64,000 nucleotides of DNA from Norana najaformis (lineage: Eukaryota > Annelida > Clitellata > Crassiclitellata > Hormogastridae), in contig OZ029917.1 in the NCBI GenBank assembly GCA_964023275.1, positions 20,274,488-20,338,487 of the forward strand, in the 5' to 3' direction. Below, piece by piece: positions 1 to 64,000 of this stretch (position 1 is its first letter; each line of letters begins with the position of its first letter). The notes beneath the pieces were generated by a model. That model made no database searches and was not told where the DNA came from. It worked only from the letters and a program-made list of their open reading frames with translations. Both the position numbers and the translations under genes were made by a program.

Positions 1-299
1 ATTAATACGCTTAATATGGCTCCTTTTAGTACATCACAAAAGCACAGCACACGCAGCTGTCTAACTGGTAGGTGTGTGTTCTTATTGAATATGCATATAA
101 TCCAAGCATGGTCGGAGCACAGGTGGAGCTGGCCCTTCAGTCTGGTTGTCAGCTTTCTGTGGACAGGGCTCTTTGATTGTCTTGAAATACAGCTTTGCAG
201 CATAAGCATACAGCACTTAAAAGCAGATTTTGCAGGATATTTTGGGTCAGTATTCCCTAGTAACTACTTATTGTCTTGTATTTCTGTTCCTAAGTTCTA
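1..299. other. Unassigned sequence at left edge
   Basis: An open frame of 94 codons runs on the plus strand, but its composition is unremarkable and it has no recognisable motif. It adjoins the decayed LINE to its right and may be its 3' flank. I see no exon or RNA gene. Confidence 0.3.
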
Positions 300-2640
300 G
301 TTTAAAGGCCAGTGTCTTCAGCAAATCAAGAATTATTCACTACACCTCTGTTTATTTTGATTCCTGCCTCAATGACGTTTAGTCTGAGTGCCATTGCTGC
401 CTCTAATACTGAGTTGAATAAGTATGGTGATAATCTTTCTGTCTACCCTTATTTTGCACTTGACGATTTCTGTATTGTTCAGATTTCTGTGTATTTCTTA
501 CACAACTTTGATAAGTTTTCCTGGTATTTCTGCATTTTGCATTGCTCTGCACATTCTGTCATGCCATACACTGCTGAATGCTTGTTTGAAGTCTTTGAAG
601 TTGATGAAGACTTTCTGGTTGTGCTCAATCCTTTTTCATGTCTCTGTCTCATTGTGAATAGCGGGTCAGTTGTGCTTCTTCCTGGTCTGAAACTGGCTTG
701 TTCTTCTCCATGAGCTTAATTGACATCCTGTTTCATTTTGTTTTGTATCATTCTGGTGAATACTTTGCCTTGGATGCGCTGTTGCCTAATACCTGTGTAA
801 TTCTTGCAGTCTTGTGAATTTCCCTTTCTTTTTATAAGCTTATAGGAACGATTATTGATTTTCCGGCTTGTTCTTCTCCATGAGCTTAATTGACATCCTG
901 TTTCATTTTGTTTTGTATCATTTTGGTGAATACTTTGCCTTGGATGCGCTGTTGGCTGATACCTGTGTAATTCTTGCAGTCTTGTGAATTTCCCTTTCTT
1001 TCTATAAGCTTATAGGGATGATTGTTGATTTTCCCCAATCTTCTGTGATTTTTTCATCTTGTTGGATCTTTGTAACAAGAGCATCCATAGTTTTAACAAC
1101 TTTTTCTTCCCCAACTTGCAGCATTTGGTAGTGATTCCATTGAGACCTGTTCTCCGGGATCATGGATTTCATCAAGGACTGTCAGATTGTTATGTACGTC
1201 AACATTTAATAGTTCAAAATGTTCCTTCCACAATTCTTGTATGTGCGCATTGTCTTTTAAAACTCTGTTGTTTGTGTCTTTGATTGATACAACTTTGAAC
1301 ATGATAGCTTCTTCTGCTTCTCTAAATTGTTGTTCCATCCAGTTGTTTTTGTCGCCTCATAGTTTCCTTCTGATTTCTCTGGTGAGCCAGTTGATTTTTT
1401 CTGGTCTGTAGCTTTAGTCTGCTGCCTGGCTATGTTATTTCTTTCCTTCACGAGTTCCAGCACTTCACCTGATATCCATTGGTCGTTAGGCTTTTTACAA
1501 GCACATCCAATTACATTGTTGGCTGCTGTGCATTCTTTTTATATGTTTTCCCACATGTCTTCTATGCTGTTCTGATCAGTGATCTGTATGTTCCTCTCTG
1601 TCTCCTCTTCATATTATTATTGTTGAATGTCTCATCTTGTAGTTCTTTGGTGTTGTACTTGACGCTCTCTGTTTGTCAAATTCCCCTCCTTCGCTTCGTC
1701 TGTAAGTTGGCAGTTACTAGCTTTTCATCAGAACTAGTTTGATTGTCGAAAGATCTGCAGTTGTTCACGTTTGAGGTCCATCTTTTGTTATTATGATGTA
1801 ATCAATCAATTTATGTCTTTCTGTCGGATGATGTCTGTGTTAATTTCCTCTGTGGTTTCCTTTGTTCAGAAATGTATTCTTTAGTCTCAGGTTGTTTGTA
1901 GCGCAGAACTGAAGGAGTTTCTACCCACTGTCATTCTTATCTCCCCATGCATATTTTCCAGGTGTCATTGTCTCTGCCAACCTTTGTTTTGAAATCCCCT
2001 ACAATTATGTACATGTCATGTCGTGGAATTATGTGAATCATCTGCTGAAGTTGTTCTTAAAGGCATCAATTTCTTCAAGTGTGGCTGCTGAAGTTGGGAC
2101 GTTCCCTTGGATGACTGTCATCTGGGCAAACTTGATGCGGAATCTTCCAGACATTAATTATGATGACGTCAGGTTGTATCCTGTTGTTGCTTGTGTGGCT
2201 TTCTTGCTAAGAACCATCACTACTGCTTCTCACAATTGGCTGTCTTCTATTTCCAATATTGGAACTTTTAATTGATCATGATAGAATTCACCCCTTCTGC
2301 ACCTTCTTGTCTTGCATAGTCCTGTGATATCCCATTTACGTCTTTCTAGTTCTTTAGCTGCTAAGGCTAGTTGTCCGGTGTATGATAGAGTCCTGATGTT
2401 CCAAGTTCCTATTCCTATGTTGTCGAGTTAATTCTATTTTTCTAGCATTCTCTTCAGTGGTGGAAGATTTGGTAGTAGTAGCAGTAATTGATGCTGTTAT
2501 TGTCTTCGTCATTGTTGTTGTTGTTGGTGTTGTCTTCCATGTTGTTCATGTTGTTGTTCTGGTAGTCAACTTATCACATCCGGTCTTAGTCCCCCCACCC
2601 GGCCGGATGGACAGACCTTGTTAAACCGGCCACGTAGGAG
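300..2640 (-). mobile_element. Decayed non-LTR retrotransposon (APE endonuclease + RT)
   Basis: Read on the minus strand from about 2640 downwards, the sequence keeps the order of a LINE ORF2. Near 2400-2000 is an apurinic-like endonuclease, with a start resembling NIRTLSYTGQLA and a later VVGDFKTKVGRDND block that matches the family GDFN/GDMNAKVG motif. The linker region lies at 1463-1093 (EQLWKEHFELLN-like). The reverse transcriptase follows: CKNYTGI, EEQASFRPGRSTTDPLFTMRQ near 850-640, the motif A region FKDFKQAFSSVWHDRM near 600-560, and a degraded motif C reading FAEDTGL near 320. Stops and frameshifts occur throughout, so it is dead. The clade was not resolved. Confidence 0.8.
695..1034 (-). 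repeat. 170-bp tandem duplication inside the LINE RT region
   Basis: Two adjacent direct copies, 695-864 and 865-1034, both start GGCTTGTTCTTCTCC and differ at only a few positions. Both encode, on the minus strand, the start of the RT domain (CKNYTGI... KVFTRMIQNKM). The duplication breaks the ORF further and post-dates the insertion. Confidence 0.85.
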
Positions 2641-4752
2641 CACATTACTGTGGGAGAATTCACATAATGCACTTGGTGAACTGCAAGATGATATTGTGGT
2701 TGATAAGGCTGTCTCTGGCTGGACTTAGAGCGGCTTCTGACCTCAGCCTCGTGATTTGTGTCGTGGGCCTCAATTCCATCCTGTTAGAGTTGCAATATTG
2801 TTTTATTGTTAATTAAACTTACAGCATGTGCTTATTTATTAAGATTAATTAGGATTCCAGTGTGTACAGAGCCTTTACTAGGGAATGTTTGTACAGTGGA
2901 TGGCGACCATTACTAATTGCCTTGGCAGACAGACTGTCTGTTCAGTGGTATGCGGCCATTAGTCCTGCCTCTGCTAAATATATACAGTAGGCTGTGTAAG
3001 CAATATTAATGTTAATTTTTCTGGTTAGACATGTGGACTTTCTGACCAGTGGCAAGTGACTATTAATGTCCAGTATGTTTAAATGATTAAAGGTGACCGT
3101 AGCATTGGGTGTCCTTGGTCTTGTGGTTCCTGACCGCATATAATTAATTAACGAATTCACAAACTGAATTAAATCTTGAGACCTTGTGACCCAGGCTAAG
3201 ACTTTTGCTAGACTAACAAGTTATGAGTTAGTATATGATTCAAAACCATGATTCTTATGCCAGACCCTTGGCCTCAAAATCAAGCTTTTCGTCCATGCAA
3301 AGTCTTTTGCAAACTGTACTCATTCATGACTGCAGTGGCTGGATTACATCAGCAACCGATAATCATGCTGATGGTGAAACCACTTATCAGTCTCTGTCTA
3401 AGCATGCATGTGAAACGCGGTATTATATCTCCTGAGATGTGATCTGGGTAGGCAGGAAATATGATGACATGTGGCTGTGTGTGAGAACACCCACACAGAG
3501 TCAAAAAAGAAACCAAAACTGGGTTTGATATTTCACTGGATTGGGATGTAAATACTGAATAATTAGGTGAAAACCGAATGTTTGTATCACAAGAGCAAAA
3601 AACTTCCAGTTGCTTAAAGACATAGGTCTCTTTGCAGCTACTTTTGAGAAATCGCAAGGCAAAGTTTACTGTAACTTTGACCTGACCTAAGTCACTTTGC
3701 CTATGGGTCAATGACTGTGTATGAGTGTAGTAAATTGGAGTGTATTTATTCACCTCTAAATCTTCCTAAAAAAACTGGTTAAAACAAATATTTACATGAC
3801 TTGGTCATTTGCATAACAATCAGCGCACTCAACTTGAAATAAAGAAAAGAATCAAGGGGACATGTTAAATTAAGTTTTGTTGCAGGGCACCACAATAAAA
3901 TTGCAAATAAAAATACTTACAGTTAAGGACTTACAGTTTGAAAGCTGACAAAAATAAGGAATATAAATATGCAAGGAACTCGTTTCATCCATTTTATGCC
4001 TACTGGTCTTCTGAGTGCATTTCTTGCAAATTAACTTCCAGTTTTGCGAGGGTTTTCTCAGGCGCAGTCACGTATTGTTGGAATATTTCATTACTTCCGT
4101 GTAAAACTCAAAATTTATTAATTAATCTGTAATGAAACTAGATAATTTTTGAGTGCTGTGTCAACAATGATAAAAATTTTAAGCAGCATTCAGTTGCCAG
4201 CTGACCTAATTACATCTGGATGTAAATGTACTGTTCACATTTTGTGTTTAACGAACCTTTCAGGCGTCTTTGCTGATTTGGTTTTGTCTGTTGTTTGGTC
4301 ACCATTCGATGTTATGGCCAATTGAAATCTGTGCTTGCTTGAGTGAAGAGATACTACAGCTAATTTTATTGAGGCAAAATCCAGAAAGAAGCTGTTTTAT
4401 TCTATTGCTTGAAGGTCAAAATTAATCTACACCATTCTGCCTCTTCAGACAGACAACCAGAAAATTCTCTGCAGTATTTTAAAAGGGTGATTGGCAAGTT
4501 AACTAAGTTCAAAGTGAAGCATTTTTGTTCAGATATAAGTTGGTCTGTACAAGGACATCAATGCTGATTCTCATGCATTGTGATAAGGGTTTTGTTCGAT
4601 TAGATTAGATATAAATGAATATAGTTTGGATATATGCATTTAGCAGGAGATTTAATATTAAGTTAGGTAATTGCTGCATTACTATATTTGTTCGGTATTA
4701 TATGATAATTCTTTTGGTTTTAACGGAATGTGCTGGAAAAGTCACGTGCAAG
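2641..4752. other. AT-rich non-coding stretch
   Basis: The first 150 bases may still be the 5' end of the adjacent minus-strand LINE: a GC-rich patch with CCCGGCCGG near 2600 and Asn-codon-rich runs just below it. After that I see only short ORFs without motifs and scattered AT-rich sequence. It is upstream of the first exon I can place in the EGF-like gene, so it may be intron. Confidence 0.4.
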
Positions 4753-4833
4753 ATCCTCAGCCACGTCCAACTGCAATGGCAATAGTTGTCTCAACTGCAG
4801 AAGATTCGCAAATCATAGCAAACGTAACACAAG
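4753..4833 (+). CDS. EGF-like membrane gene, exon a (start uncertain)
   Basis: Encodes PQPRPTAMAIVVSTAEDSQ, then IIANVTQ, and ends CAA-G before gtgagt, a phase 1 donor that fits the next exon. The acceptor is ambiguous: candidates end at 4741, 4752 (phase 1, preferred because the module is phase 1 on its other side) and 4759. An in-frame ATG at 4725 is not followed by a signal peptide, so I do not take it as the gene start. Confidence 0.6.
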
Positions 4834-7800
4834 GTGAGTTCTAGTTCAATCAATTTTCAGTGCTCTTAATTTCAGGATTTTCTTATGATCAGAGAATGTC
4901 ATGATTCGTTCGTCATCACAGAGAGTGTGCACATTTGATGTCATTCTAACCTTCCTGTGCTACAAAATTGACCGTGAGTTGCTGCCTTTCCTTCGGCAGG
5001 CTACATTACGCATTAATCGTCACAATGGCTTCCTGTTGAGGAACAGATTTGATGCAGATAATCCTATGCTAATGGTACTCACTTGGTGGTACTTCCCTGT
5101 CATACATAAGGCAGCTCTATGTATTTCATTTGCAAGTCAATTGGTTCAGCATTCCAACACTCCATTCCTCTGCCCATGAGAATTTGCCAGTCCCTCGCTT
5201 CCACACATCACAGCCATAACTGGTACATGCAGATATGATCGTATAATCCTGTTCTTAAATCTTTGCCTTGGATCCAAGTTCAGGGAAGGATTTGTTTCAA
5301 ATTGGGCTTATAGTTTATAAAACATTAAACTTTGGCCAACTGCAGTATTTGCACAATGCCAAAAACTAGAACTGTTTGTGGTTGGCCGGCGTTTTTGGTT
5401 GCTAGACCTAAATTTTGGACCTCTTTTCTTGCATTGGTTCATTCTGCTCAGACGCTTATGTATTGTTGGTTGCAAATTTGATTTGCCATTGATTGATACT
5501 TTGTATATTAGACACCAGCACTATAGAAGTTTATAATTACAATTACATCAGCTCAAGGAAAAGAAATCTGGAGAAATATACTTCTTCTTTGTGTGACCCA
5601 GCTACTCGGCATTTGTTAGGTCAGTGTCTAGTCCAAGATAATTATTGTGCTGTCAAGTGGTGAAACACCTCCACCTGTGGATATATGCCTGTGAGTATCA
5701 TAAACTTCCGGTTGACCACCTGGACTGCCTCATAAGGAGTTCTGTAAATTCTGTAAGTCAACCTCAGTCACATGTAGGCTCATTGGCAATCACATAAAGA
5801 GAGACATGACAGAAAGTGTCAAAGAAATGTTCTTTATATTTTTTGTTTTACAGAAAATGCATGTTTGTAGCACTAAGCATACCAGTTTAATTTAGAACTT
5901 TAATTAGTTTAACATGTAGGCCCCAAATGTCTTGCTCATTTGAAAGGTCAGTGCATGCTTAGTGGAAAAATTAGAGGTAACATTTGGCAGTTCAAAAATG
6001 TCTCAATGCATACCTGCATATACCATCATTTACAATCATACATAAATAAATGAAGATGTCGCTGCTGAATGGAACTTTGACCTAGCCATGGTGCTATATA
6101 AGCTTAGACTGGCTGTACTGGTATCAAGACAACTGGGAATCCATGTTCACGGTATTATGAATACTGTACCCAGATGCATCGACCAGGCCAGACGATTCTT
6201 CCTAAGACACTACCCAGACCGAGAAACACCCTGTTAGCTTAGCTTCTACCGGAGTTCGGTTACTGCTTAATGGAAGTTGTCTGAAGGCCTTCTTATGGAC
6301 CAGTGAACAACGTCCTAAGATTGAGTATTCCATTGCAGATACAAGCCAGCAGCCTAGTTCATCGAGCAGAATCAGCAACCGTTGTCAGTGTGTATGGCAA
6401 CCTCTGTTCTATGACTGGCTCCAAGTGCGTGATTTCTGGGGTTTATACTGGTCATCCCTCTTCAGTCTGGATCTCAGATAGTCCACACCTAGGACCAACT
6501 ACGACCCAGGACAATGGTTTTTGCACGGAGATTAGGGCTTCTAGGCCTCTTCTTAGGCAAGAATTCAGTTAGTCCATTTCAGACTGCTAAACAAACGCAT
6601 CCTTACTATTAGCTCAAGGAGCACCAGATGCAGGTTGTTTCCAAGAACCAATGACAGGCCACATCACCCCTAGGCCTGTGTGGGTGACGAAGACTTGGAT
6701 AACTAGTGTGAGAGCTGTGCCGTTGATTTTGTCTCAGTCATAGAACCATAAAACCGTTCGCAAGCCGCGTAGGTTGAATCAGTATCCTGAATCTATCAAA
6801 CAGCAGCGGCCTTTGCCACATTTGCAAGCTGGAAATGATAAATGTGGGGTTTAGATCTGAAAATTTTCCAAGGAATTGATGACATGAGGGAGTTCTGAAT
6901 ACCTTTCTGTAGCATCGTGCTTCCCTTAGTCAAAATAGTTAGTGAAAGTACAATCTACATTAAGAGGAATTATATTCTTGAATTAGTCTTAAGATAGAGT
7001 TTGAGAGATTACAGTATTAATCAAGTCCAAAATACATACAGTAAGGTAGTGACCATAATCTACCTATTCAGCACCGATTAAATTAAAGTATGTTTTTATC
7101 TTCTTTTTCTTGTTGAAAGGCAGTAATTCGATTTTCCCTCTTTAAGTTGTGCTCATGGTTCAAAGAACTCTGATATCACAGGAACTCTGTATTAACGAGT
7201 CTAGTAAGTCCAAGAGTTTGATCATTAGAAGTATAACTTTCTGTAGGAAGCAAAGACTTTCATAATGATTCTTTGCTGCTGTTCTGTGTCTCACATAATA
7301 TTCAACGATACAAAATCTGACATATAGCAAATTTGACCATTTGATCGTTGGACCAATCTCTGCTCAAATAATTAAAGACTGATGGTTCTTTGTAAAACAA
7401 ACATCCACTTACACAAAGAACTCGATGGCTGAGTTTTAACAATATTCAATCCACTGACTTGATAAAGTAGTCCACCATAGTCGTTTGATTCTTTAAACTT
7501 CATTTATATCTCTTTATTTCGTTTATCAACTATTCCTTGCTGGATTTTAACTTGACATGGCATTAGTAGTTTCCATAGTGACCGGCTACATCGTTAATGC
7601 CGTTATCATTGTCTTTAGTTGAAATAATAGACTGTAATTCTGCCTCTGTGTATGTACTTACAGTTTATCACCAAGATGCTGATTCACTATTTTAAAAGGG
7701 TCATTTAATTAAATTGTTTATTTTAATTATTTAACAAAATACTTATAAAACAAGTAAGTTATTTGACCAGAGTGAAATTGCTACATTTGCCAACTAGCAT

Positions 7801-8523
7801 AAAGCACATAAAGCACTGTCCATATCTGTGGATTGTTAGGAAGTACAGTATTATGATGCAGCTATACATAATTTTTATGAAACACAATCGAGAGGGTTGA
7901 TCCGCTGAACTCTGTTTTAATAAAGGTACTGACATCTAACACCATGAACTGACTGAGTGTTCATGACTAGTTATTTCTAATTGTCATTCATAATAGGAGG
8001 TGAGTAGCTGTCACTAGTGGCAAGAGGTTTATGTTGTTTATTTTAGCAGGTCTGTAATTTCCAAACATGATAACAGATTTGTCATTTTGCGTGCCAGCAA
8101 CATGGTTTTGTTTGTCACTGATGGTAAGAGGCACATGGCAAAGGTGTTGAATTCTAAACCTGTAAATAGCTTACAAGTTCTGTAGGTGGTATGGTGTCAT
8201 CTTATTTAGTTGCCTGATTCAACTTTGTCACAAGCACATGGAGCTTGTGTGAAACGTTTTTCTCTGACAAACAGTTTATCACTAACACTTAGCATGATGC
8301 CAAAGTGCACCAGCGGTAATTCATATTACAACATCCGTTTGAAGATTTATTTGTTTACAGTGTGCTTCTTTATATTTTAAAGTAATGCCATGTGTTTTGC
8401 TTTTGTTTGTTGAATTTTTACAACTATAGCTTGCTTGCCAGCAGTCACAGTATGATTAGTTTTACGTCCACTTTTGGACTTAGACAGAAGCTGTGATAGT
8501 GTGAATGTACAGCTGCTTTCATT

Positions 8524-8563
<40 letters not shown>

Positions 8564-11500
8564 CATTTATATAGCCCTTTTTTGGAACATGGCAAAGGCG
8601 CTGAAAACCTGACTATCCAACACATAAGCTGAGAATGTTTCTTGAGCAGAAGTTTGGATTTTGTTTCCTGAGAAGTTTGGATTTTCAGTGGTAAGTTATT
8701 CAGTTGGACAGTCTACTATCCACAGCCTAAATAAGCATAGTGTGCCTGAGTTGCATATGGAAATTCGGGACTGTCACTTCCCCACGAGTTGCTGAGCAAA
8801 GTGTTTGTCAACCTGGATAGCCTGGGGCAGAAACACAGAGTTCCCTGATGCCTCGTTGGGCACTGATTGCAGTTTTCTTGACCATTTGGGTGATTTGTGC
8901 AGTTAGTGCTAAGACACTTTTGAAGACACAACAGTTCGTTTGCAAGGAGTCAGATCCAGAGTGATATCAATGACTGGTGTGTAATGTAATTCAGTGTAAT
9001 GGCTTTGAGGTGCTATTATCTTGAGTAACAATCTTGAACATGATCTATTCAAGGAATACACATTGCCGTCCTCCTGTATGGAGTGGAAATCTGGACAATG
9101 ACCAAGACTTGAAGGTGAAGCTGGACACCTGTCAGCAGTGGCCTGAGGAAAAAACTATGCATTCCATATCTTCACTTGCATTCACCATCGCATGATGCGC
9201 ATCTCATTGTGTTAAAGATGTTTCAAATGAGAAGGCTTTGGCTGTTTGAACCCATCGCGTGTTGCAAAGGCAAGTAGGACCATACCATGAACACTGATGT
9301 CCAGCCCTCCCATGTAAGAGATTGGAAGAGACCAGTTGTATGCCTTTGCCCCTCATGAACACAAGTTGTGGAATCCGACCTGCACTAACTGAATTTAAGA
9401 GTATTCTTGGCCTGGAGAAGAACTTAGAGACGGCTGTGTTTGTGTTGTGGAAACGGCAACACCCCAGGGAGGGACACACCACAAATGATGATGATCAATC
9501 TTGACTGCCATTCTGTGTGGGTGGAACGATACCCTGCAGGCCAAGAATTAAGGGCTATGTTGAGCCAATAGTTTTATGTATAAGATGCTTCTGTAGTGAC
9601 TAGGGAGCTGTTGCTGCCTACTAACCAGAAGTGACTTATGTCTGCCAAGGTGGAAGAATGCTTAGTAATGGACGAGTTAGGCCAGAGAAATCTATTTCTT
9701 TTGAGGTCTTGCAGATTTAGTCCACAGTAAAAAACATAGTATAAAGTCTGTACCTAAATCCAGACAACACTTAGCTATAATTTTGTTCAGAAACTTAAGA
9801 CTGTTAACCATCAGCGAACTGCCTTTGGAATACTAGAACTTATGTCTTCACTTTGAATTTTTAATTTACGATTAAATTATAGTCGTCACCACCGCCTCTG
9901 TTAGTGCCAATTACCTTATTTTAAGCACAAATAAGTTTAATTATACAACCTAGTATATTCACAACTATTTACTATTTAATGCTGTCAGAGCTTCTGTTAG
10001 ATCGCCTGAGCTTTGTTAAAACATTTACATAACATAACATAATTAGGGTTTCATGTGTTTCAGAAGACATATAATCTGTGTTAGAACCACTCTTGTCAAA
10101 CAAAAGTTAACATACACTGGCCATAAACTAAGAACTACTTGTCTGCTCTTTCTTGTGCAAGTCTCTGAATAAAGCCTTCAATGGCAAAACAGCTTGAATG
10201 GCTGACTGTTTAAGTGCCATGCAGTTATACAGTCAAGAATATTACCCTATATTTTGCTTACTGTTGTTTAATGATGTCAATATGCATTATATAATTTGAA
10301 AATAATTTTTTCCAGGTGGCAGTGCATGTCCTGACGAGGCTACTGCGTGTTCAAACATCACAAGTTCCTTGGTATTCTGCGAGAATGGCTTATGTTGTGA
10401 ACATAATGGTGAACCGCTCTGCAGGTAACATTCTGAAACAGTTGGTGGTGATTTCCAGTATATGTAATAGGAATTCCATTTCGTATGGAAGACGTATTGA
10501 ATTGCAGTGGGTGAAATTATTTGCAGTTTGGTACTTAGAGACATCTAAAGCAAGAGGAGCGGTTTAAATAAATTGAAAGGGAATTGAATTTGCATGGTCA
10601 GGAAGACATACTACAAAAATGTTAGGTGTCTAGAGGCCAAGATGGTCATTTTCAGAGATTAGTTTGCCACGAGGGGAATATGCTCAGTGATTCTCATAGG
10701 TTTTTGGACTTCTGCTTGTCCAGTTCTGCATTTCAGAGTTATTTCTCAAGTCTGCTTTGAATTTCACAATCAGTAAGTTTTTGACAGTATATTTGGTCAC
10801 ACATCACTGAAGCTCAACTTCCAGTTTGAATTGCTTGACCTGTAAGAGGTACACTGGATTCTGTTTGAACAAAGCTGGGCCCAAGACTTGTACATGCCAT
10901 CTGCAACCTGGAAATCTTGGATTTGGTGATGCAGCAGAGAGGCGGGATCCTTGGAGTGGCTCGCCGAGAGGTGCTACAACCACTCGGGTATCTACCGATG
11001 AATGCCCTTCCAGAACAGACCTGAGGAAAATCTGAATGCTTCATTTTCTGCAATCTGTGAGGGAGTGCCAGTCAGCTGTGTTTTCCTCCAGCAATGTCTG
11101 GCAGCAACTTTCCATTGCAGTACAGAAGGGGTGGATCTTGTGGAGAAAATGAAGCCTCTGTGATATTTTTGCACATCTTGTTCCATGTGTTGGATGGTAT
11201 TGTGTGATAGTAACAACTCGTGGATGCGATGATCTAAAGTCTTAGCGACTGCATCAACCACAAACAGCAGTTTCCAGTCAGAATGATTTGCATGATCTAC
11301 AGACACGACCACATCATTGCATTATGATTTTCTTTACAATTCTAATTGAGCTGCAGCTGGAAGTGCATGAGCAGTGGAACTGGAATGTGGTTCAAACTCA
11401 TCCCACTACTGTAGGTCAGGTCAACTGCAATAGGTCAGGTCAACTGCAAACAATGCAGATATAAATAGTAATAATAGGTAATAATGTTGAGACGATTTAT

Positions 11501-14500
11501 ATAGTGCCATAGCATGAACTAGGCCAAAAAACGGGCTCTGTACATAAGTTCAAAATCAAAGGCAGTCAAATGATATTTTAAAAAGATAGGTTATGAGCCG
11601 TAACTTGAATGTGTTCTAAGATGGTGCATTCTTCACGTGGTCAGGAAGACTGTTCCATGCAGTGGGTCCAGAAACAGAAAAGGAACATTTGCCTACCTCA
11701 TGGAATTGTGGAACATGCAGTTGATTCCACTATGAGCACCATAGCTGATATCTGTTCTGGTGGTATGCTACTCGAAGGTAGAAACCTTAAATATACTCTG
11801 GTACAAGGCCACTCAGTGCCTTGAAAGTGATCAGACAACTTGTAAGTGATCTGCCGAGAAACACGCACAGTTCAGGTTGCCTCACAGCAGATCAGTTACA
11901 TCATCAAATTTTGCCTGGCCATAGATGAGACAGGCAGCAGAGTTAAGCACCGTCTGTTTTCGCTCTAGCTGACAAGTCAGCAGACCTGCCAGCTGGCTGT
12001 TGCAGTAGTCAGCACTAGAGGCTATGAAGCAGGGGCCAAGCGTTGATCATTGTGGAACACGAAAGGCAACCAGCATAGGTGATGTTGCCTACCCTGCTAA
12101 ATGGACAGATTGCGTGTTCCATTTTACATAAGATTCAAGCTAACTGAGTGTGTTCTTGACTTGCTTGGAATTCTTTTGATGACATCATATTACATGATCT
12201 ACATATTCTTTGTATGAATAGAACTTAATTAATAACTATGCAAACCTTTTAATGTGTAAAAGCTGCAAAAGAATTTAAGCCAGACTGATTATGAAAATGT
12301 TCGATTTATACTTGCATTTTATAAAATAACTTTCTCGTCGTAGTGACTCTAAATATGCTTCATATGACCCAATTTTTTGCTTGCATATATAAAACTTGCA
12401 TATCATAGTGACCCTAAATATGCTTCATGTGACCTGATTTTAGTCCTGCTTAACTCTTTTAGACAAGGGAACAAGAGAAAGCTTGTGAAGAACAGTGTTG
12501 AAAACTCTAATTTTTTCCTATGAAAATGGACCACACCCTAATACATACATGCATGCATACAATGGGAAGGCTTCATCAAGAACATCAGCTGTTGACTACT
12601 TCATTGGAAGTGAAGCGAAACTTGTGTACAAGGGACAAAGATATAATAGCATCCTCAAAAAAACCAAGAGAGGTGCTGGATCCCCTTTTAACATTCTTCT
12701 ATGAATCTATTGCTTGTCCACAGTATGTGGGAACATGAGTGAAAAAAAAATAAGTGAGTGTAAAGTGTACTGTTTGACCCAAACTTTGGACTGTTGAATT
12801 ATTAATATTTAATGCTACATAATTGCTAAAACTGTTAGCTTGCTGTCAGATCTGCTACAAAATTCTGTTTTTTGTAGCTGCTTTTCCGGTTGGTCGGGAA
12901 CTGAGTGTGAGGTCCGGGACATCTTTGACCCCTTGAAAAGTAAGCATTTAATTTCCATAAATTCCGAATATAAACCTAATCATCATTTCTTTTCAAGTGT
13001 TGATATCCCATGATGTTATTCTCAGTTTTATGGTATTGATCAAAGCAGTGCCAGTATGTTAAAAATATTTTACTTGAACAGTATCTGAAACTCACTATAG
13101 CCTGCCTCCTGGTTTCCCTGACCTCTTGAATTTCAGTAGGGCTTCTCAAAGGCTTATGATTTTAGACTAGGTTTCATTTAAAGTGACAATCATTTGATGC
13201 CTTGTATTTTATGATAATGGTACTGTAAAAATTATTAAAAATTGATTAGATCTGATTAGATTCTAGTGAATGTTTTGAATGACTTGCACTTGTATTTTGC
13301 TCATATCGGTCCAGTTATACTGTATGCACAGAATATAGCATACAATTTCAGTAGCTCACTTATGGATTTTTATGTGTGTTTTTTGTCATCAGTGTTGTGA
13401 AGAAGTCTGATTTAACCGATACTAACTGCATTATTTATGGCCAATCTCTAATTTTACTTGTTTGATGCAGAAAGCAAATAATTACAAGTAAAGTCTCCCA
13501 TATCCCACATAAATGCTTGTAAGGGAGGTGCTGCTGCCTTCTGGTGGACTCTGGCAAGGGATCATCTCAAAGGTCCCAAACACCTGACTTGACATTTGCT
13601 TCCCAGCTGATGCAAATACCATATTTTAATGTTTGTTGAAGTGGCAGGTGTTTGTAAGCAACTTGTCTTGTTGTTTGTAAACAACCTGTGGTTGTTTACA
13701 TGGAGTTTCTTTAGTGGGCATAAACCAACAGTTGTTTGATCACAAGGCCACACTATTACAAACAGAATGATTTTTCATATGTGGAAAATAAAACTTACCT
13801 CCATTTAGCCATAATAAATGCCATAGGTAAATATGTCCTATATCAGATATATATATATGTAGCTTAAGCAAATTTCATTCATACCTTGAGGAGCTGATTT
13901 GATGAGAAGTTGCAGAAATGACAGTAAGAAGGAAATTGCTGAAAAATAAAACTTTTCTGTAATACTTATGATAGAATTTTTAAAATTTATATGCATCAAA
14001 TCTTGCCCAAAACTCTGATCCTTTCTTATGCCTGCCTGTAGGCATAAAGTTTTTACTTTGGGATATCTTCATCAAATTTTAGATAACGGTCCTGTGCAAA
14101 GACCGCCTGACGTCCTGCCCACTGGCATACAAATTTCACCCATATTTCTGCACATGGACCAACCAAAAGGTGTGGCGGATAGGATGGTGCTTGCACATAT
14201 TTCAGCATGTGGCCCTGCCTGCAGTTTGGCTATGGGATACTTGCATGCTTTACCACTTAGCAGCACTTATGGTATATTGTAGAGGCTACTTTCCCATCAT
14301 TACTGAGCCTTTTACAGTATGCCATCACTAACAGAAGCATGCTGGGGCATCTTGGATCTGACCCCACTTTACGATTTGTGCATGACGTGGTAAAATGATC
14401 ATAGTAGTAATTATAACTGGTCTAAACATTCTGAGGAAACAAGAAGAAATTGATTGCAGCATGTACATTCAGTATTAGGTATTAGTATTCAGTATTTAGT

Positions 14501-17500
14501 ATTAGCCAAAAGTCCTTCATGAACTTCTACTTTTAGTCCAATGTAGGGCTTGTGCAAAAAAACCTTTGAGCTGTATCAGCCCAGATATACTGTGCTTAAC
14601 TGGACTGAAGCACAGACCGGAAATCAACTTCTAGATATAATATAAATTTACACTTCATTTTAGGAACCTGTAAAGTTTCAAGATTCAGTATTGAACCAGG
14701 CATGGTGATTCAGTTTGATTAGAGAAAGACTGATCTATAAATTTCGAATCAACCCCTCTCTTTTCTTTAAATAAGTAAGTAAGTAATACATCTGTTAACA
14801 TGCCATGTGGCCATCGCCATCGCAGGGAATCATAGGCAGTTTCGTCTGGAAGTATTCCGATCTTTTTGTCTGTCTACCTTTTTTGCACTGAAAGATTTTC
14901 AGTAAGCTTATATTTCTTGCACAAGTTTGATCAGATTTTCTCTCCACATTCCGTTATGTCATATGCTGTCGAATGCTTGATTGAAGTCTATGAAGTTGGG
15001 GAAGACTTCTTGATTGTGCTCTATGTGTTTATGACTGCAAAATTTGCTGTGTTCATTAGAAGAGTGGAAATATGCTGTCAAATCGAATTCTAAATTTAAG
15101 CAGCAGTTATTTAACAAAAATGGCAAAAGTTGATTGGCTTGCAGTAGAACTGGAACTCTTAACTTTTGAAGCTATTGTTTGATTTAAGGTTTTCATTTTG
15201 TATATTTTCCCTGAATGACTATTAATATACTTGCAGATTAGTCAGTATTAAATGCATACAATTAAGTCCTTATTCTATGCATATGGTTGATGCTTTGGGC
15301 TTTTAGGCTAATCTCAGGACATCAGCCATTGAAGAAAAATATGCTATAATTGTGAGCCCATTTGCTTCTCATTCATGTATTTAATATGTGGGTGTTGGAC
15401 TATTTGTTTCCTGTAACTGCAAGTCATGTTAAAAATTTAAACTATGAACCACTCAGGTCATAAAGTCATATTACCTTAGTCTGTCAACATAACCTAATTC
15501 AAGCATATAATTATAAGTAAAGATCAGAGGTACATGCAGGGATGGGCAGACACAGCAGCAGTGGTATTCCCGGAATGGGAACCACAGCACATACCCAGAA
15601 CCTTGGTGCTTTGTAAAAAATTTATCAATAGTAGACAGTGTGAACTTCATTTCAGGTCCTGAATTTATCAATTGTGCCAAGTCAAGCAGGATGGCACGAT
15701 TTATAATGGAACAATACAATGACCCTTGTTTAAATCTTGCACTCTGACACCCTAGGATTACTGCAAGAATGTCTTTGCTGGTCTGTTTCTTCAGCCACGG
15801 CCTGTCCTCACCTTTAGCCAACCTTTGTATATACTTACATTTATCAGACTATATGCAAGAGACTGCATTTGTCTCCAGATGAGGACGTGGTTAGATTCAA
15901 TTTATTCTTCTTTGGGCAGTCACAAAATATACTTTTATGATCTTGTCATTGTCATGAGGAAGCAGTTTCGAGTTATGACATCTCCCGTATGACGGTTCGA
16001 ACACATAACGCTTTATCATGCTTTGGATCACCTTTCTATTTAAGATTGAAAGTCTTAAATAGAAAATCCAAACTGCTCTGTCTGAAAGAGCTCGAGAACC
16101 ATTTTCAGTCTATTTAAGTCACACTTAACTAACTATCATTCTGACTAGTCATGTTTCAAAGCATTTCTGATATAGAGAGCATTATGTAAACTAGAGCTGT
16201 ACCGAACATTCACTTCGTTTTGATCACTAATTCGTATTCGTATTCGGCCGAATGGTTGGTCCAATTATTCGTATCGCATATTTGATGGAAATTTTAAGTC
16301 TAATTGGAAATGAGATTGCCAATTTGATTCGGGATTTGATTCAAAATTGAATGAAAGATTTTATTCAAGATTTGATTCGAAAAGTCCGTACTTAAGTTTT
16401 AGTGTGATTTTATTCAGACATATTTAGCACACCAGTTTAAAGGTCTCCATGCAGAAATCTAAATTCACAGATTCCAAAAACTTAATATTTTGATAAATTT
16501 TTATACTGTATGTTTTATACTGTAATAAAGAGTGATCAGTTTCTTCTTGTTTGCGGAGTTTATATAACATATATTCAAAACTTAAATCTTAAAATTTTCT
16601 AAATCCAACCTGTTTTAGTTGACTAAAATAAATGTCTTCAAATAAAAATTATACTGAAGCCCGTATGTCATAGCAAATTGATTCTTTTGGCTTTTTTTAC
16701 ATCTCTTGCACCTCGGATTCAGGTGCACATTGTAAATGCTTTAATAAATGAAAATAAAAATTTAATAAATAAATCATTACTGATTCTTGATTATCCCAAA
16801 ATTACACTATCATCTGCTGTGTTTCTTTCATTTGTCTGTAAATTGCTCTTTATGAAGTACAATACTGTTCTGATGAAACATGTGAGACAGGCCTCCAGAA
16901 GTACATTTTGCAGTAGGTATTTAATTGTACAACTTCTTAACCGAGAAACTTCATACTTCTAACTATGTGGACAGTGCAGGAGAAATGAGTCAGACAAGAT
17001 TTGTCAGTTTTCCAGCATTATGCCTTTCAAACTTGTGAATGATTTTTTGAAACATAAATCATTCATTTAATGTTATCCAAAAACTATTTGTAGATGAAAT
17101 CACTACAGTTTGCATACTTGTTTGTAGGTTTGTCTTTAGCGAGCAGCACACAGCATTGGCTTATTGGAGTGATGATTGCAGTTTTACTTGTGGGGTTATT
17201 GATAGTAGTATTCTTTGTATACAGGTAATGATTTCAAATACCAATTTTCACAGTAAACTTTCATGTAAAACCGATATTATAGTAGTTAGAACAAAATAGA
17301 ATGGCCATATGCACACTGTTTGCGGAGTAACTTGCCCCAATGTTATAATTGTTGATCTGTGTGTTCAGGACACCAGCAAACCAGTGTTTTTTAAATGTTC
17401 AACAGTAAACATTCAGACTTATACCTCACACCAGTTCAACTCCAAATGGGCATGCAAGCTATGTAAACTATGTAAGCTATTATTAACAACTAATTCCATC

Positions 17501-18653
17501 TGCTAAATTCTTCAGAAAGGCTCCAGCAGTATCAATATCTTTAAAGACAAAAAACTAAAGCTTGAAGCACATGTTAACAATTTTTTATTTTTCTAGGAAG
17601 AAAAAGGCAGAGAAGAAGAAAAGGTTACGGAACAGCCAAAATCAAAATCCCGAGGAGGTAAAAACAACTTGCTTCTGTGCATCAGAATAGGGTTAGCAGT
17701 TGTTGAACAGACATGTAACACTGCACCTCTTGCAGTCTCTGCACAGGTCTTTCACTCAAAACTGAGAAACATTCCTCTTCCACAAATCCTGTTATGATTC
17801 TCCTCCTCATACATCTCTTGCCACTTCAATTCTAAACCCCATCAACCTTAACTGTCTGATGGATTGCTTGCTTGACCCTTGGACCTGGAACCCAATCTGA
17901 CCTTACCTGCCTATGGATTTTGTTTTGACTAAGCACCTGTGAATAAGCTAGTTCCTGTGACTTTGGTTTCTTTGGGCAAGAGCCCGATGAGATGTTCAAA
18001 GTATACCCCTCAATCCCAGTCTTTGACTCCAGACTTTGCTTTGTTAAAGGATAACATGCATCATACAATAAAAAATCAATGCTTGTGAAATGTGGATATG
18101 GAGGAAGATGCTGAGAACATCATGGACGGAGAAAAGGACTAATGAATGGGTACGCAAGGCGATTGGAATTGAGCAAGATGAGACGTTACAACAAACAGTG
18201 CTAAAATCAAAGCTGAGGTTCTTTGGACATGTTATGAGATCAGATGGATTGGAAAAAGAAATGATGCTGGCTTGTGGAGAGGGAAAGAGAAAACAAGGGA
18301 GACCAAGGAAAAAATGGATGGACAAGATACACGAAGCAACTGGAATGAACTTGGCACAACTAAGGGACGCGACATTGGAAAGAAAGAAATGGAGAAGATT
18401 GATCATGACGGTCGCTAGAGCTCAAAGAGCTGACAGCACAAGGTGACAAGGTGATACAATAAAAAGTATTTTCCATTTTGACTTGTTAACTTATGTGTTA
18501 TAAAAAGGAACAACATGTAGCCCAACTGTGATCAGTTTGATACTTAATGCTTCTCTGCAGACCTTGCTGGAGGAGCTTATAATGGCCTCAGACCCTACAG
18601 CAATTAAGAGGTTTCGTGCCTTTGATGGTACTGTCCCAGATTCCCTCAATTGA
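4753..18653 (+). CDS. EGF-like single-pass membrane protein (3' six exons)
   Basis: Six exons join in one frame: about 4753-4833, 10316-10424, 12878-12939, 17128-17224, 17597-17657 and 18561-18653. Intron phases match at every junction (1, 2, 1, 2, 0), all with GT-AG ends. The roughly 166 residues seen comprise a polar stretch (TAEDSQIIANVTQ), then a cysteine module with eight Cys ending CSCFSGWSGTEC, the C-x-C-x8-C signature of an EGF-like domain. A short linker follows, then a transmembrane helix (WLIGVMIAVLLVGLLIVVF), a basic stop-transfer run (KKKAEKKKRLR) and a cytoplasmic tail ending VPDSLN-stop. This predicts a type I membrane protein at the cell surface. The 5' exons and signal peptide were not found and may lie upstream of the window. 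I cannot assign the family; ADAM- or meprin-like and other EGF-TM proteins all share this C-terminal layout. Confidence 0.75.
5330..5560 (+). mobile_element. CR1/L2-like LINE 3' end, decayed
   Basis: A degraded ORF2 C-terminus resembling AFLVARPKFWTSFLALVHSAQ matches the family AFSVAGPxLWNSLP motif. It is followed by a tail (LPLIDTLYI-like, then CACTATAGAAGTTTATAATTAC) similar to the 3' ends near 13.2, 23.1 and 34.0 kb. It lies in an intron of the EGF-like gene. Confidence 0.5.
5561..9040. other. Intronic sequence, mostly featureless
   Basis: Intron between exons a and b of the EGF-like gene. Apart from a TG microsatellite I see no exon. A weak coding-like patch at about 6040-6740 has several broken frames and could be an old transposon remnant that I cannot name. 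Confidence 0.4.
8526..8561. repeat. (TG)18 microsatellite
   Basis: Thirty-six uninterrupted bases of alternating TG, in an intron of the EGF-like gene. Confidence 0.97.
9040..9505 (+). mobile_element. LINE ORF2 C-terminal/3' end fragment
   Basis: Encodes IAVLLYGVEIWTMTKT near the start, the LLYGxExWTxxK block found after the RT domain of many LINEs. Further on are broken pieces similar to LNLxxxLAWRR and a WRG..ETATPQ-like end, then an ATGATGATGA run typical of LINE 3' tails. Stops interrupt it. It lies in the same intron and on the same strand as the EGF-like gene. Confidence 0.65.
10316..10424 (+). CDS. EGF-like membrane gene, exon b
   Basis: A strong acceptor (ttttttccag) and gtaaca donor bound 109 nt encoding GSACPDEATACSNITSS and then LVFCENGLCCEHNGEPLC. 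It carries six of the eight cysteines and one N-glycosylation sequon (NIT). It enters in phase 1 and leaves in phase 2. Confidence 0.8.
10814..11312 (-). other. Unassigned open frames, possibly a decayed transposon
   Basis: Two overlapping minus-strand frames of 106 and 79 codons (for example DHANHSDWKLLFVVDAVAK) give a coding-like patch in an intron of the plus-strand EGF-like gene. I recognise no domain. An old transposase remnant is likeliest; a chance ORF is possible. Confidence 0.25.
11450..12030 (-). mobile_element. CR1/L2-like LINE ORF2 3' end
   Basis: On the minus strand this encodes QTVLNSAACLIYGQAKFDDV, then a broken middle, then FSVSGPTAWNSLPDHVKNAP, both hallmarks of the C-terminus of CR1/L2-like ORF2. 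The tail has CACTATATAAATCGTC and an imperfect ATTATTACC repeat near 11460-11500. Frames are broken. Confidence 0.8.
12878..12939 (+). CDS. EGF-like membrane gene, exon c
   Basis: Acceptor ttttttgtag, donor gtaagc. It encodes CFSGWSGTECEVRDIFDPLK; with the split Ser codon from exon b this gives CSCFSGWSGTEC, the end of an EGF-like domain with its conserved aromatic-Gly pattern. Confidence 0.8.
13080..13285 (+). mobile_element. LINE 3' tail relic
   Basis: Shares the order of short blocks seen near 22.93-23.10 kb and 33.92-34.08 kb: CACT(A/G)TAGCCTG, a CTTCTGGTTTC-like block, a GACCTCTTGAAT-like block, then TGATGCCTT and a GATTAGATT tail. It lies just downstream of exon c of the EGF-like gene. 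Confidence 0.6.
14866..15093 (-). mobile_element. LINE reverse transcriptase fragment (motif A)
   Basis: The minus strand reads QEVFPNFIDFNQAFDSI, a stop, then HNGMW. This is the FxDFxxAFDSVWH motif A block, from the same family as the LINE at 300-2640. Intronic. Confidence 0.7.
16195..16395. repeat. ATTCG-rich interspersed repeat
   Basis: Starts at AGAGCTGTACCGAA and carries repeated ATTCG words (TTCGTATTCGTATTCGGCCG, then several GATTCG or TTGATTC copies) on both strands. This looks like a short repeat expansion or MITE-like relic. Confidence 0.5.
17128..17224 (+). CDS. EGF-like membrane gene, exon d (transmembrane)
   Basis: Acceptor tttgtag, donor gtaatg. Encodes LSLASSTQHW, then a hydrophobic helix of about 21 residues ending FFVYR. 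The phase 1 entry completes a Ser codon with the last base of exon c. Confidence 0.8.
17597..17657 (+). CDS. EGF-like membrane gene, exon e (stop-transfer)
   Basis: Acceptor tttttctag, donor gtaaaa. Encodes KKKAEKKKRLRNSQNQNPEE, a lysine-rich run directly after the membrane helix, which sets the cytoplasmic side by the positive-inside rule. Ends in phase 0. Confidence 0.75.
18084..18446 (+). mobile_element. LINE ORF2 C-terminal fragment, 118-codon open frame
   Basis: The open frame keeps the LINE C-terminal blocks in order: EWVRKAIGIEQDE, LRFFGHVMRSDGLEKE, GRPRKKWMDKIHEATGMN, KKWRRLIMTVARAQRADSTR-stop. The GHVMR and GRPRKxW motifs are diagnostic. It is 5'-truncated, has no stops and is therefore fairly young. 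It sits in the last intron of the EGF-like gene on the same strand. Confidence 0.85.
18561..18653 (+). CDS. EGF-like membrane gene, last exon
   Basis: Acceptor cttctctgcag, phase 0. Encodes TLLEELIMASDPTAIKRF, then RAFDGTVPDSLN and TGA. This is the cytoplasmic C-terminus. I found no canonical AATAAA within the following few hundred bases, so the 3' UTR end is not placed. Confidence 0.75.
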   Translation, partial: TLLEELIMASDPTAIKRFRAFDGTVPDSLN

Positions 18654-20845
18654 CTTATTTAACAGCTGTTTAGTTTACACAGAACTAATTTTATGGAATA
18701 TTCATTCAAACACAAAATGTACTTTCTATTATTCCAATTCCTGTCTTTATGAATGTTCACAGCGTAGGCTGCCTCTCTGTCGTCCGGACTGACCTTCTGG
18801 GTATTGACCTGATTGCGGCTTGGCTTTGGTGTACCATCAGATGATTCTCTTGGACGTCCTTTAAAGATTATAGGAATCGAATTTCAGATTTAGGATAGTG
18901 AGTTATGTAGGCAGTAGTTGACCCATTCATGCCATCCCACAAGGTGGCATTACTGTTAGCACTTCTGGCTTAGCGGACTCACTAATGACGTTGATGCTGC
19001 GATGAATGTTGTGATAGTAATATATATATTTAATGTATTTATTAAAGGAACTATTGAACTCTGCAACTACACCAAAACGTACATAAGTAAATGAAAGAAC
19101 GTCTGCACCAACACAGAAAGAACAAAACACCAATGGCAGTGATAAAGGTGCTAGGTGACATGTGAAACATATTGCAGTAAAAGAGGTGTTAGTTTCAGTT
19201 CTTGTATTTATTATAGAAAAACTGCCTCCAAAGGGCAGCAGATCCATGATGCTGGAAGTCATGAGCTCCATATTCTTTTAAAAACCTGGTGAAATCCTGT
19301 TCTTCAGATTTTCTTTTTGAGAATGGATACAGAGGCAGAATCATTCAAGAAACCAAGAAAGAATCTCTACATCGTTCTGTCTAATGTAAATACAAAAATT
19401 TACAGTACGATTTGTACAGTTTTGATTTGTCATCAATTTTACATTTCCATTTCATAGTGAATTGTCACATACTTCAATGCAACAAATACTGTATTTACTG
19501 GTCTGTTTTCAGTAAATATGTTAGAGCTTGAAAGCAGTCACAAACTAAACTTATTTTTGGAAGTTCAGTAATCAGTAGTGTAAGCGTAATCTGTTAGTGT
19601 TTTAGCGATGTTAATGTTACTTTCTTTAATCAAGAAAGCTTGAAGAATGAGAATTTTAGAACTTGAATGCCTTGTTATTCATTGCTGGAAGTCTTGAAAA
19701 TGTACTGCATAATCTGTTAGCAAGTTTAGAAACTCTATAAGTATTTAATTTGTATAGTGGGCATTCAAAGTGCATGGGGTTTATTTTAAGAACAAGTTTT
19801 TGTGTTAAAGGTCATGACTCTGAAAAGAAAGAGATGATGATAGTCTGTACATTTTGTAAAGAACAGAGTTGCAGTTCTGCTGTAGCTTGTATGACAAGTT
19901 TTAGGAAGAAAGTGTTTATCTGGCCATTTATACTTGTTCATGAATCAGCTTCTGTCTATGCTGTTGCTCATTTACCCATAGTATTAGAGGCCAGCTCAAG
20001 TATAGTGTTAGTGTGTCGATGTCTGCTAGTTATTCTTTTCTGGGCTGTAGTATAGGTTTGATCTGGTGACATGTGTGACCTATGCGTTAACTTGAGGCTT
20101 GTGACATTACAGTATTCATATTTTTAGTTATTACTGAGGAATATCATAGTCTTTACTACTAAAATAACTATGTTGTTTAGGCCTGTTGAAGTTCTTTGGC
20201 ATATTGCTGGTCATTGTGACAGCTTTGTAGTTGGTTGTACTGTAATGTATGTTACAGCATTTAAATGAACAGTAAAAGAAGTCTACTCAAGCACAAAATC
20301 AATGACATTTGGTTTGTTACAATTAAATGGAGTAATTTCAGTAAAACTTCCTGTTCTTTTCTGACAATCAAAGTTTGTTTTTAAAATGCATTTCCAAATG
20401 TTCTGGTGTTTGCAGTGGTACGTAAATTGCAATGAAAATGTCCAACGCATCTACGAGAATTAAATGCAGCAAACTTGTTTTCATTAGTTTCCTGCAATCT
20501 AATATGAAGTGTCAGTGGCAATGACTGCTTCTTGGATGTCTGCCATTTCACAGGAAAGTATTCTTGTATTCAGCAGCTTTCTTTCTGCAGAGTGTTGAGA
20601 CACCTGTTGAAATATGACAGTCATCCACAAATATTAATTTCATTTCCTGTGCTTGTCAAAAAGTCAACAGAAGGTCGTCATATTTAGTTTTGGAAGCTTC
20701 ATAGACTTTAAAGAAGTTACCACTTACTGATGCCTATGTTTTAACAGCGCTATAGGAGTCTCTGGAAGGACAGTGGCCATGCATTAATAAAACTCTGGAA
20801 TCTGTGAAACTAGATAAATCACGATTCATTTAAATAAATTTTGTA
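18654..20845. other. Intergenic space between convergent genes
   Basis: Between the stop of the EGF-like gene (plus) and the MEIOB 3' end (minus). AT-rich with short motif-free ORFs (longest 114 codons on the minus strand, 18927-19271). The proximal part should include the 3' UTR of the EGF-like gene. I see no RNA gene. Confidence 0.4.
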
Positions 20846-21380
20846 CACAGCACCCTCGCTATAACATGCATTGATATATTGCAAATTCTGGTACAACAAG
20901 GTCATGGCATGGATCCCAAATTTACCTATACAAACATTATGTGATCTTCTAACCCCAACCCTGTCCTGAAGGAGCTCCAGTCTTTAATTTCTTGTTGTTT
21001 GCCAGCTGATAGTGGGTCAAAAATATGCACAATATACCAAGTTAACTGCTACAAAGCGCTAACATCATATTTCTGCAAGAGTTTCGTTGGTTCAGAACTT
21101 TTGGATCCAATGTACATACAAAATTTTTATTCCAAGTTGTGTCGTTGAAATAATTTATTTAAGCCTATGAAGAGATAGCTAGATCTAACACACTAGACAA
21201 ATGTAATGTTATAAAATTTTCTTTTATTTAGAAATATCTAGAAAATTTTGAGAAAAAGCAAGGCCTACTCTGCAGGAGAAGTTGGATGCAATCAAAGAAC
21301 ATAGCAATGGCAAAACTCAGGCAGATATTAGTAAAAGACCTTGGCATTAATGTTTCTTTCATACAAAAGCTAAGCCCTTA
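20846..21380 (+). mobile_element. Pogo/Tigger-like DNA transposon relic
   Basis: Begins with CACCCTCGCTATAACATGC, resembling the terminal repeat of Tigger elements. About 420 bp further on (21269-21339) it encodes TLQEKLDAIKEHSNGKTQAD, part of the CENP-B/pogo helix-turn-helix domain. A frameshift follows, then DLGINVSFIQKL. No DDE catalytic domain remains, so this is a 5' fragment. It lies just 3' of MEIOB. Confidence 0.7.
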
Positions 21381-21528
21381 AAATGTTGTTTATGTACTTT
21401 ATGGATATAAGATACTGGTAATTATGCCGCTTAAAAATTTATCTGTGGCACTCTACGTGCCCAGTCAGAAGTTCATGGCATCTGAAAGCAGCAAATGAAA
21501 ACAAAGAATACAAAAGCATTTAACCAAA

Positions 21529-21534
21529 TTTATT
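21529..21534 (-). terminator. Putative MEIOB polyadenylation signal
   Basis: AATAAA on the minus strand, 78 nt after the MEIOB stop codon. It supports the choice of the last exon. Confidence 0.5.
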
Positions 21535-21611
21535 AAAAATTGCTCTGCTTCAAAACAGTTTGAATTATATCCAGTTTTTCAGATCCAGCAGCCTCCATTC
21601 CAAAGGGCAGC

Positions 21612-21728
21612 TCATAATATTCTGGTAACCTTTACAGGTCCAATGTTGCCCATGGTGAGTAGCTTGAAGTCTTGTTTTGCATGACAATAGCATGTTCTAA
21701 TCCTCTCATAAGCCCAGTCCAATACCAC
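21612..21728 (-). CDS. MEIOB: MEIOB exon 13 (last)
   Basis: Acceptor tgaattgcag, phase 0. Encodes VVLDWAYERIRTCYCHAKQD, then FKLLTMGNIGPVKVTRIL-stop. Identity to the vertebrate C-terminus is low, but phase, position and a nearby poly(A) signal fit. Confidence 0.7.
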   Translation of the reverse strand: MVLDWAYERIRTCYCHAKQDFKLLTMGNIGPVKVTRIL

Positions 21729-24700
21729 CTGCAATTCAGGTATATAAACATGTACTGAAATTATGGTCACAAACTACCACTTCAGTGTAACGCAGCCCTC
21801 GCCATAACATGGTACTTGACATGGATCCCGTGTGACAGGATAAAGGTGTGGTTAATATCCTAAAACTTCTTTAAAAGTTACTTATTCACATGATGAAATA
21901 ATCGAAACTTTTAAAATAGTTTTTGGATGATCTAGGATAAATGTGATGTTATTGATAAAGACTACCTTTAGATACACTTTGCACTTTTCCAGAAGAAACT
22001 TCCATTTTAGTTCAGTTCTTTTCGCATCATTCAAGTTGATGAAATCTTCAACCTAAAGAAAAACATCTAAATAATTAGATATTTGTATTAATTTAAAACC
22101 ATTATAAAATAACAAAATAGTTCAAATGTCCTGGAAACAGAATGTTCACTCCCAATTCCACGGAAGATTAACTACAGTTGCAATGCAGCTTATTCCACCT
22201 TTAAACAACTGCAGCAAAACACTGAACATTTGGATGTCACATGGAAAGAAAATGTGGAGACGCATTGTAGCAGCTGCCCAGCTGACAACGAATATTAAAC
22301 CTAAATTATATAAAAAGTGTTCTTGTTTGTACATCAGTAGGTATAAAAGCTGGAAATTAAATAAATTTACAAAGCTGGAAGTAAAAAATTATTTTTTAAT
22401 GCATAGCTTAAGCAAAGTCTTTTAGGAGTATGGTTAAGGAAGTGCAGTAGTCTGGTTTGGAATGAACTGAGGAGGCTACTGTGCACTGAACAACTCAAAA
22501 ACCTTATCTTGTTTTTATGCTGCTTGATGAATTGATAATTTCCTATAACACACTGAGATTCAAACTCCAGATGCAGAAATGAAAATCAAATGCATTTCAC
22601 AGTGTGACACCACACCACCTAGTCGAACAGATAAATATGACCTACCTTGTGCAGAGAAACAGAGGATGCAGATGTTATTATATTGAACTATAACAGCAGC
22701 AGTTTGCAGCTCCTCTTAAAAGTACAATCTTAATGTGACAAAGACTCGATCGCTGGACACACTACTGGTTGTCCAACTCTTCTTGTCCCTCATACCAGGA
22801 CAGTGTTGGGTTCCAGAGCGTTCTCAGTTGCCGGTCCAGGACTTTGGAATTTGTTGCCAAGTTCTATTCATTCGGTCAGCCCTGTGATTTCATTCAGATC
22901 TAAGCTAAATGCACATTTCTCAACTCACCCACTGTAGCCTGGCTTCTGGTTTCTCTGACCCATCGGAATTTGACCCATTTTCTCCAACAGTATATGATTT
23001 TTGACTGCGATTTTGACTTGAAGCGACCATTGATTGATGCCTTAAGCATTATGATAACAGCACTATAGAGGTCATTAGAATAGATTAGATTAGAAATGCC
23101 ATTTGCACCCCCTTGTCACTTTACTATGTATTGTACTTAATGTAGGCTATATAAATGCCCTTAATGAATGAATGAATGCATGAACAAATCAATAATTCAG
23201 CATCAGTTTACAGTTCTCATCAACTGACCAATCCGAACATGGCAAGGACACAAGTGGCATCAGTGGTTAAAGGTAACACATTTGTTTATATGCCTCTGTA
23301 GAAAATCTTCAGAAGCATGGTCTTCTGGCTGAAGCACAAGTACAACCACAGCAATCCAACAGGGTATCTTTTTCAACCTCCCAACTTCTGTTGGTTTACC
23401 AACCAATAAAGAATGGAGGGCTGAATGGATGCCAGGTGACATGGTATTCACAGATGGTCGTTGGTCACCCAGCCGAATACTGTCTAGACTCGATTTGTTT
23501 AAAACCTTCACTGCACCAGCCACTATTCTATCAACAAAACTAGAGGCCACCGGCTTGGATATCTATCGATTTTAAACACAGCTTGGGTGTTTTGAAAGAA
23601 TGATTGAATCAATGAATCAATGTATTAATGAATGATAAAACTGAAAGGAAACTTAACAGTGCATTCGAGCATTTTCTCAGCAACATCATTTGTCAGAAAG
23701 CAGTTGGTTATGGTCCCACTTTCATCACTCAGTGAAACTTTTATGTCAAAAACCTTGGTCAACTCTCCAAGTGCAGGATTTGCAGATGGTGGACAATTCT
23801 CATTGCCACATGCCACAGAATCCTTAGTAATCCGGAAATGACAACGAGAGCTAAAATATAATCAAGATCAAGTTGTGCCACACAGGTTAACCTACCAAAC
23901 GTTTTGTCAATTTGTTTACAGTGTATTAAACTGTGTACCTGCATTGTCTGAAACTGACCCCAGCACCTTGCACTTTTGTACTTTATTTGGCTAAGTGCTA
24001 GTAAGTTGGTCCATCTAGCACAGATTTCAAGTGGTGCTGCAAAATTTTGGATATTTCCGTTACATTACACAACAACCTAATTTGCAAGCACCAAGAATTG
24101 TAGACCAATGAAAATCTATTTTAACCCTTAGCAAATTATGATATGCCAAAAGTCATTGTTAGTCCAACATGAAGCATGCAGTTGTACAGACTGGACTAAG
24201 AGATTGAGATAACTGAAGAAAACTTATGTTTACAATGTTTCTACAATGACTTTGACAACAACATTTGAGATTGTAGACAAACTTACCACCTTGTGGATAT
24301 CACAGCTGAGATGGAGTCATCTATGTTAAGCATTGAAATGAATGCATAAACTATCCCATAAACGGCTCTGCTGTTTAACCTTTCCAGCAAATGTGGGTCC
24401 TTGAGTTGATCGATTTTGTATACATCGTTTATCTCAATCACTGTAGCAAAACATGGTAATTCAAATAAGCAAACTGGTACCTGTCAGTTGCTAATGATTG
24501 TATTTTAGGTGCAAGGTAGCATACTTGAAACAGTTGTAGCCATAGCACTAGATGATGCAAACTCCTTTTATCCCTGACTTTTAATATGCACTGCAATTAT
24601 TTTTTGTTGGTACCAAAAAATAAGTGGTTGAGTCAATGAACAAACAGCTGCTATTTTGCATTGTTTTTGTTTACCTCATCGTCATCATCATCACCACCAC

Positions 24701-27700
24701 CACCACCACCACCATCATCATCATGGGTGGTGATGGGTGCAACTGAACATCTCTATTCTTTTGGGTTATTGTAAAGTCAAATACTTTTCAAAGGTCTTGT
24801 TATTGTCTCTGTTTAAGTTATTCTGCATAGCTGTTGTCCTCCTTTGTTTCTCTGTCCTTGAAATCTTGCTTGTGGAGCCTTCTGTGGAATTCCATATGAG
24901 CAAACCACTGGCATCTTCATGAAATGAAAGCTGGCTTTCTAGATGTGATGATGTTATTAAGCTCAGTGATATTAAGGCAAACTGAAACTTCTATTATTTG
25001 CACTGCTTCTTTATTTCCACTCCATCTTTTATTGGTTGGTGAAAAAAACCAACACAAGTTGGGAGGTTAAAAAGGTGTTCTATTGTTGGATTTCTTTAGT
25101 CATGCTTGTGCCTCAGCCAATTTATCCTTTCACCAAAATTTCCTGTAAACACGTGCTTTCGAAGAGTTACATTTTGGTTTATTGTATTTCCATCAATTTT
25201 GCCCTAAATTATTCTCCCTCTCTGCTTGTGTCTATTAACTTTACTGGGTTGGCAACAGTGGTAATACAACTGAAATAAAATTAGAAACTTACACGGCATT
25301 GTCTGGTCACTTTCTCCAACGAAGGAATCAAAGTCCTCACTGTCTAGGTTAACAGACAGTGCATACTGATAAAGGCGATGGGCTTCTTTGGTATCTAAAT
25401 AAATATAAAACATTGCCTGTTGAAGACTTATGCTAAAGACAGACAAAATACATATTCACCCTCAAATTGTTGCCATCCTGTTTGGAGTGAAGGCAAGCAG
25501 GTTGCTGGCCAGTGATACCATGCGACGTTGAAAGTCAAGTCAGGAAGACATGGTAATCAACCATGTCCATATTGTGCAGTTTACACATATCCTCTTTTCC
25601 ATAGCATTACCACATGCTTAAGATGACCATGCTCTAACATCAACTTCTTGTATCCCATCTTCTTCTTAGTCCTGGTTTCCCATGGCGATGTTTTGACAAG
25701 GTTGATTACCACATCTTCCTGACTTTTCAGTCACAACGTCATTTCAATTTACGTTTATTGGAGAGAAATAAATTATGTTTATTTCAGATAAATTTATTGA
25801 TTGTGAAAAAAGTAGAAATTTATTGATCATGAAATTCTGACTTATATCAAATAAAAATCAAATCCATCAAAACAAATCAGATGTAAATATATATCATATC
25901 AACTCAAAACAAAATATTCAAATCAAGTATGCAAAGTCATGCTAAACATCAACCCCAACTCAGGCTAAAGGCCATGTTCATCTATCTATAAAGAAATTCT
26001 ATTAATGTTGGAGAAAGCAAGCAGGAAAGACACAAACAACAGAATGAAAACTATGCAGAACAACATGATCTGCAGTGCAGCAAAAATGTTGGTAAATCAC
26101 CTGGATTTACTGTGAGTATAGTCTTTGCAATGGACGTTGCCACCATCGTCTTTTTCCATTCGTTGAAACTCGCTCGTACATCCGCAGCAAAAATAACTGA
26201 TTTAAAAATAAATAAAACCGAGTAAATGTATACCAAAAACTTCACAGTTGCACATTTTGATCTTGCATGACATGGTGGCTGATTGGTAGGAAGCTTGCCG
26301 TGTAACGTGGAAAGATGATATCTTCGTAAGAACCCTGAGCAAGTGATAGTTGTGACAACTATGTGTGTAGGATTTACTCAAGGTTCTTAGCACCATTGAT
26401 TGATTCTTAGTCATTAGATAGTGTTGGCATAAAAATAATACTAATATACTAATAATAACAATAATAACACTATGCAAACCACAAATATTACCACTAAAGC
26501 AGAAAAAGTCAATGCCAGAGGACTCCATGGTCTAGTTTGCAGAAGGGGCAGTGCAGACAACAGCAGCACATTGCCGTGATTGACTACATCTGGAAAGCGT
26601 TGGGTAAAGCCAACATTACTGCACAGAAAGAGCCTCACAAGCGAAGACAGAAAATGATTGGATAGGGTGACCTTTGCTCATGTGGACAACGCCAGTGGAA
26701 ATGGTGAAGTACGCTACTGTTGCTGATACAAGCACCTTTACGGTGGTTGCACTGGAGATAGGCGACACATGAAGCAAGGAAGGGTTGGAGTTTGCCAAAG
26801 AGTTGGGAGAATAACAGATGCAACTCATGATCCTCTACAGACATGCTATCAGTTCCCAAATGATTTCTATCTAGCCAGGAAATGCCACCTGCTTTTCAGA
26901 GACTTTACAATCATGCTACGTATTTGGATTTAAGCCATAGTTTTGTGCCACATGTCTGAGCATTTGATAAAGTAAACTTGCTGAAATCAGATTTCTGCTG
27001 ATTATGTTCCAGCATTATGAGACCCTTCAACAAGAAAACTTTCAATTAGGCAAAAATATGTTAATTTTACTGTTTTCTTTAGGAATCCAAGACTGAGCCA
27101 TATTTATCAATTCTTCATCCCACCTGAAACAAATATGACAACAACCTTGGCTGCAATCTTCATTAGTGTAATATTCACTCAGTCCACCATCACTTTTACC
27201 TTCATTCAGTACACTCTGTTCCAGCACCATCAACGCTGTTTATGAATCCCTTTCAGTCATATTTTAATTAATATAGTAAAACAGACAAATTTATTAGTTA
27301 TTATTATTGAAAATACTGAAAAAAATTAACATTAGCATGGTTAATGAGTGCATGGTTTGCAAGGTAAGGTCATGGAAAAGTAGATGATGGTTCCAGGTTG
27401 TGCAGCCATCGCAGTTTCTGAAATAGACAATAGATCCCCACACGATCATGGTTTGCACTGGTCAACCTGTATTCTTACACCATCAAAAAATCTAAAACTC
27501 CATAAATGTATAGGTTTTACATAGCAACCATATGGTCTTGACCCTGCTCATTTTGCAATGAATTTATCGGATGAGATCCTTCACTACCACTGCCCATTTG
27601 AATGGGTGCCATGCCATTTAAGGACCATACTAGCCCAAGATCCATATGCTCAAGGGTGACAGATACAAAGATGTGGCCACTCCAAAAAAACTTTTATTAC

Positions 27701-30700
27701 TTTAAATGATTTACACAGACACTAACTTTTTTCCTTTCCTTTTTCATATGACAACAATGAACTAGCTCACAAGGAATATAGGAAATATGCTTCTTACATG
27801 TAAAGCTACAATAAATATTAAAGCTACAGCTGAAATAAAACAAGGCTGGAATACAAAGAATAAATTCTTCCATAACAAGACAGACTATAAAAATGTTTGA
27901 TGCATGTTTTTCATGGTCTCAAATAACTGTTTATACATACAGAACCAGAGTGAAAGCAGAAGCAGAATCATCAAACAATTTAACATCTAAGCGTTGCAGA
28001 TCTCGGCCATTCTTGCCTCGCATGTGTTTCACTTGCCCAACCTGGAATACACATAACAAATAGCACCCAAACTATCTTTCCTTTTCATAAGAAAAGTATT
28101 CTACATCCCATAACAAGACTCAGGTTAGGCATTAAATTCCTTGCCCTAGACATAACTTTAGATGCATCCCAGTCTTAGATATACAGTGTAGGGCCATTTA
28201 TTTCCCACTAACAATTCAATGTAAACATATGGATTTGAATGAGCTCACTTAGTCAAATCTTTTCATCTGATAACCAGAAGCCGTGTCCCAAAAATTCAGT
28301 TAGTAAGCAAATGCAATAACAAAAAAGTATACCAGAAGGCTTTAAAGATAACATAATATGAAAACAAGGTACCTGTCTAACAACAGCCAGAATGCTGATA
28401 ACTTCGCCGCTGAGGGTAGGTCCATTGGTGAGGATATCACAGATTGTGTAGAAGTCATTGCTTGGCTTTACAGGTACTTGTAATAGTTGTAAGTATTCAT
28501 TCATATTCCAGTTATTGTAAAGTATCAAGCTACCTCTGGTCTCATTCAGGCTCAACTGGTATGGGCTGTACAGTTCATTAATACCACATTACTTCAATCA
28601 AGAACAAGAAATTTGTATTTTATCCTTATCATTCTTGTCAATGTTCTGACTACTGTTGTCATTATAATATTATTATTATCATCCATGTAGTAAAAGCTGT
28701 GATCAATTTAGCATATTCAGAGAAGGTGACATACAATGCCAGCACCACATCACAAATATTAGGACAAGGTAATTTTTTGAACTGGCCAGAGATAGGCCAA
28801 GACAGAGAAGCAGAAAGAGAAAGAGAAAAGGGGAGAGTGAACAACAGTATGAACAGGCACACACACAGACATTTGCATTCTTTATATAATAATAGAATTA
28901 AATATGTGGCCCGTGGTCCATTTACTACATTCAGAAAAAAGCTGTATAATACCAGTACCATCTTGTTAATACTGTGACGATAAAACAGGTTGTAATGCCA
29001 AGAGCTGTTACTTGGATGGTAGAAACAAATGCATTTCTGTGCTTTGTTACTTCTACTAATCCTACTATCACTATCATTAAATACTGTATTACTACCATAT
29101 TCACTGCAGGTTATTTGAGCAACTAACAGAGAAGCAGCCACAGAACTTATCACTGAAACAAAAGTAGTGCCAACAGTGCAGAACCATTATGGAAAATATA
29201 CAATTGCTAGAGAAAATTAATCACCTAGGAGTCCATGGCTTAAACTTTTCATCAGATCCATCTGGTGGTTTTGTCTGAATGTCAGCATGATCCAGTTGAA
29301 CTGCAAGAATAAAAGTTCAAATTTGTAGTGGAAGCAAATCGCAAGTAAAAATTCCTACAGAAGAGTTGCTTGAAAAACACCTCTGCTAAAGCTAAGTCTT
29401 TACATCTTCGGAAAAATGCAATTTGATTTCAAACAAAACTAATTCAGCTTTAATATTTCTGAAGGGATGGAAAACCTGTATTAATTTTACTTGCTTGAAG
29501 ACCTTTTCTTCACACGTTTCACTTTTACTCTTTGGAACTGACTTCTAATTTTCTCATTGGATAGAGGCTGAGTTCATAAGTTTTGGGCTAGCACAGTAAA
29601 TCTCTTTGGAAACTTACTGACAAAGAAACTGTTTCTTAACAAAATTTACTTAAGCAGCTGTCCTTGATTTCAGTGCAAATAACAGTTTTCATCAGTAAGT
29701 TGCAACTACATATGTGTAATTAGCGTATGCAGTAATTATTGTTGTCATTCTCAACATTTTATATCATCATTTAATAATGAAAAAGAAAATACTAAAATTT
29801 ATCACACATTTTAGAACAGCTCTCTGGCTTGAAATTTCTGTTCATACAGATTTGAAATTTCATCCAATTTCATTGAAATTTCATCCAATTTCATTCAATT
29901 ACAATCACTATGCATCCACTCCAAAAAATAAAAACTACAAAAGACTACAACTAAACCAAAACTTACCAACACTGCCAATATGAAATTGTGAAGTAAGGTT
30001 CATTATATGCTGTTCTCCACCCCAACATGTTACATTAATAAAGTCACTGGGAGAATCTCTCAGTGTAAAACTGAAAACATATCTCTCTGAGCTGAAATCT
30101 GAAATGAGAACAAAAAATAATTAACAGCATATCTGGCAGCTAAGATCTATAAACTAAAACAGATAACATTTAGAAAACTGCATAAATAAAGCATCAAAAT
30201 CAAGACATTAAATTCAATAAACTACATAACCAAATTAAATACAGTTGTAAGTGGCAAGCAAAACAACGATGAACATTTGTTTTGACTTATCAGAAAAATG
30301 TCTTCACATAGCTTAGACATTCTATTACTTTGGGATAACAGGCAAACATAAACCCAACGGCAAAAGATATATAAAACAAGTAATCATAGCTAAATGACAT
30401 ATCAACTTAAAATTTGAAAAATACCCTTCTTGTTAAGGAAATGCCTTGGTTCTCCCTTTGCTATGATCACCCCAACAATTTTCTGAAAAGGAAACAATCC
30501 AATAGCTAATTAAGACATATTTAAAACCTGCCTTTTACTGCCTATTTCTATCATGACATTTTTATTTTAAGTACCCACTAGTACACTCCAAGCATGCACA
30601 AAGCAGCATATTGTAACAGTGTCTAATTTTGTGACGGATAAAGGTAATTGAGAACTGGGGTAAAGTAAGTGATTATAGTACTGGCACCTACAAAAAGAGG

Positions 30701-32807
30701 AGTCTGTAAACTTGAAACTAATAAAGCAGTTCCCCTCATTCTACTGCCACTGACCCTTTTGTAAAGAGTGCCATGCATAGGTTTAGTTATAAACCTCATA
30801 GTAAAAATGCAAATTAATCACAAAAACACATTTAAGACATATTACCAGAGTTGCAGCATCAAAATATATTCAAGAAATGTTTAGATATGATGTTGCATGT
30901 TCAAATAATAATAGTCTGTTGCGTACTGCATACTTTGTCACCACTGAGCTTGAATTGATAAGCCTTCTGCAACCAGAATACTATGGTTTCACCGAGGCAG
31001 TAGCGAGCCATAGTCTTCAGAATGGCATCCACTACAGACATGAGTGACATCGAGGCTGGGTACTGACAAATGCTACTGCATCCATGATGAATCATAGCTA
31101 ATTGGGGCTAGTGATGTGGCCTCCCCTGGTGGCATTGTCCAAGAGGCAGCAAAAAGGGTGGTATGATGAAATTTTGAAAGGCATACTTTTATCATCTGCA
31201 CCCAAAATTTTAATGGTGATTAAATAAAAGACACCGAGAACCTATGTCCTAAAAATCCAAAGATTGTGCTCATGAAAAACTTCAAACTTCACTTAACCAG
31301 TCTCTCTCTCACACTTTATCTTTGTGAAACCTCCCACACACAGTATTATATATTTAAGGTTATTGGTCCCCATCTCAAAGTACCCCTCTCTCTGCTCTCT
31401 ACCAACCACTCTCTCCCTATTCATCTCTCCCCCTCTCTCTGTTTTTTAGGTTGAAATATTGTGCATGTCACATCAAAACTTCATCCCTATCTAGATTAAT
31501 AAAGATGAAAATCTATCAAAAAAATTACCAAATTTATGCCTGCTACAGTTTTCAGGCAATAATTATTCAACCCCGGTCATCTGATTGTCTTTTGCTGGTT
31601 GAGATTTTGGTGTTATGTTATCAAGTCATCCATTAATGTTCAATACATGAAGTTTCTTTAAACTGCTGTTTTTAGTTAAAATTCTCATTTTTATTTGGGA
31701 GAACTGCCATCACTCACTCAAGCACCAAAATACTTAGCTAAAGCATTGAGTCTAGCAGAATAAGAGATATTCAGGCATCATCATTAGCCCAGAGAGTGCC
31801 TGTGGGCGGGGTAACCAAGTGCTGAGAACACCATTTCTCAAAGAAAAAGAAAAGAATTCATTGGTTTTGTTCTATGTATGCACAAGAGCCTGCTGATACA
31901 GACTTTCACTTTACCATCATCGTGTGCAAGCAGATAAATTTCAGTGAACTTATCATTCTTACTTTAAAATCTAATCATTTAGGCAGATGATAGGGTGCAT
32001 GATAGTCTAGTGGTTAGTATGCTGGACTGTAAACCAAGAGGTTGGGAGGTTTAAATTCCAGTCAAAGCAGAAAGATATTTCACCACCTGTGCACCTAGTA
32101 CAAACTGAGCTATGAAGTGAGTGCACTGACCATAAACTGTCAGTGGAAAGATCATGCAACAATAAAAAGAACTGGCCACTTAGCCTTACTTGCCAAAGCT
32201 AAGACTTACTGCTGCCTCTCAAGTTTAGGTCAGTGACTGTTCTTCTTCTAGGCTGGTGATGAAAGGTTCCAAGAAGTTTTTAGAAGATGCCTTGTAAATA
32301 GCCTGGTAACTAACACATACTATGATAAATCGTGCATCATTCAACTCCCCACAAAGGTTTTGATGTTCCTGGCAGCAACAGCATTCTGATTAATTGAAGA
32401 TGTTTTCTTTGTGACGAGAAAGAATCAAGGAAAACGGATTTACGGTAGTCCCAATTAGAAAAAGCAACTACGAGAGCTCTAGAGGCCTATCGTATATGCG
32501 ATTTTATACTTAAGCATGTGGCAAATTCGAAATAGGTCACCATTTGCTATGCATATGAAAATGCTATCATCGAATTTAGGGGCTGAATGTTATCTATTTC
32601 GTGTAGCTCAACAATCAATTCGTTTAATACACTTACCGAGCTAGGCATTCCCAGCGTCAAATCAGCAATGCTTCTGAGCTCGCCAGTTTGATATTCCTGT
32701 CCCAAAGGTAGGTTTCCGCGTCCACAATACCGATTCGCTGATTTCGCTTCATCGTCAATCTTGCCCACTGATTGTTGAAAATCCTCAAAATTCGCTACCC
32801 AAGCCAT
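21612..32807 (-). CDS. MEIOB: MEIOB: meiosis-specific OB-fold ssDNA-binding protein
   Basis: Thirteen minus-strand exons (32807-32637, 30482-30425, 30098-29967, 29300-29225, 28565-28373, 28041-27941, 27123-27071, 26196-26101, 25394-25293, 24440-24287, 23850-23658, 22052-21966, 21728-21612) sum to 1533 nt, or 510 residues plus stop. All internal phases agree. The product follows vertebrate MEIOB closely: IVGVIIAKGEPRHF and RYVFSFTLRDSPSDF (first OB fold), DFYTICDILTNGPTLSGEVI and LVLWDEELINMAQSWIPKEN (second), IDQLKDP... VYGIVYAFISMLNIDD (third), with a zinc ribbon (Cys379, 382, 393, 398; CxxC-x10-CxxxxC) and LKWKFLLEKCKVYLK near the end. MEIOB relates to RPA1, binds single-stranded DNA with SPATA22 and RPA on meiotic chromosomes, and is needed for crossover repair; a 3'-5' exonuclease activity has been reported. 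It is somewhat longer than the mammalian protein, mostly through the N-terminal 57 residues. The last exon is the least conserved part. Confidence 0.92.
21785..21850 (+). mobile_element. Second Tigger-like end in the last MEIOB intron
   Basis: CAGCCCTCGCCATAACATGG, then CATGGATCCCGTGTGACAG, repeats the start of the element at 20846 in the same orientation. A later block (GATGTTATTGATAAA, about 21950) resembles sequence upstream of the transposase in that element. Probably a second 5' fragment. Confidence 0.55.
21966..22052 (-). CDS. MEIOB: MEIOB exon 12
   Basis: Acceptor ttctttag. Encodes VEDFINLNDAKRTELKWKFL, then LEKCKVYLK. This aligns with the family block EFLxMxxxxxTxLKWQFLLERxKIYLK. Confidence 0.92.
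22736..23125 (+). mobile_element. CR1-like LINE ORF2 3' end and tail
   Basis: One frame encodes a LIPRTRTVLG-like start, then SRAFSVAGPGLWNLLPSSIH, the ORF2 C-terminal block, and ISFRSKLNAHFF. The tail reads through CACTATAGAGG to repeated ATTAGATTAGATTAG. Inserted antisense in MEIOB intron 11. The same family appears at 33.76 and 13.08 kb. Confidence 0.8.
23658..23850 (-). CDS. MEIOB: MEIOB exon 11 (zinc ribbon)
   Basis: Completes Cys379 and supplies Cys382, Cys393 and Cys398, then LGELTKVFDIKVSLSDESG, TITNCFLTNDVAEKMLECT. The DxTGTxxxCxLTxxVAExxLxCT pattern matches MEIOB. Donor gttaag, phase 0. Confidence 0.92.
24287..24440 (-). CDS. MEIOB: MEIOB exon 10 (OB fold 3)
   Basis: Encodes IEINDVYKIDQLKDPHLLER, then VYGIVYAFISMLNIDDS, ending with the Arg-Cys that opens the zinc ribbon. 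Donor gtaagt, phase 2. Confidence 0.92.
24677..24725. repeat. (CAT/CAC)n trinucleotide microsatellite
   Basis: TCATCATCATCACCACCACC and onward to CATCATCATCATGG, within MEIOB intron 9. Confidence 0.95.
25293..25394 (-). CDS. MEIOB: MEIOB exon 9
   Basis: Acceptor ttatttag. Encodes DTKEAHRLYQYALSVNLDSE, then DFDSFVGESDQTMP, an acidic linker between the second and third OB folds. Donor gtaagt, phase 1. Confidence 0.85.
25524..25740. mobile_element. MITE-like element with terminal inverted repeats
   Basis: Starts GACGTTG and ends CAACGTC. The segments at 25539-25562 and 25700-25723 are inverted copies of 24 bp with two mismatches (core GTCAGGAAGA and TGGTAATCAACC). Overall about 40 bp at each end can pair. 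It has no coding capacity and lies in MEIOB intron 8. No target-site duplication was resolved. Confidence 0.65.
26101..26196 (-). CDS. MEIOB: MEIOB exon 8
   Basis: Encodes IFAADVRASFNEWKKTMVAT, then SIAKTILTVNP; compare VIFASDVRxNFDxFRNxMTATVISKTIITTNP in the family. Donor gtgatt, phase 1. Confidence 0.93.
27071..27123 (-). CDS. MEIOB: MEIOB exon 7
   Basis: Acceptor tttgtttcag. Encodes WDEELINMAQSWIPKEN, the WDxExxxxAQSWxPRE block. Phase 2 in, phase 1 out. Confidence 0.93.
27499..27642 (-). mobile_element. SINE-like repeat, copy 3 (minus)
   Basis: On the minus strand it reads GGTCCTTAAATGGCATGG, then CACCCATTCAAATGGGCAG, GTGAAGGATCTCATCCGATA and ATGAGCAGGGTC. This matches the body of the copies at 45112 and 45672. 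Located in MEIOB intron 6. Confidence 0.8.
27941..28041 (-). CDS. MEIOB: MEIOB exon 6 (OB fold 2)
   Basis: Encodes VGQVKHMRGKNGRDLQRLDV, then KLFDDSASAFTLV. Donor gtatgt, phase 2. This is the strand 1-3 region of the second OB fold. Confidence 0.92.
28373..28565 (-). CDS. MEIOB: MEIOB exon 5
   Basis: Encodes PYQLSLNETRGSLILYNNW, then QLLQVPVKPSNDFYTICDIL and TNGPTLSGEVISILAVVRQ. It matches the family blocks YxLxLSENxS and DYYSLGDIxxNGxxLxGxIINVLAxV. Ends in phase 0 before gtacct. Confidence 0.93.
29225..29300 (-). CDS. MEIOB: MEIOB exon 4
   Basis: Acceptor ttcttgcag. Encodes QLDHADIQTKPPDGSDEKFK and PWTP, corresponding to the charged linker that ends EKFxPxTPS in the family. Leaves in phase 2 at AG-gtgatt. 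Confidence 0.88.
29967..30098 (-). CDS. MEIOB: MEIOB exon 3 (OB fold 1)
   Basis: Encodes DFSSERYVFSFTLRDSPSDF, then INVTCWGGEQHIMNLTSQF and HIGSV. The ERYxFSFTxRDSP block is a signature of MEIOB. Donor gtaagt, phase 1 to phase 1. Confidence 0.93.
30425..30482 (-). CDS. MEIOB: MEIOB exon 2 (start of OB fold 1)
   Basis: Acceptor ccttttcag. Encodes KIVGVIIAKGEPRHFLNKK; compare the family pattern VIGIVIGK near the N-terminus. Leaves in phase 1. Confidence 0.9.
31985..32190 (+). mobile_element. tRNA-derived SINE
   Basis: The head has an A box-like TAGTCTAGTGGTTAGTATG, an anticodon-loop-like CTGGACTGTAAACC (GTA, Tyr-like) and a B box-like GGTTTAAATTCC, spaced as in a tRNA, then an unrelated body. 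Decayed B box and lack of acceptor stem pairing argue against a functional tRNA gene. In MEIOB intron 1. Confidence 0.7.
32637..32807 (-). CDS. MEIOB: MEIOB exon 1 (residues 1-57)
   Basis: Starts MAWVANFEDFQQSVGKIDDE and ends GMPSS before gtaagt, phase 0. This N-terminal stretch is unlike the short mammalian N-terminus, so homology does not fix the start, but it is the only ATG in this frame before the donor with a sensible context. A 5' UTR exon further upstream is possible. Confidence 0.8.
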
Positions 32808-33583
32808 AATATATTACTCATACGTTAAATAACTTCGAACTAATTTATTAAAATATTAGAATTATACAGTGCACAAACCATTACGAGTTCTCGCAACTGA
32901 TGACAAATTGCTATGGTCGTCTGCTACAACCATAGATATAATAATTATCATTGAGATGCACCATCCAGGTTTATTATATCTATGACTACAACATCTGCCC
33001 TACTTTTAGTGCTATAAAAATCAACTGCCTTTTGCCTTTGGCCATAACAGCATACCTACGGACAAAATTAAAATTAATGATAACACAGCGCACGATTAAC
33101 TTAGGTTAAGATCCCAGTGGCATATTTATTAAAGGCCCACATAAAAGACATTCTTTCATGCAAAAAACTTACAATAAATTACGATGTGTGGAGACGCAAA
33201 ATTTGAGGCCAAAGTATGTCAGCCTTCCAGTTGTAATCGTAGGGCTAATCTCAGGATTTCTTCAGCGCCCAACCAGCTAAGTCGCAGAAATTAAGCTTAG
33301 GCCCCTAATTATTTCACAAGCTTTAGTAGAAACGAAGTCAGTGAAGCAGGTAAGGTCATGTTCGGTTCCAAGTCCAGATCCAGAGGTAATTCAGGTAGAC
33401 AGACAGACTGCAACGGTGGATGACTCAGATTGACTCAGCCCCCACACCATATAGCAGTCATCCCAGTAGGCTATACAATAACCTTAGTGCACGTGAAAGT
33501 GACCGAATCTTGCAAAAAAGTGGCACTTATCAGTTATTTTACACTTTACTTGTGATATTAAAGGCCACCATATTAGTCAACGA

Positions 33584-33604
33584 ATATATATATATATATA
33601 TATA
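33584..33604. repeat. (TA)n microsatellite
   Basis: About 21 bases of alternating TA upstream of MEIOB. Confidence 0.9.
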
Positions 33605-33754
33605 CAGTATCTCCCTTCTACCTAAATGCAGTTTTCGTTAATAAGCTAGTACCCTGCCTGAACTTTGATCGGGGTAGCGTTTTAAGTTGGCGCTACATGG
33701 ATATAGTAGGCAACCTGTCTCTGTTCCAGATTCAGTCAGTGTACCAACAACTAG

Positions 33755-34090
33755 CGCGCTCGATCAATGGACACTATGACTCTTGTTGTGCCTCAAACCA
33801 GGACATTGTTGGGTTCTAAAGCGTTCTTGGCTTTGAATTCACCGTCAAGTTTTATTCATATAGTCAGTTCTGTGAAGTCATTCAGGTTTAAATTTAAGAC
33901 TCATCTGTTTCAACTTCCTTATCCACTGTAGCCTAATTTCTGATTTCTTTGACCTCTAGGAATATGACTGGGCTACTCCAAAGGATTTTGATTACAATTT
34001 AACTTGAAGCGACCATCGACCGATGCTTTGGGCATTATGATAACGGCGCTATAGAAGTTTTACATTAAATTAAATTAGATTAAGCAGTAG
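33755..34090 (+). mobile_element. CR1-like LINE 3' end and tail
   Basis: Same family as at 22736: the order CGATCAATGGACAC, CAGGACATTGTTGGGTTC, ATCCACTGTAGCC, CTTGAAGCGACCAT, GGCGCTATAGAAG and an ATTAAATTAGATTA tail is kept. It lies upstream of MEIOB on the opposite strand. Confidence 0.75.
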
Positions 34091-37000
34091 CTGGTCCGAT
34101 CATTAGGAATACTCTACTCCTTTATGTTTGCTAATATCTTGCCAAGCCTATAGGTTTGTTCTAAGAATCTAAGCTAAAAACAAACCTCCGCCTCTCAGCT
34201 TGTGATTCGTAATGCTTCCTGTTGCATCTAGCTATGAGTTACTGCAAGGGGAGGGAGAAATGGTGAAATTTGAGTTGTATTATACTGTAGAGCTAGCCTA
34301 TATTGGACTAAGCTACTAATTTGACCGCTTCTCAAACTCACGAAGAAGGTTTGTGATAATATATCGTAGTATAGAACATGCTAATAATAAGGGAACTAAA
34401 GTGTTCAAACGTCGGTTTAAGACGGCCTTGTTCGGATGCTTAGCGACTGTGTATCCTATCCATAGGTGTAGACCTTAGTGGTAATACACTAGAAATGCAG
34501 TGTTGTATTTTGTAACTAGGCCTACTTGCTAATTTACTAGTTGGTTTTACAATATATCAGCTTTCTAGTCTTTTGCTCGTCATTAGTAAGTTCTAGGTGA
34601 TTTTTGACCGTAGTTTTGCGTAGCCTATATAGGCCGACCGTAATAAGAGTCCATATTGCTAAAAACGATTCGATCCATTGTCTTGCTTACGATGCACTTA
34701 AGGCCATTTTGGTCGGTGTGTCTTACAAATACTGGCATATTCCCGTCGGAGTCTTGGGCACTCTGTAACTATCTTCACTTACCTCAAATATGAGGAACAC
34801 GGAGTTGAATAACTTCTCGCTTCAAAGCCTTTTTAGACCGGCTTGCTGCTCACAAGTTCTTTGTTTTAATAGGATAACAATGTAACATGATTTAAATGGG
34901 GTAAACATTTATCATTGTCACAGTCATATCCACTTTTAGATTAATAAATTCTGTTCCATTTTACCTCAGGCACTGTTGGATCCAGGCTTGCCTCTATTCG
35001 CTGACTGCTATCATATTGAATCTACAGCAGCCAACTGTGTGTCATAATAATTCTAGAGAAAGATTTACATAAAATAGTGTCAACTTCTTCAAACTCTAGG
35101 AAATGGGTTCCGATAATTTCCTTCTGAAATCATGATTTACACTGAACTTCATATGATTCGAAATTTCCTTTGTTTTCGCGGGTTTTGTCTTGTTGTCTTC
35201 ACTACTCGAGATTTTCGTAATTTCCATTTCACATTTTGGAAGCTGAATTGGGCCTAGTTTAAATACTCCAGCGTCGTTTACTACTGACGAACACGATAAG
35301 CATAACGTATCGAGCAGCTTGGAAATGATGCTGAAAGTCACACAGTTTGGAAATACCCGTTCGACACCCATGGAATAATACTAGTGCCTCTCAACGGTCG
35401 ATTATTCACATGTCGTGTCAAACATCCGCCCAAGTGTCAGCGTAATTGGATCGACATCAGTTTACGATCTGCTTGTCAGCATACAATTACAGTACCATCA
35501 TTAAATGTTTAGCTCATTTTGGATTTGTAGACGAGCCCAGATTGGGCGATATGCCGGCGGTCTGTCTTGCATCAATTAGGCCTTTTGCATCAGTAGGCCT
35601 ATAGGCTAACATGCATTCCCCACCAACGCACCCTCTCTGTAGGTTAGAAAGGCAAACACGGAGATGACACAAAGGCCGGACGTTGACATTCGGCTCATCT
35701 GCTGTAACTTCCGCTTTCGAAGAAAATCAATTGATTCCTCTTATCCATTGTCCAACCTTTGATTTGCTCCCTTGTGTTATATGACCCCAGTCCCATCCCT
35801 CAGTTTGCCGCCTGTTAGAACTAACCATCCCACCATGACTACAGCTCGCACCAGCTTGTCTCAGCTGGCATGAAAGTTTTCTCACAGTGCCAGTCATGCT
35901 CTGGAAAATCTATTTAAACCATTGTTTTCGTGACCCACAGACAGTTACGCGAGTTACCAAGTTCAGTAGCAAGTAGGCTCTATGGTAGGATTTCGTATGG
36001 CCTGTCTTAATGCGCATCTATAAGCCTATTCATTGAGCTTACTGTATTTAAACACAGGCCTGTTCAAATACTGTACAAGGTAATGTATTAAATTACTGTG
36101 GCTAAAATACTGCATATCTACACAAATTGTACGCATAGGCCTATATGCAGTGACATTCCTGACTGCATCAATAGCTGCATAATAATTCGAGTTCTCTGCC
36201 TTTGAGTTCTTCTTGAATATAATAAACTAAAATCAAATTCGTTTATGGTAAAAATCACTTGCAAATACTGCGTTATTCTGAAAAGAATTATGCTGAGGAG
36301 TAATAATTCTGCAATATGCCCAGAAGAAAGAGGTAAAATAAGACATTGGCTGATACTGAAACTCACGAGTTAAGGCTGGCAGGCGGAAACATAGCGTTGG
36401 ATGAGTTTGCACTAATTAACGCCACTAATAATCGCAAAGGTAATAAAAAATCTCCCTATGCAGTCTATTTTGAAGCTGCGTGGTGCGTTGGGCAAGCAAA
36501 TTTACCATCTCACAGGGGATTAGAAGTTCACGGACCTTGAATTTGTTTATTGTCACTTCAAAGCCTACGACAGGATAAGGCAATTTGAAACTTATCAAAC
36601 CCGAAAGACGTGAGACAATTTGCACAGTGGACAGAAACAGAGCCGCCGACCAGAAAGTCCGGGAACCCCCCCTGGCTGCAGTAGAATCTTGGTTCGGAGT
36701 GCAACAGTTAGTGCGTTCGACTGGACTATTCATGAGTCTGAGATGAGAGCACAGAGTAGAGAAGCTGACCAATTTGTAATACTGTGTAAATGGTGAGACA
36801 GGTTTTGAGATGTGGATTGGGAAGCCAATGGTATTGCAATAGGATCTGGGTGTTTTTGCTATGACTCTGATCAGGGAGTCCTTTTCCATTTGTAACTAGT
36901 GCAACTTTGTCGTTGTGACACCAGTTAGAAGTGAATTACAGTAGATTTATTCAAGTCTAATACAGACATGGCGTTAGGTATTGAAAGCAAGACAGGCTGA

Positions 37001-37195
37001 GCCTTTGCGGCATTTAATATCGGATTAAAGGCATATGAGGTGAAAAACGCCTACCCTATACATGCTGTACGCTGCATCACTAAGCGGTAGGTAGACTGTT
37101 CAGCTTTTCGTTAAGGAGGAAAACGTTTCTGACTACAGATCACAGTGACTGGGAGTTAATAAAGAAAAAACTTATTCCTAAGAGGGTCTGCTTCA
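34091..37195. other. Intergenic sequence upstream of MEIOB
   Basis: Between MEIOB and the compound LINE locus. It holds several AGGCCTA-type motifs and a good minus-strand splice donor (TTTGAG-gtaagtg, about 34790) that could belong to a 5' UTR exon. Two long but motif-free minus-strand ORFs lie at 35096-35371 and 36425-36889. Nothing else is supported. Confidence 0.35.
35096..35371 (-). CDS. Hypothetical 91-codon ORF
   Basis: Starts MGVERVFPNCVTFSIISK and has a Lys/Glu-rich second half (EMEITKISSSEDNKTKPAKT). I recognise no family, signal peptide or membrane segment. It could be an exon of an unassigned minus-strand gene, since a plausible minus-strand exon-like segment (RIEASLDPTVPE before gtaaaa) lies near 34970-35010, but the phases do not clearly join. 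Confidence 0.2.
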   Translation of the reverse strand: MGVERVFPNCVTFSIISKLLDTLCLSCSSVVNDAGVFKLGPIQLPKCEMEITKISSSEDNKTKPAKTKEISNHMKFSVNHDFRRKLSEPIS

Positions 37196-37199
37196 TAGC

Positions 37200-37520
37200 T
37201 TCTAAGAAAGTGTACTGGTGTCATCTAAGATGCAGTCCTCCTCCAGGTCTTTGGGCCTGTTTCCGCTCATGTACGGGTCCTCCACATACTCTTTCCATCG
37301 GCCTTTGACTTCATTAGCTTCATGCAGAATTTTGCCTTTTCTGTCTCTGACTGTGATTCCTCCTCCTGCACTCTATTGCTTTGATATTCGCTTTACCATT
37401 TCGTATACCAGATTGTATCTTCCAAGCTGCTGCAATGATTCTAGGTATTTACATTGCTCCTCCCACCATTTTTCTCTGATTTCATCTGTTGTTCTTCGTA
37501 ATTTGTTGTTTAATCTTCTA
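37200..37520 (-). mobile_element. Inverted 5' part of LINE A
   Basis: The minus strand encodes WWEEQCKYLESL-like text, then GGGITVRDRKGKILHEANEV, KGRWKEYVEDPY, and DLEEDCILDDTS. This is the region between endonuclease and RT of a LINE, and directly precedes, in protein order, the plus-strand segment starting at 37521. Opposite orientation next to its own continuation indicates a 5' inversion. Confidence 0.75.
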
Positions 37521-38543
37521 TACGGAAGGCACTGGACCGGAGGTGTTGAAAGACGAGGTTCTGACGGCCATTAATGAATAGAAAAACAACAAATCTGAAG
37601 GAATAGATAACATACCGGAAGAAATGCTAAAAAAATCTGGGTGACAAATCAATGATGGAGTTAGTAAGGCTTTTCCAAGATATATAAACACAGCTGGAGT
37701 ATGGCCGGCAGACTTTTTGCAGACCATCATGATTCCAGTCAATAAGAAGCCAAACGCCACGGCTTGCGAGAATCACCGTTCTATTAGTCTTGTGACTCAT
37801 GCTTCAAAGATAATGTTACGAATACTAACAAAGAGAGTGCAGGCAAAGTCAGAAACAATTGGTTGGTTAGGTGATGATCAGTTTGGATGCAGAAAGGGCA
37901 GAGGGACAAGAGACGCTACTGGAGCCTTAAGAGTGCTGAGGAGTTGTCAACATGGCCAGGATGCGTAGGCCTATATATGTCTTGTGGACTATGAACAGGC
38001 ATTTAACAATGTCGACTGGAGAAGACTAATGCAGGCACTCAGACGAATGGGAGTGAATTGGAAAGATAGAAGGCTTATAGGAAATCTATATACGGGTCGG
38101 AAAATACGGATTAGAATAAATGGAGAATACCCAGAACCCGGAAAACTAGGCAAGGGAGTGAGACAAGGGTGCCCATTGCCACCATTACTCTCCAATATCT
38201 ACATAGAAGAACTTATCCGAGAGGCCCTAAAAGATATGGAGAAAGGAATAAAAGTCGGAGGCAGACTGGTTAAGGCTCTAAGATTCGCAGATGACCAAGC
38301 GATGTTATCAGATAGTACGGAAGGCCTGCAAAGAACGATGGACCGTCGAGTATGGTAAGAAAATAAACATAAAAAAGACAAGGGTCATGAAGACAAGCAA
38401 AGGAGAAGAAACAATAGTAACAATAGGCATCAACGGAGAGGAAATAGAACAAGTAAAAGAATTCTGCTACCTGGGGAGCGTTGTCATGCAAGATGCCAAA
38501 TGCCACAAGGAAATTAAAAGAATAGCATTGGGCGAAGACGCAT
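37521..38543 (+). mobile_element. LINE A, reverse transcriptase core
   Basis: Encodes EVLKDEVLTAINE, NNKSEGIDNIPEEMLKK, QFGCRKGRGTRDATGALRVL, then motif A LVDYEQAFNNVDW, motif B KGVRQGCPLPPLLSNIYIEE and motif C LRFADDQAML, followed by VKEFCYLGSVV. The catalytic Asp residues of motifs A and C are present, but in-frame stops (for example at 37966) and a frameshift after 38345 inactivate it. It is interrupted at 38543 by LINE B. Confidence 0.9.
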
Positions 38544-39240
38544 AAAACAGAGACCATGGTATGCTCCGAAATAATTGATACACTTGTGGTCAAGGACATT
38601 GCGAAAAATGCACTGAAACAAGTAGAAACCTTTAAATACCTTGGGTCGATAATGAATGCTAAAGGAGAATGCAAACATGATGTTAGGAACAGGATTAAGG
38701 CAGGGTGGGAAAAATGGAAAGACTTATCGAGTGTATTATACCGATGTCAAGACGCCGGTTCAACTCAAAGGAAAGGTGTATAAAACAATGATAAGACCAG
38801 TGATGATATATGGAGCAGAAGCCTGGACATTGACGAAAGAGGAGGAAAAATATGCTGGAGAGAACGGAAATGAGAATGCTACGATGGATACTTGGAATCT
38901 CACTGAAAGACAAGAAAGGGAATGAGTATATCAGACAGAAATTGGGAGTGGCATGTATGTCTGACAAGGTACGAGAAGCCAGGTTGAGATGGTATGGTCA
39001 TGTGATGAGCAGAGAAGAGGAAAATTGCATTAAAAGAGACAGCAGAGGTTTATGGACGCCGCAGTCGGGGAAGACAAAAGAAGAGATGGAGAGAATGATT
39101 CAACAAGACCTAAAGCTTCTCAGACTGAAGAAAGAAGATACTGAAGATAGAAACAAATGGAAAAGAAGGATTCATGTGGCCGACCCCTCCTCTAGGATGG
39201 ATTAATTCCAGCCAGAAGAAAGAAGAAGAAGAAGACGCAT
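38534..39240. repeat. 10-bp target-site duplication of LINE B
   Basis: GAAGACGCAT occurs at both edges (38534-38543 and 39231-39240). Removing the insert and one copy restores the LINE A frame across EDAFSK. Confidence 0.88.
38544..39230 (+). mobile_element. LINE B, 5'-truncated, nested in LINE A
   Basis: A different LINE lineage: VETFKYLGSIMNAKGECK, VYKTMIRPVMIYGAEAWTLT, then KLGVACMSDKVREARLRWYG and HVMSREEENCIKR, ending RIHVADPSSRMD-stop and an AGAAGAAAGAAGAAGAA tail. The 687-bp insert is flanked by GAAGACGCAT at 38534-38543 and 39231-39240. One frameshift lies near 38740. Confidence 0.9.
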
Positions 39241-39705
39241 TCTCAAAACAAAGAGTTAACGAGAGGAAAAATGAACAGGAACTTCAAAAACGAATGATTA
39301 AAGCTCTAATCTGGAGCGTGGTGTTGTATGGATCCGAAACATGGATCGCGAGAAAGGAGGACATCAAGAGATTGGAGGCCTTCGAAATGTAGATTTGGCA
39401 CAGGTTGTAAAAAGTTAGTTAGATGGCTCACAAAACCACGAGGAGGTGCTGAAAAGAGCTGGGGAAGAAAGATATATGATAGCCATAATAAGGAGGCGAC
39501 AGAGAAAATGGATTGGTCACATAATGAGAGGGGATTCACTTTTGAGAACCGTCATTGAGGGCAGAGTGGAGGGGAGGAGGGCAAGAGGAAGACCCAGATA
39601 TATGCTGCTGAATTGGATGATGATGAACGGATACAACAGGCTGAAAGAAGAAGCTCAGCACCGAGAGGAGTGGCGTCATCGGACGTTTAAACCTGCCTGA
39701 CGACA
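39231..39705 (+). mobile_element. LINE A, resumed C-terminal part
   Basis: Continues with KRMIKALIWSVVLYGSETWI, then a frame-broken stretch, RRRQRKWIGHIMRGDSLLRT, GRRARGRPRYMLLNWMMMNG and EEWRHRTFKPA-stop. These are the standard C-terminal blocks (LYGSETW, KWIGHIxRGDSLL, RGRPRxMLLDW) of this LINE type. Confidence 0.9.
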
Positions 39706-41244
39706 GAGAACCATAAGAAGACTAGTGTCATCACTAACATCATCGTCGTTGTTATCAGTATCATATTCGTTTTCTTCTAAATCAGCATCTGTTTCCGTTT
39801 CCACGAGGTGTTGGCTATCGTTTCTGTCCTTGTTCGTATCAAGGCTATATGCCCCTCAAAGTTCAATACCTTCAAGTCAGGTTACACCTCCCGTTGCGAT
39901 CAATGATTCTCTTGAGTCTTCATCGGATCTCACACTGGCGGTTGAGGGACGAATATAATACATAAAGTAGTCCTTGTTCGCTTCGATATGCAACATTGCT
40001 CACCATAAAAAGTATATACTATAGAGTATGCAACTACCTGAAGTAGTCACAAAAGACGTTATATGAATATGCAGATATATACACAAAAACGGAGGCATAA
40101 TTTCAAACAGTGTAAAGATTCTGAAAGGGACTCTTTTTATCGACGCAAGTGCATTTTTTTAACCAGTTCTAAATTAACCAGTTTGCATAGATGAGCACAT
40201 TAAATGAAAGAAAAACTAATAACAGAAAGCTGTTAAGCAATTGGTTTTAAACTTTTAAACTTTCTTTTAAATATACGAGTTAACATGCAAGATATCATCA
40301 ATCCATGGGTAGCGCCTGCTTCCATTTACCTCCCTCCATAGCACACCAGCAGTTTTCTGACCTCTTGAAGTAGAGAAACTCGTGACAGGTTTCTTGTACT
40401 GTACGCTTCCGATTTCAAATTTGAGTATGTTGAGAATTTTGCTGTAAACGTAGTACTTTGATGTTGTATACTATTTCATCTGTATACCGGGTTCAAAACT
40501 TGCCACTTTCGTTCACCATGGATTTTTCCATGCTAATATAACTTTCTATGAATTTGGAGAAGTTGTAAGCCTTTCTGATATTTCTTTTTAAAGTGTAGTC
40601 TATGTGTATGGCATGTTGTTGCTTTCAGCACAAATTAACAGGCTTCAAAACACTGGAATATCCTACAGGTAAATAAGAAACAACTTCTGTCGAATTCTTG
40701 AAAATATATGTAATTTCTGCCATTTGCTATAGCTAGCGATATAATTTCGCGCATGACACCTGCTTATGTTCCTAATTGGGGAAAGAGTAGTAACTAACTA
40801 ATCTACCGGAAGGCAATTATAAATCTCGTGCAACTAAAACTGTATAATGAAGATAGCAATTAGATTCTGCATGCAGGCGTACATACATACATTGAAATCT
40901 TCGGCTGATCATCAGGCGTCAGTGTAAACGTTGTTCCATCGCTGATCACATGCATGGCATGCAGTTCAAGCAGGTCATAAACCATAAGACGATTTCTATT
41001 TTTATTTTCAGAATAACCCTATATGCACATTCGCCAGTGTTTATGCGTATCATTTATAGGCGACAAGTGTAATATGTATTTACTATATCATATATATGCC
41101 TAATTATATTTACAGGCCTATAGGTCATACTGTGGGGGTGTTAGCGGACACTCACGGACGTGTAGGAAGCTGGGCAGAATTCGAGCTGCTGAGGTTATAT
41201 GTTTCTGTTTCATCGGGGTGTCTCACACGTGCTACTATTGCATC
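39706..41244. other. Non-coding sequence upstream of the Ly6-like gene
   Basis: AT-rich apart from 39720-39960, where the minus strand has an acidic stretch (DADLEENEYDTDNNDDD) in a broken frame, perhaps a transposon remnant. The 5' UTR and promoter of the Ly6-like gene should lie in the last few hundred bases; I see no clear TATA box placed for it. Confidence 0.35.
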
Positions 41245-41311
41245 ATGGCAAAGTTTACAGCTGCTGTGATTGTCACCTCGCTTATCGCTGCAGGATTTTG
41301 GTTCGGGAAAG
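41245..41311 (+). CDS. Ly6-like gene exon 1 (signal peptide)
   Basis: ATG in the context GCATCATGG. Encodes 22 residues plus one base, ending WFGK, then gtcagt. The hydrophobic core VIVTSLIAAGFWF fits a signal peptide. Separate exon coding for the signal peptide is typical of Ly6 genes. Confidence 0.8.
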
Positions 41312-44300
41312 GTCAGTATATTGCACTGATGGAATACAGTTAGGCCTACTGCTTGCGAGATTGTAAAGAGGCGCTATATAAAGAGCTAGATACTATATAG
41401 GCATATATACATAGACATAGACACATGCACGCATGCATATTGATTCAGTAACATTTTTCAGGAATATCAATATGTGTACTAATTGCCATCGGCTGACATG
41501 CTTTTTGTGCTTTATAACTTGGATGGACATAGCAAACCCCTTCCACATTCTTTAAAATTTACAGTTTTAGATCCACACTAACATGGCTGGCATACTTTTA
41601 ATTATCTGGATTATGAGTCGCCCATAAACTGAAGATTTCTTCTTTCTCTCTCTTTAGGTCTAGATTTTTTCCTTGTTGCGCCTCTTTTTCTCGTGCCTTA
41701 ATTTCTGTCACAATGATTGCTGAATTAATTTCTGTCACTGTGATTGTGGCTACTCCATTACACTGTTTCCTTTTATAATTTACGTTGTTCCTATTCCTCC
41801 TTCTTACTAAATATGGTGGAGACAAGTTTGTTATTGGATTAGCACATGCATCACTGCGGTCTAGTTTATTTTTTAAACTGGGTTTAAGAGCATTCATTTT
41901 ACCTGGTTTCCGGTGCTGCTTTTTCAATTCAGTAATAAGTGCTACTGCTCCTTGGTACCAATATTATTTCCCGTCTTGGGTTGCGGTGGTGGGTTTTCTT
42001 TTTATATGCCTTTGTTGCTTCTTTTGGCTGGTGATATTGAAATGATTCCTGGACCAGTTAGACACCAGAGTCTGGATGTTGGTCAATTCGAAATAAATCT
42101 GCAACTCTACATTATTTTCTTTGTGAGCATTCCTTGCATATACTTGCTCTTAATGAGACTTTAGCTCAGCCTAATAATACATTAACATTCGTTTTGATCT
42201 CACTCTGCCAACCTTCTTTATCCAAAAATAAACTTCGATGCAGTGGTGAAGGTGAGGGACTTGTTTTTCTTTTCATGGTAGGCCTATGTCTTCCATCGCA
42301 CAAATTCACTTTGCTTATTCTGGCACCCAAGTCATTCGAGGTCATGGCTGCTACTCTCATTTCTGGCAACAAGCGGGTATAGCTTATGACCATTTATGGC
42401 TCACCATCACCTTCTCTGTGATTGGCTTTTTGAATGAATTTCATTCAATGCCTGAATATTTGATTTCCTTCTCCTGCTTACATAGTTATTATGGGCGACT
42501 TTAATATCCATCTCTTTGTAGCTAGTCATTGTTCTTCAACATTTCTTGATATATTGGATGGGTCTGATATGAAACAGCTCATTACCTTTCCTACACATAA
42601 CAAAGGTCATGCCTTGGATGTGCTGATAATTCCTCATGATTCGCAGTTGCTTCATTCATCTTGGAAAAAACCCGATTGCTAGAGAGAGGAGATAGTGGGA
42701 CGTATCAGGGTCAAGGGCATACTCCACCCCTCGACGAGTTTAGCATAGGCCTATATGACGTAGATGTGATGACGTGTTTTATTCACGCAGCGCAGCCAGT
42801 TTCTTGAATACCGGGTAGAGGAACGCATAAGGCCTCTATAGACTACTGTAACGCCATCCCTGTAGGCCTGCCGAAGTTCCAGATGCGCCAATTCGTCCTT
42901 TCGCGCTCGGCTAACCTGCCAAACTGCTCTTTTGATTTCGACTATATGTCAGGGCCACTGCACTGGCGCTCCATCGAGGAAAAGATTACTTTAAAGATCC
43001 TCCCCTTGGGCAGTCTTCGATATATCCACTGTTCAACGATACAGTATAAATGTCAGGGCAGTTGATGTCGACCTAGCCTTACCCTAAAAGCAAGGTCGTC
43101 GATATAGGAGCAGAGGTACTTTTGAACCTTAGGTGTATAATTTCGGAATGGTAAAAATTGTGAGAGGTTACATATTTCAATAGAAGATGTGGAAGGGAGC
43201 ACTCAAAAAACCCAAAAACTAGACAAAACCGATTGTCAAATTTTGACGACATAAAGCGCGATCTTGACCCCATCCAAAGCTTTTGGATCCGTCACTTTGA
43301 AGCCCGTGCCGACGGCCTTGACTACAAGTGCGAAATTTGTATACATAACCGATGCGGCCACAGAATACAACAGGGAGCCTTTGAGTTTTGTTTCTAGCCA
43401 GTCGACTTGACGATCATTGTGCCTTGCGGCCTCAAGGAACTGGTACAGTCCTGTGTTTTGTTTAGCGACTTGAGCACTTACGACTTTTTCGCTGAACCAG
43501 CTTAAATTGAAACATTCAGCATAGCTGATGCCGTTCATTCTAGAACTATCAGATAGCCGTATTTTGACATCAGTTACGTGCCTGAAAATGCGCTATATAT
43601 ATGCCCAGAAACAAAAGTAGTTTTAAACATTGATTTGACCAATCTCTTTGAATCTTAACATTTTATGTCTTAATTAAGGGTACATTATTTGCAACATGGT
43701 TCACACTGCCGAGTATATAGGCTATACATAGGTTTCTTTTCAGAACACAAAGGCTACGTGTCTCTAGATGACTGCAAACATCTTCTAATAGGCGATATAT
43801 ACCTCGTCTATAGAAGTTCAGCTTTTGTTAAGACGAAGAAAGCGATTCGCCCGTGGCATAGAAGACTTGGCCGCGCGCCCTCCACCCGGGCAATCAGCCC
43901 AAAATGCATCTGTCTTGCACGATCTTTCGACATAGCTCAGAGGCGTCCTTGTGTCTGTACGCGTGTATGTCTGTGTCTCTGTGAGTGTGTGTATAAGTGT
44001 AGAAAGCTGTAAGATAAATTATGCATGATGGCAGGAAGTTTTAAGATATTATATTGGTCTAATTCTTGTAACTGTAGCAAATAAGTGTAGTGAATAAGCC
44101 CAAATGGTATTCCGCTTATAGGAAATGATAAGGTTTAGACAAAGTATAGAACCAATTTTCTTTTAGAAAGTGTTATTCTTACTGGAGGGATTGTATTCTT
44201 GTAGGGAGTGCTATACGGTGTTCCATATGTGACAGCACTGACCTGAGTTGTTCCACGCATCCACCAGCTCCAGAGGAATGTCCATCTGACCATAACTTCT

Positions 44301-47043
44301 GTGTTGACGTCACTTACTCCAACCGACAAGGTATAGAACCAATTTATTATACTGGATATAACACCTTGTGTTTGCCATTAATGGCTTATTACCATTTCAG
44401 TTCAAATGGAAACGTCAGATCTTCAAGTCCGGGGCACTGATTAAGCCATAACAGTATTTAGTTCAATACAGATTTTATTAGGTTCTGGACTTGGTAGTAA
44501 GACTCTATATGTCACCTGAGAAAGATTTGATGCCAAATATTAGGCTACAAGACAAAACCATTCAACACGAGAAGTTCTACAGTAGCGCCATATCAGTATC
44601 CTGACTCATACATGTGTACATACATACATACAAATATATACATGCATATATACATATCTATATGTATTCAAGAAGGTTTGATCCTTGTGAAGATAGTGTT
44701 TTCAACTTCACGTAATCCTCTTCAAATTCTTCTGTTTCTTCAACTTTTTTCTCCTGACTTCTCACTTCCACGATCGGCGATCAACTGACGATAAGCTTTC
44801 TAAGCCACGTCACCAAAAGCGTTAATTTACTATCAACAAAACTATTAAGATATTATTTAAATAAAATTACTGTTGTCTTAAAATTCTATCTATAAACCTT
44901 GTGAACTATCCGTCAATGCAATGAGTTGCCTACAGCACTTTTTAGAGGTCCTTAAAAGGCGCTATACGTTCATATACATACATGCATACATACACACATA
45001 TTGTAACTGTATTTGTAATCAGATTTATATATATCCGCCATACAAATAAGCCTATTTAATGTATTTTTAAAATAAACACTGTAATCGTAGACAGCCGCTT
45101 CGGAGCAGAAGGCTAGGTCCGTGCACGGGAACCTTAAATGGCGTGGCGCCCATTCAAACGGGCAGCGATGGTGAAGGATCTCACCCGATAAATTCACTGA
45201 AAAATGAGCAAGGTCGAGGTCATACTGTCGCTATAGGAAACTGTGTACATTTACAATTAGATCGAAAGTCAACCATCGGAGATTTTACCCTGAAGTTCAG
45301 GCCGAGGCTTATCTGTTTAAAACGCATTGCTTATCGAGGCTTATCTGCTTAAAACTTATTGCCTACCGAGGTTTATCTGTTTAAAACTCATTGCATACCG
45401 AGGCTTATCTGTTTAAAACTCATTGCCTACCCAAATTACCCACAGAACTCTCAGTTTCAGTACAGAAATGAAATATACATGAAGTTCTAGCATCTTTTTT
45501 TCTAGTATCTTTTCCTACTATAGGAACGTTCTTCGCTTATCAGAACCCTAGCATTTAGAGTACATGGCCTAGTAAGCTACATCGGTAAACGCGTATGCCA
45601 AGGAGCCACTGTGCGTGAGGATCCCAGGTTCGCAACTCGATCGTGGCTTATTTCGGAGATTTGAATCTCGGGCTAGCACGGTCCGTGCACGGGGACCTTA
45701 AATGATGTGGCGCCCATTCAAAAGGGCAGCGGTAGTGAAGGATCTCACCCGATAAGTTCACTGAAAAATGAGCAGGGTCGAGGCCATGCGGTCGCTATAT
45801 AAAACTGTGTACATTTACTGTGAGTTCACATCCTAAATTTCGACACCCGACCAAAATTTTAGAAGCCAACTCAACCAAATCCATATTGTAGCGATCGCGG
45901 CAGCTTACGCCATCTTTCGATTACCCTTTACAATGCAATTTCAGTCACCTTTTGATTTGGCCATTTTCTCTAAGAGCGGATAAACATACGGTTTTGAAAG
46001 TAATACATAGATAAATAATGGCGAATATTGGATAGAGCTTGAAAAAGTCAAGTTACATTAGCTTCCTATCTTCAGGCACACATATTTAGATCTTTAGGTA
46101 ACTCTATTTAGCCTACAGCACTTTTTAGAGGTCCCTAAAAGGCGCTATACGTTCATATACATACATGCATACATACACACATATTGTAACTGTACTTGTA
46201 ATCAGATTTATATATCGCCTCTTACCGCCGATCAGCCGAGCCACAGCATTTAAACCAGACTGTAGTGGATAATGGGGGAAAGAGTCAGGCAGGCCTGCAC
46301 AAATAGTATTGCCAAAGTCAACCCTGGTGCATTTGAATGTATCAAGGTCGTGGCACATTGAGTCGTAAGCGAGCGGTGCACAGTGCGAATCTGACGCAGG
46401 TAGTAAACAAGACAAAAACAAAATCAATACTTTCGACAGACCTTATTCCCATGCTCTGAGAAGGTCAATTCCTGGTTCAAGGTCACGCCTATATCACGCA
46501 CAGAAGCGGAGAAAGAGATACAGTATGAGGGAAGCAATACTACAGATTAAGGCAAGTCGATTTTAACAATCTGCCCAGGGTTACTATTGTAATGTAATTG
46601 TAATTGTAATGACGACAATTTATATAGCATCGTAAGTAGCAGGCTACTTCTAGGATGCTTTAAAAAGTCAAAAGTCAGCCCAAGTACTAAGAGTTATGCA
46701 GTAAATAGAATTTCAGCTGTTTTTTAAAGAGTCGAATGAACATGGTTTTCCGAGGGTTCAGCCGGAGGCAGTTAGACATTGTGTTTTGCTTCTACAACAA
46801 AGTAATTACATATCTTCATGAAATGCGACTATACATCCCATGTATCATATAGTCTTGTTTTTCTGTATCCAACCAGGTCACAACGTCAGGTATTCAAAGG
46901 CTTGTAGTAAGCTGTGGAGTTCGCACATCTGCCTTAAGCTACCTTTTAACATTGGAAGAGCGTCTCTCGTCTGCTACGACTTCTGTTCTACGGACAGTTG
47001 TAATTATTCCTACGGTCTTCACAACATTTTCGACTTTTCGTGA
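41245..47043 (+). CDS. Secreted Ly6/uPAR (three-finger) protein, complete
   Basis: Three exons (41245-41311, 44205-44330, 46877-47043) give 360 nt, or 119 residues, with phase 1 introns at both junctions, the usual arrangement of Ly6 genes. Residues 1 to about 24 are a signal peptide (MAKFTAAVIVTSLIAAGFWF). The mature part opens IRCSICDSTDLSC and has ten cysteines (28, 31, 38, 48, 55, 74, 83, 97, 101, 106), ending VCYDFCSTDSCN, the Cys-Asn end of the LU domain (CCxxDxCN in relatives). Only 12 polar residues follow, with no hydrophobic GPI signal, so a soluble secreted protein is inferred. Family members bind receptors or act in innate defence and development; I cannot say which applies. Its large introns hold a CR1-like LINE and SINE copies. 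Confidence 0.82.
41913..42685 (+). mobile_element. CR1-like LINE: 2A-like motif and APE endonuclease
   Basis: The frame from 41913 encodes a hydrophobic run (MPLLLLLAG) then DIEMIPGP at 42033-42056, close to the 2A consensus D(V/I)ExNPGP with Asn replaced by Ile. Downstream, in shifted frames, are HILALNETL, KSFEVMAATLISGNKRV and MGDFNIHLFVASHCSSTFLD, then ITFPTHNKGHALDVLI, the GDFNIH catalytic block of an APE-like endonuclease. Frameshifts make it inactive. It lies in intron 1 of the Ly6-like gene, same strand. Confidence 0.82.
42835..43065 (+). mobile_element. CR1-like LINE, C-terminal RT-thumb fragment
   Basis: Reads DYCNAIPVGLPKFQM, then GPLHWRSIEEKITLKILPL, matching the family DYCNSLLxGLPxxQ and LHWLPVEQRIxYKILLL blocks. 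It probably belongs to the element at 41913-42685 with the RT core deleted in between. Confidence 0.8.
43236..43538 (-). CDS. Hypothetical 100-codon ORF
   Basis: Starts MNGISYAECFNLSWFSEKVV and includes GLYQFLEAARHNDRQVDWLE, then a hydrophobic segment LLYSVAASVMYTNFALVVKA. Composition is protein-like with good codon variety and no internal stop. I do not recognise it. It is antisense in the intron 1 region of the Ly6-like gene, and may be a captured or transposon-derived ORF, or an exon of another gene. Confidence 0.3.
   Translation of the reverse strand: MNGISYAECFNLSWFSEKVVSAQVAKQNTGLYQFLEAARHNDRQVDWLETKLKGSLLYSVAASVMYTNFALVVKAVGTGFKVTDPKALDGVKIALYVVKI
44138..44345. repeat. 21-bp direct repeat flanking Ly6-like exon 2
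   Basis: The segments 44138-44158 and 44325-44345 share GACAA, one variable base, then GTATAGAACCAATTT. The second copy spans the exon 2 donor. Confidence 0.8.
44205..44330 (+). CDS. Ly6-like gene exon 2
   Basis: Acceptor gtattcttgtag, donor gtatag. Encodes SAIRCSICDSTDLSCS, then THPPAPEECPSDHNFCVDVT and YSNRQ: five cysteines forming the first finger and part of the second. Phase 1 on both sides. Confidence 0.85.
44928..45033 (-). mobile_element. LINE 3' tail, copy a
   Basis: About 105 bp nearly identical to 46111-46215, including GCGCTATACGTTCATATAC and a CATACATACACACATA stretch. In copy b this sequence directly follows a minus-strand LINE ORF, so I read it as the 3' tail of that LINE family. 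Confidence 0.65.
45112..45254 (+). mobile_element. SINE-like repeat, copy 1
   Basis: GGTCCGTGCACGGGAACC, GGCGCCCATTCAAACGGGCA, GTGAAGGATCTCACCCGATA, then CTGTGTACATTTAC. Lacks the tRNA-like head seen in copy 2. Confidence 0.8.
45303..45432 (+). repeat. 33-bp tandem repeat, about four copies
   Basis: Unit begins GAGGCTTATCTGTTTAAAAC and ends CATTGCCTACC, with small differences between copies. It immediately follows SINE copy 1. Confidence 0.85.
45560..45820 (+). mobile_element. SINE, copy 2 with tRNA-like head
   Basis: Head: GGCCTAGTAAGC (A box-like) and AGGTTCGCAACTC (B box-like) separated as in a tRNA. Body from 45672: CGGTCCGTGCACGGGGACC through AACTGTGTACATTTAC, about 90% like copy 1 over the shared part. 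Confidence 0.7.
46111..46430 (-). mobile_element. CR1/L2-like LINE ORF2 fragment, with tail copy b
   Basis: Minus strand encodes TRVDFGNTICAGLPDSF, then LQSGLNAVARLIGGKRRY, matching the RT-thumb block SRxDYCNxxxxGLP... LQxxLNAAARLI. It then runs into the 105-bp tail shared with 44928-45033. Confidence 0.8.
46570..46760 (-). mobile_element. LINE 3' tail with ATTAC repeats
   Basis: The minus strand reads FKKQLKFYLL, then GCTATATAAATTGTCGTC and an ATTACAATTACAATTAC tail. Resembles the minus-strand LINE end near 11.5 kb. It lies directly upstream of Ly6-like exon 3. Confidence 0.6.
46877..47043 (+). CDS. Ly6-like gene exon 3 (last)
   Basis: Acceptor ctgtatccaaccag. Encodes HNVRYSKACSKLWSSHICLK, then LPFNIGRASLVCYDFCSTDS and CN plus a short tail. 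Supplies the last five cysteines and the terminal Cys-Asn. Confidence 0.85.
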
Positions 47044-47156
47044 GGTGGCGCTATATAAATGTCCAGTTGTATTTGCATATGAACAACATATAATTTATAG
47101 AAAACTTCTCGACAGTGGATCTGTTCTCTTCCACGATTTGCATATTTATATTGCCT

Positions 47157-47162
47157 AATAAA
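47157..47162 (+). terminator. Putative poly(A) signal of the Ly6-like gene
   Basis: AATAAA 113 nt after the TGA at 47041-47043, followed by a T-rich stretch. Confidence 0.5.
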
Positions 47163-48202
47163 TTATTATTGCAAGATTTGACTTGAAACGTACATCAAAA
47201 GTGACGAACTATACACGATACGCTTGAAGTGTTATTTTAATGAAGTGTAAAACAGTATTTTAGCGGTCAGCTTACATAACTCGGGACATTCATAAAAAAC
47301 ATTCATTGCACGCGTGACGCGACCTGGAAAACAATCTCACTTTAGTTAAGCAGTCACGTTTGATGGAGTTTCATAAGAGTCATCAACACGAGTTAATTCT
47401 CCTGACCTCAGGATTTTGTTGAAGTATAACCTCCATGGCTAAAACAGGCCCTCTTTTTTATAGTATACCTTAACTTCATGATGGCAAGATCCATACTCAT
47501 GTTTGACTCGTCTCTACCTGATATTATGCGCTCTACGACGCAGACCATATTGAGATTCAAGCTGGCGGATTGAAATGTATTCTATTAGCGTTCAGAGTTC
47601 GAATCCTGCAGTGAGTCGTCTAAAATTTTTAATTTTTTTGTCAAGCGATTTTATCAGCAAGGAAAGGTTGTCTAGGTGCTGGATTTTGCCGTTTTGTTTG
47701 CGCGTCAGCCGAAAGATTCTGCAACCCGAGTACTCCAATTGCACACACAATTGTTGCTAGAGTTGTATAATAATTGAGCAATTACTTTTACTTTACCATA
47801 TCTGTCACACTTTTATTTAAGTGCAATACTGGTTATTGAAGTGCAGCATGTTGTTTCGTGGTGTTTTTAAAGAAGAGTTCATCAAAAGCGCCTTGTTAAG
47901 GAAGAAACGCTTGTTGATTTTGTTGTCACTGATAATCACCACAGGACTTATAGGTTGCCACCCGGAAACATTCACAAACAAGTAGGGAAGCTGGGGCGAA
48001 ATGGATCAGTGGGTTATGAATTAATACATCCCTTCAATTCAAGCCATCTATCATTGCGACATCTATCGAATATGTTCGAATTACTCTCAGACTGTTGAAA
48101 TCATTATGCATGGTTGACATTTGCTAGGTCACGTTAGGGGCCCCAGCAAACGAAATTTATCAAGCAAACTCCGCCTGTAACCAACTTATCGATCAAAAAC
48201 GA
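47163..48202. other. AT-rich flank left of the satellite array
   Basis: About 1 kb of AT-rich single-copy-looking sequence with no exon or repeat that I recognise, ending in a hairpin at the array edge. Confidence 0.45.
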
Positions 48203-48232
48203 CACGCTAGACGAACACGCGTCCGTCTAGTG
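48203..48232. other. Hairpin at the satellite border
   Basis: CTAGACG (48207-48213) pairs with CGTCTAG (48224-48230) around a 10-base loop, extended by CAC/TG with one bulge. It sits some 60-90 bp before the first recognisable satellite monomer. Confidence 0.6.
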
Positions 48233-48500
48233 CCGCATGAGATAGGTATTGCTGGGTCGGAAATGCTGCCGAGTAGTTTCCTTAAACTGTTCGGAACTTC
48301 TTCGAGATGGTCCGAAATTTCGGGCGCTGCGGTCAGCTGTACAGAGCTGCTCGGAGGTGCTCGTAGCTTCTTCGAGATGCTCGGAAAATTTTGGGTGCTG
48401 CGCCCGTCTGTTGGGAGCTGCTTGGAGCTTCTCCGAGATGCTCCAAATATTATGGGCGTTGCGCCCGGCTGTTCGGAGCTGCTAGGAGTCTCTCCGAGAT

Positions 48501-51500
48501 GCGAGTCGATGCTGACCGAATGTTTTTCGATGCTGACCGACGGTGTGTTGATGATGGCCGCCTGTGTGTCGATGCTGGCCCGCTGCGAGTCGATGCTGAC
48601 CACTTGCTTTTCGATGCTGACCGGCTGCGAGTCGATGCCGACCGGCTTTGTGTCGATGCTGGCCCGCTGTGAGTCGATGTTGACCGTTTGTGTGTCGATG
48701 CTGGCCGCCTATTTGTCGATGCCTACCGGCTGTGTGTCGATGCTTGCCCACTTCGAGTCGATGCTGGCCGCCTGTTTGTCGACTCTGACCGGGTGCGAGT
48801 CGATTCTGACCGGCTGTGTCGATGCTGGCCGGCGGCGAGTCGAGGCTAACTGCCTGCGTCGATGCTGTCCGCCTGTTCGTCTATGCTGACCGGCTGTGTG
48901 TCAATGCTGGCCCGCTGCGCGTCGATGCTGCGCCCGGCTGTTCGGAGCTGATCGGAGCTTCTCCGAGATGCTCTGTAAATTTTGGGAGCTGCGAAAATTT
49001 TAGGCGCTGCGCCCGGCTGTTCGGAGCTTTTCGGAGCTGCTTGGAACTTCTCAGAGATGCTCCGAAAATTCTGGGACCTGCGCCCCGGTGTGAGGAGCTG
49101 CTCGGAGCTTCTGGTAGCTGCTCCGAATTGCTCCAAAAATTTTGGGCGCCGCTCCCGGCTGTTTGGAGCTGCTCGGAGCTTCTCTAGAATTCTCGGAAAA
49201 TTTTGGGCGCTGCGCCGGGGTGTTCGGAGCTGCTCGAGATGCTCCGCAAATTTTGGGGTCTGCGCCCGGCTGTTCGTTCGGAGCTCGTCGAAACTGTTCG
49301 GAACTTCTTCGAGATGCTCCGAAAATTTCGGGCGCTGCGGCCGGCTGTACAGAGCTGCTCGGAGGTGCTCGTAGCTTCTTCGAGATGCTCGGAAAATTTT
49401 GGGTGCTGCGCCCGTCTGTTGGGAGCTGCTTGGAACTTCTCCGAGATGTTCCAAATATTTTGGGCGTTGCGCCCGGCTGTTCGGAGCTGCAAGGAGTCTC
49501 TCCGAGATGCGAGTCGATGCTGACCGACGGTGTGTTGATGATGGCCGCCTGGGTGTCGATGCTGGTTCGCTGCGAGTCGATGCTGACCGGCTGTGTGACA
49601 ATGCTAGCCCGCTGCGCGTCGATGCTAGCCACCTATTTTTCGATCCTCACCGTCTGTGTGTCGATGCTGACAGGCTGGGAGTCGATGCTGGCCGGCTGTT
49701 TGTCGATGCTGACTGTCTGTGTGTCGATGCTGGCCCGCTGCGAGTCGATGCTGGCCGCCTATTTGTCGATGCCTACCGGCTGTGTGTCGATGCTTGCCCA
49801 CTGCGATTCGATGTTGACCGCCTGTGTCGATGCTGACCGGCTGCGAGTCGATGCTGGCCGGCTGTTTGTCGATGATGACCGTCTGTGTGTAGATGGTGGC
49901 CGGCTGCGAGTCGATGCTGACCGGCTGTGCGTCGATGCTGCTCGGAGCTTGTCCGAGAGGCTCCGAAAATTTTGGGCACTGCACCCGGCTGTTCGGAGCC
50001 TCTCGGAGCTGTTTGAAACTTCTCAGAGATGCTCCGAAAATTATGGGCGCTGCGCCCCGCTGTTTGGAGCTGCTTGGAACTGCTCGGAGCTTCTCTAGAA
50101 TGCTCGGAAAATTTTGGGCGCTGCGCCGGCGTGTTCGAAGCTGCTCGAGATGCTCCGCAAATTTTGGGGTCTGTCCCCGGCTGTTCGTTCAGAGCTCGTC
50201 GAAACTGTTCGGAACTTCTTCGAGATGCTCCGAAAATTTCGGGCGCTGCGGCCGGCTGTACAGAGCTGCTCGGGGGTGCTCGTAGCTTCTTCGAGATGCT
50301 CGCAAAAATTTTGGGTGTGCGCCCGTCTGATGGGAGCTGCTCGGAGCTTCTCCGAGATGCTCCAAAAAGTTTGGGCGTTGCGCCCGGCTGTTCGGAGATG
50401 CTCGAAAATGCTCGGAACTTCTCCGAAATGCTGCGACATATATTTGGGCTCTACGCCCGGCTGGCCTCTGCGAGTCTCACGGCTGCAAGTCGATGCTGAC
50501 CGGCTGTGTCCATGCTGGCCCGCTTCGATCCGATGCTGGCCGCCTAATCTTCGATGCTGACCGTCTATGTCGATGGTGACCAGCTGTTTGTCGATGCTGG
50601 AAGGCTGTGTGTCGATGCTGGCCCCCTGCGAGTCGATGTTGACCGGCTGCGTCGATGCTGGCATGCTGCGAGTCGATGCTGACCGGCTGTGAGTCGATGC
50701 TGACCACTTGCTTTTCGATGCTGACCGGCTGTGAGTTGATGCCGACCGGCTTTGTGTCGATGCTGGCCCGCTGTGAGTCGATGTTGACCGTTTGTGTGTC
50801 GATGCTGGCCGCCTATTTGTCGATTCTGACCGGCTGTGTGTCGATGCTGGCCCGCTGCGAGTCGATGCTGGCCGCCTGTTTGTCGACGCTGACCGGCAGT
50901 GTCGATGCTGACCGGCTGCAAGTCGCACGGCTGCAAGTCGATGATGGGCCGCTGCGAGTCGATTCTGGCCGCCTATTTGTCGATTCTGACCGGCTGTGTG
51001 TCAATGCTGGCCCGCTGCGAGTCGAGGCTAACTGGCTGCGTCGATGCTGTCCGCCTGTTCGTCTATGCTGACCGGCTGTGTGTCAATGCTGGCCCGCTGC
51101 GCGTCGATGCTGGCCAGCTGTGTCGATGCTGGCCCACTGCGAGTCGATGCTGGCCGCCTATTTGTCGATGCCTACCGGCTGTGTGTCGATGCTTGCCCAC
51201 TGCGATTCGATGCTGGCCGCCTGTTTGTCGACGCTGACCGGGTGCAAGTCGATGTTGACCGCCTGTGTCGATGCTGACCGGCTGCGAGTCGATGCTGGCC
51301 GGCTGTTTGTCGATGATGACCGTCTGTGTGTAGATGGTGGCCGGCTGCGAGTCGATGCTGACCGGCTGTGCGATGATGCTGCTCGGAGCTTGTCCGAGAT
51401 GCTCCGAAAATTTCGGGCGCTGCGGCTTCTGTACAGAGCTGCTCGGAGGTGCTCGTAGCTTCTTCGAGATGCTCGCAAAAATTTTGGGTGTGCGCCCGTC

Positions 51501-52366
51501 TGATGGGAGCTGCTCGGAGCTTCTCCGAGATGCTCCAAAAAGTTTGGGCGCTGTGCCCGGCTGTTCGGTGATGCTCAGAAATGCTCGGAACTTCTCCGAA
51601 ATGCTGCGACATATATTTCGGCTCTACGCCCGGCTGGCCTCTGCGAGTCTCACGGCTGCAAGTCGATGCTGACCGGCTGTGTTCATGCTGGCCCGCTTCG
51701 ATCCGATGCAAGCCGCCTAATCTTCGATGCTGACCGTCTATGTCGATTGTGACCAGCTGTTTGTCGATGCTGGCATGCTGCGAGTCGATGTTGACCGGCT
51801 GCGTCGATGCTGGCCCGCTGTGAGTCGATGTTGACCGTTTGTGTGTCGATGCTGGCCGCCTATTTTGTCGATGCCTACCGGCTGTGTGTCGATGCTTGCC
51901 CACTGCGAGTCGATGATGGCCGCCTGTTTGTCGACTCTGACCGGGTGCGAGTCGATTCTGACCGGCTGTGTCGATGCTGGCCGGCGGCGAGTCGAGGCTA
52001 ACTGCCTGTGTCGATGCTGGCCCACTGCGAAGCGATGCTGGCCGCCTATTTTTCGATCCTCACCGTCTGTGTGTGTGTCGATGCTGACCGGCTGCTCGTA
52101 GCTGCTCGGAGTTTCTCCGAGATGCTCCGAAAATTTTGGGCGCAGCGCCCGGCTGTGCGGAGCTACTCGGAGCTGCTCGGAGCTGCTCGGAGCTGCTCGT
52201 AGCTGCTCGGAGCTGCTCGGAACTGCTCAGAGCTTTTCCGACATGCTCGGAAAATTTTGGGTGATGCGCCCGTCTGTTGGGAGCTGCTTGGAGCTTCTCC
52301 GAGATGCTCCAAATATTATGGGCGTTGCGCCCGGCTGTTCGGAGCTGCTAGGAGTCTCTCCGAGAT
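48501..52366. repeat. Satellite higher-order unit 1 (3866 bp)
   Basis: Unit start is set at the B-to-A transition GCGAGTCGATGCTGACCGAA. Order of blocks: A 48501-48928, B 48929-49506, A 49507-49939, B 49940-50470, A 50475-51379, B 51380-51650, A 51651-52090, B 52091-52366. Confidence 0.9.
52150..52232. repeat. Decamer sub-array (GCTCGGAGCT)n
   Basis: Seven to eight copies of a 10-bp unit within the last B block of unit 1. Equivalent arrays lie at about 56016-56098, 60013-60095 and 62396-62468, the last one unit shorter. Confidence 0.88.
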
Positions 52367-55300
52367 GCGAGTCGATGCTGACCGAATGTTTTTCGATGCT
52401 GACCGACGGTGTGTTGATGATGGCCGCCTGTGTGTCGATGCTGGCCCGCTGCGAGTCGATGCTGACCACTTGCTTTTCGATGCTGACCGGCTGTGAGTCG
52501 ATGCCGACCGGCTTTGTGTCGATGCTGGCCCGCTGTGAGTCGATGTTGACCGTTTGTGTGTCGATGCTGGCCGCCTATTTGTCGATGCCTACCGGCTGTG
52601 TGTCGATGCTTGCCCACTTCGAGTCGATGCTGGCCGCCTGTTTGTCGACTCTGACCGGGTGCGAGTCGATTCTGACCGGCTGTGTCGATGCTGGCCGGCG
52701 GCGAGTCGAGGCTAACTGCCTGCGTCGATGCTGTCCGCCTGTTCGTCTATGCTGACCGGCTGTGTGTCAATGCTGGCCCGCTGCGCGTCGATGCTGCGCC
52801 CGGCTGTTCGGAGCTGATCGGAGCTTCTCCGAGATGCTCTGTAAATTTTGGGAGCTGCGAAAATTTTAGGCGCTGCGCCCGGCTGTTCGGAGCTTTTCGG
52901 AGCTGCTTGGAACTTCTCAGAGATGCTCCGAAAATTCTGGGACCTGCGCCCCGGTGTGAGGAGCTGCTCGGAGCTTCTGGTAGCTGCTCCGAATTGCTCC
53001 AAAAATTTTGGGCGCCGCTCCCGGCTGTTTGGAGCTGCTCGGAGCTTCTCTAGAATTCTCGGAAAATTTTGGGCGCTGCGCCGGGGTGTTCGGAGCTGCT
53101 CGAGATGCTCCGCAAATTTTGGGGTCTGCGCCCGGCTGTTCGTTCGGAGCTCGTCGAAACTGTTCGGAACTTCTTCGAGATGCTCCGAAAATTTCGGGCG
53201 CTGCGGCCGGCTGTACAGAGCTGCTCGGAGGTGCTCGTAGCTTCTTCGAGATGCTCGGAAAATTTTGGGTGCTGCGCCCGTCTGTTGGGAGCTGCTTGGA
53301 ACTTCTCCGAGATGCTCCAAATATTTTGGGCGTTGCGCCCGGCTGTTCGGAGCTGCAAGGAGTCTCTCCGAGATGCGAGTCGATGCTGACCGACGGTGTG
53401 TTGATGATGGCCGCCTGGGTGTCGATGCTGGTTCGCTGCGAGTCGATGCTGACCGGCTGTGTGACAATGCTAGCCCGCTGCGCGTCGATGCTAGCCACCT
53501 ATTTTTCGATCCTCACCGTCCGTGTGTCGATGCTGACAGGCTGGGAGTCGATGCTGGCCGGCTGTTTGTCGATGCTGACTGTCTGTGTGTCGATGCTGGC
53601 CCGCTGCGAGTCGATGCTGGCCGCCTATTTGTCGATGCCTACCGGCTGTGTGTCGATGCTTGCCCACTGCGATTCGATGTTGACCGCCTGTGTCGATGCT
53701 GACCGGCTGCGAGTCGATGCTGGCCGGCTGTTTGTCGATGATGACCGTCTGTGTGTAGATGGTGGCCGGCTGCGAGTCGATGCTGACCGGCTGTGCGTCG
53801 ATGCTGCTCGGAGCTTGTCCGAGAGGCTCCGAAAATTTTGGGCACTGCACCCGGCTGTTCGGAGCCTCTCGGAGCTGTTTGAAACTTCTCAGAGATGCTC
53901 CGAAAATTATGGGCGCTGCGCCCCGCTGTTTGGAGCTGCTTGGAACTGCTCGGAGCTTCTCTAGAATGCTCGGAAAATTTTGGGCGCTGCGCCGGCGTGT
54001 TCGAAGCTGCTCGAGATGCTCCGCAAATTTTGGGGTCTGTCCCCGGCTGTTCGTTCAGAGCTCGTCGAAACTGTTCGGAACTTCTTCGAGATGCTCCGAA
54101 AATTTCGGGCGCTGCGGCCGGCTGTACAGAGCTGCTCGGGGGTGCTCGTAGCTTCTTCGAGATGCTCGCAAAAATTTTGGGTGTGCGCCCGTCTGATGGG
54201 AGCTGCTCGGAGCTTCTCCGAGATGCTCCAAAAAGTTTGGGCGTTGCGCCCGGCTGTTCGGAGATGCTCGAAAATGCTCGGAACTTCTCCGAAATGCTGC
54301 GACATATATTTGGGCTCTACGCCCGGCTGGCCTCTGCGAGTCTCACGGCTGCAAGTCGATGCTGACCGGCTGTGTCCATGCTGGCCCGCTTCGATCCGAT
54401 GCTGGCCGCCTAATCTTCGATGCTGACCGTCTATGTCGATGGTGACCAGCTGTTTGTCGATGCTGGAAGGCTGTGTGTCGATGCTGGCCCCCTGCGAGTC
54501 GATGTTGACCGGCTGCGTCGATGCTGGCATGCTGCGAGTCGATGCTGACCGGCTGTGAGTCGATGCTGACCACTTGCTTTTCGATGCTGACCGGCTGTGA
54601 GTTGATGCCGACCGGCTTTGTGTCGATGCTGGCCCGCTGTGAGTCGATGTTGACCGTTTGTGTGTCGATGCTGGCCGCCTATTTGTCGATTCTGACCGGC
54701 TGTGTGTCAATGCTGGCCCGCTGCGAGTCGATGCTGGCCGCCTGTTTGTCGACGCTGACCGGCAGTGTCGATGCTGACCGGCTGCAAGTCGCACGGCTGC
54801 AAGTCGATGATGGGCCGCTGCGAGTCGATTCTGGCCGCCTATTTGTCGATTCTGACCGGCTGTGTGTCAATGCTGGCCCGCTGCGAGTCGAGGCTAACTG
54901 GCTGCGTCGATGCTGTCCGCCTGTTCGTCTATGCTGACCGGCTGTGTGTCAATGCTGGCCCGCTGCGCGTCGATGCTGGCCAGCTGTGTCGATGCTGGCC
55001 CACTGCGAGTCGATGCTGGCCGCCTATTTGTCGATGCCTACCGGCTGTGTGTCGATGCTTGCCCACTGCGATTCGATGCTGGCCGCCTGTTTGTCGACGC
55101 TGACCGGGTGCAAGTCGATGTTGACCGCCTGTGTCGATGCTGACCGGCTGCGAGTCGATGCTGGCCGGCTGTTTGTCGATGATGACCGTCTGTGTGTAGA
55201 TGGTGGCCGGCTGCGAGTCGATGCTGACCGGCTGTGCGATGATGCTGCTCGGAGCTTGTCCGAGATGCTCCGAAAATTTCGGGCGCTGCGGCTTCTGTAC

Positions 55301-56232
55301 AGAGCTGCTCGGAGGTGCTCGTAGCTTCTTCGAGATGCTCGCAAAAATTTTGGGTGTGCGCCCGTCTGATGGGAGCTGCTCGGAGCTTCTCCGAGATGCT
55401 CCAAAAAGTTTGGGCGCTGTGCCCGGCTGTTCGGTGATGCTCAGAAATGCTCGGAACTTCTCCGAAATGCTGCGACATATATTTCGGCTCTACGCCCGGC
55501 TGGCCTCTGCGAGTCTCACGGCTGCAAGTCGATGCTGACCGGCTGTGTTCATGCTGGCCCGCTTCGATCCGATGCAAGCCGCCTAATCTTCGATGCTGAC
55601 CGTCTATGTCGATTGTGACCAGCTGTTTGTCGATGCTGGCATGCTGCGAGTCGATGTTGACCGGCTGCGTCGATGCTGGCCCGCTGTGAGTCGATGTTGA
55701 CCGTTTGTGTGTCGATGCTGGCCGCCTATTTTGTCGATGCCTACCGGCTGTGTGTCGATGCTTGCCCACTGCGAGTCGATGATGGCCGCCTGTTTGTCGA
55801 CTCTGACCGGGTGCGAGTCGATTCTGACCGGCTGTGTCGATGCTGGCCGGCGGCGAGTCGAGGCTAACTGCCTGTGTCGATGCTGGCCCACTGCGAAGCG
55901 ATGCTGGCCGCCTATTTTTCGATCCTCACCGTCTGTGTGTGTGTCGATGCTGACCGGCTGCTCGTAGCTGCTCGGAGTTTCTCCGAGATGCTCCGAAAAT
56001 TTTGGGCGCAGCGCCCGGCTGTGCGGAGCTACTCGGAGCTGCTCGGAGCTGCTCGGAGCTGCTCGTAGCTGCTCGGAGCTGCTCGGAACTGCTCAGAGCT
56101 TTTCCGACATGCTCGGAAAATTTTGGGTGATGCGCCCGTCTGTTGGGAGCTGCTTGGAGCTTCTCCGAGATGCTCCAAATATTATGGGCGTTGCGCCCGG
56201 CTGTTCGGAGCTGCTAGGAGTCTCTCCGAGAT
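52367..56232. repeat. Satellite higher-order unit 2 (3866 bp)
   Basis: Same length as unit 1, with only a handful of substitutions seen (for example at 53325 and 53518). This indicates a very recent tandem duplication or strong homogenisation. Confidence 0.9.
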
Positions 56233-57846
56233 GCGAGTCGATGCTGACCGAATGTTTTTCGATGCTGACCGACGGTGTGTTGATGATGGCCGCCTGTGTG
56301 TCGATGCTGGCCCGCTGCGAGTCGATGCTGACCACTTGCTTTTCGATGCTGACCGGCTGTGAGTCGATGCCGACCGGCTTTGTGTCGATGCTGGCCCGCT
56401 GTGAGTCGATGTTGACCGTTTGTGTGTCGATGCTGGCCGCCTATTTGTCGATGCCTACCGGCTGTGTGTCGATGCTTGCCCACTTCGAGTCGATGCTGGC
56501 CGCCTGTTTGTCGACTCTGACCGGGTGCGAGTCGATTCTGACCGGCTGTGTCGATGCTGGCCGGCGGCGAGTCGAGGCTAACTGCCTGCGTCGATGCTGT
56601 CCGCCTGTTCGTCTATGCTGACCGGCTGTGTGTCAATGCTGGCCCGCTGCGCGTCGATGCTGCGCCCGGCTGTTCGGAGCTGATCGGAGCTTCTCCGAGA
56701 TGCTCTGTAAATTTTGGGAGCTGCGAAAATTTTAGGCGCTGCGCCCGGCTGTTCGGAGCTTTTCGGAGCTGCTTGGAACTTCTCAGAGATGCTCCGAAAA
56801 TTCTGGGACCTGCGCCCCGGTGTGAGGAGCTGCTCGGAGCTTCTGGTAGCTGCTCCGAATTGCTCCAAAAATTTTGGGCGCCGCTCCCGGCTGTTTGGAG
56901 CTGCTCGGAGCTTCTCTAGAATTCTCGGAAAATTTTGGGCGCTGCGCCGGGGTGTTCGGAGCTGCTCGAGATGCTCCGCAAATTTTGGGGTCTGCGCCCG
57001 GCTGTTCGTTCGGAGCTCGTCGAAACTGTTCGGAACTTCTTCGAGATGCTCCGAAAATTTCGGGCGCTGCGGCCGGCTGTACAGAGCTGCTCGGAGGTGC
57101 TCGTAGCTTCTTCGAGATGCTCGGAAAATTTTGGGTGCTGCGCCCGTCTGATGGGAGCTGCTCGGAGCTTCTCCGAGATGCTCCAAAAAGTTTGGGCGCT
57201 GTGCCCGGCTGTTCGGTGATGCTCAGAAATGCTCGGAACTTCTCCGAAATGCTGCGACATATATTTCGGCTCTACGCCCGGCTGGCCTCTGCGAGTCTCA
57301 CGGCTGCAAGTCGATGCTGACCGGCTGTGTTCATGCTGGCCCGCTTCGATCCGATGCAAGCCGCCTAATCTTCGATGCTGACCGTCTATGTCGATTGTGA
57401 CCAGCTGTTTGTCGATGCTGGCATGCTGCGAGTCGATGTTGACCGGCTGCGTCGATGCTGGCCCGCTGTGAGTCGATGTTGACCGTTTGTGTGTCGATGC
57501 TGGCCGCCTATTTTGTCGATGCCTACCGGCTGTGTGTCGATGCTTGCCCACTGCGAGTCGATGATGGCCGCCTGTTTGTCGACTCTGACCGGGTGCGAGT
57601 CGATTCTGACCGGCTGTGTCGATGCTGGCCGGCGGCTGTGTGTGTCGATGCTGACCGGCTGCTCGTAGCTGCTCGGAGTTTCTCCGAGATGCTCCGAAAA
57701 TTTTGGGCGCAGCGCCCGGCACATGCTCGGAAAATTTTGGGTGATGCGCCCGTCTGTTGGGAGCTGCTTGGAGCTTCTCCGAGATGCTCCAAATATTATG
57801 GGCGTTGCGCCCGGCTGTTCGGAGCTGCTAGGAGTCTCTCCGAGAT
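56233..57846. repeat. Satellite higher-order unit 3 (1614 bp)
   Basis: Starts like units 1-2 but jumps from the first B block (about 57140) into the third B block, and lacks part of the final A and B blocks (junctions near 57630 and 57720). A deletion derivative 2252 bp shorter. Confidence 0.88.
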
Positions 57847-60229
57847 GCGAGTCGATGCTGACCGAATGTTTTTCGATGCTGACCGACGGTGTGTTGATGA
57901 TGGCCGCCTGTGTGTCGATGCTGGCCCGCTGCGAGTCGATGCTGACCACTTGCTTTTCGATGCTGACCGGCTGTGAGTCGATGCCGACCGGCTTTGTGTC
58001 GATGCTGGCCCGCTGTGAGTCGATGTTGACCGTTTGTGTGTTGATGCTGGCCGCCTATTTGTCGATGCCTACCGGCTGTGTGTCGATGCTTGCCCACTTC
58101 GAGTCGATGCTGGCCGCCTGTTTGTCGACTCTGACCGGGTGCGAGTCGATTCTGACCGGCTGTGTCGATGCTGGCCGGCGGCGAGTCGAGGCTAACTGCC
58201 TGCGTCGATGCTGTCCGCCTGTTCGTCTATGCTGACCGGCTGTGTGTCAATGCTGGCCCGCTGCGCGTCGATGCTGCGCCCGGCTGTTCGGAGCTGATCG
58301 GAGCTTCTCCGAGATGCTCTGTAAATTTTGGGAGCTGCGAAAATTTTAGGCGGTGCGTCCGGCTGTTCAGAGCTTTTCGGAGCTGGTTGAAACTTCTCAG
58401 AGATGCTCCGAAAATTCTGGGACCTGCGCCCCGGTGTGAGGAGCTGCTCGGAGCTTCTGGTAGCTGCTCCGAATTGCTCCAAAAATTTTGGGCGCCGCTC
58501 CCGGCTGTTTGGAGCTGCTCGGAGCTTCTCTAGAATTCTCGGAAAATTTTGGGCGCTGCGCCGGGGTGTTCGGAGCTGCTCGAGATGCTCCGCAAATTTT
58601 GGGGTCTGCGCCCGGCTGTTCGTTCGGAGCTCGTCGAAACTGTTCGGAACTTCTTCGAGATGCTCCGAAAATTTCGGGCGCTGCGGCCGGCTGTACAGAG
58701 CTGCTCGGAGGTGCTCGTAGCTTCTTCGAGATGCTCGGAAAATTTTGGGTGCTGCGCCCGTCTGTTGGGAGCTGCTTGGAGCTTCTCCGAGATGCTCCAA
58801 ATATTATGGGCGTTACGCCCGGCTGTTCGGAGCTGCTAGGAGTCTCTCCGAGATGCGAGTCGATGCTGACCGAATGTTTTTCGATGCTGACCGACGGTGT
58901 GTCGATGCTGGCCCGCTGCGAGTCGATGCTGGCCGGCTGTTTGTCGATGCTGGCCGGCTGTTTGTCGATGCTGACTGTCTGTGTGTCGATGCTGGCCCGC
59001 TGCGAGTCGATGCTGGCCGCCTATTTGTCGATGCCTACCGGCTGTGTGTCGATGCTTGCCCACTGCGATTCGATGCTGGCCGCCTGTTTGTCGACGCTGA
59101 CCGGGTGCAAGTCGATGTTGACCGCCTGTGTCGATGCTGACCGGCTGCGAGTCGATGCTGGCCGGCTGTTTGTCGATGATGACCGTCTGTGTGTAGATGG
59201 TGGCCGGCTGCGAGTCGATGCTGACCGGCTGTGCGATGATGCTGCTCGGAGCTTGTCCGAGATGCTCCGAAAATTTCGGGCGCTGCGGCTTCTGTACAGA
59301 GCTGCTCGGAGGTGCTCGTAGCTTCTTCGAGATGCTCGCAAAAATTTTGGGTGTGCGCCCGTCTGATGGGAGCTGCTCGGAGCTTCTCCGAGATGCTCCA
59401 AAAAGTTTGGGCGCTGTGCCCGGCTGTTCGGTGATGCTCAGAAATGCTCGGAACTTCTCCGAAATGCTGCGACATATATTTCGGCTCTACGCCCGGCTGG
59501 CCTCTGCGAGTCTCACGGCTGCAAGTCGATGCTGACCGGCTGTGTTCATGCTGGCCCGCTTCGATCCGATGCAAGCCGCCTAATCTTCGATGCTGACCGT
59601 CTATGTCGATTGTGACCAGCTGTTTGTCGATGCTGGCATGCTGCGAGTCGATGTTGACCGGCTGCGTCGATGCTGGCCCGCTGTGAGTCGATGTTGACCG
59701 TTTGTGTGTCGATGCTGGCCGCCTATTTTGTCGATGCCTACCGGCTGTGTGTCGATGCTTGCCCACTGCGAGTCGATGATGGCCGCCTGTTTGTCGACTC
59801 TGACCGGGTGCGAGTCGATTCTGACCGGCTGTGTCGATGCTGGCCGGCGGCGAGTCGAGGCTAACTGCCTGTGTCGATGCTGGCCCACTGCGAAGCGATG
59901 CTGGCCGCCTATTTTTCGATCCTCACCGTCTGTGTGTGTGTCGATGCTGACCGGCTGCTCGTAGCTGCTCGGAGTTTCTCCGAGATGCTCCGAAAATTTT
60001 GGGCGCAGCGCCCGGCTGTGCGGAGCTACTCGGAGCTGCTCGGAGCTGCTCGGAGCTGCTCGTAGCTGCTCGGAGCTGCTCGGAACTGCTCAGAGCTTTT
60101 CCGACATGCTCGGAAAATTTTGGGTGATGCGCCCGTCTGTTGGGAGCTGCTTGGAGCTTCTCCGAGATGCTCCAAATATTATGGGCGTTGCGCCCGGCTG
60201 TTCGGAGCTGCTAGGAGTCTCTCCGAGAT
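57847..60229. repeat. Satellite higher-order unit 4 (2383 bp)
   Basis: Contains the unit-start signature again at about 58855, followed by an A block with two adjacent 21-bp monomers GCCGGCTGTTTGTCGATGCT. 1483 bp shorter than units 1-2. Confidence 0.88.
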
Positions 60230-62602
60230 GCGAGTCGATGCTGACCGAATGTTTTACGATGCTGACCGACGGTGTGTTGATGATGGCCGCCTGTGTGTCG
60301 ATGCTGGCCCGCTGCGAGTCGATGCTGACCACTTGCTTTTCGATGCTGACCGGCTGTGAGTCGATGCCGACCGGCTTTGTGTCGATGCTGGCCCGCTGTG
60401 AGTCGATGTTGACCGTTTGTGTGTTGATGCTGGCCGCCTATTTGTCGATGCCTACCGGCTGTGTGTCGATGCTTGCCCACTTCGAGTCGATGCTGGCCGC
60501 CTGTTTGTCGACTCTGACCGGGTGCGAGTCGATTCTGACCGGCTGTGTCGATGCTGGCCGGCGGCGAGTCGAGGCTAACTGCCTGCGTCGATGCTGTCCG
60601 CCTGTTCGTCTATGCTGACCGGCTGTGTGTCAATGCTGGCCCGCTGCGCGTCGATGCTGCGCCCGGCTGTTCGGAGCTGATCGGAGCTTCTCCGAGATGC
60701 TCTGTAAATTTTGGGAGCTGCGAAAATTTTAGGCGGTGCGTCCGGCTGTTCAGAGCTTTTCGGAGCTGCTTGAAACTTCTCAGAGATGCTCCGAAAATTC
60801 TGGGACCTGCGCCCCGGTGTGAGGAGCTGCTCGGAGCTTCTGGTAGCTGCTCCGAATTGCTCCAAAAATTTTGGGCGCCGCTCCCGGCTGTTTGGAGCTG
60901 CTCGGAGCTTCTCTAGAATTCTCGGAAAATTTTGGGCGCTGCGCCGGGGTGTTCGGAGCTGCTCGAGATGCTCCGCAAATTTTGGGGTCTGCGCCCGGCT
61001 GTTCGTTCGGAGCTCGTCGAAACTGTTCGGAACTTCTTCGAGATGCTCCGAAAATTTCGGGCGCTGCGGCCGGCTGTACAGAGCTGCTCGGAGGTGCTCG
61101 TAGCTTCTTCGAGATGCTCGGAAAATTTTGGGTGCTGCGCCCGTCTGTTGGGATCTGCTTGGAGCTTCTCCGAGATGCTCCAAATATTATGGGCGTTACG
61201 CCCGGCTATTCGGAGCTGCTAGGAGTCTCTCCGAGATGCGAGTCGATGCTGACCGAATGTTTTTCGATGCTGACCGACGGTGTGTCGATGCTGGCCCGCT
61301 GCGAGTCGATGCTGGCCGGCTGTTTGTCGATGCTGGCCGGCTGTTTGTCGATGCTGACTGTCTGTGTGTCGATGCTGGCCCGCTGCGAGTCGATGCTGGC
61401 CGCCTATTTGTCGATGCCTACCGGCTGTGTGTCGATGCTTGCCCACTGCGATTCGATGCTGGCCGCCTGTTTGTCGACGCTGACCGGGTGCAAGTCGATG
61501 TTGACCGCCTGTGTCGATGCTGACCGGCTGCGAGTCGATGCTGGCCGGCTGTTTGTCGATGATGACCGTCTGTGTGTAGATGGTGGCCGGCTGCGAGTCG
61601 ATGCTGACCGGCTGTGCGATGATGCTGCTCGGAGCTTGTCCGAGATGCTCCGAAAATTTCGGGCGCTGCGGCTTCTGTACAGAGCTGCTCGGAGGTGCTC
61701 GTAGCTTCTTCGAGATGCTCGCAAAAATTTTGGGTGTGCGCCCGTCTGATGGGAGCTGCTCGGAGCTTCTCCGAGATGCTCCAAAAAGTTTGGGCGCTGT
61801 GCCCGGCTGTTCGGTGATGCTCAGAAATGCTCGGAACTTCTCCGAAATGCTGCGACATATATTTCGGCTCTACGCCCGGCTGGCCTCTGCGAGTCTCACG
61901 GCTGCAAGTCGATGCTGACCGGCTGTGTTCATGCTGGCCCGCTTCGATCCGATGCAAGCCGCCTAATCTTCGATGCTGACCGTCTATGTCGATTGTGACC
62001 AGCTGTTTGTCGATGCTGGCATGCTGCGAGTCGATGTTGACCGGCTGCGTCGATGCTGGCCCGCTGTGAGTCGATGTTGACCGTTTGTGTGTCGATGCTG
62101 GCCGCCTATTTTGTCGATGCCTACCGGCTGTGTGTCGATGCTTGCCCACTGCGAGTCGATGATGGCCGCCTGTTTGTCGACTCTGACCGGGTGCGAGTCG
62201 ATTCTGACCGGCTGTGTCGATGCTGGCCGGCGGCGAGTCGAGGCTAACTGCCTGTGTCGATGCTGGCCCACTGCGAAGCGATGCTGGCCGCCTATTTTTC
62301 GATCCTCACCGTCTGTGTGTGTGTCGATGCTGACCGGCTGCTCGTAGCTGCTCGGAGTTTCTCCGAGATGCTCCGAAAATTTTGGGCGCAGCGCCCGGCT
62401 GTGCGGAGCTACTCGGAGCTGCTCGGAGCTGCTCGGAGCTGCTCGTAGCTGCTCGGAACTGCTCAGAGCTTTTCCGACATGCTCGGAAAATTTTGGGTGA
62501 TGCGCCCGTCTGTTGGGAGCTGCTTGGAGCTTCTCCGAGATGCTCCAAATATTATGGGCGTTGCGCCCGGCTGTTCGGAGCTGCTAGGAGTCTCTCCGAG
62601 AT
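60230..62602. repeat. Satellite higher-order unit 5 (2373 bp)
   Basis: Nearly identical to unit 4 and exactly 10 bp shorter, through loss of one GCTCGGAGCT decamer near 62450. Confidence 0.88.
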
Positions 62603-64000
62603 GCGAGTCGATGCTGACCGAATGTTTTTCGATGCTGACCGACGGTGTGTTGATGATGGCCGCCTGTGTGTCGATGCTGGCCCGCTGCGAGTCGATGCTG
62701 ACCACTTGCTTTTCGATGCTGACCGGCTGTGAGTCGATGCCGACCGGCTTTGTGTCGATGCTGGCCCGCTGTGAGTCGATGTTGACCGTTTGTGTGTCGA
62801 TGCTGGCCGCCTATTTGTCGATGCCTACCGGCTGTGTGTCGATGCTTGCCCACTTCGAGTCGATGCTGGCCGCCTGTTTGTCGACTCTGACCGGGTGCGA
62901 GTCGATTCTGACCGGCTGTGTCGATGCTGGCCGGCGGCGAGTCGAGGCTAACTGCCTGCGTCGATGCTGTCCGCCTGTTCGTCTATGCTGACCGGCTGTG
63001 TGTCAATGCTGGCCCGCTGCGCGTCGATGCTGCGCCCGGCTGTTCGGAGCTGATCGGAGCTTCTCCGAGATGCTCTGTAAATTTTGGGAGCTGCGAAAAT
63101 TTTAGGCGGTGCGCCCGGCTGTTCGGAGCTTTTCGGAGCTGCTTGAAACTTCTCAGAGATGCTCCGAAAATTCTGGGACCTGCGCCCCGGTGTGAGGAGC
63201 TGCTCGGAGCTTCTGGTAGCTGCTCCGAATTGCTCCAAAAATTTTGGGCGCCGCTCCCGGCTGTTTGGAGCTGCTCGGAGCTTCTCTAGAATTCTCGGAA
63301 AATTTTGGGCGCTGCGCCGGGGTGTTCGGAGCTGCTCGAGATGCTCCGCAAATTTTGGGGTCTGCGCCCGGCTGTTCGTTCGGAGCTCGTCGAAACTGTT
63401 CGGAACTTCTTCGAGATGCTCCGAAAATTTCGGGCGCTGCGGCCGGCTGTACAGAGCTGCTCGGAGGTGCTCGTAGCTTCTTCGAGATGCTCGGAAAATT
63501 TTGGGTGCTGCGCCCGTCTGTTGGGATCTGCTTGGAGCTTCTCCGAGATGCTCCAAATATTATGGGCGTTACGCCCGGCTATTCGGAGCTGCTAGGAGTC
63601 TCTCCGAGATGCGAGTCGATGCTGACCGAATGTTTTTCGATGCTGACCGACGGTGTGTCGATCCTGGCCCGCTGCGAGTCGATGCTGGCCGCCTATTTGT
63701 CGATGCCTACCGGCTGTGTGTCGATGCTTGCCCACTGCGATTCGATGCTGGCCGCCTGTTTGTCGACGCTGACCGGGTGCAAGTCGATGTTGACCGCCTG
63801 TGTCGATGCTGACCGGCTGCGAGTCGATGCTGGCCGGCTGTTTGTCGATGATGACCGTCTGTGTGTAGATGGTGGCCGGCTGCGAGTCGATGCTGACCGG
63901 CTGTGCGATGATGCTGCTCGGAGCTTGTCCGAGATGCTCCGAAAATTTCGGGCGCTGCGGCTTCTGTACAGAGCTGCTCGGAGGTGCTCGTAGCTTCTTC
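62603..64000. repeat. Satellite higher-order unit 6 (partial)
   Basis: Follows unit 5 but lacks 84 bp (four 21-bp monomers) near 63670. It is cut by the window edge. Confidence 0.88.

What the first reader, a model, noticed from the sequence alone, without database searches (positions are those of the whole stretch)
48240..64000. Two-monomer higher-order satellite with 10-, 21- and 61-bp periods
Seen directly: blocks of 21-bp monomers alternate with blocks of 61-bp monomers and a 10-bp sub-array, and the alternation repeats as units of 3866, 3866, 1614, 2383 and 2373 bp. Most satellites use one monomer family; a mosaic of two unrelated monomers under a higher-order period is unusual. I do not know of a described family like it, but I could not search. 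A centromeric, subtelomeric or heterochromatic role is inference.
Basis: partly seen in the sequence, partly recalled or inferred. Interest (0 to 1): 0.75.

Follow-up and report, generated by a model that had tools for sequence, protein, structure and literature searches.

The report
Transposon-bounded mosaic of two satellites
A 22-kb block of repeated DNA on one animal chromosome is a patchwork of two unrelated short repeats; one of them is carried around the genome inside a small cut-and-paste transposon, whose end is still attached to this block, so the patchwork looks like overgrown transposon cargo.

Summary
A 22,052-bp array starts at window 48285 and ends 6.3 kb past the window. It alternates blocks of a 21-bp monomer (Y, 54%) and a ~61-bp monomer (X, 46% with its 10-bp subunit), in units of 3866, 3866, 1614, 2383 and 2373 bp as stated. 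The 10-bp sub-array is part of X, not a third family. All 47 X/Y junctions fall into 5 or 6 types; the commonest occurs 14 times in the genome, only here, so one founder mosaic was multiplied.

Y arrays elsewhere lie in a transposon with 15-bp inverted ends (CAATGTTCCCTCTAA) and 8-bp target duplications of hAT type. Of 11 Y loci with some flank in hand, 6 have both ends and a duplication and 5 show one end; this array is one of the 5, stopping at the transposon's right end. On chromosome C1 the transposon is inflated to 73 kb by a different X+Y mosaic. X also forms arrays alone, some beside interstitial TTAGGG repeats.

Heterologous higher-order satellites and satellites born in MITEs are both described; this is a new variant joining them. 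Centromere function is untested; coding is unlikely.

The parts
48285..64000 (+). Composite X/Y satellite array (part in the window; continues to C5:20344823, L009:6336; 22,052 bp in all)
   Evidence: Viterbi segmentation; TRF
48503..48926 (+). Y block, 424 bp of 21-bp monomers (GTCGATGCTGACCGGCTGTGT); 7 copies in the array, 98.8-100% alike
48927..49510 (+). X block, 584 bp of 61/71/50-bp monomers; 6 copies of this length, 97.9-99.8% alike
49511..49936 (+). Y block, 426 bp
49937..50466 (+). X block, 530 bp
50467..51377 (+). Y block, 911 bp
51378..51639 (+). X block, 262 bp
51640..52087 (+). Y block, 448 bp
52088..52368 (+). X block, 281 bp, holding the 10-bp sub-array (CTGCTCGGAG) at 52157-52216
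   Evidence: TRF 52158-52234 period 10
48503..52368 (+). Higher-order unit 1, 3866 bp (four Y+X modules)
52369..56234 (+). Higher-order unit 2, 3866 bp
56235..57848 (+). Shortened unit, 1614 bp (blocks Y424 X629 Y367 X194; 10-bp sub-array lost)
57849..60231 (+). Shortened unit, 2383 bp (Y384 in place of Y426-X530-Y911)
60232..62604 (+). Shortened unit, 2373 bp (as the last, one 10-mer fewer)
62605..64000 (+). Start of the next unit (Y424 X584 Y300 X262 ...), cut by the window end

Best explanation
The array is the overgrown cargo of a non-autonomous hAT-type transposon. Shown: in the loci read, Y is an internal tandem repeat of a dispersed element with 15-bp inverted ends and 8-bp target duplications; in C1 and C7 it sits between two copies of an element segment (at least ~150 bp) that is single in a copy without the array. 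Shown: this array is a Y array with X blocks in it and runs, at its right edge, directly into 11 bp matching that element's right end; no left end was found. Shown: the mosaic here has 5 or 6 junction types for 47 junctions, and the commonest is found nowhere else in the genome. Inferred: the element was moved to C5 by a hAT transposase supplied elsewhere; Y expanded after insertion; X was joined in through short shared words (GCTG) by template switching or illegitimate recombination; the mosaic spread along the locus by unequal exchange, which also produced the in-phase X-X and Y-Y fusions of the shorter units. No host function is needed; the product is a local satellite island.
For: Y arrays on C1, C7, C9 and C10 share a right flank of ~350-425 bp starting at the end of the array, and C1, C7 and C10 share left-flank sequence; L019, with its element ending ~1.8 kb before the window, carries the same flanks and no Y array. 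Ends CAATGTTCCCTCTAA...TTAGAGGGAACATTG with 8-bp duplications: 7 elements (6 with Y), 52 of 56 duplicated bases identical, 5 of 7 fitting nTnnnnAn, the Hermes (hAT) target consensus (PMC2803484 passages). Flank duplication around Y. Right-flank boundary 41 times on 15 of 17 chromosomes, control 0; left end 423 times, control 3. The array ends ...GATGCTGGCC|AGGGAACATTG. X->Y junction: 14 copies, all C5:20.32-20.34 Mb, control 0. The 3 Y->X junction types each fall on a 4-nt match, against 3.7% of random breaks. C1: both ends, perfect duplication, 73,018 bp, with 21 copies of one spacer inside.
Against: The left end and left flank are absent at C5 and no matching target duplication was found at 44000-48600, so the C5 array's origin by transposition rests on one 11-bp end plus its Y content. 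hAT membership rests on ends and duplications only: of 100 listed left ends and 91 listed hAT-domain hits on C1-C7 the nearest pair is 23 kb apart (both lists are capped). The two X->Y junction types show no strict microhomology on consensus monomers; I read TGC and GCTG matches there by eye using variant Y monomers. The 34-base boundary pattern holds only 4 bases of Y, so a Y array is not shown at each of the 41 places. The order of events (Y first, X later) is inferred from Y-only elements, not shown at C5.
Confidence: 0.8

Rival explanations
1. A functional (peri)centromeric satellite: the mosaic is kept because the array nucleates centromeric or heterochromatic chromatin.
For: Array lies at 49% of C5 (20.3 of 41.4 Mb). 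The 41 right-flank boundary places cluster within chromosomes: mean nearest neighbour 0.035 of chromosome length against 0.170 for random placement, 0 of 5000 as tight (six chromosome lengths were interpolated guesses).
Against: Only 22 kb, with non-satellite sequence on both sides; the mosaic is on one chromosome only by its commonest junction; listed X places lie far from Y places on C2 (6.6 against 40.2 Mb) and C9 (21.2 against 29.2 Mb). Clustering may reflect local segmental duplication or slow removal from heterochromatin.
Confidence: 0.12
2. A repetitive protein-coding region, since long open frames run through the array.
For: Open frames of up to 326 aa in several frames on both strands.
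Against: Open frames occur on both strands at once; 61 and 3866 are not multiples of 3, so frames do not persist; Pfam gave nothing for three of the four array ORFs tried and one match below the family's cut-off for the fourth; for one ORF, none of the 7,998 candidates scored out of a 5.8-billion protein set matched.
Confidence: 0.02
3. An assembly artefact: collapsed or mis-joined repeats made the mosaic.
For: Near-identical 3866-bp copies are hard to assemble; total copy number is therefore uncertain.
Against: The window and the adjoining L009 hold no N and both edges run into non-satellite sequence; units carry private deletions and substitutions; the same junction recurs 14 times; a second X+Y mosaic exists on C1. 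X and Y also exist apart.
Confidence: 0.04
4. A Helitron/Helentron or other central-tandem-repeat element, the usual carrier of such arrays in bivalves.
For: Central tandem arrays within Helitron/Helentron elements, also more than one array type in one element, are described in oyster (PMC12628747 section 5).
Against: These elements have inverted ends and 8-bp target duplications in 7 of 7 two-ended copies; Helitrons make no target duplication (recalled).
Confidence: 0.02

Closest known systems
Satellites expanding inside MITEs (Xenopus miDNA4, Xstir; as reviewed in PMC12628747 section 4, first of two parts read, and PMC9659126 passages)
   Same: Tandem repeat carried within a non-autonomous inverted-repeat element; copy number varies between elements; long arrays that lose terminal sequence become free satellite arrays.
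   Different: miDNA4 is a Tc1/mariner MITE; here the ends and 8-bp duplications are hAT-like. Two different satellites are combined, and one element reaches 73 kb. In PMC9659126 the word hAT occurred twice, both in reference titles.
Heterologous higher-order repeats (Pyrgomorpha conica: only the title seen, in a reference list; 23 papers hold this term and 'satellite DNA', 8 listed, one occurrence each)
   Same: Higher-order unit built of monomers from different satellite families.
   Different: Here blocks of many monomers alternate (262-911 bp in a full unit), and one partner is tied to a transposon. How the blocks are built in Pyrgomorpha I did not read.
Complex HORs of Meloidogyne satDNAs (PMC3694981 abstract and one results section)
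   Same: Different satellites joined in HORs, with short shared motifs sitting at the monomer junctions.
   Different: The shared motif there is a 17-bp CENP-B-box-like segment; here only 4 nt (GCTG). Whether a CENP-B-like box occurs in X or Y was not tested.
Helitron/Helentron central tandem repeats in oysters (PMC12628747 section 5)
   Same: More than one tandem array type inside one element type; arrays inside and outside elements.
   Different: Different transposon class; no target duplication expected (recalled).
Tandem hAT MITEs at cod inversion breakpoints (PMC12368964 abstract)
   Same: hAT MITEs in tandem arrays.
   Different: There whole MITEs are tandem; here an internal 21-bp repeat is. 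The C4:11.194 Mb 75-bp array, whose monomer holds the terminal repeat, may be nearer to that case.

Membership tests
hAT transposon (non-autonomous) | 8-bp target site duplication | tested here: met
   7 of 7 two-ended copies: 3 perfect, 4 with 7 of 8
hAT transposon (non-autonomous) | target consensus nTnnnnAn | tested here: met
   5 of 7 fully, 12 of 14 fixed positions by my count of those strings; consensus from PMC2803484
hAT transposon (non-autonomous) | short terminal inverted repeats | tested here: met
   CAATGTTCCCTCTAA / TTAGAGGGAACATTG, 15 bp. A at 2 and G at 5 as in hAT ends is recalled, not looked up
hAT transposon (non-autonomous) | autonomous relative with hAT transposase and the same ends | tested here: inconclusive
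   hAT dimerisation domain is common in the genome (150 matches, 150 of 817 candidates scored); nearest to any of 100 listed left ends (of 423) is 23 kb, C1-C7 only
hAT transposon: the C5 array itself | both ends and a target duplication | tested here: not met
   right end only (11 bp); no left end or AGTCCCTA at 44000-48600
Heterologous higher-order repeat satellite | monomers of different families in one repeated unit | tested here: met
Heterologous higher-order repeat satellite | constituents also exist as simple arrays | tested here: met
   X without Y in the loci read on C6, C9 and C2; Y without X in those on C7, C9, C10, C13, C16
Centromeric satellite | present on all chromosomes, long arrays, CENP-A chromatin | tested here: inconclusive
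   Y arrays or matches seen on 9 chromosomes, right-flank boundary on 15 of 17, arrays of kb scale in most loci read; chromatin not testable
Subtelomeric satellite | lies next to terminal telomere repeats | tested here: not met
   C5 start is (CCCTAA)n while the array is at 20.3 of 41.4 Mb; X does border interstitial TTAGGG on C2 and C9

The most novel reading that the evidence does not exclude
A hAT-type MITE family is the genome-wide vehicle of a satellite: copies with the Y boundary lie on 15 of 17 chromosomes, copies can keep growing after insertion to at least 73 kb while the ends and a perfect 8-bp duplication survive, and at least twice (C5, C1) such growing arrays captured the same second, hairpin-forming satellite X, which is itself linked to interstitial telomere repeats. 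Transposon cargo would then be a regular nursery in which heterologous higher-order satellites are assembled, possibly marking pericentromeric regions.
Probability: 0.45. Interest if true: 0.65.

Novelty: new variant of a known kind. Interest (0 to 1): 0.5.

Why it matters
How satellites arise, spread between chromosomes and become higher-order arrays is usually inferred from end states. Here one assembly holds the series side by side: a transposon copy with no array, copies with short and long Y arrays and intact ends, a 73-kb inflated copy, and a mosaic array with one end left. Junctions are few enough to order the events, so the 'satellite born in a transposon' model can be tested step by step, including how a second unrelated satellite gets in.

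Tried and rejected
Coding: six-frame ORFs, Pfam and one protein search gave no support. RNA: no Rfam family at gathering score and no tRNA in the window. Same satellites in other collections: an exact 30-mer of X was absent from viral contigs and genome contigs, but these hold viral, bacterial and archaeal sequence, so species range is unknown. X and Y as relatives: not better than shuffles at the 5% level. Left end of the element and AGTCCCTA left of the C5 array: none. hAT transposase next to the element's ends: none within 23 kb in the capped lists. Transposon ends in X-only loci: none in L032-L038, L041, L042, but these show little or no flank. Species: 17 chromosome-size contigs (those seen are 19.4-63.9 Mb), TTAGGG telomere and COX1 pseudogene pieces translated with three mitochondrial codes suggest to me a lophotrochozoan (mollusc or annelid); this is inference and recall, no name was obtained. 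A reverse-transcriptase search for the species gave 78 unnamed or generically named hits.
Full report
Place. The window is C5:20274488-20338487 of a 608-Mb assembly with 17 contigs; C5 is 41.4 Mb and begins with (CCCTAA)n.

Check of the observation. TRF, an offset scan, self-BLAST and a Viterbi segmentation with one 61-bp, one 21-bp and one 10-bp monomer agree. The array runs from window 48285 to L009:6336, 22,052 bp. Block lengths in a full unit are Y424 X584 Y426 X530 Y911 X262 Y448 X281, i.e. four modules in 3866 bp. The 10-bp repeats lie within X at one phase (6 of 6). The shorter units look like in-phase fusions: X with X in the 1614-bp unit, Y with Y in the 2383- and 2373-bp units. Within one Y and one X block compared without gaps, neighbouring monomers are about 67% (21 bp) and 50% (61 bp) alike; uneven X monomer lengths lower the second figure. 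Equivalent blocks of different units are 97.9-100% alike (Y424, 7 copies; X584, 6 copies). Recent spread thus acted on the mosaic, not on single monomers.

Junctions. 47 X/Y junctions fall into six phase classes of 14, 9, 8, 8, 7 and 1; by eye the single one is a variant of the second, hence five. Genome-wide the commonest (27-mer, up to 3 mismatches) occurs 14 times, all inside this array, reversed control 0; the other types were not searched genome-wide. The three Y->X types each have a 4-nt identity at the break, GCTG; random breaks reach 4 nt in 3.7%. The two X->Y types show none on consensus monomers in the same test; variant monomers allow TGC and GCTG, which I read by eye.

What Y is. 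Eleven segmented sequences (C5 array edges, C1 twice, C2, C6, C7, C9 twice, C10, C13, C16) with satellite masked, the rest of the window and L010-L019 were compared. Y arrays on C1, C7, C9 and C10 share sequence that begins at the array's right end; C1, C7 and C10 share left-flank sequence too. The ends are 15-bp inverted repeats. Two-ended copies with target duplications: L019 (no array, 2,166 bp, 8 of 8), C1 (8 of 8), C9 (8 of 8), C7, C10, C16:10.01 Mb and C2:40.276 Mb (7 of 8 each; the C2 right end has 3 mismatches and was read by eye). Together 52 of 56 bases agree. Y-array loci with at least some flank in hand number 11: 6 have both ends (C1, C2:40.276, C7, C9, C10, C16:10.01) and 5 show one: C5 (this array), C13, C2:40.16, C16:10.05 and C16:14.02 Mb. 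For the last two the other side is not, or not wholly, in hand; for C13 and C2:40.16 it is and no end was seen. Alignment shows the segment left of Y and the one right of Y in C1 and C7 to be two copies of a stretch (149 bp by BLAST; somewhat longer in the alignment of cut pieces) that is single in L019, so Y sits within a tandem duplication of the element.

Genome-wide. The left end (17-mer, <=1 mismatch) occurs 423 times, control 3; at least 7 of these are the C4 tandem array; of 8 places fetched, 7 matched the element. The right-flank boundary (34-mer, 4 bases of it Y, <=3 mismatches) occurs 41 times on 15 of 17 chromosomes, control 0; six of the 41 places were read and all six have a Y array (C1, C2 twice, C7, C9, C10), four more have listed Y matches beside them (C5:17.46, C13:19.77, C13:20.54, C16:10.05). 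Y arrays or matches were seen on 9 chromosomes (C1, C2, C5, C7, C9, C10, C12, C13, C16). The 41 cluster within chromosomes (nearest neighbour 0.035 against 0.170, 0 of 5000 shuffles), while 86 left ends on C1-C6 show no nearest-neighbour clustering (1157 of 3000) but shorter spread (28 of 3000) and pairwise distance (0 of 3000) than random. Lengths of six chromosomes were interpolated for that test, and segmental duplication is not excluded.

The C5 array and the element. Its last Y monomer runs GATGCTGGCC|AGGGAACATTG: the last 11 bases of the right end, followed by non-satellite sequence. No left end, left flank or matching duplication was found. This fits a long array that has lost one end, the path proposed for miDNA4 (Scalvenzi and Pollet as described in PMC12628747 section 4).

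A second mosaic. On C1 a two-ended element spans 35814804-35887821, 73,018 bp, with identical 8-bp duplications. The pieces fetched there by place are L020, L021, L022 and L055 (31.5 kb in and around it). Inside are Y blocks, X blocks, a 99-bp and a 529-bp spacer, in the stretch 35.810-35.830 Mb as a 7.4-kb unit; the 529-bp spacer recurs 21 times between 35.820 and 35.885 Mb (19 near full length, 2 partial), and 19 matches elsewhere show that part of it is itself a dispersed repeat (40 of 1,596 candidates scored, so counts are lower bounds). X and Y do not touch directly in the C1 pieces segmented, so the C1 and C5 mosaics have different joints and were probably made separately.

What X is. 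X forms arrays without Y on C6 (60 bp, 98% matches), C9 and C2 (61-81 bp). On C2 and C9 it borders interstitial TTAGGG arrays. A C6 monomer folds almost whole into a hairpin (-21.9 kcal/mol, z -5.2, 0 of 200 shuffles as good), a C9 monomer z -3.6 (0 of 200); two C5 monomers fold less well (z -2.1 and -2.3, 6 of 200 each); a Y dimer does not (z +0.4, 124 of 200). The frame in which each monomer was cut was my choice and affects the fold. No transposon end was seen in the X-only loci, which show little flank.

Mechanism and weight. Most likely: transposition of a hAT-type MITE with a Y repeat; growth of Y; joining-in of X at short shared words; spread of the mosaic by unequal exchange. Element, ends, duplications, junction classes and the uniqueness of the commonest junction are shown; the enzyme, the order and the exchange mechanism are inferred. 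A centromeric role is possible but unsupported. Literature: what I say of PMC12628747 is from the abstract, the first of two parts of section 4 and section 5; of PMC3694981 from abstract and one section; of PMC2803484, PMC9659126 and PMC11049206 from passages; of PMC12368964 from the abstract. Nine paper searches were run; the four that combined hAT or MITE with satellite or tandem-repeat terms listed no paper that, from title and abstract start, describes a hAT-borne heterologous higher-order satellite. The library lacks most subscription papers, so this is no proof of absence.

Noticed in passing
L053 (C4:11193850-11194500): A 75-bp tandem array whose monomer contains the transposon's 15-bp end (CAATGTTCCCTCTAA), seven copies: a further satellite made from the same element's terminus.
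   Followed up: partly
L037 (C2:6645000-6652999) and L042 (C9:21191000-21191999): X arrays abut interstitial (TTAGGG)n arrays; on C2 the telomere repeats are themselves broken at intervals by an X-like ~30-bp piece.
   Followed up: partly
C1:35814804-35887821: A hAT-type MITE inflated to 73 kb by internal satellite, with both ends and an identical 8-bp duplication.
   Followed up: partly
window 48285-64000: CpG observed/expected is 1.13 in the array against 0.48 in window 1-48000, and A is scarce on the + strand (AT skew about -0.27 to -0.34): striking for a satellite in CpG-poor surroundings.
   Followed up: no
window 37969-38358: Reverse-transcriptase fragment (RVT_1, E 3.8e-15), with 78 protein relatives at E <= 0.001, the best 74% identical over 98%.
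   Followed up: partly
L054 (C15, around 412358-412726): COX1-like pseudogene pieces, probably nuclear copies of mitochondrial DNA; a second set on C15 near 570 kb.
   Followed up: partly
window 695-1034: A 170-bp unit present twice in tandem, 95% matches.
   Followed up: no
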